DNA from: Eublepharis macularius
Lineage: Eukaryota; Chordata; Lepidosauria; Squamata; Eublepharidae
DNA length: 64,000 nt
Assembly: GCF_028583425.1 (NCBI RefSeq)
Contig: NC_072801.1
Location: 10,746,001 to 10,810,000, forward strand
Direction of reading: 5' to 3'
The notes under the pieces were generated by a model. It had not been told where the DNA came from. It did no database searches and saw only the letters and a list, made by a program, of their open reading frames with translations. The translations under genes were made by a program, and so were the position numbers. Positions within the stretch are counted from its first letter, which is position 1. Every line of letters starts with the position of its first letter. This document shows positions 1-64,000 of the stretch, piece after piece.

Positions 1-224
1 ACGCGTGTCCTCCACATGTCAGGCATCTCGTCTGTTTTGGCTCTGAGATGAAACGCACAATATTTATTTAATAAATGTGTATTTTGCATTTTGACCATAA
101 GGTCCTCAGAGTTACTCTCAACAATGTTACTTCACTGATGTTTTTGGAGTGACATTATTTAGGTGGTTGATGAAAAGGGCGCAAAGGGTAAAAGTGCAGG
201 GAGGTGAGGGAGGTAGTGTGCAGC

Positions 225-345
225 TCCCTTTATAAGAACATAGAAAAATCCCTGCCAGATCAGACCAGTAACCCTTCTAGTTCAGCATCCTTTCCCCCCC
301 AGTGGCCCACCAGATGGCCAACACTCTTTCCCCCCCAGTGGCCAA
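225..345 (-). repeat. CR1-like LINE 3' end fragment
   Basis: Reverse-oriented fragment with the AAGAACATAGAA tail repeat followed by GCCAGATCAGACCAGTAACC and AGTTCAGCATCC, typical of CR1 3' ends in reptiles. Confidence 0.5.
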
Positions 346-427
346 CCACCCTTTTAGCGTGGTAGGGGTCTGATTGCTGACAATTGTGTGTCTTCCTCAA
401 AGCAAAACTTGTAGCCTTCATAGTCCC

Positions 428-628
428 ATATGAAGCTGCTTTATACTGAATCAGGCCCTTGGTCTATCAAGGTCAGAACTGTCTACTCAGTCTGGCAGCG
501 GCTCTTCAGGGTCTCGGGCAGAGAGTCTTGCACATCACCTCCTGCCTGGTCCTTTGACCTAGAGATGCCAGGGATGCCTGGGACTGAACCTTCTGCATGC
601 CAAGCAGAGGCTGTTCCATTGTGCCACA
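428..628 (-). repeat. tRNA-derived SINE
   Basis: On the minus strand the head reads GGGGCTGTGGCACAATGG with a B-box-like part near 590, and the 3' part ends with the reverse of TATACTGAATCAGGCCCTTG. Full-length or nearly so. Other copies: 36014, 36191, 36690, 45960, 50570, 54227 and 23200. Confidence 0.75.
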
Positions 629-2540
629 GCCCCAATCTGGGCTTTCTTCAACATCAGAAAAGTCTAATTTGTGAGTGCACAGAGCACCAATTCAGAAACA
701 GAAGCCTTCATCATAGGACAACCTTCGGCTTTTTTGGTTTTGTTGTTTTTTGAGTTGGCAACCCTAGTGAACTTTGAGGGGAAGATTGGGAGGTGCATTT
801 GACCTTTAGACACATTCAATAACTCCCAATAGCAACTGCAGACTGTTTAGAATGTGGGAGGTGAGAACCAATCAGGCCACATATGCAAATAACCTAGAAA
901 GGCTGGCCCAATCAGGGAAGAGTGGCCAAGCTGGCAGTGGATGGGGGTGCAAGCAGGCAGCAGCCTGCCAGCCACACAGGAAAGTTGTATTCCTTTGGGA
1001 AAACACTTTTTTAAAATTCGATTTATACCCTGCCCTCCTCACAGATGGGCTCAGGGCAGCTAACAAAATTAAAAATACATTAAAATCACAAAAACATAAA
1101 ATCAACAATAATTTTTAAATTTGACCCCTCTTTATCCTCTTAGGGGGAGAATTTCTTAAAATCCCTTCTTAGTGGGTGTTTACATCATGAAAGGAATGTT
1201 CACAAATTTCATGTTTCTAGGTCCAGAGGTTTGGGCTGGGGTTGATGAGTCAGTCAGGATACTTGTCTTTATAGATATAGATATAGATATAAGGTGCTCT
1301 ACTTCCCCACTATGGGAAAAGACAGGGCATAATTGAAGTAGATGTAAAAAAAAAAAAGACCAGTTAGCATTACCATCTTTGATGATGCCATTTCTTTAAA
1401 GTGGGTATTATCTATTGAAGAAAAATGATCTCTGAGCACATAGAGAGTACCTTTCTAATCCTTACATCAATGGAGCCAGAGATAGCCTGACACTTTTTGG
1501 TGAACTCCTCCCCGCCACCCGCCAGTGGTAAACACATAATCGCAAATTAACAGTTTGCTGCATTGTACTGTCATCTGGAAATCTCTCTCTTGATAGGCAT
1601 CGTGAGGGGGCTCTTAAGAGTAAAGCCTGCTCCAAGTCACCATGCGCAGAGATCTAGAATTCCCCTAGAGCCCAGTGGACGATATCACTCCTTCTGTGGT
1701 TTAGCGGTAACATGCTGCTGAGCTGAATGCCAGCTCATATTAAAATCCTTGCTATGCGGACCAATTTCACTGGTTCAGTTCCCATACTGCAGTATTTTTT
1801 TCATGACCATCTGCACCCAATTTGCCACCATGAGTAGTCACTCTGGAGAAGAAAATTGGGACACCTGTGGACCACTCAGAATCCACGGTTCGCACCTCTG
1901 TCCAAATCCACGGATCGAGTGGGTGTGGCTTGGATCAGCAGGATCCCAAGGTTGACCTGCACTGTGGAAGCAGAAGGCGAGTCCAGTGTGTGTAGCCCTG
2001 CTGGCGCCTGGGGTGACTGCAAGAGTAACCATAATCCTCTGCAACACCAGCAGGTTCAAAGGTGCACCTTCTGTGCTCATGGGGGCTGAACTTCATTCCT
2101 CCTGGCCCTAGGATGTCCCAAACCTTGCTCCTACTTGCTCCAATTGAATCTACAGCACTCGCATTCTGAAACGCTTTTTTTAAAAAAACCAAAAATGAAC
2201 AAAGTGTAGGTGAAGGCACCCTCCCTATCCCTGGAGGCTACACAGATTACAGCAAGGTTTTTTTTTACAGTTTTACGATTACACATAAATGCTCCCAGCC
2301 TTTGAAGGTGATGGAGACTCAACCAGGCCTGGGGTCACTGGGACTTGGACTGTCAGGATGGCTACTGTTGCCCAAAGGGCAGCTTGGTAGACATTCTGCA
2401 AAACAGGAAGGCCCAACCTCGGGGCCATTAAAATTCCTCCTGACAATGAAACCTCAGAACATTCATTTGAAAAAGAAGCAATAGCTGCCCCCTATGCACC
2501 CACTTCCTCCACTTGCTCCCCCCATTTCCCCTGTCACATA
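629..2540. other. Non-coding flank, little recognisable
   Basis: Holds a short MITE end (GTTGGCAACCCTAG near 754-767) and a reversed LINE-tail-like piece with an A-rich end (about 1015-1115). There is a short GATATA run near 1274-1290 and a degraded tRNA-like SINE head near 1693-1760. No gene is seen. Frames of 60-94 codons here lack any protein similarity. Confidence 0.5.
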
Positions 2541-2544
2541 CCTG

Positions 2545-2780
2545 TTTATACAGCTTCAGGTGGGTAGCTGTGTTGATCTGGCCTGTTTCCACACATCTTT
2601 ACCTAGCACAAAACTCACGGAACAAGGGCATCTTCCTGGTGCCATTTCTGACGTCATCGTGCACAGCAATGGAAACGGCCCCGTAGTCGAAGAGCAAGAC
2701 CCGAGTCCAATATCTAGGTCCAATATCCAAGATCGGGGTCCAATTAAGCCTGTTTATATACTCCACAAGCGAATCACAAA
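2545..2780 (+). repeat. Penelope-type pLTR fragment split by a small MITE
   Basis: CAGGTGGGTAGCTGTGTTGA before the insert and GAAGAGCAAGACCCGAGTCC after it are contiguous in other squamate Penelope-derived repeats. About 102 bases (2580-2681) with GGCC(T)GTTTCCACAC and GGAAACGGCC ends interrupt it. The insert resembles the palindrome at 53553 at its ends only. Confidence 0.55.
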
Positions 2781-2889
2781 CCAGTAAAGCAGACTATGGA
2801 CTTTCATTCACCTCTTTGAGAGAAAGGAACCCGAGTCAATGACACCACTGCAACCTTTGCCCTGTTCTCCACTATGATTTTGGCATTAC

Positions 2890-3090
2890 AGAAAGCTGCT
2901 GTAGCATAGTGGTTAAGTGGTTGGGGTGCAAACCGACACTCTGCTGGTTCGACTCCCACTGCTGTCATGAGCTCTGCAGGTGGCCTTGAGTAAGCTGCTC
3001 CTCTCAACCCATTTCCCAGCTGTATTATGGGGGTAATAATGACACTGGCTCTGTTCACCACTCTGAGTGGGCACTTATCTGTTATTGTTA
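2890..3090 (+). repeat. tRNA-derived SINE (second family)
   Basis: Head GCTGTAGCATAGTGGTTAAG, B-box-like GGTTCGACTCCCACTGC, body to CTCTGAGTGGGCAC and a TTATTATT-rich tail. The order fits a tRNA-headed SINE in plus orientation. Confidence 0.7.
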
Positions 3091-3399
3091 TAATTATTAT
3101 TCCAAGGGGGACAACATGCTATCTGTGATCCTCCCAATGTGGATAGAATTGTGAGACTAGGACAACGTTGCGGCTACTCTCCAGTTTCAGTTCCCAGAAA
3201 TGTACACGGCTCAGAAATCTGGGTTTACAACAGCATGCGGCTCTCGTAATGGAAGTCCTCGCTAACTGCAATCCTCTCAGTACATCTGGTAGCCATTTTG
3301 TGTGAAAAGGGCAATGGGCATATTTTTCAGCTTTGGTACATGCGATCAGAAACCCAGGGACAGCGTAAAGACTCAAGTTGCCTGGGAGCACAGCAAGCG

Positions 3400-4700
3400 T
3401 TAGCAATTATCTTTTTTTCATCCTTGGCTTTGGGGACCGGAATGTAATGTTTTCTTTCAAGAGTCAAACTGTTGATGGTGTTTATCACAATGTCTGAACT
3501 AGTTTCACTGTTTTACAGTACAATCCTAAGCAGTAACTCTGATTTTTAACTCTGAATTACTTTGGGAACCTCTTTTTTGTTTTTTTTGTTTTGTTAAAAT
3601 GCAATATAACAATCCTGTAAATGAAAATATAAATGCAGAAAGCAAGCAGCCCTTCGCAATGAAAGTGGATTTCAGTCCTCATTAAAAACTCATCTTCATT
3701 CTCAGCTTTTTTTTCATAGCCCCTTCAAAACAAAGCTCTGCTTTTAAAATTCAAAGTATTCTCTTTCTGATAACGCCATGTTCTCTGTGAAATTGGCATT
3801 GCCACACAATGCCTATATATATAAAAATATACAAATATCCGTTTTAAAAAGATCAAAAAATAGCTTGTATTTATTCTTCAAAACAGCTTGTTTGGGTAAT
3901 TGCCAATTTTTTCTCTTTATTACAATGGCTAATTAGCCCGTTTCCTGCTTGGTACCCTGTAAACAAAATGTATTTGTAACCAATTTGCAAAGCACTTCTA
4001 CAGAAGGGGCCCAGAACGCTCCGGCTTGTTTGATGCATTTTGACATTAATTTGATAATAGCGGCTTAAGAAGGAATCCAGTCTCCCTGGCTATAAATATG
4101 TTGCTTTTCCCTCCACTTCCTTTTATCTGTGCTGTGAAATAATGTTATTTTTCCCTTTGTTCCAATAACAACCACCAACCCTTTCATGAACACCCTTCGT
4201 GTCCTCTTTCCATTTTTCAAAGCATGTGTTCTGCAGATGGTAAGAAATAACTTTTTTTAGGGTTACTATAATGATTTTTGTGTAGTATTGGGGGAAGTAC
4301 AGATGGGAATAACAACATACAGTTCAGAGATAGTGCAGTTGCTTTGAAGCTGTATAAATATGTTCAAAGACAGACAACCTGGCCCCTCTGGAAACAAGTT
4401 GGGTCCATGAATCTTCTGGTATTTTCCAAACTTTGTGTAGTCATGAGAAATTAATTAGTCAAAGGCTCCTGTGAACCCAACTGATCTACCCACTCACAAG
4501 GGGAAACTCCTTTCTGAGCCTCTGCATGAGTCAGTGCTCAGGCACAGCCTCCTTTTAATCAGGAAGCAATCTCAGAACAGTTAACTCGTGCTAGAACTCA
4601 AGAGAGAAGTCGTTCCTGCAGAGGGGGGTAATTCTGGAACACTGTAAAAGAAATCCTTTGGGGTTGGAATTACCGTCATATCTCAATTCAGTAAAAAAGC
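3400..4700. other. Non-repetitive AT-rich block, candidate conserved non-coding DNA
   Basis: No known repeat or frame of note. Homeodomain-like ATTA/TAAT words are frequent (for example TTGACATTAATTTGATAATA near 4040). Its freedom from the repeats seen all around suggests constraint or simply age. No function can be assigned. Confidence 0.35.
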
Positions 4701-4969
4701 ATACCTTGGATATCAGACACTTGTGGAAAACATTTCTCTGAGTTTATGGCTGATAGCCAGCCGGCATTTCTGCCCAGTTGATTCCTCCTTCCTACCTAGC
4801 CCACCAGCCCACCACATGGTGCTCATCTTGTTCAAATCCAGCATTCTTTGCGCCTCTTGTCCCCAAGGGGAAGGGGGCGGCTGCTTCAAGGCCCGTTCCT
4901 TGTGAGGAGAAAATGTGCAGCTCACCCAAGTCCCTGTTTTATTCCTAGGCGCAATGCAGTCTGAAAAGG

Positions 4970-5512
4970 TAGGGTTGCCAACCTCCAGGTGGGGCCTGGA
5001 GTTCTTCTAGAATTACAATTGATTCTCCAGACGGCAAAGATCAGATCTTCTGGAGGAAATGGCAGCTTTCAAGGGCGGGGGGGGGGGGGGAGTCTATGGC
5101 ATACCTAGGGTTGCCAACCTCAAGGTAGAGCCCACTCAGAGTGGTTTACAAAGTATGTTATTATCATCCCCACAACCATCACACTGTGAGGTGGGCGGGG
5201 CTGAGAGAGCTCTGAGAGAGCTGTGACTGACCGAAGGTCACCCAGCTGGCTTCAGGTGGAGGAGCGGGGAATCACACCCGGCTCTCCAGATTAAAGTCCC
5301 GTCGCTCTTAACCACCACACCAAGCAAGTCTTACTTTTAGTCTCATTCTACAATTTTAATACTTTCTTTCCTCCTTGGTTACCCACCACCACCTCCAAGA
5401 TCTTTCAAGCCAGGGTTAGCAACCCTAATTATACCCCACTGAACTCCCTTTGCCAGTTTCCACCCCCAACATCTCCAGGAATTTCACAATCCAGAGTTGG
5501 CAACCCTAGGAA
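4970..5512. mobile_element. Nested MITE (TAGGGTTGCC family) containing MITE ends and a SINE
   Basis: An outer MITE starts at 4970 (TAGGGTTGCCAACC) and breaks off near 5104 in ATGGCATACC. It resumes near 5418 in ATTATACCCCACTG and ends at 5512 in GTTGGCAACCCTAG. The insert starts with TAGGGTTGCC and ends with GCAACCCTA, so it is itself a MITE, and it holds a SINE (5128-5330). Flanking bases ATACC on the left and ATTATACC on the right fit a decayed TSD. Confidence 0.6.
5128..5330 (-). repeat. tRNA-derived SINE (TGGTTAAGA family)
   Basis: Minus-strand copy of the family seen in plus orientation at 22113. It reads from CCACTCAGAGTGGTTTACAA through GAGGTGGGCGGGGCTGAGAG to the tRNA-like head with TTAACCACCACACC. 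Confidence 0.75.
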
Positions 5513-8500
5513 AATGTCATTAGGCCTGAACATTTTTGCAACCTCAGTCATACTTCCATACCGTTGTATTCCTGTGTACCATCTCACAGATGAAAAAAAT
5601 CTCAAACAAAGCTGCAAACTGAGCACGAGAGAGCTGAAGGGATGGGGACCTGAACTGGGCACTTCCTGCATCCCAGCATTCTTTTTCAACACCACACTAG
5701 ACCAGCTTTTTTTCCAAGAATGAAGATGCAAAGCAAGATGGGGGAGGGGATTCTGTTCTTTCAAGCCAACACTGAACACATGCCACAGAATTTGCAAATT
5801 CAGATTCTGTTAGGACCACTGAGCGCTGTCCCTTTTCTCAGGTTTCAGAGGGGGACAAACCAAAGAGTTAGAAAGACAGAGAGGTCAGGGCATCTGTTTA
5901 CTGTTCTGACTATCCTTTGATGTGTAGATTGCTGTTCTCAGGACTTCCTCCTTGTGACATCTTTCTCTTCCTGGCTTTGTCACAGCCAACACCTTCTCTC
6001 CTTTCTCTCCATGTTACAACCATGGATGAAGGACTTGTCCTTCATCCTTCATCCATAGATTAGATAGGTAGATAGGATCTATCTCTCCTCCTTTCCTATC
6101 AAAGTATGGAGTTTCTACAATAAAGAACTCTTATTTCCTTTCTAAATATAAGCAAGTGTATGGTTTGTTATTTTCTCTCCTGCACTCACACCAGCCAGCA
6201 TAACCAGCTCACACCACCTATGATCACACTTTCACTGCAAACAATATACTCTGCTAATGGCCCAACTATGGAATCCTTTAATCAGGTTTCTGGGGCCAAC
6301 ATGCAATATATTTATCAGATTTGAGGTTGGCAGGAATGCAACAGAGATCCAGGCTTCCTGCCTGTAGATACACAACACAGAAGAAAATGATTTTTTTAAA
6401 AACTGAATTCTTCTACTGCTTACAAATGGTAATTAAGTAACACCTCATTTTAAGCAAAACTTCTGTTCTAGAAACTGAGGCCTCTTCAGCCCAGATCATT
6501 GTGGGCCATCTGACACCCAATCAGCCGAATCAAGTCTATTAAAGCAAGTGTTTCCTGAACCAGGAGGCTGCATGTTCAAATACTTCTCCAAAATCCCTGA
6601 ACCCAGAAAGGTAGCCTACTGGAGAGATACATTGCGGGGAGTTTTCTCCGTGACACCCTATTCACCCATTAAAAACAAAATACACAAACAGCCTAACAAA
6701 ATAATCTAACCACCAATTAAATATATTATAACTTTTTCTATAAACCAGCTTTTCTGCTGTCAAAAGAGAGAGGATAGGCCCCCTTTGACAGATTGTAAGG
6801 AAAAGCCCCATGAAACAAGGGCTGCAGCTAGGTATGGACTTGGGCAAGATGGAGTGGAAAATCTAGTCGGATGCAACCAAGATGGACACAGGCAGCGAGC
6901 CAAATCAAAACCTGAAGGTTCTGTGCCCAGACCTGAAACATGCATCTTTCAGCATAGCGGAGCTGTGAAATGGGAAGGCACTAAGGCCAGGCTTGGGCCC
7001 CTAGTATGTGTGCCTGGCCAGTGCAAAAGCTTCACACTGCCTACAAATGAGAAAGGTGGATGTGGCACAGGCACCTTTGCCGTTCTGCTTCTGAAAAGGC
7101 TTAAACACATCCAGGTAGATCACTGAGCTGGATTAAGCATGTAGCTGAAAACCTTGGGCACTCCCCACAACTTTTTCAGTGCCCAGGGAACTTTCTGCCC
7201 ACACTAGGGAGTATTCACACATGTTCCCCACCAAACCAAAAGGAAAATGGTGCCAATCCAAGAAAAGCGTTCTGTCTTGGCTTTGCTAAATGTGTAAACA
7301 AGTTGTCCTCAGGCAGCCCCCCCCCCCCTACAAGCTGTTGTTATTGTTTGATTAAGTATTAACAATTTAAAGGAAGGAGAAGCTGATTTTACACTGATTT
7401 TTCATGCATTTTATGAACATTCACTGTCCACCAAATTACCAGCCTTCCAAGCATTTTCACCTCTGAATATAAAAATACCACTTTTCACATATAACACCCC
7501 CCCACCAATTTTACAGTAATTTCCAAACTTTTTACCAGGAATTTTAAAAAGTTATTTCCTCAGCAGCCCTGGGCAAAAGCCAAGGACAGTCCTCAACTTC
7601 TAAAGGGGAGGGGTCTACAAATGGGGAAAGCAGAGAGGAAAACCCTGTCTCCGAGCAGTTTTTTGTTACATTACTTAATTGTCAAACAGCTAATTAGCAA
7701 TGCCCTATTTAGCATTCTTGATACGTAGCTAGCTGGAAGCTCAGAAATAAAAAAAAAATGAAAGGCAAAGAAAATGAACTTTAAAAAAATTATTTAGAAC
7801 AAAAGCACCAAGCGCCCGAGCTTAACATAAAAACATTTGAATGTTTTGAAAACTAAAAGGGAGAACAATCTACAGCAATTAATGAGAGATTCCTTTGCTT
7901 GCACTGAGATCAGATCTCATGGAATTTTAATGGGACTTACATGTGTGACTTTGCAGAGAACCTTGCAGATGAATCCCAATTATTATTCTCCCCCTCCTGA
8001 ACACACACACCTTTTGGGACACGTAACCGCAAAGAAGTAAGATAGCCTGAATGGAACCTTTGCCATCAAGTGTCAAGGGGGGGGGGGAGAAGTAAGAGCA
8101 GGAAAGGGGGGGGAGGTGTGTGACAGAGTTTACTGCTGCTGGAAAATACACATACTGACCCCTTGATTTCATTTCAAACAGCCAAGGTCAGAGTTGCTCC
8201 TGGTAGGTTTTACGGCTGAGCCCCTTCTGCTAACAGCCATGTCAGGCCAAGCTGCGCCAGTCCTTTATATAATTAATTTGAACCACAATGGGGGGGGAGA
8301 AAGGAGGGGGCAGCGGAGGAGAGAAAATGGCTGACGCTTGAGGTGAAACCACTAGCTGGGAAATTAATGGACGAAGTACTTTTCATTAGCCTCCCCCAAT
8401 CCTCTACCTGCCCCCTAAAAAATTAAAGAGGGCCCAAGGCAGCATCCCTTTACTATTCATCATGACCCCCTGCTCCGCATCCCATCAGGTTTCTAGGGAA

Positions 8501-11500
8501 ATGATGCTTTTGCCTAGGGAGCTGTTGGGTGCCCATCTATTGCATATGACGGAGCGTCTTGCAACGTCTACAATGGAGGGCGGCCTCCCCTGGTGATATC
8601 TGAGAAGCACTAAGAGTTTTGCCCCTTTGACAGGCTCCTGGAGAGGTGAGGAGGTGGCGGCAGGCGCTGCCCCGCCGTGGATGACAGCGCACAGTGAAAA
8701 TGGACTGGTAAGGTGACCCATCTCTTTCTCTATATCCTTCATCTCTTGAGTTTGGTTCATGCTCCCAACTTATTTTTTTTACAGTAATCTCCCAACTGCG
8801 GAACCACTTCTGCCGAACTCGCGGAAAATGGCAGACGCTAAGAAATAATTCAGTCCTGATAAAGACTGAAGGGCCAGCTTCCAAAGTTGCATACATTTCA
8901 GCCTGCAGACATGAGATCACAAGAAGAAATACTTCTCCATCAACACAAATTTCCTACTGGTAGTAAACTACCATGTGAAGGAGAAAGTAAGGCTAGGACA
9001 CTTTCCCCCTGACACGCTTCTTTTGTACTGCATGGATGGTTTTTTTCAATGGAATATAGAAAGATACAAGGCATAGGTAGTTCTTTTTTATAACGAGTTT
9101 CTGGACCGTTAGAGGATTAACACAAGATTATCCCAATACCTATCGAGATAATTTTGTTGGGGCAAGAGACAATGTCACTATGCTTTGCCAGGGTATTCCT
9201 TATGCAATCGCCATGTTTATGAAGGCATGGGGCATCTCCCAAGGACATGACCTCCAAGCTAAAAATTGTCTTGGTACAATATATGCTCTTAGAGAAGGGA
9301 CAGGCAGTTGGCTTAAGAGAATGGGACAGCCAAGGGATAGTTTGGTGAAGGGGGTGGGATCACTGGCGTAGCATCAAGAGGGCCCAGCAGTGCCTTTGCA
9401 TGATGGAGGTCAAAGCACACGCCGCCAATCACGGCTGGCACCACCTACCGTACTGTGTCAAGGTTTTGTATTTTTGCTGTTAGCAGCAGGGCTGGCCATG
9501 TGCAGACTAGCAAAAGAAAGTTTTGTCTTCGATGCTTAGACACACTTCAAAGGGTTCTGTCACTAATCAGAACAGTATCATATACTTATCAACTGTTTTT
9601 TTTATTATCATGAACTATTTTGAGAATCACTGAAAAGCAACATTCAGATGCTGTTACAAACACCCATTTTCACTTGGCCGAGCGCTTTTTCTGGCAGACA
9701 CTAGGCAGAAAGACCACATCCTTATCTTGCCTCACCCCCGCCCCCCTTGAGAAGCAGTTTCTCGCTTCAGCAGCAGGCCACGTGCACTACAGATCAACGC
9801 TTGCCGCAAGGTGAAATCGGGAACCTCACGGGACCGGACGGACACAGAACCTGCCTTTGTGCCAGACTAGTTCCGCTGGCTGTCGCTCCTTCCTACCTTG
9901 GGTGGAAGTCTTTTCCGGCCTGTTTTAACAGGAGAGGCTAAAGACTGAAGCTGGGGCCATCTGCATGGGAAAAAAGCAGCTACGCAACTAGTGAGCCAAA
10001 GGACCACTTTGTCACTGTGGAGGCTGCATGCTCATCAATCTGAGCCTGCCTCGGGTACAGAAGAACTGGGCTTTGCAAGAAGAACACCTGTGACTGGCAA
10101 GCAACACGAAACCTCTGGATTTGCCAAGCCTGTGACAAAATACCAGTTGTTCACTCTTACCTGGTCAAAACAGAGAAGCAGTTTCTGCTTGCAGCATTTC
10201 CAGATTCAGCTTTAGCTCCTGGAGCCACATTTGGGCATGGTGAAGCCCAGAACATGGGGGAAGGGATTACTTGCGAATATTAACCTGCTGGTTTAGGAGG
10301 GGCCAGAGCAGCCTGGCAGAGCCTCATGCTTGATTTTCCTTCTAACCCGCCCCCCCCCCAATGCTGGCACTGCACTGTTGTGGCTCCACTTGGCATCCCA
10401 CCCCTTTCTCTCTGCTCCAAACATATGGCGTTCTGCTTAACAGCCTTCGCCCCATCAACTGGGGACCATTAGGATGGGATCTTTTTCCCAGCATAAACAT
10501 TGCCGAATATAAATTGTAATTAACACCGATGCCAAAATGGCACTTAGAGAAAATAAGCACATTATTAACATCTGCTGAATCCTGCCTGGAGTGCAGCAGC
10601 AGCAGTCAAAACGCTCCTTCACATTAACAGGATTTGTGGCAGGGGCTGGCGGCAGAGCAGGCGCTAGAAGATTGGAACTGGAGGGGAGAGAGAAAAGCAA
10701 GAAGCTGCCCTCTGCATCATCGCGCTCAGGGAGCAGCTCAGGCTGAGCCACAGGCCCACTCAAGAGATCGGGATCTTGCTGTTGCAGGTATATCATCCAG
10801 GAGGAACAAGATCAACCATGGCCTATGTCACTGCCCAGCAAGAAGGAATTCAGCATCCCCTCAGGGTTATGCTCTATCCCACGCCACAGGGCTGGTCTAG
10901 GAAGGTGGCACCTGAAACATCTCCAGAAGTACACCCAGCGCATGACTCTCACTAACAGGATTTTGATCAGTAGCCTAGAACTGAGGAATGGAGAATGCAA
11001 GGCAGCCAGATACAGAAGAGAAGGTCGCAGAACTTTTAGGGTGGGGAGAGACACAACAGATCAACAGACCCTTGTTCTTAAAATTCCAACACTGCTGACA
11101 GATTCAACAAAGTTGGAGACTCCCTAATCCAAGCTACCCTAACTAACTTTGCATTTTTGTACCAGATATTTTACTTATGCTGAGTGTGCGTGTACTCATG
11201 CGTTTAACACAGAACACTGATACGTCACTCTCTGTCCACTGGAAAGTCATCTCACTGCATGTGTTAAGTCAAGAATATTCAGCACACTGGAGATCTCCTG
11301 GAAGGGAAAGGTCTATTCCATGCACCAGGGAAGGCTACCAAGAAAAAAAGAGTCTACAAAGAGCTTACACGAGCAATTGGCCTCCACCCACCACTTTTTT
11401 AAAAAAAGGTGCTAGTATAGCAAAGGTGTGTATAGAAATGTTTATATGCCATTGGATGGGTAAGCCAGTGCACTGAAAATTCAATGAACAGTGATACCAG

Positions 11501-12337
11501 TGTCATACAATTTAAAAAAAAACATACACACACAGTTACACATACGCTGGCTCATTATGTCAAGCACAGAGTAATGGAAGCAAGTCATTGAGAAAAAACA
11601 GAAGGAAAAATCCACTTTTTGCCATATGGCTCCATTGCAACCCATGCCTTTGTGGAGCATATTCAGAAATTCTAATCCGTGTCCGTGGAACAAAACGCCA
11701 GCTGCGATGGGGCTGCAGTCGCTGGACTTACAGTGCTCAATGCTGTAATGCTGCTGCTGAAGTGCCCCTTTCACCCAGGGACATGGAAAGGATAGTAATG
11801 TCTTTAAGAGATGACAACGGCTGCATCATACGAGGTAATGGTAGAACAGCCATGCAGCAAGATGGGAGGTACATTTCGCCAAGCCATGGTCTCAAGCACC
11901 ATGGATCTGTGGACATACAATATGCTTTGGGGAAAGCCTGTCAGAGAAGATACCTAGTCTGGGCTGTGAACCATGGAGGAGCAATCCACAGCTGCCATTT
12001 GGGGGACTTGGAATTCCAGCCCCTCCTGTAAGACAGACTCGTCTGGGGGAGGGGAGCTGTATCATTCCAAGCTTTTTATAGAAAGGCAGGAAAGCCACAG
12101 ATGCGCTGGGCAGTCTTAGGGAAGTTCTCCTGAGCAAGCCCCCACCCCTGCAACTGCTTTCACCCTGAATGAACAGGAGGTACACATGGCTGGCTACTTG
12201 AAACAAAAACAGAGCAGGACAGGAAAGAAGGGATTCAACAGACAGAAAGAAACCTTGTCAGTTCTGTGCCTTCACCTTCTTCTTTCCAGTAACTCATTTC
12301 TAGGACTACTTTTACTAGGAGGACATTAACGCCACAT
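5513..12337. other. Non-coding flank of FBXL18
   Basis: No recognisable gene. 5800-6240 has an AATAAA and CT-rich end that resembles an LTR but shows no clear ends. 6540-6660 may be an old SINE. 8200-8420 and 8480-8920 are non-repetitive blocks with short AT-rich words (AATTAATTTGAA, GGAAATTAATGG). 9000-12330 shows no clear repeat. The 147-codon frame at 11588-12031 has no visible domain. Confidence 0.45.
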
Positions 12338-12421
12338 CAAAACTCTTCCATCCAAGTATTAATCAGGCCTGACCCTGTTTAGCTTCTGAGATAGGGCGTG
12401 TTCAGGGTGGTATGGCCATAA
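12338..12421 (-). pseudogene. 5S rRNA-derived sequence
   Basis: On the minus strand it reads GGCCATACCACCCTGAACAC, GCCC, then AGAAGCTAAACAGGGTCAGG, CCTGATTAATACTTGGATGG. That is the first three quarters of 5S rRNA with about ten bases missing and scattered changes. It includes the internal A box and intermediate element but no clean terminator, so it is a 5S pseudogene or the head of a 5S-derived SINE. Confidence 0.8.
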
Positions 12422-13108
12422 AACTCTTGAGGGCCAGCCAATGACACTCGGCGGCTGACCTCTCCAGGACACCAGTGCCACAATATACAGGGACTGCCCA
12501 TATAGAACTAAAAGCTGATAGCTTACTTGGCATGCAGCATAACATGCCACAGCTGCACACCTGCCCCTCTGAAGCCACGTGGGCTGACAGATAGGGGGCT
12601 GTGGTTGGGTACCATGGGAACACATGAACCTCTGCAATAAATAAGGTAGAGAGATACCCCCAGCTTGCATTCACAAGGCTGCTTAAGACACTCCAGAGAA
12701 GAACGGTCACTGTAAGAGAAAAGCCCAGTGACAATGGAGGGAGCAGGAAAAAGAACAGCTGCGTTCATTCAAGTTAAGAAAGAGGCATTTAGCCATGGTT
12801 AAAGTTACTCAGAATCTAACATAATAGCAAGGAAATCAACCAGAAGGCATGACCCTTTCCCAAATATAATCCACCACAAGGCCCAGCGAGGGTGATGGGC
12901 TAGAAATTAAAACAAATAAATATCAGAAATCCAAGGCCAAGTTTTGTTCAAAGGATCCACTTGATCCACTCCACGTCCAGGCAGACTTGCCTCCCAATTG
13001 CACAGCGCCCGATAAAGTAGCCACACAGCTCAGAAACGGAATCCCAGCCAATGAGAAGCTGCTGCTCCCGCAGGCTTATTCCAAAGACCCCCTTCTGTCC
13101 GGGTGTGG
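12422..13108 (-). other. FBXL18: Proximal 3' untranslated region of FBXL18 (end not resolved)
   Basis: Non-repetitive sequence directly after the FBXL18 stop. I see no AATAAA on the minus strand close to the stop. The nearest plain one is at 9601-9606, and a weaker TATAAA lies near 12074, so the poly(A) site cannot be placed. Several open frames here and down to 11588 have no recognisable protein similarity and fit untranslated sequence. Confidence 0.4.
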
Positions 13109-13265
13109 TCACCACCACAGGTTTGGCGGCTCCTCAGCCACGCGGCTTTTGAACAAGGTAATTTCGTCCAAATGCATCATGGGGACGTCTCGGATGACTT
13201 CTGTCAAGTCCTCGTGGAGGAGAGGGAAGATAACGATGTTTAATGCGGGTCGCTCAGCCTGGAAA
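13109..13265 (-). CDS. FBXL18: FBXL18 coding exon 5 and stop codon
   Basis: 157 bases completing S660 and encoding FQAERPALNIVIFPLLHEDL through to EEPPNLWW and a TGA stop at 13109-13111. The acceptor is TCTGGTTTAG. The exon lies 16.4 kb from exon 4, so it is easily missed by local gene finding, but its phase fits exactly and it matches the remembered human C-terminus. Confidence 0.95.
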
Positions 13266-16200
13266 CTAAACCAGATACAAGGTATTAGATTCAAGGAGGC
13301 CAGCCATCTGAGGTAAAGGAAGGAAGGCTGCTCTGAGTAATTAGAAAAAAGAAACTACTCCAGATTCTAAAAGAGTCCAGTAGCACCTTTAAGACTAACC
13401 AATTTTATTTTAGCATAAGCTTTCGAGAATCAAGTTCTCAGGCATCTGACGAAGAGAACTTGATTCTCGAAAGCTTATGCTAAAATAAAATTGGTTAGTC
13501 TTAAAGGTGCTACTGGACTCTTTTTGATTTTGCTACCACAGACTAACATGGCTAACTTCTCTGCATCTACTCCAGATTCTGATAGCTTTAAGCGCACTTC
13601 CTTCTGACACCCAAAGAGATCGACTATTAGAATGTGAAAACCCTCCCACACTTGCTCTTCCATGTGATAGAGTGTTCTGAGTATGCCTTGCAGTTGGAAA
13701 AAGTAGGAAGCAGCAACTCACACAGGTGCCCAACAGGCAGCTTCCTCCAAGGGTGGGTGATCCTGCTGTGTGTCTGCACAAGGAACAACAGAATGGATCC
13801 ATTTTATGTCCAGTGCAAAGACTTGGCAGAGTTTCCACCTGCTAGAGGCTCACCAAAGAACCAAGGTATACATACATTGTGAATGCTCCTGTCTTTTTAT
13901 CAGAATAACCCTGTGAGGTAGGTTAGGCTAGGCTGGCCCAAGGCTATCCTCCGAGTTTCACAGCAGAGGACAGATTGGAAACACAGTCTCTTTGGTCACA
14001 ACAACACACTAAATCAATGATCCCCATCATGAATTTGCACCTAGTCTGACAGATATGTTTTAAGAATGACTGAATTCTTCATATCACACCTAGTGTAGAC
14101 AGGTAACAAAATTATCTACTAGTGGAGGCAGAACGGAAAGAGGCAAAACCAGTAACTGAATTATGGAGAGCTGCAACGGGCAGCCTCCTTTGTAGACAGG
14201 TGCTTTGGCTTCCTGGGAATCTATAATGGTTTCATTTATTTCTTGTAGCACCCAAACAGTTCCCTTGGGGGACACAGCCTGAGAATCCCTGCTGTAACCT
14301 GAACTGGCCTGCACAGTTAGAGAACCTTGTACATTCCGCAGCAAACTTCAGCCTCCCCCCCCCCCCGTTTCTCTTTCCATGAAAAAGACAGAATGCATGC
14401 ATCTTTTTATCCTCCACTGCATGTACGCAAAACTGTTTTCTATATTGCAAATTTCAAAACAATTTCTCAACAAGCTGCTGCCCAAATGTAGCATCAGAAC
14501 TGTATATTGGGCATACTAAACACATTAAAATTTTGTGCCAACAGAAGGATATTTCTGCAACCTGCACAAAACGTCACAATCTATGCATGAAACAAGATGC
14601 TGGACTAGATGGCCCACTGGTCTGATTCAACAGGTGTCTCATGTAACTTTAGGAAGGAGTTTTGTTTTTGTTTTGCCTTAATTAAAAGCCAGGTCAAACA
14701 GGGATCCTGTGGAGGACCTAGGTGAATGAGCAAAGATGGCTCAACTGAACCTCCATGGCTGAAGAAAGTGTATCTCTGAATGTCAGCTGCTGAGAGGGCA
14801 AAGGCAAGGAGAAGTGCTGGCCTCTGAGACCTGCTGGCAGACCTTTGGGGGCACTTGGTTGGCCACTGTATAAAGTCAGAGTGCTGGACTAGACCAATCG
14901 ATGCTCTGACCCAGCAAGGATCGTCTTATGAGGTGTAGGTATAACTCTTCCAGCAGAAGACAAAAAAAATCTCTATGCATTCAGCTGGAGAGCTCCCCTC
15001 CGTTCAAGGGAGCCAGTGGCACCTTAGAGACCAACAGGATTTTCAGGGCGTAAGCTTCCAAGAGTCAGAGTTCCCTTCTCCAGACATGAGTGGGAATGGA
15101 GATTCCTGAGCCTTTATATTCCAGCCAAAGTTGGGTGAGGTGCTACGAGGGGCATCAGGATGTAAAGGTATAATGCAGCTTGATTAGGGCAGAAATTAGC
15201 ATCTGTAGTGAGGTAGACTCCTAAGACTCTCCAAGGGATAACCTGCTACAAGAAGACACAAATAAAACAACAACAGAACACCACTTGTGGTCACATACAG
15301 CTCTCAGCTCAAGAGCATCATTAATGACTGGCAGCCTATGCTGAACAACAACACACTTCTCTCACAAGCATTGGGAGACAAACTTTTTCTTGCCCACAGA
15401 GAGCCCCCCAACCTTAAACAACTTCCCACTCATAATAATGTACATCCCAACACTGACACGGACTCTGGGACCAAGGCCTGCAATAAACCAAGATGCCAAC
15501 TCTGTCCCCATATTTACTCTGACAGCATGATCACTGGACCTAACAACACCTGTTATACCATTTCAGGCTTATTCACTTGTTCATCTTCCGATGTCATTTA
15601 TGCTATCAAGCGTGAGCAATGCCCTTCTACTATCTACACTGGACAAACAGGTCAGTACCTACACAAAAGAATAAATGGATATAAATCTGACATTAGAAAT
15701 CACAACACTCAAAAACATTTTAATCTTCCAGGATATTCCATTTCTAACCTAAAAGCGGTTGTTCTCAAACAGAGAAACATCAATGGGAGATTTCAGTGTG
15801 AGATTGTTGAAATGGGAGTTTATTCACAAATTCAGAACAATGAACTCCTGGGGCTGAACAGAGACGTTGGATTCTTACCTCACTACAGATGCTAATTTCT
15901 GCTCTAAGCGAGTTGCATTGTACCTAGCCCTCCCTTATAACCCCCCATCTCCTTTTGGCCGGGATATAAATGCTCAGGGATCTCCATTCCTACTCATGTC
16001 AGAAGGGAGTTCTGACTCTCAAAAGCTTACACCCTGAAAATCCTTTTGGCCTCTAAGGTGACACTGGACTCAGATTCTACTTATCTGGTCTAGCATTCTG
16101 GGAGGCCAAGAGGCCAGTCGCTAAAGGACTTGACATACACAAAATAATGCATTACTCGCCCGGAGGCTTCATGAATGGCTTGTTGCTCCAAGTGGTCTTG

Positions 16201-18954
16201 CCATTCCAGGGCAAGCCAGTAGAAACCTGGAAATGCAGGTGTTCCATTTCAGGGTTAAATAGCTTGCCACATACCAGATTAGATTCATCCTTAATGGGTT
16301 TTTTGACCTTCAGGAACAGAAGATTTAAGGGGGCCTGCCAAATGACCCCAACTGTAATTTTCGACAAGGACAAGAATCTATCGAACAGATCTGGTAGCCA
16401 AGTATGCTAACTTCAGCAAAAAGAAAAAAAGTTGTAAGCTAAAGCCTGGAAATAATCCATTCCCCTTAATTAAATGGAGGACGAAACGCAAGGAAAATGT
16501 GTGTGCAGTCCAGCAAATACATTTAATTCGGGGACAAAAAAGAGAGTGGCGTTTTTTAAATTAACAGACAAGTTCTTGAAATTTTGGAATCTTTACTGTA
16601 TCATGACAGGATATTTGTAGTCACTCTGATTACCTTAGGCTTGTAAGCACACTTGCCTGAAAAGAATGAGAATTACCACCAGAACCCAGGAGAGAAACTT
16701 TAGAAAAAAAATTTTTTTTTGCTCTTCGAGACACACAACACCAACACAGACTACACATAGATGGAAGGCAGGACAGTGCCAGTTTTTGTGTATATACTCT
16801 CAAGAGTGCCTTACATCCAAACAAAAAAAGTTATGGTCATGTATATTATTGTATGCACACATAGCATTTACTGTAAAAGAGAGACAGAGAGAGAAAAAGA
16901 AATGAAGGTTAAGAAAGAGATATGCTGACACTTTCCAAATGTTAAAAAGAGGCAACGATTCACCAGGGCCTCTCAGGTTAGGGCAAGATGCTATACGATG
17001 AAGAAGCTCAAGTTCTCCAGCTAGAAACGAGGCAGCCATTTGACCCATGGGGTATTCCCGGGGCCTAGATTTGCAAAGCTACCGTCTGAATCAGGGCCAG
17101 GACTTAATTCTGACAGCTTTGATCCAGACGTCACACTGTGCTTACATAGGCCAGCTCAGTTCTGCCGGTGTTCAGTGTTTGGCATCTGCGTTCAGAAAGG
17201 AAAACAATGTTGTTGTTGTCATTAACAATAATTTTCCTAAGCAGGAACAGGAAGTATTTATTAGTTAAAATCATGGCTGTGTGTCTACTTTGCGCTAAAC
17301 AGCATTTATACATTCTGAGCCAAGAAAAACTCAGTTCCCCAAGACCGGTCTGCACATATTTCCTAATATTGCATCACTTCTGCTACTCACTGAGAGGGGG
17401 AAAGTCTTGGGCAGGGAAACAGACGCATTCGGCTCAGCTCCAGCAATCTTTTGAGAATTCACCAGGCATCTCTGCAGTCCAAAGGCCTAGACAGTTGCTT
17501 TAAAAACCAAAACCAGGGGATCTGAATGTCAAATTCTGCATCCAATAGCAAATTCCACACTTGTGTGGAAGGAGTGGCAGACACACACCTACACTGCTGG
17601 TTACAATGAAGGAACTAAGGTGCCGTTTATCCAAGCGAGGAGCCTGCAAGGAACCATGTGCCTGGAAAGGGCGAGGTTAGAATAACCAACAATGTCAAAA
17701 CCCCAAACAATCCAAAAATCTCACTCAAGGGCCCTGTATGCACTCTGTGGTCCGAGAAGGTCAATTTCCCCTTCACCTCTTCCCATTTTGCGCCTATCAG
17801 TCTCTCAACATTTTCCTGCATACCAGGGGAATCCCAAATATGTAAAGAGCCTCACATTGTCTGCAGGTGGCCCAGTTTTACTGCTTTTGTGATTGGCACA
17901 GGAGAGCGCCACTTTACTATTGGATACAGCCGTTTTTAAAAAGCAGAAGCTGTTCCAAATCTGACGGGAAACATCAAAAATCACTGGCTTCCAAACAAAG
18001 TCACAGCACTGTTCTTAACCTATCAAGTCCTGAACAGCCTGTGCCTGGGGCACGTTCCCCAGTGTGACCCAGAAGATCAGACAAATCTTCAGCAGCCTTT
18101 CTCTGGATCCTCTTTTGTAGTGGTACAGCATCTCTAGAACGTCTGCGTCAAAGAGCTCCACCTGGCAACTCTGGCGTTTACATCTATCGGTTTTAGTTCT
18201 GCTCCAGTTTGACCTGGATTTCTCTCTTCTGCTGTATATTCTATACTGATCTGTACTGCAGTAAGCTGATTTCAATACTACAATTTATTCAACAAAACTT
18301 GCTATAAACTGCTCAGGATAAGCTTTTTTTTCCTTTGCAAGAAAGGAAATATTGTAAGCAACTTTGGCACTTTGGGGGAAAAAATCCCAACTTCAAGCAT
18401 ATGCCAATGGGTCTGATCTTGCTGAGAATGAAAAGAGACCTTGGGATCATAAGTGGATAGCTCAATAAAAGAGTCGACCCAGTGAACTACAGCTGTGAAA
18501 AAGGCAAATTCTGTACTGGAGATTATTAGGAAAGGGACTGAAAATAAAATGGGACAATATTATAATGCCCCTGTGTAGATCTATGCTGCAGCCTCATTTG
18601 GAATACTGTATGCCGTTCTGGTCTCTGTGTCTCAGAAAGAACATTACAGAGCTGGAAAAAATAAAGAAGAGGGCAACCAAGATGATTAAGATGTAGGAAC
18701 ACCTTTCCTATGAGGACAGGCTGAAGAGTCTGAGACATTTCAGTTAAAAAATGAGACAACTATTGGAGGGACATGATAGCGGTTTATAAAAATTTGTACT
18801 GAGAAAGCGGAGAGAGAGTACTTTTGCTCCTCTCAAAACAGCAGAACTTGAGAGCACAATCAATGAAGTTGATGGGCAATAGATTAAGTCAGGATGGACA
18901 AAAGGAAATACTTCTTTACGCAATGGGTGATTAAAATGTGGAATCCGCTGCCAG

Positions 18955-19017
<63 letters not shown>

Positions 19018-22000
19018 TCTAACCCGCCCTTCCCACAAGTGGGCTCAGGACGAGGTACAACATTTATAAAAATACAATACAATATAAAATAGCAATTCAT
19101 GCAGTTATGGCCACAGGCACAGACTGCTTTAAAAGGGAATTATACAGGTTTATGCACAATAGGTCTATCAGAGACTACTAGCCATGGTGACTAAAGGGAA
19201 CCTCCACATTCCAAGGCAGGAAACCTCTGTCTATCAGTACCAAGAGGCAACATCAAGGGAAGATCTTGGCCTCTGTGCCCTGTTCATTGGCTGTCAAGAG
19301 TAACTGGCTGGTCACCATGTGAAACAGGAGGCTGGACTAGATGGACTGCTGCACTGATCCGGCAGGGTTCTTCTTGGGTTCTTATAAGTATTTTCACAAA
19401 ATGAATAAAATCTGAAACCTCACCTGAAGGAATGCAGGGATGGCACCTCCTTTCAGTACATGCCAGCACAGTCTAGAAATGCTCTCTCCTGTCCTCCCCC
19501 ACCACACTTCAGTAGCACAGCTTTAATATTATGCACAGTTAAAGAGGTAAAGGTAGTCCCCTGTGCAAGCACCAAGTCATTACTGACCCACGGGGGGACG
19601 CCACATCATGACGTTTTCTTGGCAGACTTTTTGTTACGGGGTGGTTTGGCATTGCCCTCCCCAGTCGTCTACACTTTACCCCCAGGAAACTGGGTACTCA
19701 TTTGACCGACCTTGGAAGGATGGCAGGCTGAGTCAACCTTGAGCCGGCTACCTGAACCCAGCATCTGCCGGGATTGAACTCAGGTTGGGCTGCAGTACTG
19801 CAGCTTACCACTCTGTGCCACAGTTATGCACAGTTATAGAGATTTAAATCAACAAAGATTTTCTTTGAGGGACAGCCTTCCTGCAAATCCTAGTCAGAGT
19901 TATTCCGGGCTACATTCATCAACCCTGCATGGGACTGCACAACAGTGCACGAAAACTTGCCACGAATTTGGTCTTTCAACCAGTTAATGCATGAAATTTA
20001 AACCATACCCATTATTTAAAAAATCCGCAAGCAGCAGCAACAGAAGTGGATCTGTATTAAGTTCTATCCTAAAATTTCCAATTCATCCCTTTGCTGCTTT
20101 CCTTGAAGCAGAAGGGTAGAAAACTGGCAACTTCCCCCAGGTGTACACATGACAACACAGATGCCAAATCTTGAGTGCCAGGGGCTACAATCTAGGCGTC
20201 TCCGGCAACCTGCAGCCTCTGACATTCAAGGAAATCCTCTCCAGGGACACAGAGGGCTGTTTGGCCTTGCTTTTCCCTCTCTGCATTCATTCATTCATTC
20301 ATTCATTCATTCATTTATAGTCCACCTTTCTCATTGAGGTAGATTACACAGTATCTTTTTGTATCTTGGTGACGCTAGCTGTGCTGCTTGTGGGGAATCC
20401 ATAAGCCAAAATGCTCAGAGATGCCAGAAAAAACAGCCTGGAATGGCAGCCAAGTATGATACCCCCCACATGACATCAACTAGAAGCAGGCAGGTCGAGG
20501 CTGAGAGGAGGGCAAGGACTGAAAGGAAAACCCCTGTCAAGCCCCGAGGCAGTGCCCTGCCATGGCAAGCTCAAAATATACCGGGACATTATTTGCCATC
20601 TCCTACAAATTAAGAAGTTATTTCAATAATTGGCCAATTAAAGCTACTTGGGAAACATTTACACAATGCCAGTGGATGCTACTTGTTCTGCCCCCCCCCC
20701 ATAGACAGTGGGGTACATTTACAAAAAGAAAGGTTTGCAACAGTGAGGAAAGAGCCAGGCTGATCCCAAGGACAGATGAGTGGGCACTGAACAGCCCCTC
20801 CCCCTGTAATTTCAGAGCCCTGCTAACCACGCCACCCACAGTTCTTTCTATGGTGCACACACATATAACATTAAAACAGAAGTGTAAATGGTTTGGGGTT
20901 GAATCGAGAAATGCTACTGGGAGGGAGCTGGGGGAGCAATCCAGATGAACAACTACGTGCTGCAGGCTGGGAACCAGAAATTGCAGCAGAAGCAGGCATC
21001 AGGGAAGCCAGTGAGGTTTCTATACCCCAGGAATGTGGCAGTCTGTCATACGGACGGCCTTTTCCCAGAAGCGCTCTCAAGAAAAGCTGGCTCTTGGGTA
21101 GGCACATCCACCTAGGCTCCCCAAAACATCATCAGAGGGGCTGGACTTTTCTCAGGTTATCTTCAACTTCTTGTCATATCAAAGAAGGAATGACAGATTG
21201 CAGAAATGGCCTGCCTTGAGCCAGGACAGGCCAGTGGCTCAGCAGAAGACACACACACACACAGTGCAAGTGCCAGACCGGAACAACTGATCAGACACCC
21301 TTTTCCCAACCCTTCGGTCCAAGCAGGGAATACAAATATCAAGGGAACAGGGCTCCCAGATGTGGCCACTTCAGTCCTTTGCTATGCTCCTCTGAGAGCT
21401 GTCCCATAAAAAACTCTTTTGGTTTACCTGCCAAAGGAAGTGAAGGAAAAATCTGGCTTGCAGCTAGAGCGCAGGGAAGAGCAAACTGGGCTGGGCACCT
21501 CTTATTCTCTATGCAGAAACCAGGACGTGCTATTTGGAGGGCTTTCAGTGTCTATGACTGAGTACAAAAAAGCCTGAAGCGGGGAAGCCCTCCCCTTGCC
21601 CCCACCCCCAGCAAGAAGACTTCTTCGATCACTGGGGCTGCTGGATGGAGGAGAGAACAGCATAGAACTTCTGCTGGGAGGCTAGCATCACTACCCATCA
21701 TTCTCCTGCCCAGGTGATCCCAGACAGCCAAACCTGCACAACTGTCTGCTATAAAGCCCCTGGCCACTACGCCCTCTCAGTCTGGATACCTCAGCCCCAG
21801 GAGGGACCGCCAGTCTTTCTATCCTCTGCCACATCGGGAGTGTGCCCTTTGCTAGCCTGGCCCAGCTTCTTGCCAGCAGCACTCGTGTGATGCTATTTCC
21901 AGCTCTCGCTCTCTTGATTTTTCTGTTTTCACTGGGATGCTTCCCTTTTTCACTGCTTCCTTCTAGAAGGTCCAGGGTGCAACCTGGCACCAGCATCATT

Positions 22001-25000
22001 TTAAATCTGCAGACATCCTCAGAATTTCATATGAGGATGCTTACAAGAAAAGAGTTTATGATCATGGCCTGAGACATCACCCCTCAACCCCACTTCGATA
22101 AAGAGGTCTGGAGGACTCAGTTTGGTGTAGTGGTTAAGAATAGCAGGACTCTAATTTGAAGAACCAGGTTTGATTCCCCACTCCTCTGCTTGAAGCCAGC
22201 TGGGTGACCTTGAGTCAGTCACAGCTTTTCCACAGCTCTCTCAGCCCCACCCACCTCACAGGGTGATTGTTGTGAGGATAACAACAACGCACTTTGCAAA
22301 GCGCTCTGAGTGTTAAGTTGTCCTGAAGGGCGGTATAGAAATCAAATACTGCTGTTGTTGATGATGTTATTATTATTAAGAATTTGTACATCACTTAGTG
22401 TCATTTTGGTTGGTCCCAATAAAAGGCATCATGTGGCTTTTGTTTTAGGATTTTGCATTGGACCAGGTGTTTACCTGCAACCTCAACCCAGAGTGCAAAG
22501 CCTTAAATTACAGGACCGTGCAATCTAATGCTTCCAAAAAGAATCGCTCAGCCTGCAGACTGCTTACAAATCACCTCCCCAGCTCTTCAAGCACTCAGTC
22601 TTGGATTGCTGGCGTGAATATTCCAAAGAGGAATATTCACGCCAGCAATCCAGACTTCAAGACTGAATGCCACAGGGGAAAAGAGAGTCCCAAGTTCAGC
22701 AGTGCCTCGCTCAAAAGCAGTCATTTGAACAAGAGGCCGTTTCAGATAAGTGGAGCTGATGATGATGAACAAGCTGGAAGGACCAACTCTGGAAGAGAGG
22801 ATGAACTGAATATTTACAGCTTGACTAAACGGAAATTAGAGAGAGCAAGCAGGGAGGAGGGCACAAGATAAATATTTTAAGGGTGTGATCACTGTGGAAC
22901 TGGGGGGGGGAAGCAGCTGTTTAGGACAACTCAAGGAGATTTAACTAGAGCAGAAGACAGAGGGAAACATTCTGTTTTACCTCTGAATTCCAGGTAAAGG
23001 GGAGGGCTGGGATCGCTATCTGATCTGGAAACCCTTCCATCTAATTATGATACATGGAGACACCCTGAAGTGAGGGAAATGGACTCGGCACCTGCACAGA
23101 GGACATTTCAATCTACTCTTGCTTCAGAAGTTCGAAGTTTGAATCATGGCCATGAAGGGAGGAGCACAAATTACGGCCTGGTTTCAGGGGCTCCCCTTTG
23201 AAGCTGTCTTCCACTGAGCCGTAACACTGGCCTGCGCAGCTCAGCACAATTTGCTCCGATGGGCAGAGGCTCTCCCTGGAGACACTAGATATTAAACAAG
23301 GATCCTCTGGCATACGAGACATGCGCTCTACCATTAAGCCACACCTGCTCCCCAAGAATCACAGAGGAGGAATTCAGCCACGTGACAGCTAGGCAATGGC
23401 AGAGAAGGGCATGGAAACGAGAAAAGCTCAGCTCTCAATCTGGGACAGAGGTAGTCACAGCTGCATCCCCTCTGCCTCGCCACCCTTGAATCATTTGCTT
23501 TGGGCTGAGGAAGGAGACAACAGCTGCAAATGGATATGCATGGCTACCTGATGAGGGGGGTGGGAAAGGGTGGAGGCAAGCCACAGTGGGGAAGGGCGGA
23601 GCAAGAAAAAGGAGCCCATAAAGCTGCCGTGGGTCAGGGAGAAGAACAGGCTCTGGATCATCTCCCCAAATGTCTGCCAGTTAAGAGTTCTTGTGTGAAC
23701 ACGGCCCTTGTCTGGTGGAATGATGGAAGAAGGAGCACTGATTCCCAACCCCTGGTTTGAACAAAAAGCCCACTGTGCCTGGATTGAGGTTTTAACCAAA
23801 AGGGTAAAAAGGTTATTCTGTAGTGGTTAGATCATCATGATGAGGAAACCCAGATTCAGATCTTCACACTTGCCATGAAGGCCACTGGGCCACTCTCTCA
23901 GCCTAACCTACCTCACAGGGTTGTCGTGAGGACAAAATGGGATTGGCAAGAATTATGCATGCCGCTCCTGAGAGGCTTGGAGGGAGAGAGAGAGAAACAT
24001 GCAGACAGAAAGATGCACTCCAAAGGCATTCTCAAGGGGGCAGGGAAGTACCAGGCCAACACTGGCAAATGTATTAATGCCCCTTTCTATTAACTACCAA
24101 CACCAAAGTCAGCCCAAGTTTGCTGCTTCCCATGTCTGTCAGCATTCCATTAAATTTCTGGATGTACACAAAATTCAGGACTGAGCCTGCCCCTCTCACA
24201 CACCAGGTTTGTGGCCTGAAGCAAGCACAGGGAAAGACAGCAGACAGTGGCTGGGTATTTAAATTTGTGCCAGAAGTGGAACCAGAACATTCACAGCCCT
24301 CCTGTTTTTAACATTTCATGAACATGCTCTAAATCGACTCAAAGATGATTTAGTCAGATACTAACATTGTTTATCTGAATTGAGCACAGGATCACAGCCT
24401 GCTAAATGACCTACATTTTCTTGCACTTTCCAGACTAAAGGAAGGCTAATTTACTGTCTGGATGAAAACACATAACTGCAGAATTCAACTTGTGCCATAG
24501 CTATCCAGCATGTCCTGCAGATCTCTGAGAAATACAGCTTTTAAAGAGCAGCTTTTATAGAGCACATCTATAAGCCCTCCTGGTCTGGTTGGAAGGAAGG
24601 GGAACGAAGGCAGAGTACACTAAGGAGCTGAGAACTCCTGCTCTTTTCCACATATGGTTGCTAACATGTAATTCCCTCCCTTCAGTCTTCTCTTATAATA
24701 ACAGCTGGTTGTGATGTAATGGGTGTGGTCCCTGGCAGCTCCTGAGGAAGAAAGCAAGTGCTCTAGAAAAGGGTCTGGAAGACTTAGCACTCTGTGGCAA
24801 TTACTAATTTATCCTGTGTTTGCCCAAGGACCACAAACACCCCCCTCCCCAGTTTGCCAGTATCCCGTAAGTTCCAGCATTTCTTCTCCCACACACTCCA
24901 CCATCGGTAATACAATTAAAACAGAACATCCAACAAAGAAGGAAAGGCACTGTCATATACTAGTTAAACCTATACCTATATGATTGCCACCAATGTTTTT

Positions 25001-28000
25001 AATTGCTCTTAATTTTTTTAATGTATTTATGACGTAAATCCGCTCTGAGCCCACTCGCGGGGAGAGCAGACTATAAATTAAATTAACAAAATAAAATAAA
25101 ATAGTTAACCACCCTTTCAGTTGATGCCAAATGACTCTGAAGCCTCAATCATAAAAGCCAATCCAAGCACACAGTTTGCATCATTTTGGCTGGGCTGCAG
25201 AACTTGGGTGTGGGGAGGGGAGCGAATTGCGGTAAGACCTTGAACATCACTCCAGACACCAAGTCATGCCCAGAACCTGTTAGATCGGCTGCTTTTCTCA
25301 CATGCACATTCACACTTCTCTCTAGCTGTACCAGTCAATGGGGAGACTCAATTTCCTTTAAATAATGAATAGCTGGGGTTCTCTCGTGTTTTTGGTGGGC
25401 TTGAAAATACTAGCATCAGTGGTGCCATGTAAATACTTCAATTTTATAAGAACCGCTTATATTAAAAAAGAAAAAGGGGTAACCTCACAGGAGACCAAAA
25501 GGACACTTGCTAGCACAAACACTGATTTAATGTCACCCTCCACTTCCCAGAATATTAGTAAAGGGGAGGTGTTTTTCTTTTGCTGTTTCTTAGGCTCAAT
25601 GGAATAGCCTGCAAAACAAGCCACTGGAATTCTTTGCTTTGCATGACTTTTGCAGTGAAGGAACAGCAATAGAGAGGACAGAAACGCTCATCCTGCATCA
25701 GCAGGTGGGGGGAAGGAAAGACGACAGAGCTTTGATTGAGAGACCACTGCGCTGCCTAGTGGCTACCAAGAGGAACGCTCATTATCAAAACCCAGACAAT
25801 GAATTATACATATGAATCCTCTGCTGCAAAAAGGAGAAGACAGACATGATTTGCAAGAGAGACTCAACAGGTGCAGCAGCATACATGTTTGTCTTCCATC
25901 ACCTTCTGCTCTGTCATCAAAACACACAGCAAGCAACTAAGAAAAAAACAGGTGAGGGGGCGAGAGAAAATAAAGGGTTAAGTACCTCCCCACCATCTTG
26001 CTTCCCCCTTCAAATCACATCCTACTCTCTGCAAAAGCACAGAAGCCAGGAGAAGACTAAGACTATTTTTCTCCCTGAGGTTTTGGTGGTCCCAGGCCCT
26101 TTCCAGCTCATGCTAGAATAAAAACCAGTTCATCAGTTGCAGCATAAACCAACAGGAGTCTTGTGATACCTCAAAGACTCACAAGGTCCCTACTCGAAAA
26201 TTATCCTAGCCCCTGCTTTTAAACTATGCTTTTTAAATGCTTGTGTAAAGCCTTGTTTCCTTTTAAAAATAATACAGGCATGGGTGATTTTATGCTTCAA
26301 TTTGTATTTTAAGATTATTTCAATTATATACCTTATTGCTGCTTTTTGTCTCCCCATCCAGAGAACCAAATGAGTTAAGAGGCAGGGATAAAAACATTAA
26401 TAAAAACAAAAAGCCAGAGAAATGGTGTGAGAGCTCTGTTGAATTTTCATCAGCCTCTGCACCGGGGTTCCTATTTTCATTCTCAAAGAAGCATCCCACA
26501 TGATAAAAGACCCACAGGGGGCCCAAATGGGCTTTGCTTTCTGCTAGCACCAGCACACAGCAGCTCCCTGAACTGAGGTTTTAATCCTGTACCGGCATCA
26601 AAACCAATCACAGTGATACAGAGGGGGCTCTCAAACCATTGACTGCCCATCAAAAATATAAGACTGGGGGAGGGCAGGAGAGCTATTCTCAGTCAGGTCT
26701 TAACTGCTCACCAACCTGTCCCCACCCCCTACAATAATTTACTGTGTTTAAGAGATTGGGGAGCGGGGGTGAGACAAGAGAGGTTCATGAAATTCTGATG
26801 TGGAGAGAAAGGAGGGTTTCAAAAAGGCTTTTGTATTGTAGGGAGGGGGTCTCAGATGCTTCACTAATGAGTTAGGGAGTATAGATTTCACCACTATGTT
26901 GCCTTATGTACTATCTGTTGCTTTAAATATGTGCTCCTGTCAGCCCTAGAATTGCTTATGCTCTGTTTCAGCATCTCTTCAGCTCTGTGTTGGATTCTTG
27001 CTAATGCCATGTCTTTGTAAACTTGTGTTTATTTACCCTACAGAATTGTTTATGGAAATGTCCTTGATATTGACTATACTAATCTCACTGTGTAATCCAC
27101 GTTGTGTCTCAGTGAGAAAGGTGGACTATAAATGACTAGTAATAATAATTTATTTCCCTGTCCCATTATGGAGTCAATGGAGTGCCTCCATACTTTAAGG
27201 TACCTTTCCTTATTATTATTCTACTATTATTATTCTACTACTACTACTACTACTATTATTATTATTATTATTATTCCTTATTATTATTCTACTGTTATAA
27301 ATCCTGAAATGTTCACCTGTTATAAAATCAAAATGATTTGTCCTACTGGAATCAAGTTGGCTGGTAACGGGTGAAGTACTAGAATGTGGGATGGTCCAAT
27401 GAAGTTAATCAACACTTAAGTTCAGGAAATATTTCTTCATAACTCATTATTAACAGAAAGGATTTGCCAACACATCATATAGTCATGGCCACTAGCTTAA
27501 ATGGCCTCTTAAAAATGGAATATGCAAGTTCACAGAAGGTACTCTACCAAACACTATTACACACAAAAGGCAAATGGAGGCATTGTACCTGCAGTTATTA
27601 AAAAAGCTTGACTGTGAACATCATGAGATCTTTCCAGACACAAATGACTTTTTCTGGAGAAAATGCTGGACTACATGGGGCGGATCCAATAGATCTTCCC
27701 TGCTACTGACGGCACTTCCTCTAGTCCAAGGATCCATCTGCTTGTGCATCAAGACTCCTTGCAGTGGAGGAAAGTGCCTTCATTAGCTGTGCAAATCCAG
27801 CCCAACAGATGCTGGTGCAAAGTCTCAGAATTCTTTTTATATCCCCTTCTATTAGTTCTATTAGAGGGTGGTGTCGTGAGAAGTGAAACAAGCTTAACTT
27901 TTAAAAAAATATTGTCACATCAATATAAACAATAAGAGACAGAGATAGAGAAAGCAGGGGAAGTAACAAATAATCTGGAGATTGAAGAAACAGCTGCAGC

Positions 28001-31000
28001 CCAGTCGCTGGACAGCAGAAGCCAGCACAGGAAAAAGGATATTAAGGTTTAGACTGACACTGTTATGAGATATTGGACAGCCAAAGAATGAGAAAACTGG
28101 GAAAGGATTTTCTGGTTCTTACTTTAAAAAGCCCTCACAGGTGAATTCAATTAAGAAAGAGGGGAGTGTTTTGTTGAAAAAGACACTACTGATGTCATGG
28201 GGAGGGTCGCAATCCACATCTTGGCAGGTTTCCCAACAGCCATGATACTGCAGCAGGTACAATATTGTCTGCTGAGAGCAATCAAAGTTACTTGCTGGAA
28301 GCAAATAACAACAACAATAATAATATTAGTAGCAGCAGCAAAAATGCTGCATGCTGCAGACAACACTTCATCTAACCTTTCAAAACATGTCAGACGGTTC
28401 AGTAATCCTTAGCGTGTGCACATACTCCCTCAAGCTAACCTTAGCATGGTACTTACACTGATCTAAGAAAAGTACAAGAGTCCAGTAGAACCTGTAAGAC
28501 TAACAAAATTTGTGGTAGGGTATGAGCTTTCGAGAGCCACAGCTCACTTCTTCAGATTCCAAGCTGTCACTCACAGAAGCTCATACCCTACCACAAATGT
28601 TATTAGTCTTATAGGTACTACTGGACTCTTGCTCTTTTCTACTGCTATGGACAGACGAACACAGCTACCCATCTTGACCTAAGAGAGTCACTGACACTGA
28701 GGCAGGCATCAGGGGGGGAAATTTTACAAAACAGTCAATAATGATTCTCTAAAGAAACAATCAGTAAGTTAGAAATAAATTTTAAGGACCTTTTATGGAG
28801 TCAGATTTCTAACTTCATTTTATAAAGCGCCCTCCATGACATAGTCCTTGCCCCTGGGGGTGCAGAGTTATTACTTTGCCTGCACTGCAGACATGAAGCT
28901 GATGTTCAGGGAAGCATAGTAGCATATGGAACGAGGAAGGGGAAATCTGGGGTTGAAATCCTCATTCAACCAGGAAGCTCAACTAGGTTATCTCTCGGCC
29001 TAACCTATTTCACAGGGTTGTTGTGAGGATAAAAGCAGGAGAACTGTGTATGTTGCCTGGAGCTTCTTGGAGGACAGGCAGGGTAGCTAGAAAGATGCTA
29101 AGCGTGTGTGTCCTGGAGGGGCCAGGAGAGAACACACACAAAACCCCCACAGTTGCTACCATCAGCCCCCAGCGCTCTGCAAAGTGAGTGAAGCCTTTTG
29201 CTCAAGGCATGTTTTGCAGACAAGCTGGGATATGAACCTGGGTTTCCCACCATAGCTTTCAAACCAGTTCCTGGGGGGGAAACACATTTGCCATTTATTC
29301 AAGTGTTACATTTGTCGCTTCTTGCAGGATTTGGAGCAGTTTCTATAAGAATTGGAGAAAGAGAAGTGAAAGAAAGGCAGTGGAATACAATTTCCTGCTC
29401 CCCAACTTTTCCCACAGAAGAAGGCCCAACAGAACATGCTTTCCAAAAGGCAGTGTCTAAGCCCTGAGCTCCAACCATGTTCTTAAATTGAGTGGGCACA
29501 ATGCAAAAATGCTTCCTCCTCCATCCCATGTCACACCAACAGCACCAGGCCTTGAGCAGGGGGGGAGAGAACAAGGAGGAAATTCCATCACAAGGAAGTT
29601 CCCAAGGGGTGCCAAGTGCTATTCCCCCTTGTCTGGCCCTGATGACACAGCCTAGGATGGTTCAGCAAAACTGGAACATTGGCACTTACCTCCATATCAG
29701 GGACTGCTGAAGATTCTTGCAAACCGTCAGGGATTCTCCTGTAAACATGTGGCACATGATAACCTCGAGACAAGTGGTCATGAAGGCCATGACGGCATCC
29801 GGCTGCAGCGTCCCCCTCCTGGAGATGATGCACAGGCGCTGGAGAGACGAACAGTGGCTCAGGGCCTGGAAGAACTGGGCGTTGGCATTGAAATAGGGCT
29901 GCTCAAGCCTGCACAAAGAACAATGAGAAGGATCGACCACACACTGTGTGCATGATTCACAAAGAGAGCGCTGAAGAGGGGATCTGCAGGAACAGGAATC
30001 CCAAAGTCTATATGAGAAGAGGCGACACAGCAGAGAACTCTGCGGCTGCTTTCCATTTCAAACACCAAAGCACAAGTCTTCCTGCCGTCTTAAGGAAGTA
30101 GCTGAAAAGTCTGGAGGGGAAAAAAACCCTGAACAACACTGCACAGAATGCCAGACTTCTTTTCAACAGAGAGTTTACCCACACGATCAGCAGGGGGCTT
30201 CTACACGGCCGTCATCTTTCCTCCTTTCTCCGAGCTGCAACCACCACGTCAGATTAGTGAAAGTTTGCTGAACAAAGGTTAAGAGTCTCCTAATTGGGTC
30301 ATTTTCCTGGCTACTCTAGACGAGGCTCATCATCTACTTAATGGTCCAATAAGGACCTGGAAAGGACAAACTGGCTCCATGCAACCAAGCAGAAACACTT
30401 GTCGAAAGAGCAAGAGTCATTTCTCCCAGCCCTCTAAGCACCACGAATGACCAGCATGCATGCAACGTGCCTTTCTTGGGGGTGTGTCTGTGGTATGCCT
30501 GTGGCAGCAAAGAGGGCTTTTGCTTGCACATGTGGAGAGGGAGTGTGGAAGGCAAAGAAGGAAAGTGGGTGGTGGCCACATGGCCACAACACTCGGTGGA
30601 CTGGACTTCTTCTGCACAAGAGACTCCTGACTTGGGAACCACTGCAGAAATGTCTCACAACCAGAATCATGCACCACATTGGGAACCAGAGATAGCAAGG
30701 CACATGCTCCAGAGTCAAAGCAATATTTCAATAGGTAATGGTTTCCAGAGGCTGAAAGAATAAATATTTACAAGACCACTGGTTGAAAAATAGGGGTCTT
30801 GCAATACACCGTCTCGTCCACTAGGTGACACTGTTGCTTTATCTGCATCCCATTGTATTTTGGCCTGATAACTCACTAAAAGGCAATTATTGTTCAAACT
30901 GGTTTAGCAACTGAGAAAAGGTTTATCTGACTCTATGTAGATAAAAGTGTGTCCTCATAACCATCCAGGGAGCCCAGCCAAATCAACCTTTCTCCCTCTG

Positions 31001-34000
31001 TCATGTATGCCAGCACCCACGCCATTGTTGTATTCTGCGCCCACACCATTGTTGTGTCATATGCCATTATTGTGTTCTGCAAGCATCCATGCCATTATTG
31101 TGTTGTGCATCTTACACTACATCTTAAACTCATACTGATATAATGCCAAAGTTCAATACTGTATCTTACGCATTTTATATATGAAGGTGTCTAGATTGCT
31201 AATACTAATTTCTAGAGGAGCAAGTTTCCTCTGTGTTCTCTCTGAGAAATATGTACTTTTGCTTCTGAGTGGCCTTGGGCCGAAGCTGCAGCTGTGTACT
31301 GAAATGTATCTTTTCATAGGAGGGAATGATTCCACTCTGTACTTTGTCTAGACTAAACTGCTTTGTTCCCATGTAACTTTTGGGTTTTCACGCCTGAATG
31401 CAAAGGGGGCGGGAGAACATCCCCCTATATCAGTAGTCCTATTGTTTGACTAATTACTTCTGCCAACTTCTACCTATGAGTGCACACCTGAACTGAATAG
31501 ATCTCTAAATAAAGTTTCTTCAACCAATGCATCTGCTTGTTTGCAGTGAGGGACTTCGGGATCTAACTGCCAGGGACTGACACCCTCCCTACTACCATTA
31601 GAGGAACAGCAGCAACACGAAGCCCCATACCAAGGTAAAACTCCTCTCTGGACATTCCTATGCTTCTTTGCAAGGTTGCCAGACCTCAGCTTTGGCTCTG
31701 AAACTCAGGTTTGGAGATTTGTTTTAGGGCTTTGGGATGAAATCCCAGGACTGGCAACTAGCCCACAAACTTAGTGGCTTCTTTGTAGGCTTTGATGCAT
31801 GCCTGCTTCTTGCGGCAAGCAACTTACTGCCCATGTCAATTAGAGATGGGAGGCAATTAGGCTGATCCTGCACTGGGCAGGGGGTTGGACTAGATGGTCT
31901 GTATGGCCCCTTCCAAATCTATGATTCGATAATGTGGCAACAGCAGTTGAGCAAATGGGACCTGCAGCTGAGATTTTGCCCAAAGTTCCTGTTCATATTA
32001 TTTTATTCTTCTGCTTGATCATTAGGTAACTGCAATTTTTCAAGGGTCTTTCTTGGCCCTGACACCAGAAAGTTTTAAGAAACCAGGGAATCAAATATGT
32101 GACATCACACACACAAAGCACGTTGTTTTATCAGAGAGCTGCAAACCCTTTCAGGGAACATCCTGAGCTGCCCTGCATGGAATCTTTTCATCACTCCATA
32201 GAGCCAAGTCTACTGTGACAGGCAGCGGCTGAGCAGAAGTCACTGGACCCCAAAAACGATGGTCCACGTTCCAAGCAAGGGGCTCTCTAAGGTACGAAGG
32301 CATTTCCCAGCCCTACAATTGGAGACCCTGTGGCTCCCTGGGCTTGGTTATCTTATATATGCAAAAATGTGTGCCATTCTTTGAAGGCAGTTTGTTGCTT
32401 GGTTTAAAAGCTGAATGAAAAGGGGGAGGGGGGCACAGCTGTACCTTTGGTTGAGGCATGATCCCACTGAGGGTCAAAAACCACCAGCTGAAAATAAAAT
32501 GGTACTAACCCATCTAATCTGTCAGGAGAAGCAGCCCTAACTTCCAGAGCTCTCCACTACCACAACAAGTGTACGTGAAAACAAAGCCATGAGGCAGTTA
32601 AGACGACCGGCACGTCATCTGCCCAGGGCCCAAACATGCAAGGAGCAGACCCACCCACTCACCTGAGATCTCGCAGACATCTGCAGTGTTTTAGCATGTC
32701 CATGAGGGCTGCCATGTATGCCACTTTGCCCATCATGCCCAGATTAGCCAAGGAAAGGGTCCGCAGATGTTGGCACCGGGCCCCAATGCTAATCAGCCCA
32801 GAGCCTGTGAGGATGTTGGGCAGCTGCGCCAATGTGAGGCTCTGTAAAAAAGCCAGCTGCCCGATGGCAGCCACTTCTGCATCACCCACAAGCTGTGCCC
32901 GGCTGCAGGGAGGCAGCGAGTTCCTAATAGCTGGCTCGTTCCTGGGCATGGCCGAGGAAAAACTGGACCCAATCAGCTCCAGTCTTTCCAGATATGGAAT
33001 GCCTTCTAGGAGACTCCAAAACACGGAGGATGAGGGCCTGGAATTCCCCTCCTCCTGGAAGTTCCTGGCGTAAGTCTGCACCCCGATCCGGACTTTCTTC
33101 CCAAAACCTTGTGATGCTGCGCCACTTGCGGGCTGCACAGAGGGCTTGTCTGCCACGGAAACATCAGCAATGGAACAGACAGGCAGTGCCAGAGACAAGA
33201 GGCACTTCAGACGGCTGAGGATCTGGCACAAATGCTTGCCCAGGTTTTCAGTGCTATGGTGGTGGGCGGCAGAGAGATTCAAGTGCCGAAGGTTGCAGCA
33301 GGAGCTGACAAGAGTCTCCACAATGCCGCTGTCAATGTCATCTTCTGCCTTCCGCAGCAAGGAGCCAGGAGAGAGGCAGTGGACACAGCCACTGAGGTTC
33401 AGGCCAACCAAGCTGCGGAGGTCTTTGCCACTGTTGAGGACCCTCTGGACAAGCTGGCCGCCGGATAAACTGCAGCGACTGAAGCTGAAGTAGACAGGGT
33501 TGCTGAACTTCAAGTGCTGGAGGAGGCTGGAGCCATTCATCCAAGACCGGGGGAGCTGCAGGGCATCCAATGTCACATTCCGGGCCATGGAGTCCAAAAG
33601 GTTTTTGACGGTGCAACTCTCGGCAAAGCCACCAGGGGCAGAAATGAGGAAGGCGTGGAGCTTCTCTGGTGTCCGATCACTCAGCACCGCCAAGTAAAGC
33701 CTCACCACCTCCTGGTTGACCAGCCCAGGGGCAAGCCGAGCGTAGAAGACCCGTAGGTTCTGGTAGTGGGGCACGTTGCTCTCGCCTACCATCAGCTGGC
33801 CGGAGAGGATGAACCGTGACCTGTCGAGGATCTCAAAATACAGGAGGAGCTTTTCGAGGCTGGTGCAGCAGGGAACAACCCCATAGGAGGGAGTGTAGAG
33901 AGTCTGCTTGAGCTCCAGCACACGGCTCAGCGTGGCTTTGCACTCACTACTCAAGTGGGAGGAGTCAAAGCCAGGGCTGACATCGATGGTCAATGAGCGG

Positions 34001-37000
34001 AGGTGCTGCAAGGCAGACAGCATCTTGGAGAGGCGGAGGGAAGTTAGGTGGCAGCCGGACAAGTTCAGTCTCACCAGGTTCTTGCAGTGGATCACCTGGT
34101 CAACGGTAGAGCCAGGCAGCCAATAACAGCCAGCCACGTTCAGCTCATGAATCTCCTTTCCGATCTCCCTCATTAGCTGCTTTACCTTGTCTTTGTCCAC
34201 CTGCAAGGAGGTAACAACTATTCAGGAACCCTTAAGAAGTCTAAATTATATATTCATTTTTACCGCACCCTTCCTCCAAGGAGTACAGAGCAGTAAACAT
34301 AGTTTCCCACACACATTGTTCTCACAACCACCTGGGGTGGGGAGAGGGGAACTGAGAATGACTGGGAATGATTGGCTTAACATCTCCCAATGAGCTTCAT
34401 GGTTCGGAGGGGATCTGAATGTGAATCTCCTAGGCACCTGTCATCTTATCCTAACCAGTACACCACATGCTTAGTTTCTGCAGGAAAACATGGACTGGTT
34501 CACTAGTGTATGTTCACCACCTGATGACTTGCGAACTTTATACCACCATAGAATAAAACCTACCCCAAAGCAGTGTGCTGTTTCTGAGTCTGCTAGCAAC
34601 AATCTCAGCCTTCACTGCACTGGAATGGAATGAGATGGCCTAGGAGCTTCCAAAATGGCACCGAAGCCTTTGAAACAATGAGGGCAAGGTGGTGCCAACA
34701 GTCTTAAAAAGCAAGACCCGAAAGGCCAACGTTATGCCAATGGAAGCGTGAAAGGTTGCTTCACAGGTAACTTGAGTGAGGAGGCCATTCCAGAGACCTC
34801 TTCCTCTGAAACGTCTTCTGGTTTCACACTGGGAAGTGTTTCTTTCAATACAGTCAGCCTGTATGAGACAGATCACCCTTGCCAAGCTTGTTCTGGAGGG
34901 AGGGATGGCATGGGGCAGAGCCTCTGAGCGGCCTGGTCAGACTTTGGAATGAATAAACTGGCCGTCCCTGTTTTAGAAGGGAAATGGGGCAGGGGAAATT
35001 TATTTAAGATCATTTAGAACCTGCAACACCCAGCCTCAAGGTGGCTTCCAATACAAATATTTAAAGAGTTAATGACCAGTAATAAGATCTTAAAAGGTCT
35101 ACAAAAAACTACTCAGCTAAACATTCCTCACCGTTTCTAAAAGGCATTTAAAATCCCCATTTAAGAAAACAACCAAATCAAAAACAAGCTCAGCAGGAAC
35201 AAAACAAAATAAAATAGTAACATCAGCCAGAGAAGAGCATTCTGAACAGAGCTGACTAGAGCTTTCTGCTCCTCCCAAGAAGAGAACATGGTGCTGAGTA
35301 AGGAAGAACCATAATATTCCCCTCACCCCCTACAATCTGAGGCCTGAATGAGGACAAGTAGAAAGCAAGGGCATTCTCTCCAAGATCAAGGAAACACATC
35401 AGAGTGATTATTTTAATCTTATAACAGTAATGTCTGCAAAAATCACCTTCTCTCTATATACACCAAGCCTCCTTGAATGCAAGCAAACTGCCAAGTAAAA
35501 CCAAACACTACCAGGTGAGGAAAAGGACCAAATCTCCTGCCCTCCCTCCCCCGCTCCATCTCAGGGATTTTCCTCACCTGGTAGTCCTTGTGCAGGATCA
35601 CCAGGTGGGTGAGGCTTTTGTCAAGACTGAGAACTGCAAGTTTCCTGCACACTCTCCGGATGCTGAGGACAAGATCAGAAACTGGGATGTATCTCAGGAT
35701 GTGCAAGAGGATCTCATCCGAGAAGTCCATCAAGTTCATGCTGGTAGTGAGATCCTCACTTTCCTCGACAGTCGATCCCTGAAGGAAAAGAGAAAGCAAG
35801 GCTCAGCTTTGCACACAGAAAGTCCCAGGTTCAATTTCCAGCAGTTCCAGTTAGAAAGAGATGAAGTGAAAAAAAAAATAGAGATCACCAGACACATGTG
35901 AGAGTTTACAAGCATGGCATGATGGAACAAACAGAGAGAAAAGATAAGTGTTTGTATAGAAAGAGCATCTCTAGAGAAATCATCTCATGTAGCTGACAGG
36001 TGATTGTGTGGGGAGACAGCATGCTTCAGTGGCAGAACTGCTCTGCATGGAGGTCCCCAAATTTAATTCCCAGCATCTCCAGTTAAAAGGTTGACAGAGT
36101 ACAGGAAAGACCTGAGACCCTAAAGACCTGAGAGAAGAGACAATGTTGATCTTATCAAATTTGACTCAGTATAAGGCAGCTTCATGTGTACATGCTACTG
36201 CAGACGGCCCATAGATCAGGGGGTGAGCCGGAAGGTCCCAGGTTCCACGTCTGGCACCTCCAGTTAAAAGCATTAGGTAGTATACCATATATCCTACCAT
36301 ATATCCTACCATATATCCTGCAGAGCTGCTCCTAGTCAGGAGAGACTATACTGACCCTCACTAGACCAAGAGTCTGATTCAGTAGCGCTGTTCATATGTA
36401 ACAGTTAAAACATGTACAAGCATCTGTTTGTAAGAAAGAGCCAACATACATTCATTTTGGGGGCCAGTACCTGGTCAAATGTGGGGTTTAAATCACACAT
36501 TCAGCTCTACATGTGTTGACAGAAACATGAGAATTCTTCATTGCGTGTATAAAGAAAAATCAACTGATAGTATGTGCATTCACTGGCACTTTTGAAGAGG
36601 ACTAGTATAACGTAGTTTCATGTTTTACATACATTGTATTATTATAGAGCTAAAGACCCTTCATAATAACACCTGTTTGAACACATGCTATTATTATACT
36701 GCCAGAGAGCATCTGTTTTGCACATAAAAGATCCTGGTTTCTTCACTTAAAAGGGTCTCAGATAGTAATAAACATTGGGACAGACTTTGCTCCTAGGGAT
36801 CCCAGGTGCCCGTCGGTGGCGAGCAATCTCCCAGCAGCTTACCTGATTGCCCGCTATCCCTCATGACTGATGGGAGGCTTCTGGGCTGCCCAGAAATTGC
36901 CCACCCTCGGCAGGTACCCTAGGAATACACTCAGCGCATGAGCTCCTAGCAGACACAACGACATTGTTTCCGGAAGTGATGTCATTCCACCAGGTGTGGG

Positions 37001-38404
37001 AGTGCTCCCACGCTTCATTTGGGGCCAACTTTGGCCTCAAACGGGCTGATTCTCAAAGAATTGGCCCCCGCGCAGAAGCACTCCTGCAGCCGGCGTGACA
37101 ACATCGCTTCTGGAAGAGACACCATCATGTTGGTGCCAGGTGCACACACGCACTTTGCACATGCATGGAGAGAAGAGCACAGGTGAGTGCTGGGTCCTCC
37201 AGGAGTGTAACGGGACCCGGCAACCTCACTTGCTCTACATGAGAACCTGAAGGGTTGCTGTGGAACTAGATGGACACTAAGCCTGCCTACTGGAAGTGAC
37301 ATAGGCTTGCCAACCTCCAGCTGGGGCCTGGAGTTAGCCCAGAATTAACTGTTTCCTTGGAGAAAATGGCAAATTTAGAGAACAAACTGAGAATCAGTGT
37401 GGTGTAGCGGTTAAAGTGTCAGTCTAGGATCTGGAAGATGCAGGTCTGAATCCCCGCTCTAGCATGAAAGTTCACTGGGTGACTTTGTACTAGGAATCAC
37501 ATTCCCTCTGGTGGGGGATCCCCCATTTTCACTGCCTGCCCCCTGCCTCCACTTACCTGGCCGGTGGGGGAGGAAGGCACAGGAATGGGCCTCCCAGGTG
37601 TGCTCCTGGGGCAGCGCAACAACATCACTCCCGGGAGTGACGTCATCACGCTGTCCCAAGAATGCTCCTGTTCTTTGCAAAGGGCCAATTTAACCCCAAA
37701 CGGGCCTCTTTTGGGCCGTTTGAGGCCAAAATTGGCCTGCTGCAAGGGCGCACGCAATAGTGTTACTTCCTGGAAGTGCCATCATCATGCAGGGCACTTC
37801 ACGCGCACACAGGGAGCATCATGGGCCCAACAATAAGGTATGTGCCAGGTCCCCCACCTCCCACCAGGAGGCTAAGGGGACCCGATAACCTTACCTTATA
37901 TACACTCTCAGTCAGCCCAATCTACCTCACAAGGTTGTTGGGAAGAAAAAAGGGAGGAAAGGAGAACAGTTTCGGCCCTCGTAAAGAAGGGGGTATAAAA
38001 TGAAACAATTAAAATAAGGCTTTGGTGTTGTCTGCAGAGGAGCCTGAAGCTTCCTTTCTTCTCCTCAGAGCCCTCTTTTCCCTCAGAACCTTCCTATGGC
38101 CCAATCCATAGATAATGAGTGAAATCCTTCTCAAATCCCCCTCCACAGCCACTACCCCCAAATATCTAGGAATTTCGCAGGCTCGAGTTGGCAACTTTTG
38201 CCCTAACGGACGGCTTCCGCACGGGTGGCAAGCAAAGGCTACAGAGGACCTTCCCTTGGGGTGGTTACCATGGCCACCCCGACCAGCGCCGTCTGCAAAG
38301 AAGGGGTAGAGGGTGGGGAGATGAGGAGAGGCAGGCGCCAAAGCCGCTAGGCCGCGGTTGCCATGGAAACCAGGGGCTCCTACCTCTTCGGAGGAGGCGG
38401 ACAT
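13109..38404 (-). CDS. FBXL18: FBXL18, F-box and leucine-rich repeat protein 18 (5 coding exons)
   Basis: The coding sequence joins 38404-38384, 35778-35578, 34200-32663, 29908-29690 and 13265-13109 on the minus strand. This gives 2136 bases, 712 codons with stop, and reading frame is kept across all four introns (phases 0, 0, 2, 2), each with GT-AG ends. The protein has a short acidic N-terminus, an F-box at about residues 21-67 (starts MNLMDFSDEILLHIL) and then leucine-rich repeats over most of the rest (for example LVRLNLSGCHLTSLRLSKML), ending in EEPPNLWW. FBXL proteins are substrate receptors of SCF (SKP1-CUL1-F-box) ubiquitin ligases: the F-box binds SKP1 and the repeats bind substrate; human FBXL18 has been linked to turnover of FBXL7. 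Assignment rests on remembered similarity to human FBXL18 in every exon and on ACTB lying next upstream. The start codon is the least certain point (see exon 1). Confidence 0.96.
13369..13566 (+). mobile_element. Penelope-derived foldback with 14-bp TSD
   Basis: Inverted arms (13371-13438 and 13446-13522) share AGAGTCCAGTAGCACCTTTA and its complement. The right arm continues to GACTAACATGGCTAACTTCT. The copy is flanked by a perfect 14-bp direct repeat, CTACTCCAGATTCT, at 13355-13368 and 13567-13580. The right arm holds CTGACGA (13446-13452), a GAGAA/TTCTC stem and GAAA (13469-13472), the pattern of a hammerhead core. Confidence 0.75.
14590..14940 (+). repeat. CR1-like 3' end fragments
   Basis: Two short phrases typical of CR1 3' UTRs: GATGCTGGACTAGATGGCCC near 14599 and GTGCTGGACTAGACCAATCG near 14881 followed by CTCTGACCCAGCAAGG. 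Confidence 0.5.
15008..16080 (+). mobile_element. Penelope-like retroelement, 5'-truncated, with inverted pLTR-like flanks
   Basis: A GIY-YIG open frame (15266-15895) is flanked by a left block (15008-15225) and a right block (15875-16080). The blocks are inverted copies of each other: both contain CTCACTACAGATGCTAATTT (or complement), TCTCCATTCC and CCCTGAAAATCC. Penelope-like elements are known for pLTRs in direct or inverted orientation. The reverse transcriptase part is missing, as expected from 5' truncation. Confidence 0.75.
15266..15895 (+). CDS. Penelope-like element C-terminal part with GIY-YIG endonuclease domain
   Basis: About 210 open codons starting after a stop at 15263. The opening TPLVVTYSSQLKSIINDWQP is typical of the segment after the reverse transcriptase of Penelope elements. 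A cysteine motif CNKPRCQLC is followed by a GIY-YIG-like domain: VIYAIKREQC, then TIYTGQTGQYLHKRINGYKS with the conserved R. A glutamate follows in CEIVEMGVYS. GIY-YIG nucleases nick target DNA for Penelope integration. The frame is a remnant and is unlikely to act alone. Confidence 0.8.
   Translation, partial: NNNRTPLVVTYSSQLKSIINDWQPMLNNNTLLSQALGDKLFLAHREPPNLKQLPTHNNVHPNTDTDSGTKACNKPRCQLCPHIYSDSMITGPNNTCYTISGLFTCSSSDVIYAIKREQCPSTIYTGQTGQYLHKRINGYKSDIRNHNTQKHFNLPGYSISNLKAVVLKQRNINGRFQCEIVEMGVYSQIQNNELLGLNRDVGFLPHYRC
18010..18330 (-). repeat. Possible LINE 3' fragment
   Basis: Diffuse similarity to LINE 3' regions, with the phrase AACTTGCTATAAACTGCTCAG and an AT-rich border. Orientation and family are uncertain. 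Confidence 0.3.
18430..19390 (+). mobile_element. CR1 LINE fragment interrupted by an (ATT)n repeat
   Basis: CR1 landmarks in order: CAGCCTCATTTGGAATACTG, AAGAGGGCAACCAAGATGAT, GTGGAATCCGCTGCCAGAG, GGCTGGACTAGATGGACTGC. Relative to the intact CR1 frame at 57773 the phrases are diverged, so this copy is older. Between 18957 and 19090 lie about 60 bases of (ATT)n and a second repeat's tail (ACCCGCCCTTCCCACAAG). Confidence 0.7.
18957..19018. repeat. (ATT)n microsatellite
   Basis: About 20 uninterrupted ATT units. It creates an artefactual poly-isoleucine frame on the minus strand. Confidence 0.95.
19542..19823 (-). mobile_element. Full-length Sauria SINE with 13-bp TSD
   Basis: On the minus strand the tRNA-like head starts with GTGGCACAGAGTGGTAAGCT, then ACCTGAGTTCAATCCCGGCA (B-box). 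The body includes GTTGACTCAGCC and the Bov-B-like tail ends near GCTTGCACAGGGGACTACCT. Identical 13-bp repeats TTATGCACAGTTA flank it (19529-19541 and 19824-19836). Sauria SINEs are lepidosaur elements mobilised by Bov-B machinery, which anchors the species call. Confidence 0.9.
20283..20345 (-). repeat. (ATTC)n microsatellite and LINE tail
   Basis: Eight or so ATTC units joined to TATAGTCCACCTTTCTCATT, the reverse complement of a tail repeated at 27115, 38870 and 51880. Confidence 0.7.
22113..22376 (+). repeat. tRNA-derived SINE, near full length
   Basis: Head CAGTTTGGTGTAGTGGTTAA, B-box-like GGTTTGATTCCCCACTCCTC, body CAGCCCCACCCACCTCACAG, end GCGGTATAGAAATC and a GTT/ATT-rich tail. Reverse copies lie at 5128, 53770 and 55570. 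Confidence 0.85.
22593..22670. repeat. Perfect 22-bp hairpin with extension
   Basis: Arms 22603-22624 and 22630-22651 (GGATTGCTGGCGTGAATATT plus CC and its complement) are perfectly complementary around a 5-base loop. Beyond a 7-base bulge, TCAGTCTT pairs with AAGACTGA. No repeat family is recognised. Confidence 0.85.
23195..23345 (-). repeat. Degraded tRNA-derived SINE
   Basis: Minus-strand head GTGTGGCTTAATGGTAGAGC, then TGTTTAATATCTAGTGTCTC, CCAGGGAGAG, consistent with the commonest SINE family here. Confidence 0.5.
23815..24000 (+). repeat. tRNA-derived SINE fragment
   Basis: TAGTGGTTAGATCATCATGA, CTCAGCCTAACCTACCTCAC and GGGTTGTCGTGAGGACAAAA match the CTCAGCCTAACC-type SINE also seen at 28905, 37388 and 56322. 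Confidence 0.65.
26140..26200 (-). repeat. Short Penelope-derived fragment
   Basis: AAACCAACAGGAGTCTTGTG followed by CCTCAAAGACTCACAAGG resembles pLTR ends of the Penelope family. Confidence 0.35.
26880..27295 (+). repeat. LINE 3' region and ATT/ACT microsatellite
   Basis: Sequence from about 26880 to GTGAGAAAGGTGGACTATAA at 27113-27132 is a common squamate 3' end; a related tail is at 38815-38905. Broken ATT/ACT runs follow at 27210-27290. Confidence 0.55.
27395..27715 (+). repeat. CR1-like fragment
   Basis: AAATATTTCTTCATAACTCA, GCCACTAGCTTAAATGGCCT and AAATGCTGGACTACATGGGG follow the order of CR1 3' regions, as at 18900-19350. Confidence 0.5.
28475..28673 (-). mobile_element. Penelope-derived foldback
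   Basis: Inverted arms AGAGTCCAGTAG... (28479 onward) and ...CTACTGGACTCTTG (to about 28631), with an extra 3' part ACACAGCTACCCATCTTGAC. The minus strand has CTGAAGA (28555-28549) and GAAA (28531-28528) separated by a GUGAGC/GCUCUC stem, a hammerhead-like core. Flanks GATCTAAGAAAAGT and GACCTAAGAGAGTC may be a decayed TSD. Confidence 0.65.
28905..29085 (+). repeat. tRNA-derived SINE fragment
   Basis: GGTTGAAATCCTCATTCAAC, CTCGGCCTAACCTATTTCAC and GGGTTGTTGTGAGGATAAAA mark a CTCAGCCTAACC-type SINE. Confidence 0.6.
29690..29908 (-). CDS. FBXL18: FBXL18 coding exon 4
   Basis: 219 bases, phase 2 in and out, completing R587 and encoding residues 588-659 (starts LEQPYFNANAQFFQALSHCS, ends near LQQSLIW). 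The acceptor reads TTTGTGCAG and the donor GGAG|GTAAG. It continues the repeat domain. Confidence 0.95.
30999..31582 (+). mobile_element. Solo LTR in FBXL18 intron 3 (fossil)
   Basis: 584 bases beginning TGTCATGTATG and ending GGGACTGACA, so the ends form the usual TG...CA with a TGTCA/TGACA inverted pair. They are flanked by a 5-bp TSD, CCCTC (30994-30998 and 31583-31587). An AATAAA near 31508 marks the R/U5 side in plus orientation, antisense to FBXL18. About four degenerate units around GCCATTATTGTGTT lie near its 5' end. No internal region is present. Family within LTR elements is not resolved; divergence cannot be judged from one copy. Confidence 0.75.
31840..31935 (+). repeat. CR1 LINE 3' end
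   Basis: GGCTGATCCTGCACTGGGCA, GGGGGTTGGACTAGATGGTC and CCCCTTCCAAATCTATGATT match the end of the CR1 copy at 58883 almost base for base, so this short copy belongs to the same subfamily. Confidence 0.85.
32663..34200 (-). CDS. FBXL18: FBXL18 coding exon 3 (leucine-rich repeats)
   Basis: One 1538-base exon encodes residues 75-586 and two bases of residue 587. It holds most of the leucine-rich repeats and the segments best remembered from the human protein, such as AGCYWLPGSTV, VVPCCTSLEKLLLYFEILDR, SGCVHCLSPGSLLRKAEDD and SLANLGMMGKVAYM. The acceptor is CCTTGCAG and the donor is CTCAG|GTGAG. A large central exon is usual for this gene. Confidence 0.97.
34201..35577 (-). other. FBXL18: FBXL18 intron 2
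   Basis: 1.4 kb, GT-AG. No clear repeat is identified. The A-rich stretch 35160-35230 may be the end of an old retroposon. Confidence 0.6.
35578..35778 (-). CDS. FBXL18: FBXL18 coding exon 2 (F-box)
   Basis: 201 bases, residues 8-74, flanked by a TTCCTTCAG acceptor and a CAG|GTGAGG donor. It encodes the F-box, with the conserved pattern FSDEILLHIL, a proline four residues later (YIPVSDL) and RRVCRKLAVLSLDKSL, the surface that contacts SKP1 in F-box proteins. Confidence 0.95.
35800..36405 (+). repeat. Tandemly placed tRNA-derived SINE copies in FBXL18 intron 1
   Basis: A short piece at about 35808-35870 (AGTCCCAGGTTCAATTTCCA) is followed by two copies end to end: 36005-36190 (ends TATAAGGCAGCTTCATGTGT) and 36191-36405 (GGAAGGTCCCAGGTTCCACG to GTCTGATTCAGTAG). 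The second contains three units of CATATATCCTAC near 36286-36320. Confidence 0.7.
36690..37275 (+). repeat. SINE interrupted by a GC-rich MITE
   Basis: SINE phrases GAGAGCATCTGTTTTGCACA and CATTGGGACAGACTTTGCTC lie before the insert, and CTTGCTCTACATGAGAACCT after it. The insert, 36794-37228, starts TAGGGATCCCAGGTGCCC and ends GGGACCCGGCAACC. TTTGCTCC and CTTGCTCT flank it as a likely 8-bp TSD. Confidence 0.6.
37307..37380 (+). repeat. MITE fragment (TAGGGTTGCC family)
   Basis: CTTGCCAACCTCCAGCTGGG, GCCTGGAGTTAGCCC and GGAGAAAATGGCAAATTT correspond to the 5' half of the family at 38961. Confidence 0.6.
37388..37990 (+). repeat. SINE split by a GC-rich MITE
   Basis: A SINE head (GTGTGGTGTAGCGGTTAAAG) runs to GGGTGACTTTG near 37488. 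It resumes at about 37895 with ACACTCTCAGTCAGCCCAAT and CCTCACAAGGTTGTTGGGAA. The roughly 400-base insert has GGAAGTG-type motifs (CCCGGGAGTGACGTCATCAC) and ends in GGGGACCCGATAACCTTACC, the same family as 36794-37228. Confidence 0.6.
38384..38404 (-). CDS. FBXL18: FBXL18 coding exon 1
   Basis: Seven codons, MSASSEE, followed by a GTAGG donor at 38383. This ATG has A at -3 and its product resembles the short serine/acidic start of mammalian FBXL18, so I chose it. The same frame stays open upstream and contains an earlier in-frame ATG at 38602 with a good context (A at -3, G at +4). That start would add 66 mostly basic and alanine/proline-rich residues. I treat it as 5' UTR but cannot exclude it. 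Confidence 0.75.
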
Positions 38405-38700
38405 TGTCGGCAGCAGGCCGCCAAGCGCGCTGACAGAAGATGCTCGGCCGGGACGACGCTTCGCCCAGCCTCCAACCCCACACGGCGTCTTCCCTGCCGG
38501 CTCAGGAGCAACGCTGCGTTTCCGGCGCATCCTGGTCCTCATTTCCTCCTCCCTCTCCGCAGGCCCATTCCTCGCGGCCGGCGGCATCTCCTGCGCCGCC
38601 ATTTTGAGAGCGGCCAAAAACCGCCAGCGCCATCTTGGGAGTGACGTTGACGCCCAGCGCCCCCGCCGCCATCTTGAAGGTGGCACTGGCTAATGGGCGC
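38384..38700 (-). promoter_or_regulatory. FBXL18: FBXL18 CpG-rich promoter and 5' UTR with three YY1-type motifs
   Basis: GC- and CpG-rich block upstream of the FBXL18 start, with no TATA box. On the gene's sense strand three copies of the YY1-type core AAGATGGCG or AAAATGGCG occur, at about 38597-38606, 38628-38638 and 38665-38679, all in the same orientation. A TGACGT half-site (CRE-like) lies at 38642-38647. YY1 motifs of this orientation usually lie just downstream of start sites in housekeeping promoters, so transcription probably starts near 38680-38710 (inference). Confidence 0.7.
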
Positions 38701-38804
38701 CGTTGGGGCGTTCCCCTTGCCCTGCCCTGCCTCGCTCTCTCGCCTATAGCGGGACGAATTCCCTGTCTGACCCTGTTCCGTTTGTGAGGCTACTGAATTG
38801 TAAT

Positions 38805-38910
38805 AATAATTTTAAAAATGTCCTTGATACTGATTGTATTCCTCTCACACTATATAATCTGCCCTGAGTCTCAGTGAGAAAGGAGGACTATAAATGAGAT
38901 AAATAAAAAC
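38805..38910 (+). repeat. LINE 3' tail
   Basis: AATGTCCTTGATACTGATTG, CTGAGTCTCAGTGAGAAAGG and ACTATAAATGAGATAAATAA correspond to the 3' end also seen at 27060-27135. Confidence 0.6.
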
Positions 38911-38960
38911 GTAAAGAAAGACATTTTCAGAGCAGCACTTCTGGCAGCGTGGATGTGAGA

Positions 38961-39179
38961 TAGGGTTGCCAGCCTCCAGGTAGTGGCTGGAGATCTCCCG
39001 GAATTACAACTCGTTTCCAGGCCACAGAAATCAGTTCACCTGGAGAAAATGGCTACTTAAGGGGGTGGACTCTATGGAATTATGCCATGCCAAGGGCCTT
39101 TCCCTCCCCAAACCCCACTTTCTCCAGGTTTCACCCCCCAGCTCTCCAGGAATTTCCCAATTTGGAGCTGGCAACCCTA
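38961..39179. mobile_element. hAT-like MITE with perfect 8-bp TSD, copy 1
   Basis: 219 bases with terminal inverted repeats TAGGGTTGCC and GGCAACCCTA. The TSD ATGTGAGA lies at 38953-38960 and 39180-39187. An 8-bp TSD with such ends is the mark of hAT-type elements. There is no coding capacity. Nearly identical to 60164-60385. Confidence 0.85.
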
Positions 39180-39187
39180 ATGTGAGA

Positions 39188-39775
39188 GTTGAACACTGAA
39201 GAAAGCTGATAGGAAGAAAATTGATTCATTTGAAATGAGACTGCAGTGAAGAAATCAGAAGATTGAGACTTGGAAGAGCAGCTGTGAGGGAACTAGAAAA
39301 GATCCTTAAAGATGAGGATGTCTCTCTGGGAACCAAAATCAAGATAATCCAAGCAATGGTATTCCCCATTACTATGTATGGATGTGGAAGTTGGACAGTG
39401 AAGAAAGCTGACAAGAAGAAAATTGATTTGTTTGAAATGTGGTGCTGGAGGAGAGTTTTGCAGATACCACGGATGGCCAAAAAGACAAATAAGTGGGTAC
39501 TAAGATCCAATCAAGCCTGAATTCTCCCTAGAATCTAAAATGACAACACTGAGGCTATCCTACTTTGGTCACATCATGAGAAGACAAGAGTCTCTGGAAA
39601 AGTCAATGTTAGGAAAAGTGGAAGGCAGTAGGATAAGAGGATGACCCAAAAAGTTTGCAGGATCTGAGCAAGTATGTTAATGATAGGATGTCTGGGAGGT
39701 ATTTTCATTCGTACAGTCGTCATAAGTCAGAGGCAACTTGTCGGCAGGTAACACACACACACACACACCCCGCCG
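39188..39775 (+). mobile_element. Bov-B (RTE-clade) LINE 3' fragment
   Basis: One frame reads AMVFPITMYGCGSWTVKKAD then LFEMWCWRRVLQIPRMAKKT; further on, another reads LRLSYFGHIMRRQESLEKSM. These are the conserved C-terminal segments of Bov-B ORF2. The 3' end CATAAGTCAGAGGCAACTTG runs into an (AC)n. A piece resembling 39400-39450 (TGAAGAAAGCTGACAAGAAG) recurs upstream at about 39197-39245, so the copy is rearranged. Confidence 0.85.
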
Positions 39776-42700
39776 GCAGCAGGCTAGAGTGTAACAGTCT
39801 CCCAACCATGAACCTGAAGTTAAGAGAGGGAATTTCTCACAGCTTTTAATGTTTGCAGAGTCCCTCAGTGGGACCTGAAGACACCAGCAATAGGGGACTG
39901 GAATCCATTTCCATCTCTTCATCTGATGTAGTTTGCAGTTTTGCAGACCACACACGTGTATGCCGAGTGAGAACATACTACAGTAATTTTGTTTTCCGCA
40001 TCATATAGGCATAAAAAAAAACAATACAGTCTGGTGGCATTTAAACCAGTCAAGGGCAAATTATTGCAACAGGATAAATACCACAGAAGGCCTTCAACAC
40101 CTGCCTTACTGCACAACAATGCAATCCTGTGGAGAGTGATTCTAATCTAAGACCATTGGCTGGAGCAGCAGCCTGTTATATTACGTACAGTATTATTTAT
40201 ACCCCACCTTTCTTCTATGATGGATTCCAGGCAGCTTCTAGTACTATCATTAAAAGTGTCTGGCACAAACATTAAAATAACTGGCTCAAACTATAAAGCT
40301 ACCAGGCCTCTCAGATACAAGTAGCAGCTCCTGATCCAAGGGACAAAGCTTTGGCATGCAGGCATATCTAAAGAGAGGAGCGACCTGCAGATATCCCATC
40401 CCTGGAAGGGTTTCAAAAGCAAATGCCAGGACCTCAGAAAAAGTAGACATTATCAAGATGTTCAAGCTTGGCATTTACAGAATTAAACAAGAAAGTCAGT
40501 CCCCTGGTTCCAGAGGAAAATTCAGTGATGTTTTAAAAGGCACTACGGAGTGGACCCAAATGTGGAGTGGGCATACATCTGCAAAAACAGAACTTTAAAA
40601 ATAAATTGGAACCAAGCAAAGCCCTTTTCCCAACATGTGAATAAAGGAAGTATTTGCAGGTTTTATTGTTTTTACTATTTTGTAGTTTTAAATGGGGTAG
40701 AATGATGGAGGCTAGCCTTTGGAACCCTGAAAGTCTCGTTTGGCCCAGCCCTCTAGCTGTTGAACCCCAATTCAACAGGGAGGCATGAACTACTTCCCCC
40801 GCTATCTAATGGGAACTGGGGCTCTGATCAAGCATCCCAGCACTCTCTTCCCAAGGGGTGCAAACCAGCATTCACATTGATGGCCTTATTCACCTAGGGT
40901 TACCAGCACAGGAGAAAGGAGCAACTTAGCACTGCATTGTGTCCTCAGTAAGAGCCTCCTCAGAATATAGGAGTTAGAGTTGATTATTTCAGCAGCAATT
41001 GCTTTCTTAAATACATTGCAGTAGCCATAAAGGTTAGAAACTTGCTCCCTTTATAAATTTAAGGAGCAATTTTTGTGTACATACATCAACAAAAAAAGCA
41101 GGCTTTTGTACCTCTGCAAAATCACAGCATAGAGCCCTGCGTTCAGTTCACCAACATTGCATTACTAAGCAGTTACACCCATCTAAAACTGATTTAGAAG
41201 TGTCAGTTTAAAAACCAAACATTAGCACACTTTCTCCCCTAAAGACAGACAACAAATGTGGCCACTAGGAGCAGCAGAACCACCCATGCAACCTTCCCAA
41301 ACCATGCAGGCCTTTTCACTTACAGAACTCTTGATATGGCAAAATAGCAAGAGAAATCGTTCCAGACCCATTTTTACCCTTCCCTTCCTCTAAAGAATTC
41401 AAGATGTCATACGTGGTTTCCCGAGTCTTCATTTTATCGTCACCCCAAGCCTATGATGCAGCAACAGGCACCGCTGAGGTTATCATGGCTGCTTGGCTAT
41501 TTGAACCAGTTTCTCCCATTTCTCACCCTCTTGCACTCACGGCCACCCTGCTGTAGATGGCAAATGTGGGCAATTTGCAAGTGTGTGTTAAAAACACACT
41601 TCTGCTCAGAGAGAGGACCTCTCTCAGCTATTTCCCCAACACTACAGCTTCAATTTTAAATATTTTAAAGATGCTGTCTCTCATCCGTGGAACAGCCTCA
41701 TGGAAGAGGCTTCTACCCTTATGGATTGCCACATTATTTCAGAGCACTTTTGGGACAGCCCGAGCACAGGAGAAATCTCCTCCTAGAAGTCAACTACTTT
41801 GTACAGAAAACTGCTTTGGCTAAACTCTTCTGCCAGTCAATACTTGCAGTTTTCAACAAAAAACCCCCAGCCTTATGAAATATAAACATTCTAGAACAGA
41901 AAGTGTGGACTCTCATGCTGTATCAAGATCAGGTTGTCTGGAAGTACAGGCTGCAATTCTGCAGCAGCAGGACTAAGCAGGTCTGACCACTGTAGCCTAC
42001 AGGATGGAAACCAGACAACAAAGCTCCTCTCTTCCAAGCTCCTTTGTTTAAAGAGCCAAGGCAGCCCCACCAGCAGAGCCACTTCTCTGAACTTCAGCTT
42101 GTTGGGCCAGATCACCTTCACACCTGCTTCAGCAAAATGCAAGATGCACACATGTACGGGCACCCCCCTCACACACACACACTTTCCCCAACTCTCGGAA
42201 GCTTGCACGTGACCCTAACTTCATTGCTTCCTTCTTCTGAAGGCAAAGAAATACCTAGACATTTCCTAGATTCAAAGAGCTCCCCCCCTTGCCCCAGGAC
42301 TGATGTGTTCTCCCATCAGCATGCTGAATGAAGCATTTCCTGTTGGTAACTTGTGTCTATTGCTTCATCATGGAGGGCTTTTTTGCAGTTCCAACCAAGG
42401 GATGGGGGTTTAAATACTTCAAGTGCTCCACTAGAACATACAGGCCTACAATATAAATGCCTGAAATCTTCCATATGGTCTTTTGAAATGCTAACTAGGA
42501 GACCACTTACCTTAGCTGAGTGCTTATGGACAGTGATTCCGCTATGGCTTTCATCCATCACCTGCTTCCAAATTATAATTGGATTATGATCTGGACCAGC
42601 CTCTCTTGAATTTACTAGTTCTAGGGTTTTACTTATAAGCAGGAGTAGCCGCATCACTGCAAGCTCACATTCCAGTCTCACAGCACTAGCCAATAAGCTT

Positions 42701-42954
42701 GCTGGCAGATGTGTGCTCTGGTAGAAGGGGCTGCGGGACAAGTATTGAATTATCCATGTCAGCAGGGTTCAGAAAGCTACGCTAGACTATTGTAAGCTGC
42801 CATACAAACTTCTACTGGGGTGTCAAAACCATACTGGCAGTGAAGGGCAAGCCCTTTACCAGTGGACTTCTCTGGTCTAATCCTTAATCTTTTAATCTTT
42901 CAAGTTTAAGATCTCCCCCCACCACCAAAAAACCAAATCAAACCAAACACCAGC
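39776..42954. other. Intergenic DNA between FBXL18 and ACTB
   Basis: No gene is seen. 40190-40330 has a LINE-tail-like phrase (ATTTATACCCCACCTTTCTT). 41650-41860 has a faint LINE-like phrase (CATCCGTGGAACAGCCTCAT). Otherwise it is non-repetitive. Frames of up to 141 codons (42316-42741, minus) show no known domain. Confidence 0.5.
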
Positions 42955-42975
42955 CAAATATCTATTGTGTGCATC

Positions 42976-42981
42976 TTTATT
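42976..42981 (-). terminator. ACTB: ACTB polyadenylation signal
   Basis: AATAAA on the minus strand in the conserved terminal block of the ACTB 3' UTR. Confidence 0.9.
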
Positions 42982-43615
42982 TAGAACTGTTCTTAAGTCA
43001 GTGTACAGTTTTGCCCCCCTCCGCCCCTGTATCCTGTGTACATACTGGCACCAATTTGGGTAAGGACTCCCCTATGGGATGAGAAGGGGGGGTAGACTGT
43101 AAGCCTTCACATCTAGAGATTGGGAAGAAGAGAAAACAGCCACAGCCCATTTTTTTTGCTTGACCAAAGAACAAAAAAAGAGAACCAAGTGTGTTTTGTT
43201 TTAAGGCGCAGGATACAGAAAGACACTTGTCGGGTTATATAATTTACATACAAGTAACATTTTTGCTAGGACACTCGATAGTTATTTCTTCTCCCTTTGA
43301 GCTGGGCTGCCGCCTTCATAGAGGCTGGTTTACCTTCCTCTCAATGCATTATACAATATTTGGAATGATTTAAAAAACAAAAGAAAAAAAACACAAATGT
43401 ACAATTAAAGTCCTCAGATGCATTGTAGAACTTGGGGGGGGGGGAGTTCGCTCCAACACTTTTTTTTTTTTAAAAGACTGCTGCCGTCAACTTTTCACCT
43501 TCCAGTTTTTATATCCTGAGTCAAGCGCCAAAAACACAAATAAAGCCATGCCCAATCTCAACTCTCGTTTTATGCGCAGTTAACGGGGGGATTTTTTTGT
43601 CAAAAGAGAGAAAAA

Positions 43616-43637
43616 ATGTTATCATGGTAACTAGTCC
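43616..43637 (-). promoter_or_regulatory. ACTB: Zipcode-like bipartite motif in ACTB 3' UTR
   Basis: Three bases after the stop codon the mRNA reads GGAC, then 14 bases, then ACAT. IGF2BP1 (ZBP1) binds the chicken and mammalian ACTB zipcode through a GGAC element spaced 10-15 bases from a CA-type element, at this same place. The ACACCC core of the mammalian zipcode is not visible, so this is a diverged candidate. Confidence 0.5.
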
Positions 43638-43640
43638 TTT

Positions 43641-46403
<2,763 letters not shown>

Positions 46404-46406
46404 TTA

Positions 46407-48252
46407 CTGGAAAAAAAGTCACACAATTGAAAAGTTTTGCTCCTTACACCCACAAGCACCGCCCATTAGCCCTTCCCGAATGAAGCAAGAAGAAATGCTG
46501 ATAAGGTGACAAGGCTGCTCTAGAAAGGGTCCAACCCCACCCACTTCCTCCCCAGGCATCTTGGGTTTCATCATCTCGGAGCACTTCCTGTTTTCAGCCA
46601 CTAGAGGGTGCACCCTGCATCTTGGTATGATTCGGGACAAAGGAAGTCCTCTGCTACACACTGTCCCATGTTATTACCATAAAAGGGAATGGTTCGAACA
46701 AGCTTTTGGAGGGTTTGATCAGAAAGGCCACGCCCTTCCCTCCATCCCGCCCCCTTCCTCCCAGAAAGCCCTGAGCATATGTCTGGGGGCCACTCCCCAA
46801 GCCCAGCGCAAAGAAAGCCCGGTCTAAAATCTGCACTGCAGGGAGGATGTTAACAGCCAAGAGCAGCTTCAAAATGAGGACCGGGTCACTCTGAGCCATG
46901 CCTTCCCTTCAAGGACTTGGCGCAGGTCCCCACCCTACTAAGAGTAGCTCTCCAGAACTTGTTACTCTTGTCTCACAAGTCAAGATTTTACATTAACCTG
47001 TTTTAAAAGCATCCCATTCTCAAGCATTTTTCCCTACTTGACAAGCTTGTTCCTCGTCACAGTTAGTGAGGACATTTCTAAAAGGAAATTGTACTTCTCT
47101 TTATTCCCCCTCCCTCTTGCCTTGCACTGGGATAGATGACCTGCACCATGCCAGTTTTAATATACATGGGCAGAGAGGGGAGAAGGCTAGAACAGAATTT
47201 CCCATGGTTTTATGGTGATAGGTTTTGGGGGGGCATCAACAAGGCACAGGAAAGCAGCAAGCTCTTCAAGGTTGTTGTTTTTTAAATGAGAATTCCCCTC
47301 CCTTGTAATCTTCCTTCACAGCCCCGCAGTCCTGAACTGTTTCTGGACCCATTTCCTAAAACCTGTTAGTCAACTGCCTTTAGGTTTCTCACTCCCATGA
47401 AACTCCCAACTGTTAAAGTGAATGTTGAGGAGGACTATGCCACCTGCCAGCAAAATACCTGCAGCTATGAGCTGGAATGATTCGCTGCCACTCCAGCAGG
47501 AAGCCTGCCAGCCGAGAGCGCGCAGGAGAAAAGCAACCACCGCCCCTCGAAGCACGGCTTCCAGGCCAGGCCTGAAGGCGAGCCATGCCTGCAAAGCCCC
47601 TTCCCTCCCCGCCTTCCCCACAGCCAAGGAAACAAAGACCCTCTGGGCGGTGGGAGGGGCAGCCCCTGGGCCCAAAGGCGCCGTCTTGATCGATTTTCTT
47701 CCCCGCCCCAGGAGGCGCCTCCCCTTCCCTCCTCCCCCATGTGCTCGGCACATACAATGAGCAATGCCGGCTCCAGCCCCCGGAAGCGGCTCCCCCCGGC
47801 ACACCCTGCCCTCCCCGCCTTTGAAGACCCGGGGGGGGGAGGAGAGGCGGACCCTGCTCGGGCTCCTCTTCTGCTAGCCACGGGCAGCGTGCAAAGCGAG
47901 GGGCCCCCCGCCCGCAAATCCTCTTAGGCGAGGGCCACGCCGAGCAAAAGCAGCTTAGCGAGCCCGGAAAGGCGGCAGCCCGACAAAAGCTTGTGCAGGC
48001 CGAGCGGACCGGGTGCGAATGCCAAGCCCCCCCCCCCTGCTTTCCGGTAGCCGAGAGACTGGCTGATGCCAGGCCTGCCTACGGGAGGGGGGGGTCTCCT
48101 CTACCTGCCTCCGCACCGCTTGCAAAACTTCGCAACGCGCCGTAGGAGTTGGCGAGGCAATTATGAGCAAATGAGAGAATCGCCCTCCGGTGCTCGCTGG
48201 TGCGCTGGCAACCAGGCGCCCGAGCAGCGCGTGCATGAGAGCCCCAGAAACC

Positions 48253-48286
<34 letters not shown>

Positions 48287-48729
48287 CAACTGCAGCCTTA
48301 ATGCTGTTTGCTGAAGAATACAGCCCCGTTTTTACCCCAACATTAAGTCCCACGGACTTCAACCGAAGGCTCAGCTCTCTGCCACTAGAGCCTGGGGATA
48401 AACGCCACCCTCTAAGGCTAACCACTTACAGGACCGGCCTAGAAACATCATCTCCCATCACTACCCGCCATTCTAGCCGGTGGTCAATCTCCCTTTGCAG
48501 CGCCCCACTCATTCCAACAGGCTTACTCCAGAGAAAGCAAACACGAGATTATGCTACTCACGTTTTTCGGATGGACGGGAAATTAAAACCGATCCAAGAA
48601 ATCCCCCAAAGGCACGCAATAACAGTGAAAAGCAACTGCGCTCAAGAAGCACAACGAATAAAAAGAAATCACCCCCAGCCCCTCTTGTGCTATCGATTTG
48701 TTGCAACGCATACACGCGTAAACGCCTAC
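46407..48729 (-). other. ACTB: ACTB intron 1 and CpG island
   Basis: About 2.3 kb. The part from about 47470 to the promoter is strongly GC- and CpG-rich and continuous with the promoter island (to about 48960). Long open frames here in both directions are by-products of the base composition. A (TG)n microsatellite of about 30 bases lies at 48253-48282. Apart from the CArG box at 46677 I see no other discrete element. Confidence 0.8.
46677..46686 (-). promoter_or_regulatory. ACTB: Second CArG box (SRF site) in ACTB intron 1
   Basis: CCTTTTATGG on the minus strand, the same ten bases as the promoter CArG box, 270 bases upstream of exon 2. ETS-type cores (GGAAG) lie about 30 bases away near 46640 and 46583. 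An intron-1 enhancer with a CArG element is known in mammalian ACTB, which supports function here. Confidence 0.7.
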
Positions 48730-48850
48730 CTTTGAAAAGTTGCAAGTTCGGGAAAATCTGCTTTTAAACCCTTTGGGGCGGGGAGGCGAGGCGGCGGCCT
48801 GAGATCCACCCGGTGCACACAGACGGCGGGCGGCGAGCTTAACGGCTAGT
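48730..48850 (-). other. ACTB: ACTB non-coding exon 1
   Basis: Vertebrate ACTB has an untranslated first exon. Here the start is placed about 25-30 bases downstream of the TATA box (near 48850) and the end at the first good donor, CAAAG|GTAGGC at 48730. The exon is GC-rich at its 5' part. Its exact ends are inferred; transcript data would settle them. Confidence 0.7.
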
Positions 48851-48873
48851 TCCTCCTGCGCAGCGCCGCCGGG

Positions 48874-48942
48874 TTTTATAGGAGCGCCGCGGCGGAGCTC
48901 TCGCCATAAAAGGCAACTTTCGAAACGGGCCCTCCTGATTGG
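48874..48942 (-). promoter_or_regulatory. ACTB: ACTB core promoter: CCAAT, CArG and TATA boxes
   Basis: Reading on the minus strand: CCAAT at 48942-48938, the SRF site CCTTTTATGG at 48913-48904, and TATAAAA at 48880-48874. The order and spacing are those of human and chicken ACTB, and the stretch CGAAAGTTGCCTTTTATGG appears identical to the human promoter. SRF at the CArG box couples ACTB transcription to serum and to the G-actin/MRTF signal. Confidence 0.95.
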
Positions 48943-50336
48943 CCGGGCCCCGCTCACTCACTCACGAGTCGCGCTCTGCACATTGCAGCATTTCCCCCCC
49001 CCTTGCAAAAAAAAAAAAAGGGTGAGTGGGGGAAGGGCACCTTCTTCCTTCTTCCTCTTCTTTTTGCATTGGGTTGTTGTCATGGGCGCAGTTTCTGCTC
49101 CTTTTTTCCCGTTTTGCAAAAAGACGGGGCCACATCTGACCGAGAGATGCAGGGCTTGAACTGCATGGGTAACATAAACAGATTTTCTGGCAGCGCCCGG
49201 CCTGCTCCCCTTCGCTCTTTCTCCCTCCTTCCCCAAATGTGTGTGTGCGGTGACCCCCCCCCCCACCCCCACCCCGGCCTACTCTCCACAGCCAGCAGGA
49301 ACCTCGCTGTTTGATCTCCTGACCTGGTCCCCCTCGCTCTCTCCGGCACGCGCATCCTTCCCAGCAGCGTTGTCCCAATTCAGAAATCATTTGGGGAGAC
49401 ACTTCCAGAACACAGACCCGAAGGAATAAGTCCCATTGAACTGAACGGGGTTTTTCTTAGTGAACACGCTTCTTGGGATCGTGGACTAGAAGCTCAATTT
49501 TCTCCAGGCTTTGGGGGGATTCGGTCCCGCAGGACTCTGTGGGCCTTTTGCTTTGGATCAAACTTCCATAGCGTGCCAGAGCCAAATTACATGCGAGGGG
49601 GCTTATTCAGAGCAAACCTCCAGAGGCCCAGCCTCTCAATGCTTCACACAGTTGTCCATTGTGTTCTATGCAAATAGCAGCCAGACTTTACTCCAAAGTA
49701 CCATTGGGCACACATACTAAGGGCTGTGAGTCCCGCCAAACACAAGTGTGTGCATGTGGAAGACTGCAGCCCCGCATCCCGACCCTGGGCTCCATTACTC
49801 AGAAGGAAGTCCCACCATTCAGTGGGGCATTCTTCTAAGAAAGGCTGTCATCTGAGCCCCCATGCTTAGCCTTGTGCTGTAACAGCACCCTCCCCCCATC
49901 TCCCCTGCAATATCCGTTGAGTCAATCAGTAGCACCAAATGCAATGGAATTTGCTCCCAGGCTAAATGTGGAGAAGGATGCAATCTTGAGTGTTCCTTTT
50001 GCATTCAAGGCCATCTGACAAAGATACCTTGCCACAGCCCAGACCCAAGCGAGATGATCATTAGACAGGTCTGTCGGTGAGAGCAGCTACAGCACATTGC
50101 CTCAGAGGCCCTGGTAGCATTCCCTTCAACTAACCTCTGCATCTGCAGCCAAAATATACCAGATCGGAGATGACACATCCAACATGTTAATTAATTACAG
50201 GCTCACCAGATTTAAAAATTCAGAAAACTCAAAGGTTGTTGCTTTCTCTTGCAGGCATGGGGGGAAGGGGCTGACTCACACGGTTCCACGCATCTGAGAT
50301 GTTCTGAAAGGAGACAACATCTCTTCAAATAGTGAA

Positions 50337-50470
50337 GAGTCCAGTAGCACCATGGTAGCGTAAGCTTTCGAGAACCGATGCATCTGAAGAAGAGAGCTGT
50401 GGTTCTTGAAAGCTTACGCTACCATAAAGTTGGTTAGTCTTAAAGGTGCTACTGGACTCTTTACTATCTC
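50337..50470 (+). mobile_element. Penelope-derived foldback
   Basis: Arms AGAGTCCAGTAGCACC... and ...GGTGCTACTGGACTCT enclose a copy of the pLTR end. CTGAAGA (50384-50390), a GAGAG/TTCTT stem and GAAA (50408-50411) follow the hammerhead-core pattern. Confidence 0.7.
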
Positions 50471-50569
50471 TGATGGAGACTTTCGGCACCCAGAACTGAA
50501 GGTCTCAGTTGTACCAATGTATAAGTAAATAATAAGACTATTGGCAAAGGAACTTGGCAGCTGAGGGAG

Positions 50570-50766
50570 GGTCCATGGATCACTGTCAGAAAAACATCTG
50601 GTTTGCATGCAGAAAGTCCCAGGTTCGATCCCCTGCCTCTCCAGTTCAAAAAGATTAGAAGAACGACTTCTCTGCCTATGCCCTTGAACGCTGCTGCCCA
50701 TCTGAATAGAAAATACTGACTTTGATAAGCCAAGGGTCTGATCCAGTATAAGGCAGTTTCACATGA
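50570..50766 (+). repeat. tRNA-derived SINE, near full length
   Basis: TTGCATGCAGAAAGTCCCAG, GTTCGATCCCCTGCCTCTCC (B-box), then AATACTGACTTTGATAAGCC and GTCTGATCCAGTATAAGGCA. Confidence 0.8.
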
Positions 50767-50952
50767 AGAATGAGATTGTGGTTCCAAACAGTGGCATAGG
50801 GTTGGGCTCCAGGTTGGGAAATTCTGGGACATTTGGTGGGGGTGGGGGTTGGAGCCTGGTGGGGTTTGCAGAGGGGAAGAACCTCAGTGGGGTAATCCAC
50901 CCTCCAAAGCAGCGTTTTCTCCAGAGGAGCAGATCTCTGTGGCATGGAGAGC

Positions 50953-51540
50953 ATAGAATCATAGGATTGGAAGGGATCTCTAGAGTCATCTAGTCCAACC
51001 CCCTGCACAATGCAGGAAATTCACAACTATCTCCCCTCCCACACTTCCCCAGTGTCCCCTACTCCATGCCCAGAAGATGGCAAAACACCTCCAGGATCCC
51101 TAGCCAAACTGGCCTGGGGAAACATAAGAACATAAGAACATAAGCAAAGCCATGTTGGATCAGGCCAGTGGCCCATCCAGTCCAACATTCTGTCACACAC
51201 AGTGGCTAGAAATCCAGTGCCATCTAAAGGACTGTCAGTGAGGCCAGGACACCAGAAGCCCTCCCACTGCCTTCCTTCCAGCACCAAGACAACAGAGCAC
51301 CACCTCCCCACAAAGAGAATAAATTGCTACCTGACCCCAAGGTGGTGACTGGCCTTACCCTGGGCATGTAAGAAGGGGCCGCGAGAACTAAGCACGGATG
51401 TAACCCATTCTGCCCTCCCTCTCAGGATCTGCCCGGGTTCACAGAATCAGCATTGCTGTCAGATGGCCATCAAGCCTCTGCTTTAAAACCTCCAAAGAAG
51501 GAGAGCCCACCACCTCCCGAGGATGATCAGTTGTAATTCT
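50953..51540 (-). mobile_element. CR1 3' region with a second CR1 3' end inserted
   Basis: Reverse CR1 3' end from ATAGAATCATAGGATTGGAA to CTAGCCAAACTGGCCTGGGG. It is broken at about 51120 by a (AAGAACAT)n tail with GCCATGTTGGATCAGGCCAG, a different CR1 3' end in the same orientation (to about 51310). After the break the first one continues (AAAACCTCCAAAGAAGGAGA). Confidence 0.7.
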
Positions 51541-51580
51541 GGGAATCTCAGTCACCACCTGGAGGCTGGCAACCCTGTTA
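51525..51580 (-). repeat. MITE end fragment (TAGGGTTGCC family)
   Basis: TTGTAATTCTGGGAATCTCA, then CCACCTGGAGGCTGGCAACC, is the reversed 5' part of the family at 38961. Confidence 0.55.
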
Positions 51581-51857
51581 GACACCTTCTGCCCACGTGA
51601 CTCTCAGGGATGTTTCCTCCACTAGGGGGTTAAAAGAGATGGAGAACGCCAGTTTTGGAATTTCCTATAAACAGACAAGATTAGAAAGGACTGGAAAAGC
51701 AAAGAGGGGACTATGGGAAAGCAAAGTACTGGGCAAGCAGCGACCAACCCAGGTTTCTTGCTGGAACTAGACTAGACTTGGCAACCAGTCTCCTCACCAG
51801 TCCTTAACCTTATTCCCTAACAACTAGGGTTGTTGGCATCGTTACAGAGATAATTAT

Positions 51858-51925
51858 TTCATTCATTCATTCATTCATAGTCCTCCTTTCTCATTGAGGC
51901 TCAAGGTGGATTACACAGTATAAGT
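51858..51925 (-). repeat. (ATTC)n and LINE tail
   Basis: Four to five ATTC units followed by ATAGTCCTCCTTTCTCATTG and TGGATTACACAGTATA, as at 20283. Confidence 0.65.
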
Positions 51926-52952
51926 CAATATGATAAACTGCTGGGACATTCAATAAACTATACAATAGGTATAGATTGCAGAAATTTGTAAAGAAGCAGA
52001 AACCTGATACACAGCTAAAACAATGTTGAAACAAAATATAAGCAATTGGACAGGACATGATAAATGACAGTAACAGACAGTGCACAGTAATATGGTACAC
52101 AGTTCCTCTCCCTTTACTGAAGCATCTCTTTGAACCATTGCCTGTACCCCTTAAAATGCTTGAAATGTGCTACATAAATGCTAAGACACGTTGTTGTTAC
52201 TGTTATTACTATTATTTCCACCCATATTCTAAGGCAAAACCTGCCTGGAATCCACTGAGTAAATTTAATAGGGCCCGAAAGGTATTTGCTCCGAGCCCAA
52301 ACTGTAATTAAATAAACTTGTACAAATTCTTGATGGATAGTCATCAAGATCTGGTAGCTGACCAAAATAATTTTTAGCCTGCTATCAATGACCTCTGGCA
52401 GCCCTAGAATGCAAGTTACTTATTTTATGCCTTTTTTCCTGGTTGATAAGATCTCAGTAGAAAGTTAAACAATACCAGTTACTGTCTTTGGCTAATTTGC
52501 AGACCCAAAACAGCTAACATACTATGTCCAGCCATTCACCCGGTACAGGTCTGTCTTTTTCACCACAGGATTAGCAAGCCATCTTTCATGTTCAGATAAA
52601 AGGCAGTTACAAATAAACACCCATCTTAACTTTTTACGGTGGGGAAACTATGAACTTAATCCTACAAGATTTGATGCATGATTTTCAGAAACTTAAAAGA
52701 GAGTTTAGCTTCCACATCACACATGACCCTATGACAATTTTTGTGTCTTCTTGCTAGAATTCACAGAATCTCAGTTTAAGTTTTAAAAAGAGGTATTTCT
52801 AGTCATTAGAGATGCTCAAATAAATTTAGAAAAGGCTAAAAAAAAATGGAAACTTTGTTTTCAGAAACAAAGTCCTCCTAAATGTGTTCTTTCGGTCTTC
52901 TAGAGTTTTAATTCGGAGCTCGGAGACCATTTGCGGTCAGAAGAGACCTGTC

Positions 52953-53190
52953 CGGGGCTTTTTTTCTGGGCAAAGAGGTGGTAGAACTCCGTGGGTTGCC
53001 CTCGGAGAAAATGGTCACATGGCTGGTGGCCCCGCCCCCTGATCTCCAGACAGAGGGGAGTTTAGATTGCCCTCCGCGCCGCCGAGCGGCGCAGAGGGCA
53101 ATCTCAACTCCCCTCTGTCTGGAGATCAGGGGGCGGGGCCACCAGCCATGTGACCATTTTCAAGAGGTTCTGGAACTCTGTTTCGTTACA
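52953..53190. mobile_element. Foldback MITE F1, copy 1 (right end degraded)
   Basis: Starts CGGGGCTTTTTTTCTGGG. The long inner arms (ATGGTCACATGGCTGGTGGC and CCCCGCCCCCTGATCTCCAG with their complements) meet near 53087. The right outer part is diverged, so its end and TSD are unclear (GACCTGTC versus GACCTGAT). Confidence 0.7.
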
Positions 53191-53552
53191 TTTGATTTTC
53201 AGGAATGCGGAGACCTGATTTGGACTGGGACCGGGATGACGTTACATGGATAGAAGAGACTTATGTCTCCAACCCATCTGCTGACCTGGAATGAGGGGCA
53301 GAACAGAGATGTTTCAGGAGCATTCCTGCTTGCTTCGTAGCATCTTGTCTGAGCTTTTCTTTCCCTTCCTGGATGGGACCAGGAGTTCTTGGTCCTTAGC
53401 CTGTGGCTTGCAGCCTGCAGCCTTGAGTGAGCTGACTGCTGGATCCAGGAAGAATGCAGAATGTACTCCCCCCCCCCCGGTTGTTCATTAACTTACATTT
53501 TGTAAGCTACTTTTGTTCCTGATTGGGAAGAAAAATGGAGTAGTAAGATAAT

Positions 53553-53762
53553 GGCCGTTTCCACACGGCTTACCTGAAGCCGGGCCATGGCGCAACGTTG
53601 CGGATCATGCCGGGGAAAACGCGAAATATTGGGTTTTCTCGCGAGTTTTGCGCAACGTCGCACAAAACTCGTGCGAGAAAACATGGTATTTCGCGTTTTC
53701 CCCAGCATGATCCGCAACATTGCGCCATGGCCCGGCTTCAGGTAAGCCATGTGGAAACGGCC
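53553..53762. mobile_element. 210-bp near-perfect palindrome, MITE-like
   Basis: Arms starting GGCCGTTTCCACA and ending GTGGAAACGGCC are complementary over almost their entire length (for example GGGCCATGGCGCAACGTTGC versus its complement at 53715-53734). Flanking AAT on both sides could be a 3-bp TSD. It is CpG-rich and has no coding capacity. Distinct from the F1 family. Confidence 0.75.
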
Positions 53763-54005
53763 AATAATAACAACAGCATTCAATTTATATACTGCCCATG
53801 ACAACTTAACACCCACTCAGAGCGGTTTACAAAGTGTGAGATTCTTATCCTCACTACAATTACCCTATGAGGTGGGTGGGGCTGAGAGAGCTCTAAAGGA
53901 GCTGTGGCTGACCCAAGGCCACCAAGCTGGCTTCAAGCGGAGGAGTGGGGAATCAAACCCGGTTCTCTAGATTAGAGTCCTGCCGCTCTTAGCCACTACC
54001 CCAAA
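53763..54005 (-). repeat. tRNA-derived SINE
   Basis: From a TTATTGTTGTT-like tail (ATAATAACAACAGC on plus) through CACTCAGAGCGGTTTACAAA to the head complement TTAGCCACTACCCCAAACTG. Confidence 0.8.
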
Positions 54006-54205
54006 CTGGCTCATCTTATCCTGGGCTCATCAGAGCTTGAGAGCTATGCAGAGTTGTCCAAGGTCAGTGCTTGAATGGGAGACCACCAAGGAAGACTGGG
54101 GGAGGCAATAGAAACCCATCTTTGCTCTTCTCTTGCCTGGAACGTCCCATAGGTGGCATCACCATGAGTCCGTAGCGACTTGAAGGCATGTTCTTCTTCA
54201 AATAC
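54006..54205 (+). mobile_element. 5S rRNA-derived SINE (SINE3-like)
   Basis: The head reads TCAGAGCTTGAGAGCTATGC, then GTCAGTGCTTGAATGGGAGA, CC, the internal promoter region of 5S rRNA. The body GCTCTTCTCTTGCCTGGAAC and the Bov-B-like tail GTCCGTAGCGACTTGAAGGC follow. This is the structure of 5S-derived SINEs. Confidence 0.75.
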
Positions 54206-54226
54206 GATAAAAAAAATTTAAAAGCC

Positions 54227-54398
54227 AGACAGGCAGAGGTTCTGCCTGCAGAAGGCCTACGTTTCAGTTTCAGTTTCTGGAATATCCAGTTAGAGGATCT
54301 CAGCCGTTAGGAAAGATATTTCCCGGCCTAAGACCTTGGAGAGCATCCCCATCGGCTAGACAAGAAAATGGGCTGATGGCAGTTGCTTTTTTTCCAAG
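54227..54398 (+). repeat. Degraded tRNA-derived SINE
   Basis: CTGCCTGCAGAAGGCCTACG, AATATCCAGTTAGAGGATCT, TAAGACCTTGGAGAGCATCC. F1 copy 2 inserted at its 3' side. Confidence 0.55.
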
Positions 54399-54406
54399 CT
54401 CTTATG

Positions 54407-54666
54407 CAGGACTTTTTTTCTGGGAAAAGAGGTGGTGGAACTCAGTGGGTTGCCCTCTGAGAAAATGGTCACATGGCTGGTGGCCCCACCCCCTGATTTC
54501 CAGACAGAGGAGAGTTTAGATTCCCCTCCGCGCTGCTCAGCGGCATGGAGGGCAATCTCAACTCCCCTCTGCCTGGAGATCAGGGGGCGGGGCCACCAGC
54601 CATGTGACCATTTTCAAGAGGTTCCGGAACTCCGTTCCACCGCATTCCAGCTGAAAAAAAGCCCTG
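54407..54666. mobile_element. Foldback MITE F1, copy 2, perfect 8-bp TSD
   Basis: Starts CAGGACTTTTTTTCTGGG, ends GAAAAAAAGCCCTG. TSD CTCTTATG at 54399-54406 and 54667-54674. Inner arms pair over about 70 bases. Confidence 0.9.
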
Positions 54667-55565
54667 CTCTTATGTATGCAATGCTTTTCAAACACATACT
54701 TATCCTATAGGATCGGAATGCTCTGGAAAGTTGGGTACCCTCTGAAAAGAAGGACCATGTGGCAGAGCCACTTCCTGAGGAGCCAGAATCCCAGCATCAC
54801 AATTTTTAGAAAACTAAAATAATATTTTGTTTGAAAAAGGAGGCCACAGAAGGTCACTCATTATAATGAGAAACAAACCATCAGGCTGGTGTCTGACTTC
54901 CTGAATCTCCAGCCTTGGGTAATAAGGAATGGGGCCTGGTGGATCGATGTGGAGAGGGATTGGGGCTGGTGGTGCCCCCAGGGTGGCACACAGAGCCCTG
55001 CTGTGCCTGCTGGCTGAGGAGTCCCAGTGGACCTGGCAGCAAAATTATTTTCAAGCCAAGCCAAGCCAAAAACAGCACTTCTCCTGGGTTCGTGCCTTAT
55101 GCCAGGGCCAGGGGAAAGGGTTGGCACAATAGGACACTTGTCAAGACCTCCAACCTGACAGAGGCCCCACTGCCAGCCAGTGATGCTTGGTCGTCTGCTC
55201 TTGGCAGGAAATGATGTCATAAGGGCTTCTGGGCAGTATACTTTTTCCTGCTGGAAGAAGCACCAGAAAGGTAGGGTCCATCTCTTTTGGACACCTTTTG
55301 GCCCTACCACATGGTTGGTTGGTTTATCTATTTATTTGGGAGAATTTATCTGCTGCATCTCCAGAGCCTGCTCAACTAAAACAATAAACAACTAAAACAA
55401 TAAAAACCCAACCCAACAACAAAAACTAGTCAATAAAAACACACAGCAGGGTGTGAAAGCAGCATAAAACAAACTGAGCAGTCTGAGACATTACAGTGAT
55501 AAAACAGTCGTCAGAGCAGACCACAAAACAGCTAAAAAAGATAAAATCTCTTGAAAAGTCAGGCA

Positions 55566-55815
55566 AAATAACAACAACAACATTTGATTTATATACTGCC
55601 CTTCAGAACAACTTAATCCCCACTCAGAGCGGTTTACAAAGTATGCCATTATTACCCCCTCAACAAAACATCCTGTGAGGTGGGTGGGGCTGAGAGAGCT
55701 CCAGAGAGCTGCCCAAGGTCACCCAGCTGGCTTCAAGTGGAGGAGAGGGGAATCAAATCTGGCTCTCCAGAGTAGAGTCCCACGCTCTTAACCACTACAC
55801 CAATCTGGCTCTCAA
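55566..55815 (-). repeat. tRNA-derived SINE
   Basis: AACAACAACAACATTTGATT tail side, CCACTCAGAGCGGTTTACAA, GTGAGGTGGGTGGGGCTGAG, and head complement CTTAACCACTACACC. Confidence 0.8.
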
Positions 55816-56321
55816 GGGAGTACATTTCTGCTTCCCGATGGCAACTTCCCCTCCAACACTCTCAATATTCTGTCCTTCCCCTGTTAGGAAAGACACTGGG
55901 CGACCGTGTTTCCTCCTCCTGCTTCGGCAATGCTGAGGTCAGCAGCTTGGGCCTATCCTGCCAGAAGCCGCAACATCTACAGAGAGGACCAAGAGCAAAC
56001 GCAAGAAATGAGAGTAAAATTGAATGAGGCCCTGCCGCAAGTGTGGGGAAAAGCCCTGCCTCACATAACCACCTACCACTCTTTGGATGGCACGGAAGCA
56101 TGACGCTGGGCCTCTTTGGTGTGCAGGTGGGAGAAGTCCCTTGACGTGTGCTTGGTCCTGCATCATTTATGGCATCAAAAGTCAAAGCCACCCCATTGGG
56201 GACAAACTGCCTGGTGAGTAGTGAAGGAAGCCCAGTAACATCTCCATTGCCCAAAAACCAGGGCCCTAACTCCTGATCTCTGAGGGGCCAGGATGCCTGC
56301 CCGTGGGTCTAGCGCCAGTAG

Positions 56322-56530
56322 GGTGTAGTGATTTGCCCGTTGGGACTTGGAAGTCCTGGATCCAATCCTCACTCAACCACAATGTTCGCTGGGTGATCTT
56401 GGGCCCATCACTCTCTCCCTCTCAGCCTAACCCACCTTACAGGGTTGTTGTGAGGAGAAAGTGGGGGAGGGGAGAGTCAAACATGCTGCCCTGAGCATCC
56501 CAGAGGAGAGGCAGGATTATGATGCGTTGC
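56322..56530 (+). repeat. tRNA-derived SINE
   Basis: GGGTGTAGTGATTTGCCCGT, TCCTCACTCAACCACAATGT, CTCAGCCTAACCCACCTTAC, GGGTTGTTGTGAGGAGAAAG. Confidence 0.7.
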
Positions 56531-57208
56531 AGGGAGGCAGCAGGCTGAGAATCTGGTCTTAAAAGTGAAAGCGTAGAGTGATCCAGAACCCAAAAACTCT
56601 TCCCCCCCTTTCCAAATGTCTGCAATAATTACACAGTTCAAGCAACAAGGGGGAGCCCACTGGCAATTTCTGGAAGAGGAACAGAACGGGAAGCCACAGG
56701 CTTCTTCTACCGCATGTTCCAGGCAAAGGCAACAGCCCCGGCCCCTGCCCCCCCCGCCTTGCACAGAGCTCAGCTGCTCAGTGGTTTCCTGTTTCCTCCT
56801 TCTTCTTCTCTGCAAGAACAGAGGAACACCAACATCAGTTGGCCAACCAGGGTTGCAACCTTTTGTTTCCATTTAAGGCATTCTTCCTGGATGGGGCAGG
56901 AAACGGGCCCTCGATTAGACATTGCAAAAGGTCTCCTGTTCTGTAGAGATGTGCTCCGAAATGGGGGATGGGGAAGAATGGAGGATCAATGGCTCAAAAC
57001 AGAAGGACCCGTGGGAGACTCTGCCTCCCCCCCCCCCAAGGATGCATCTTCACCACAAACATGGGCTGCTTGCATCCTCAAATGGCTGCATATTGACTAG
57101 AGTTGCGCTATAGCAAACACTCGCCTACTGGATTGGCTGCTTCCACCTTGGAAAATGCAGTTGCCAGTGAAGGAAATCTGACTGCGAATTCTCACCAAAC
57201 CTCTAACC

Positions 57209-57463
57209 CAGGGGGTTTTTTTCTGGGAAAAGAGGTGCTGGAACTCAGTGGGTTGCCCTTGGAGAAAATGGTCACATGGCTGGTGGCCCCACCCCCTGAT
57301 CTCCAGACAGAGGGGAGTTTAGAGTGCCCGCCGCGCAGTGGCGCAGAGGGCAATCTAAACTCCCCTCTGTCTGGAGATCAGGGGGCGGGGCCACCAGCCA
57401 TGTGACCATTTTAAGAGGTTCCAGAACTCCGTTCCACCGCGTTCCAGCTGAAAAAAAGCCCTG
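57209..57463. mobile_element. Foldback MITE F1, copy 3, 8-bp TSD with one mismatch
   Basis: Starts CAGGGGGTTTTTTTCTGGG, ends GAAAAAAAGCCCTG. TSD CTCTAACC (57201-57208) and CTCTCACC (57464-57471). Confidence 0.85.
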
Positions 57464-57732
57464 CTCTCACCAAACGACAGTTCCCAATAAGCTTAAGGGG
57501 AAGCCATGACAGATAACTGATATAAAACTGGATCCGATTTGAAATGGAGATATACGCTGTTTAGCTGCAGCAGAAAAAAAATGTACTGCATCCGTCTGTC
57601 ACATTTTAATCTCAAGGTAGGTATATGATTGTGGACATAAGAAGGGCTTTCAGGATGACACCAGTGGCCTATATATCCTGGTGCCATTTCCCACTGTGCC
57701 CAACCACATGCCCTGTTAGGTTTTGTTCCTAA

Positions 57733-58955
57733 CAGATCCTGCCAGACGAACCTAGTTTCCTTCTTTGATTGAGTGACCAGCTTACTGGATCGGGGGAACT
57801 CTGTTGACGTGATTTATCTGGATTTCAGTAAAGCTTTTGATAAGGTCCCCCATGACATTCTGATGGGCAAACTGGAAGACTGTGGAGTAGACTATAGGAC
57901 AGTTCGGTGGATAGGGAACTGGTTGGAGGACCGCACTCAAAGAGTGGTGGTCAACGGCGTTTCATCAGATTGGAGGGAGGTGTCCAGTGGGGTGCCGCAG
58001 GGCTCGGTTTTGGGCCCGGTACTTTTCAATATTTTTATCAATGATCTGGATGAAGGAGTGGAAGGGCTGCTCATTAAATTTGCTGATGATACCAAATTGG
58101 GAGGGGTAGCAAACACCCAAGAAGACAGAATTAAAATTCAACAAGACCTGAATACTCTGGAGAAGTGGGCAGCTGTGAATAGGATGCAATTCAACAAAGA
58201 CAAGTGCACAGTATTACATCTGGGCCACAAAAATGAGAAGCACAAATACTGGATGGGGGATACACTTCTGGGCAGTAGTATATGTGAAAGGGATCTTGGG
58301 GTAAGAGTGGACTGTAAACTGAATATGAGCAGTCAGTGTGATGTGGTGGCAAAAAAGGCTAATTCAATCCTGGGTTGTATCAAAGGGGCCATAGCATCAA
58401 AATTGCAGGAGGTCATAGCCCCTCTCTATACTGCCTTGGTCAGGCCACACCTGGAGTATTGTGTGCAGTTCTGGAGGCCTCACTTCAAAAAGGATGTGGA
58501 CAAAATCGAGAGGGTGCAGAGGAGAGCAACAAGGATAATCAGGGGTCTGGAGACTGAGCCCTATGAGGAAAGGCTGAGGGCCTTGGGAATGTTTAGTTTG
58601 GAGAAGAGGAGGTTGAGGGGGGACATGATTGCTCTCTTTAAATATTTGAAAGGCTGTCATTTGGAGGAGGGCAGGGAGCTGTTCCAGTTGGCAGCAGAGG
58701 GTAGGACGCGAAGCAATGGGCTAAAACTACATGCACAAAGGTACCGACTGGATATTAGGAAGAACTTTTTCACGGTCAGAGTAGTTCAAAAGTGGAATCA
58801 GCTGCCTAGGGAGGTGGTGAGCTCCCCCTCACTGGCAGTTTTCAAGAAGAGGCTGGATGAATTCTTGTCAGAGATGTTTTAGGCTGATCCTGCACTGGGC
58901 AGGGGGTTGGACTAGATGGTCTGTATGGCCCCTTCCAACTCTATGATTCTATGCC
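57733..58955 (+). mobile_element. CR1 LINE, 5'-truncated, open frame and intact 3' end
   Basis: Holds an open 369-codon reverse-transcriptase frame and a 3' UTR (GGCTGATCCTGCACTGGGCA) ending in two units of the 8-base CR1 tail (CTCTATGATTCTATG). 5' truncation is usual for LINEs. The open frame and intact tail suggest a young copy. Confidence 0.9.
57773..58882 (+). CDS. CR1 reverse transcriptase, C-terminal half of ORF2
   Basis: The frame begins within the reverse transcriptase (VDVIYLDFSKAFDKVPH, the first catalytic aspartate). It includes SSGVPQGSVLGPVLFNIFIN and the active-site FADDTKLGG, then LEKWAAVNRMQFNKDKC, the VRPHLEYCVQFWRPHF region, VQRRATRII and the end FKKRLDEFLSEMF. The endonuclease and early palm are missing, so the initial ATG is not a true start. 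It is open throughout, in contrast to the older CR1 copy at 18430. It would reverse transcribe its own RNA only if supplied with the missing part. Confidence 0.9.
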   Translation: MTSLLDRGNSVDVIYLDFSKAFDKVPHDILMGKLEDCGVDYRTVRWIGNWLEDRTQRVVVNGVSSDWREVSSGVPQGSVLGPVLFNIFINDLDEGVEGLLIKFADDTKLGGVANTQEDRIKIQQDLNTLEKWAAVNRMQFNKDKCTVLHLGHKNEKHKYWMGDTLLGSSICERDLGVRVDCKLNMSSQCDVVAKKANSILGCIKGAIASKLQEVIAPLYTALVRPHLEYCVQFWRPHFKKDVDKIERVQRRATRIIRGLETEPYEERLRALGMFSLEKRRLRGDMIALFKYLKGCHLEEGRELFQLAAEGRTRSNGLKLHAQRYRLDIRKNFFTVRVVQKWNQLPREVVSSPSLAVFKKRLDEFLSEMF

Positions 58956-59620
58956 CCAAGCGAAGGGGCACAGACCCTAAAACCGCTCCGTCAGTTTTAT
59001 ACCCCATTCATCCTGCTGAGAGAAACCTCTCGCTGGCTGACGAGCTGCTACCAATCACAGCAGGCAATACTGTGCTAAAAAGGACGGATCATATGACTGT
59101 ATATGGTAGTTTCATACCTAGGCTCAGATGCTTACGTCCACCCGCATGTACAACGCAGAACGTGTTTAACTTCTCATCCAAGCTCTCGCTTCCTCTCTTG
59201 ACATATTTTACTAGAATAACCTGCTCCTGGAATTATGGTTTTCTGAATGCATTTAGACGATCTGGTTGAGCTGGTCATAAAACAACAGCGGGCGTGAGGG
59301 AAATCAGCTGAACTTGTATTCAGGTTGGCCTTTGGGTGACACAAAACCAGGTCAAGCTCCCATTTAATCCGGCCGCTGTAAGGCAGAACTCGAACGCTAC
59401 TGTACCAGGGCCTTTCAAAGTACCAGACTCGAAGTCCTCTGCTAAATCACCCAAGATATAAATTGAACAATTGACTTGGCATTGTTTTCTGTGGCCTACT
59501 TTCATCTCCCTCTGTGGCACATTTCCCAGAATGAGAAGAAGGTGGAGAGATTTATAAAGTGTGGCTGTTTGGTTAAAAAAAAATTGCAATGGCAAACGTG
59601 GATCCAGAAAGACTCCTGAG

Positions 59621-59864
59621 CAGGGCTTTTTTTCAGGGGGAATGCGGGAGAACGGAGTTCTGGAACCTCTTGGAAATGGTCACATGGCTGGTGGCTCCGC
59701 CCCCCTGATCTCCAGACAGAGGGGAGTTGAGATTGACCGCGCGGAGGGCAATCTCAACTCCCCTCTGTTTGGAGATCAGGGGGCGGGGCCACCAGCCATG
59801 TGACCATTTTCTCTGAGGGCAACCCACTGAGGGCACCACCTCTTTTCCCAGAAAAAAAGCCGTG
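59621..59864. mobile_element. Foldback MITE F1, copy 4, inverted, perfect 8-bp TSD
   Basis: Starts CAGGGCTTTTTTTCAGGGG, ends CAGAAAAAAAGCCGTG. TSD CTCCTGAG at 59613-59620 and 59865-59872. The outer asymmetric parts show it lies in opposite orientation to the other copies. Confidence 0.9.
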
Positions 59865-60163
59865 CTCCTGAGAAACTTGGTGGATGCCGTTGCTATTATT
59901 AATGAATTACTTTGCAGGGCACAGCACTGTCGGGGGGGGGGGGAAGAAAGCTGGGGCTGAGTACCAGTACGAAAGGGCTACCTCCTATCTTCTGTTTTGA
60001 GCCCCTTCCCCCACAGCCGTAAGAAATATGTTACTCCCCCCCCTCCATGCTTTACAAAGTAACAAAGGCCCTTGCCCCCAGAGGTTTACAATCAACATTT
60101 AAGGGAGAAGTTAAACACATAGAGAAAAGGAAAGAAAATCCTACAGTGAGGCAGGGCCCCTCC

Positions 60164-60385
60164 TAGGGTTGCCAGTCTCCAGGTAGTGGCTGGAGAACTC
60201 CCAGTATAACAACCAGTCTCCAGGCCACAGAGATCAGTTCACCTGGAGAAAATGGCTACTTTAGGGGGTGGACTCTATGGAATTATGCCATGCCAAGGGC
60301 CTTTCCCTCCCCAAACCCCACTTTCTCCAGGTTTCACCCCCCCCCAGACCTCCAGGAATTTCCCAACTTGGAGCTGGCAACCCTA
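60164..60385. mobile_element. hAT-like MITE with perfect 8-bp TSD, copy 2
   Basis: 222 bases, TAGGGTTGCC to GGCAACCCTA. TSD GCCCCTCC at 60156-60163 and 60386-60393. Most of it matches 38961-39179 (for example TGGAATTATGCCATGCCAAG in both). Confidence 0.9.
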
Positions 60386-60809
60386 GCCCCTCCAGGTGTC
60401 AATTCACTTGGTTCCCATGTTTGGGAGATGGAGGCAGAGGGCGGCAGATCCTAGTTTAGAATGCTGTTTTTAAATGTTCTTACAAATAGAATGTAAGCCG
60501 AGAGAAGCCAAGAGAAAGGGAAGGGTCACCTCCGCTCCCCTCTTTCCCTGTTGTGCAGTGGTGTGTGGGGGTTTTTTTATGCAAAGGAACATTAAAAACT
60601 GACTTGCTCCACCCATTCTCTGAAGTGGCACTATCCAGTTTTTTACTTCATTCTTTTTGACTGCGTGATCAGCCACTTTTTGGTCAAAGGGGCCGGCTCA
60701 CGGCTTCACAGAAAAGGCGTGTTTCTATCAAAAGTCTGTTAAACTCCTAAGCACTTTGGGACGGGGGTATATAAAAAGGGCCTCTTCCTGGATCACTCGG
60801 CTTGCCAGT

Positions 60810-60943
60810 TAAGAATCTCAAGCCCTGCGCTCCGTACCCCCTTAGGTATTCAACAGAGACAGGGCCTTTTCAGTGGTGAGGCCTGGCCTTAGGAATTTCT
60901 CCCTCTTGAGTTCTGCCCTGCTGTCATTCAGGCATTAGGCTAA
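60810..60943 (+). repeat. Possible LINE (L2/CR1-like) 3' fragment
   Basis: GACAGGGCCTTTTCAGTGGT and CATTCAGGCATTAGGCTAAA resemble the 3' part of reptile LINEs that lies just before the tail. Confidence 0.4.
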
Positions 60944-61322
60944 AACAAACGCTTGAATCAAAAGCCTGTTTACTCCAGGCTTTTGATTCCGATGCTATCC
61001 CGCCTTGTCAGGTGTCTGCTTTTATTTTCTGGCCTGTATCCCACCCAATTCTTGACACACTTAAAATGATTTTATATTGCCTTTACTTGCTGGTGATGTT
61101 ATGATTGCTAGACGGAGACTATTTTCTTGCTGGTGGGGTCGTTGCATGCCGTTTCAGTGTGGTTTTGAATTTTGTTTTTACTTCGTTATTAATCGCCTGA
61201 AGCAAGTTGCTGGAGAGACAGCATGCAGATCTTCTAAATGAATGCATGGTTCTTCTGGGCGGGAGGTTCAGGCATAGGGAGGCCACAGCAAGAGAAAGCA
61301 AGACGCAGGAGCTGCCGGAGCT
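60944..61322 (+). repeat. 379-bp repeat, left member of an inverted pair
   Basis: AACAAACGCTTGAATCAAAA to CAGGAGCTGCCGGAGCT. Its reverse complement, of equal length and with only scattered differences, is at 62955-63333. A 14-bp hairpin (60955-60968 with 60976-60989) lies near its outer end in both copies. Family not recognised. Confidence 0.8.
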
Positions 61323-61492
61323 GCCCCGTGCAGTGAATCACCAGGGATATTCCCTAATGTGTTGAAGTGTTGCTGGGCTCCCCTCACCCAAGCGGACCAT
61401 TGCGTATTTCTGACCAGGAAGTCCTAAAATGTTTTCCCAGTCAGGTGCAGATTTGCCTCTTGCATGTCTTATATCTGACTCTTGCTTACTAC

Positions 61493-61748
61493 CAGGGCTT
61501 TTTTTCTGGGAAAAGAGGTGGTGGAACTCAGTGGGTTGCCCTCGGAGAAAATGGTCACATGGCCGGTGGCCCCGCCCCCTGATCTCCAGACAGAGGGGAG
61601 TTTTAGATTGCCCTCCGCGCGGTAGCGCAGAGGGCAATCTAAACTCCCCTCTATCTGGAGATCAGGGGGCGGGGCCACCGGCCATGTGACCATTTTCAAA
61701 AGGTTCCGGAACTCCGTTCCACCGCGTTCCTGCTGAAAAAAAGCCCTG
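61493..61748. mobile_element. Foldback MITE F1, copy 5, perfect 8-bp TSD
   Basis: Starts CAGGGCTTTTTTTCTGGG, ends GAAAAAAAGCCCTG. TSD CTTACTAC at 61485-61492 and 61749-61756. Both arms carry a CCGG in place of the CTGG found in the other copies. Confidence 0.9.
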
Positions 61749-62345
61749 CTTACTACTCAGATCAACTTCTGAGAGTAAGCTTTTAGGTGGCTTAGGGCTG
61801 TAGAAACAGAGGAGTGAAATGTACGCACAATGGACAGGAAGAAAGTGGAGGCAAGGCCATATTTATGTACTCAGGGACATCTGTGCTGGACTACTGCAAC
61901 ATGTTTTGCAACAAACTACTCTTGAAGACTGTTTTAGAAAATTCGCTTAGTTCGAAATGCAGCATATACTCTGTTTATGGGACTTAAGCGATGAGAGCAT
62001 ATAGTATATTGTTTTGAAATAATTTTGCAGACTCCCAGTCTGTCTCTAGGCACAACTGAAAATGCTGATGTTAAAAACTTTAAATGGCCTTGTTGAGGTA
62101 CCTTAAGAAGCCCCCCCTTCCCCACCCACACACTCAGAGCTTCTGAGCAGGATCCAGACAGCATTCTTCTACAGTTAAACGGATGGGAGTCCTTTGTGCT
62201 AGAGAAACCTCACGGAACTCTTTCCACAGAGAGGTCTGACACATTTGCTTCTCCCTTTCTTAAAGAAAAAAAAAGATGAAAAACGTTATCTTTGTTTTGG
62301 GGGAAGCCAACAGTTTCCAGCTTGTGCTGAGGGGCTTGACCATTT

Positions 62346-62420
62346 TTAGTACACTGTACACTTTGCATCTGATGAAGAGAGCTGTGGTTCTCGAAAGCTT
62401 ATGCTACAATAAACTTAGTC
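62346..62420 (+). repeat. Penelope-derived fragment with hammerhead-like core
   Basis: CTGATGA (62369-62375), a GAGAG/TTCTC stem, GAAA (62393-62396) and then GC-TTAT-GC-T, followed by ACAATAAACTTAGTCT. This is the single-arm form of the pLTR end seen as foldbacks elsewhere. Confidence 0.65.
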
Positions 62421-62954
62421 TGCTGCTCTTACATTGCATAGGCAACAAAATACTGCTTTGCAGCTATTGTGGATATACTAGTAATGTGCCATTTTGAGGT
62501 ACTATTTACATCCTTTGTTTTGATGCAAAGACATACAAATGTACCATCTTCCAGCAGTTCCTGATGACAGAACAGTGCCACATTTCAGTTTCTTGTTAGT
62601 GTGAAAGTACTCTAAAATTTCTGAAACCCTGTGGGGACCGTTTCTCCCAAACCTCTGTCTGCCTCCCTGTGTTTCAAAGGCTGATTGTGGTCCAAAATGG
62701 GTCGGGCCAGAATACGGTATGGTCCAAATGGTGCAACACTCTTCAAAGGCCTGCGGCGCTCCTATAACTCCTCATTTGTGTTTGCGAGGGACCAGATTCC
62801 AGGTTTGCCAAGATGTAGGTAACCTGCCCTATCTCGTGTTCTCAATCAGGTGCATATCAGTTGACAGCTCATTGAACACAATATGGAAAGCAGTAACAAT
62901 AGAAAGCAGGGCAACTGAAGTTATTTCTGCATGCTTTTTAAAAATTGTAAAAAT

Positions 62955-63333
62955 AGCTCTGGCAGCTCTTGCGTCTTGCTTTCTCTTGCTGTGGCCTCCC
63001 TATGCCTGAATCTCCCATCCAGAAAAACCATGCATTCATTTAGAAGATCTGCATGCTGTCTCTCCAGCAACTTGCTTCAGGCGATTAATAACGAAGTAAA
63101 AACAAAATTCAAAACAACACTGAAACAGCATGTAACGACCCCACCAGCAAGAAAATAGTCTCAGTCTTGCAATCATAACATCACCAGAAAGTAAAGGCAA
63201 TATAAAATCATTTTAAGTGTGTCAAGAATTGGGCGGGATACAGGCTAAAAAATAAAAGCAGACACCTGACAAGACAGGATAACATCGGAATCAAAAGCCT
63301 GGCGTAAACAGGCTTTTGATTCAAGCGTTTGTT
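62955..63333 (-). repeat. 379-bp repeat, right member of an inverted pair
   Basis: Reverse complement of 60944-61322, from AGCTCTGGCAGCTCTTGCGT to AATCAAAAGCCTGG, hairpin, and AAGCGTTTGTT. Confidence 0.8.
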
Positions 63334-64000
63334 GGGTCGACTTATGACACTCGAGGGTATCATAAGCCAAGCACGCCCCCCTATCCAGCCCCTTGAACTA
63401 CTTCCAAACTGGCTGGCTGCCTAGCTGTTCCTGGACAGGTCCTTTTCATGGTGATGAATCACGATGTTGCATCATCGGAAGGTGCTTGAAAATTCATTTT
63501 ATCATATCTGCATCATCTCTGGCAAGACTTGGGGGAGAAGATTGAGTGAAGCAGTGGTAATTAAGCCCTGGCTGTCACCACACATGGGAATATGGATTAC
63601 AGCAGCATCTACTGCATACCCAAAGAAAAAGAAATTTGCTTAACTTTGCTGTGGTCAGGAAACCTCATTTCATGATCTGCCTAAATTATATAAATTACAT
63701 AGAGATGTGTATGTTTTCCTGGTTTTGCAAAATGCTGGGCTTTTTTAAAAATTCAAGGAAAGGACCTAGGACAAAAGTCATTTTAAACAAATGCTCTTCT
63801 GCATGTGCCGCTAATAGCATCTCCACATTTGTTCCTACACAGAAGCCATTTTCAAAACTGATGGATGCCCAGCAATAGCAAAGAACATACCAGTTGCAGC
63901 TGCGCAAATGGAGCAACAAATAGGGTGGTGGTGGTTTGGGCAAGAGTCAAAGGCGCCACTCTGTTGGTACTATTTGCCCAAGGTGGCAAAATGGTGCATA
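63334..64000. other. Non-coding DNA at window end
   Basis: No repeat or gene recognised. Short frames only. Confidence 0.5.

What the first reader, a model, noticed from the sequence alone, without database searches (positions are those of the whole stretch)
52953..61748. Cluster of five palindromic foldback transposons in 9 kb
Five copies of a 240-260-bp element (F1) lie at 52953, 54407, 57209, 59621 and 61493. Each folds into a stem of about 70 near-perfect pairs with short outer pairing ends CAGGGCTTTTTTTC. Three have perfect 8-bp TSDs, one has a single mismatch and one has a degraded end, so they are separate hAT-like insertions and not a tandem duplication. None is seen in the other 55 kb. 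Local clustering of a hairpin-forming MITE upstream of ACTB could reflect local hopping, open germline chromatin, or a fragile-site preference.
Basis: partly seen in the sequence, partly recalled or inferred. Interest (0 to 1): 0.72.

Follow-up and report, generated by a model that had tools for sequence, protein, structure and literature searches.

The report
Common hairpin transposon near chromosome ends
The five hairpin-shaped elements beside a lizard-like animal's beta-actin gene are real and inserted independently, but they belong to a family with tens of thousands of copies, so the apparent 9-kb cluster is the edge of a copy-rich chromosome region and not a local hotspot.

Summary
No other copy was found in the window. 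They are non-autonomous hAT-type foldback MITEs. The cluster reading fails. The 2.24-Gb assembly holds 43,841 right-end matches (up to 2 mismatches; 10,100 exact; controls zero). The surrounding 264 kb hold about 43 copies, and 4 of 39 five-copy runs, this one included, span 8.8 kb or less. Unusual is a 56.8-kb copy-free gap over FBXL18-ACTB, which made the rest look clustered. Local density is still 6.2-7.5 times the genome mean, but over the whole 264 kb. Well-kept copies lie away from chromosome middles: 3 of 56 listed exact 68-mers in the middle thirds of C1 and C2, against 31 of 59 hAT-transposase domains; ACTB sits 10.8 Mb from an end. By-product: the two arms of one copy resemble each other more than arms of different copies. 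No autonomous partner was found in the 12 loci examined.

The parts
52953..53208 (+). Foldback MITE copy 1; left end CGGGGCTTTTTTTC; right tip degraded, apparently an inverted piece of the right end; probable TSD GAGACCTG (left 52943-52950, right 53210-53217)
54407..54666 (+). Foldback MITE copy 2, TSD CTCTTATG 8/8 (54399-54406 and 54667-54674)
57209..57463 (+). Foldback MITE copy 3, TSD CTCTAACC/CTCTCACC 7/8
59621..59864 (-). Foldback MITE copy 4, reverse orientation, hairpin tip 16 bp shorter than in copy 1, TSD CTCCTGAG 8/8
61493..61748 (+). Foldback MITE copy 5, TSD CTTACTAC 8/8, DNA fold z -20.4
1..52952 (.). Stretch without a detected copy: window part of a 56.8-kb gap (C12:10742297-10799082, centre to centre) over FBXL18 and ACTB

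Best explanation
The five elements are ordinary members of one abundant, non-autonomous hAT-superfamily MITE family in a 2.24-Gb vertebrate genome (squamate by recall of its other repeats). Each was inserted on its own by a hAT transposase supplied in trans, which recognised the 14-bp ends and probably the shared subterminal motifs, and left an 8-bp duplication (shown: ends, TSDs, unrelated flanks; inferred: the transposase and its binding). The core is an inverted duplication of about 70 bp in place of a coding interior (shown: structure; inferred: origin by internal deletion with template switching). The five look clustered because the window's other 53 kb lie in a copy-free gap over FBXL18-ACTB, while both flanks are as dense as the 'cluster'. 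The whole region is dense because the family accumulates away from chromosome middles, probably by insertion or retention in gene-rich, high-recombination chromatin (inferred).
For: 43,841 right-end matches at up to 2 mismatches and 10,100 exact, both strands nearly equal, reversed-pattern control 0. About 43 copies in 264 kb, on both sides of the window. Of 51 element rows in the 264 kb plus seven other loci, 27 have perfect 8-bp TSDs (27 different sequences) and 35 at least 7/8. In the body of the element (alignment columns 10-231) the five copies carry 4, 4, 4, 7 and 4 private changes (homogeneity p=0.82), and one of the four shared-variant columns is outside CpG context, so they are of like age with no parent-daughter chain visible. 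Position: 0 of 33 and 3 of 23 listed exact 68-mers in the middle thirds of C1 and C2; 17 of 20 usable best hits lie within 20 Mb of an end, 5.8 expected; hAT-transposase domains behave otherwise, 31 of 59 in the middle thirds. In the green anole, hAT density rises with recombination rate and the authors infer preferential insertion (PMC7561263, passages incl. parts of the abstract).
Against: Local density is still 6.2-7.5 times the genome mean, so a regional cause is needed. With element ends included the private changes are uneven (16, 5, 5, 9, 4), mainly through copy 1's degraded tip. The positional bias rests on exact or best-scoring copies, on listings of the first 100 places, and on two to six contigs of known length; the very ends are not enriched in the data seen: no exact 23-mer in the first 4.7 Mb of C1 and no exact 68-mer in its first 22.5 Mb. 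A control with a CpG-decayed pattern did not complete. Given only the window, five of five in 8.8 kb has p=0.0016 under uniformity.
Confidence: 0.88

Rival explanations
1. Local hopping: one copy landed upstream of ACTB and its descendants reinserted within 9 kb.
For: [quoted passage not shown] Copies 3 and 5 share a hairpin-loop deletion and one arm state and are the most alike pair, 94.1%.
Against: Like numbers of private changes in the body and one shared non-CpG column; equal density outside the 9 kb; reported local-hop ranges (about 100 kb for P, 5-15 Mb for Sleeping Beauty, 5 cM for Ac) are far wider than 9 kb.
Confidence: 0.05
2. The telling feature is the gap, not the cluster: insertions into the FBXL18-ACTB block were removed by selection or never happened.
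For: The largest gap among 43 copies in 264 kb is 56.8 kb, P=0.00125 under uniformity, and it covers FBXL18 and ACTB and some 4 kb beyond the inferred ACTB promoter.
Against: One gap chosen after looking; copies need not be uniform; a second gap of 26 kb exists; genes in the flanks were not mapped; other repeats are present inside the gap.
Confidence: 0.35
3. The distal bias is an artefact of searching for undecayed copies: exact matches survive where CpG decay is slow.
For: The 68-mer pattern and the scored hits favour well-kept copies. The very ends of C1 are not enriched.
Against: The 264-kb enrichment is much the same for exact (7.5-fold) and 2-mismatch matches (6.2-fold).
Confidence: 0.2
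4. Segmental or tandem duplication of one insertion.
For: Spacing of 1.5-2.8 kb looks fairly regular.
Against: Different TSDs, non-homologous flanks, one copy inverted.
Confidence: 0.01

Closest known systems
hAT-superfamily MITEs (e.g. Mar of Drosophila, PMC3517528; passages seen)
   Same: 8-bp TSDs, short terminal inverted repeats beginning CAG, no coding capacity
   Different: TSDs do not carry the Buster centre TA of Mar (1 of 27); a palindrome with 70-bp arms fills the interior; tens of thousands of copies
Foldback / hairpin MITEs of vertebrates (Angel of zebrafish, MADE1 of primates; recalled, no call)
   Same: Short non-autonomous elements that are almost wholly inverted repeat
   Different: Here the palindrome sits inside separate hAT ends that pair only in part; superfamily and sequence differ (recalled)
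hAT elements of the green anole (PMC7561263; passages seen)
   Same: hAT density correlates with recombination; authors infer preferential insertion and an ancient burst
   Different: That study pools hAT insertions; here one MITE family avoids chromosome middles while the transposase-domain places examined do not

Membership tests
hAT superfamily (non-autonomous member) | 8-bp target-site duplication | tested here: met
   27 of 51 rows perfect, 35 of 51 at least 7/8, offsets at most 1; only 8-mers were scored
hAT superfamily (non-autonomous member) | Short terminal inverted repeats (5-27 bp) in an element under 4 kb (definition from PMC3517528 passages) | tested here: met
   14-bp CAGGGCTTTTTTTC, 244-260 bp in the window
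hAT superfamily (non-autonomous member) | Mobilised by a hAT transposase; an autonomous copy with the same ends exists | tested here: inconclusive
   12 of 150 scored PF05699 places (4145 candidates) were fetched with 1.5 kb either side; 0 of 12 carry the ends; far ends of a full-length element could lie beyond 1.5 kb
Buster family of hAT | TSD nnnTAnnn | tested here: not met
   TA at positions 4-5 in 1 of 27 perfect TSDs
Ac family of hAT | TSD nTnnnnAn (recalled) | tested here: inconclusive
   T at position 2 in 17 of 27, A at position 7 in 11 of 27, both in 6 of 27
MITE | Short, non-coding, inverted ends, high copy number | tested here: met
   244-260 bp and 43,841 right-end matches genome-wide
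Foldback element | Long inverted repeats able to fold into one hairpin | tested here: met
   Arms match at 62-68 of 69-70 positions, z=-20.4 for copy 5

The most novel reading that the evidence does not exclude
One hAT foldback MITE family marks the outer zones of large chromosomes and leaves central deserts (no listed exact 68-mer in 133 Mb of C1), unlike hAT-transposase remains in the same genome. In addition its short hairpin arms evolve in concert: a change in one arm is copied to the other, as if mispairs in an extruded 70-bp hairpin were repaired. Support: mismatch between arms within a copy 4.1% against 5.1% between copies, 0 of 5000 shuffles as low (35 copies); 29 short copies alone 3.65 against 4.36%, p 0.00025; without the three commonest polymorphic sites p 0.017 for the short form and 0.00075 for all 35; not significant for the 6 long copies, p 0.17.
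Probability: 0.35. Interest if true: 0.5.

Novelty: new member of a known kind. Interest (0 to 1): 0.27.

Why it matters
It removes a claimed hotspot near ACTB and shows how a single 64-kb window can mislead: the absence was the unusual part. If the end-weighted map and the arm-to-arm correction hold, the family is a ready set of tens of thousands of independently inserted short palindromes for measuring insertion preference along such chromosomes and hairpin-directed repair in a vertebrate germline.

Tried and rejected
Local hopping, tandem duplication and a 9-kb hotspot were tested and set aside. A run of about 39 same-strand hits on C1 in the listing looked remarkable but came from an incomplete list: one search shows both strands there. 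Searches of viral contigs and genome contigs for element DNA found nothing; the tool warns that records of this genome may be left out there. Rfam (gathering threshold) and tRNA scans of the window found nothing. Literature: the string CAGGGCTTTTTTTC occurs in no held paper; in the listings no title or abstract start describes this family, and one search listed nothing. Passages only were seen of PMC3517528, PMC10379679, PMC3606216, PMC11872487, PMC8225341 and PMC7561263, and passages plus one section of PMC3016246. Repbase and Dfam could not be consulted, so the family may well be catalogued there. An autonomous partner was sought in 12 loci only. With the five window copies alone arm homogenisation was not visible (mean mismatch 6.0% within, 6.8% between left and right arms, 5.5% between left arms). 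Before the genome answered I considered that the excess might be explained by intergenic space (p 0.19-0.31) and by general repeat richness at 49-64 kb (p 0.022); the genome data supersede both.
Full report
OBSERVATION. Five related elements lie at 52953-53208, 54407-54666, 57209-57463, 59621-59864 (reverse) and 61493-61748. They are 87.0-94.1% identical pairwise and 92.0-96.1% to their majority sequence. Eight of their ten ends match CAGGGCTTTTTTTC with at most 2 mismatches; copy 3's left end has an extra base and copy 1's right end is degraded. Each has a left part of about 55 bp, a core of two inverted arms, and a right part of about 50 bp. Left and right parts share GGTGGAAC in inverted and AAGAGGT...GGAACTC in direct orientation. 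The arms match at 62-68 of 69-70 positions; copy 5 as DNA folds at -122.8 kcal/mol, z=-20.4. Apex loops differ: relative to copy 1, 16 bp are missing in copy 4 and 5 bp in copies 3 and 5. nhmmer at full sensitivity gives nothing else in the window below E=2.

INDEPENDENT INSERTIONS. TSDs are CTCTTATG, CTCCTGAG, CTTACTAC (8/8), CTCTAACC/CTCTCACC (7/8), and for copy 1 probably GAGACCTG (8/8 at small offsets; 0.75% of 4000 random placements do as well). Flanks of 600 bp share only short matches, best E 0.01. Sequence just beyond copy 1's readable right end matches an inverted piece of the normal right end (a score reached by 0.08% of 2,569 random window pieces).

GENES. Beta-actin motifs lie at 43677-46391 on the minus strand, and a 520-aa open frame at 32662-34221 minus is FBXL18 (Pfam 2.4e-251).

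THE CLUSTER TEST. The window is G000:C12:10746001-10810000 in an assembly of 2,236,738,225 bases and 72 contigs. The right-end 23-mer has 10,100 exact matches and 43,841 with up to 2 mismatches, with none in the reversed control. In the 264 kb made of the window and 100 kb either side the same pattern gives 9 and 32, and a profile search gives 43 copies, so the 2-mismatch pattern sees roughly three in four; by that rate the genome holds on the order of 60,000 copies (inference). Local density is 7.5-fold (exact) or 6.2-fold (2 mismatches) the genome mean. So the 9-kb group is unremarkable for its neighbourhood. What is unusual is the empty stretch of 56.8 kb over FBXL18 and ACTB (P=0.00125 for so large a gap under uniformity; chosen after the fact).

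WHY THE NEIGHBOURHOOD IS DENSE. A 68-base exact pattern occurs 382 times. Of the 100 places listed, 33 are on C1, 23 on C2, 20 on C3, 23 on C4 and 1 on C5; the lengths of C1 and C2 are known, and 0 of 33 and 3 of 23 fall in their middle thirds. C1 has none listed between 55.5 and 189.0 Mb; the largest gaps on C3 and C4 are 66 and 72 Mb. Of the 40 scored places, I used 20 (left out: the window's own copy and 19 on contigs of unknown length); 17 lie within 20 Mb of an end, 5.8 expected. As a contrast, of 150 scored hAT dimerisation domains (4145 candidates) 59 are on C1 or C2 and 31 of these are in the middle thirds (Fisher p 1e-8). ACTB lies 10.8 Mb from an end of C12 (81.1 Mb). Limits: well-kept copies only, listings of first places, few contigs; the first 4.7 Mb of C1 hold no exact 23-mer although 21 would be expected at the genome mean, and no exact 68-mer is listed in its first 22.5 Mb, so the bias is away from the middles and not to the very tips. 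The anole study (PMC7561263, passages) reports a positive correlation of hAT density with recombination rate and infers preferential insertion plus an ancient burst; Tol2 (a hAT element by recall) is reported to prefer sites near transcription starts (PMC3016246, passages). I infer the same kind of cause here.

FAMILY STRUCTURE. In 51 element rows (42 from the 264 kb, 9 from seven other loci; one row holds two copies and a few longer rows may be chains) there are short forms of 236-270 bp, long forms of about 296-330 bp in most of which the left end and core are parted by extra sequence, one form of 103 bp with both ends and no hairpin (C12:10646293, TSD 8/8), and a 173-bp form whose match to the family profile lacks the left arm (C12:10663377, TSD 8/8). 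Perfect TSDs: 27 of 51, all 27 different; at least 7/8: 35 of 51. T at position 2 in 17 of 27 and A at position 7 in 11 of 27; TA in the centre in 1 of 27, which speaks against the Buster type and leans to the Ac type (Ac consensus recalled).

AGE. In alignment columns 10-231 the five window copies carry 4, 4, 4, 7 and 4 private changes (p=0.82 for homogeneity); with the ends included the counts are 16, 5, 5, 9 and 4, mostly because copy 1's tip is degraded. One of four shared-variant columns in the body is outside CpG context.

ARMS EVOLVE TOGETHER. In 35 copies with both arms readable, arms of one copy differ at 4.1% of sites, left and right arms of different copies at 5.1%; 0 of 5000 shuffles are as low. 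For 29 short copies 3.65 against 4.36%, p 0.00025; with the three commonest variable sites removed p 0.017 (all 35 copies: 0.00075); for 6 long copies p 0.17. In the window, copy 5 has the same change in both arms, and one site reads T/G in copies 1 and 2, T/T in 3 and 5, G/G in 4. Inherited subfamilies may explain part of this; repair of mispairs in an extruded hairpin would explain the rest. With only the five window copies the effect is not visible.

VERDICT. Real elements, correct superfamily, wrong reading of scale. An abundant hAT foldback MITE, with two modest leads (end-weighted map, arm-to-arm correction) that need the full copy set.

Noticed in passing
53549-53766: A second foldback without similarity to the five: 94-nt arms, 91% complementary, 30-nt spacer, ends GGCCGTTTCCACACGG, AAT on both sides, between copies 1 and 2.
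   Followed up: partly
60944-61322 and 62955-63333: Inverted pair of 379 nt at 95%, with copy 5 between the arms; no TSD seen by eye at the outer ends.
   Followed up: partly
13361-13532, 28466-28640, 50356-50465, 62364-62419, 15013-16067: Related repeats, several inverted, mostly with a CTTTCGAGAATC / GGTGCTACTGGACTC type tail; Penelope-like by recall; the 1-kb unit at 15013-16067 has inverted ends of about 215 bp.
   Followed up: partly
57773-58879: Open 369-aa reverse-transcriptase frame (Pfam RVT_1 1.3e-25), a truncated CR1-like LINE by recall.
   Followed up: partly
5131-5323, 22118-22359, 53763-54012, 55567-55811: A dispersed repeat of about 190-250 bp, 79-84% identical, inside and outside the 53-kb gap, which shows that the gap is not closed to all repeats.
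   Followed up: partly
C1:22.57-35.96 Mb of G000: Eleven successive listed exact copies on one strand, five of them within 235 kb; a duplication or a listing effect.
   Followed up: no
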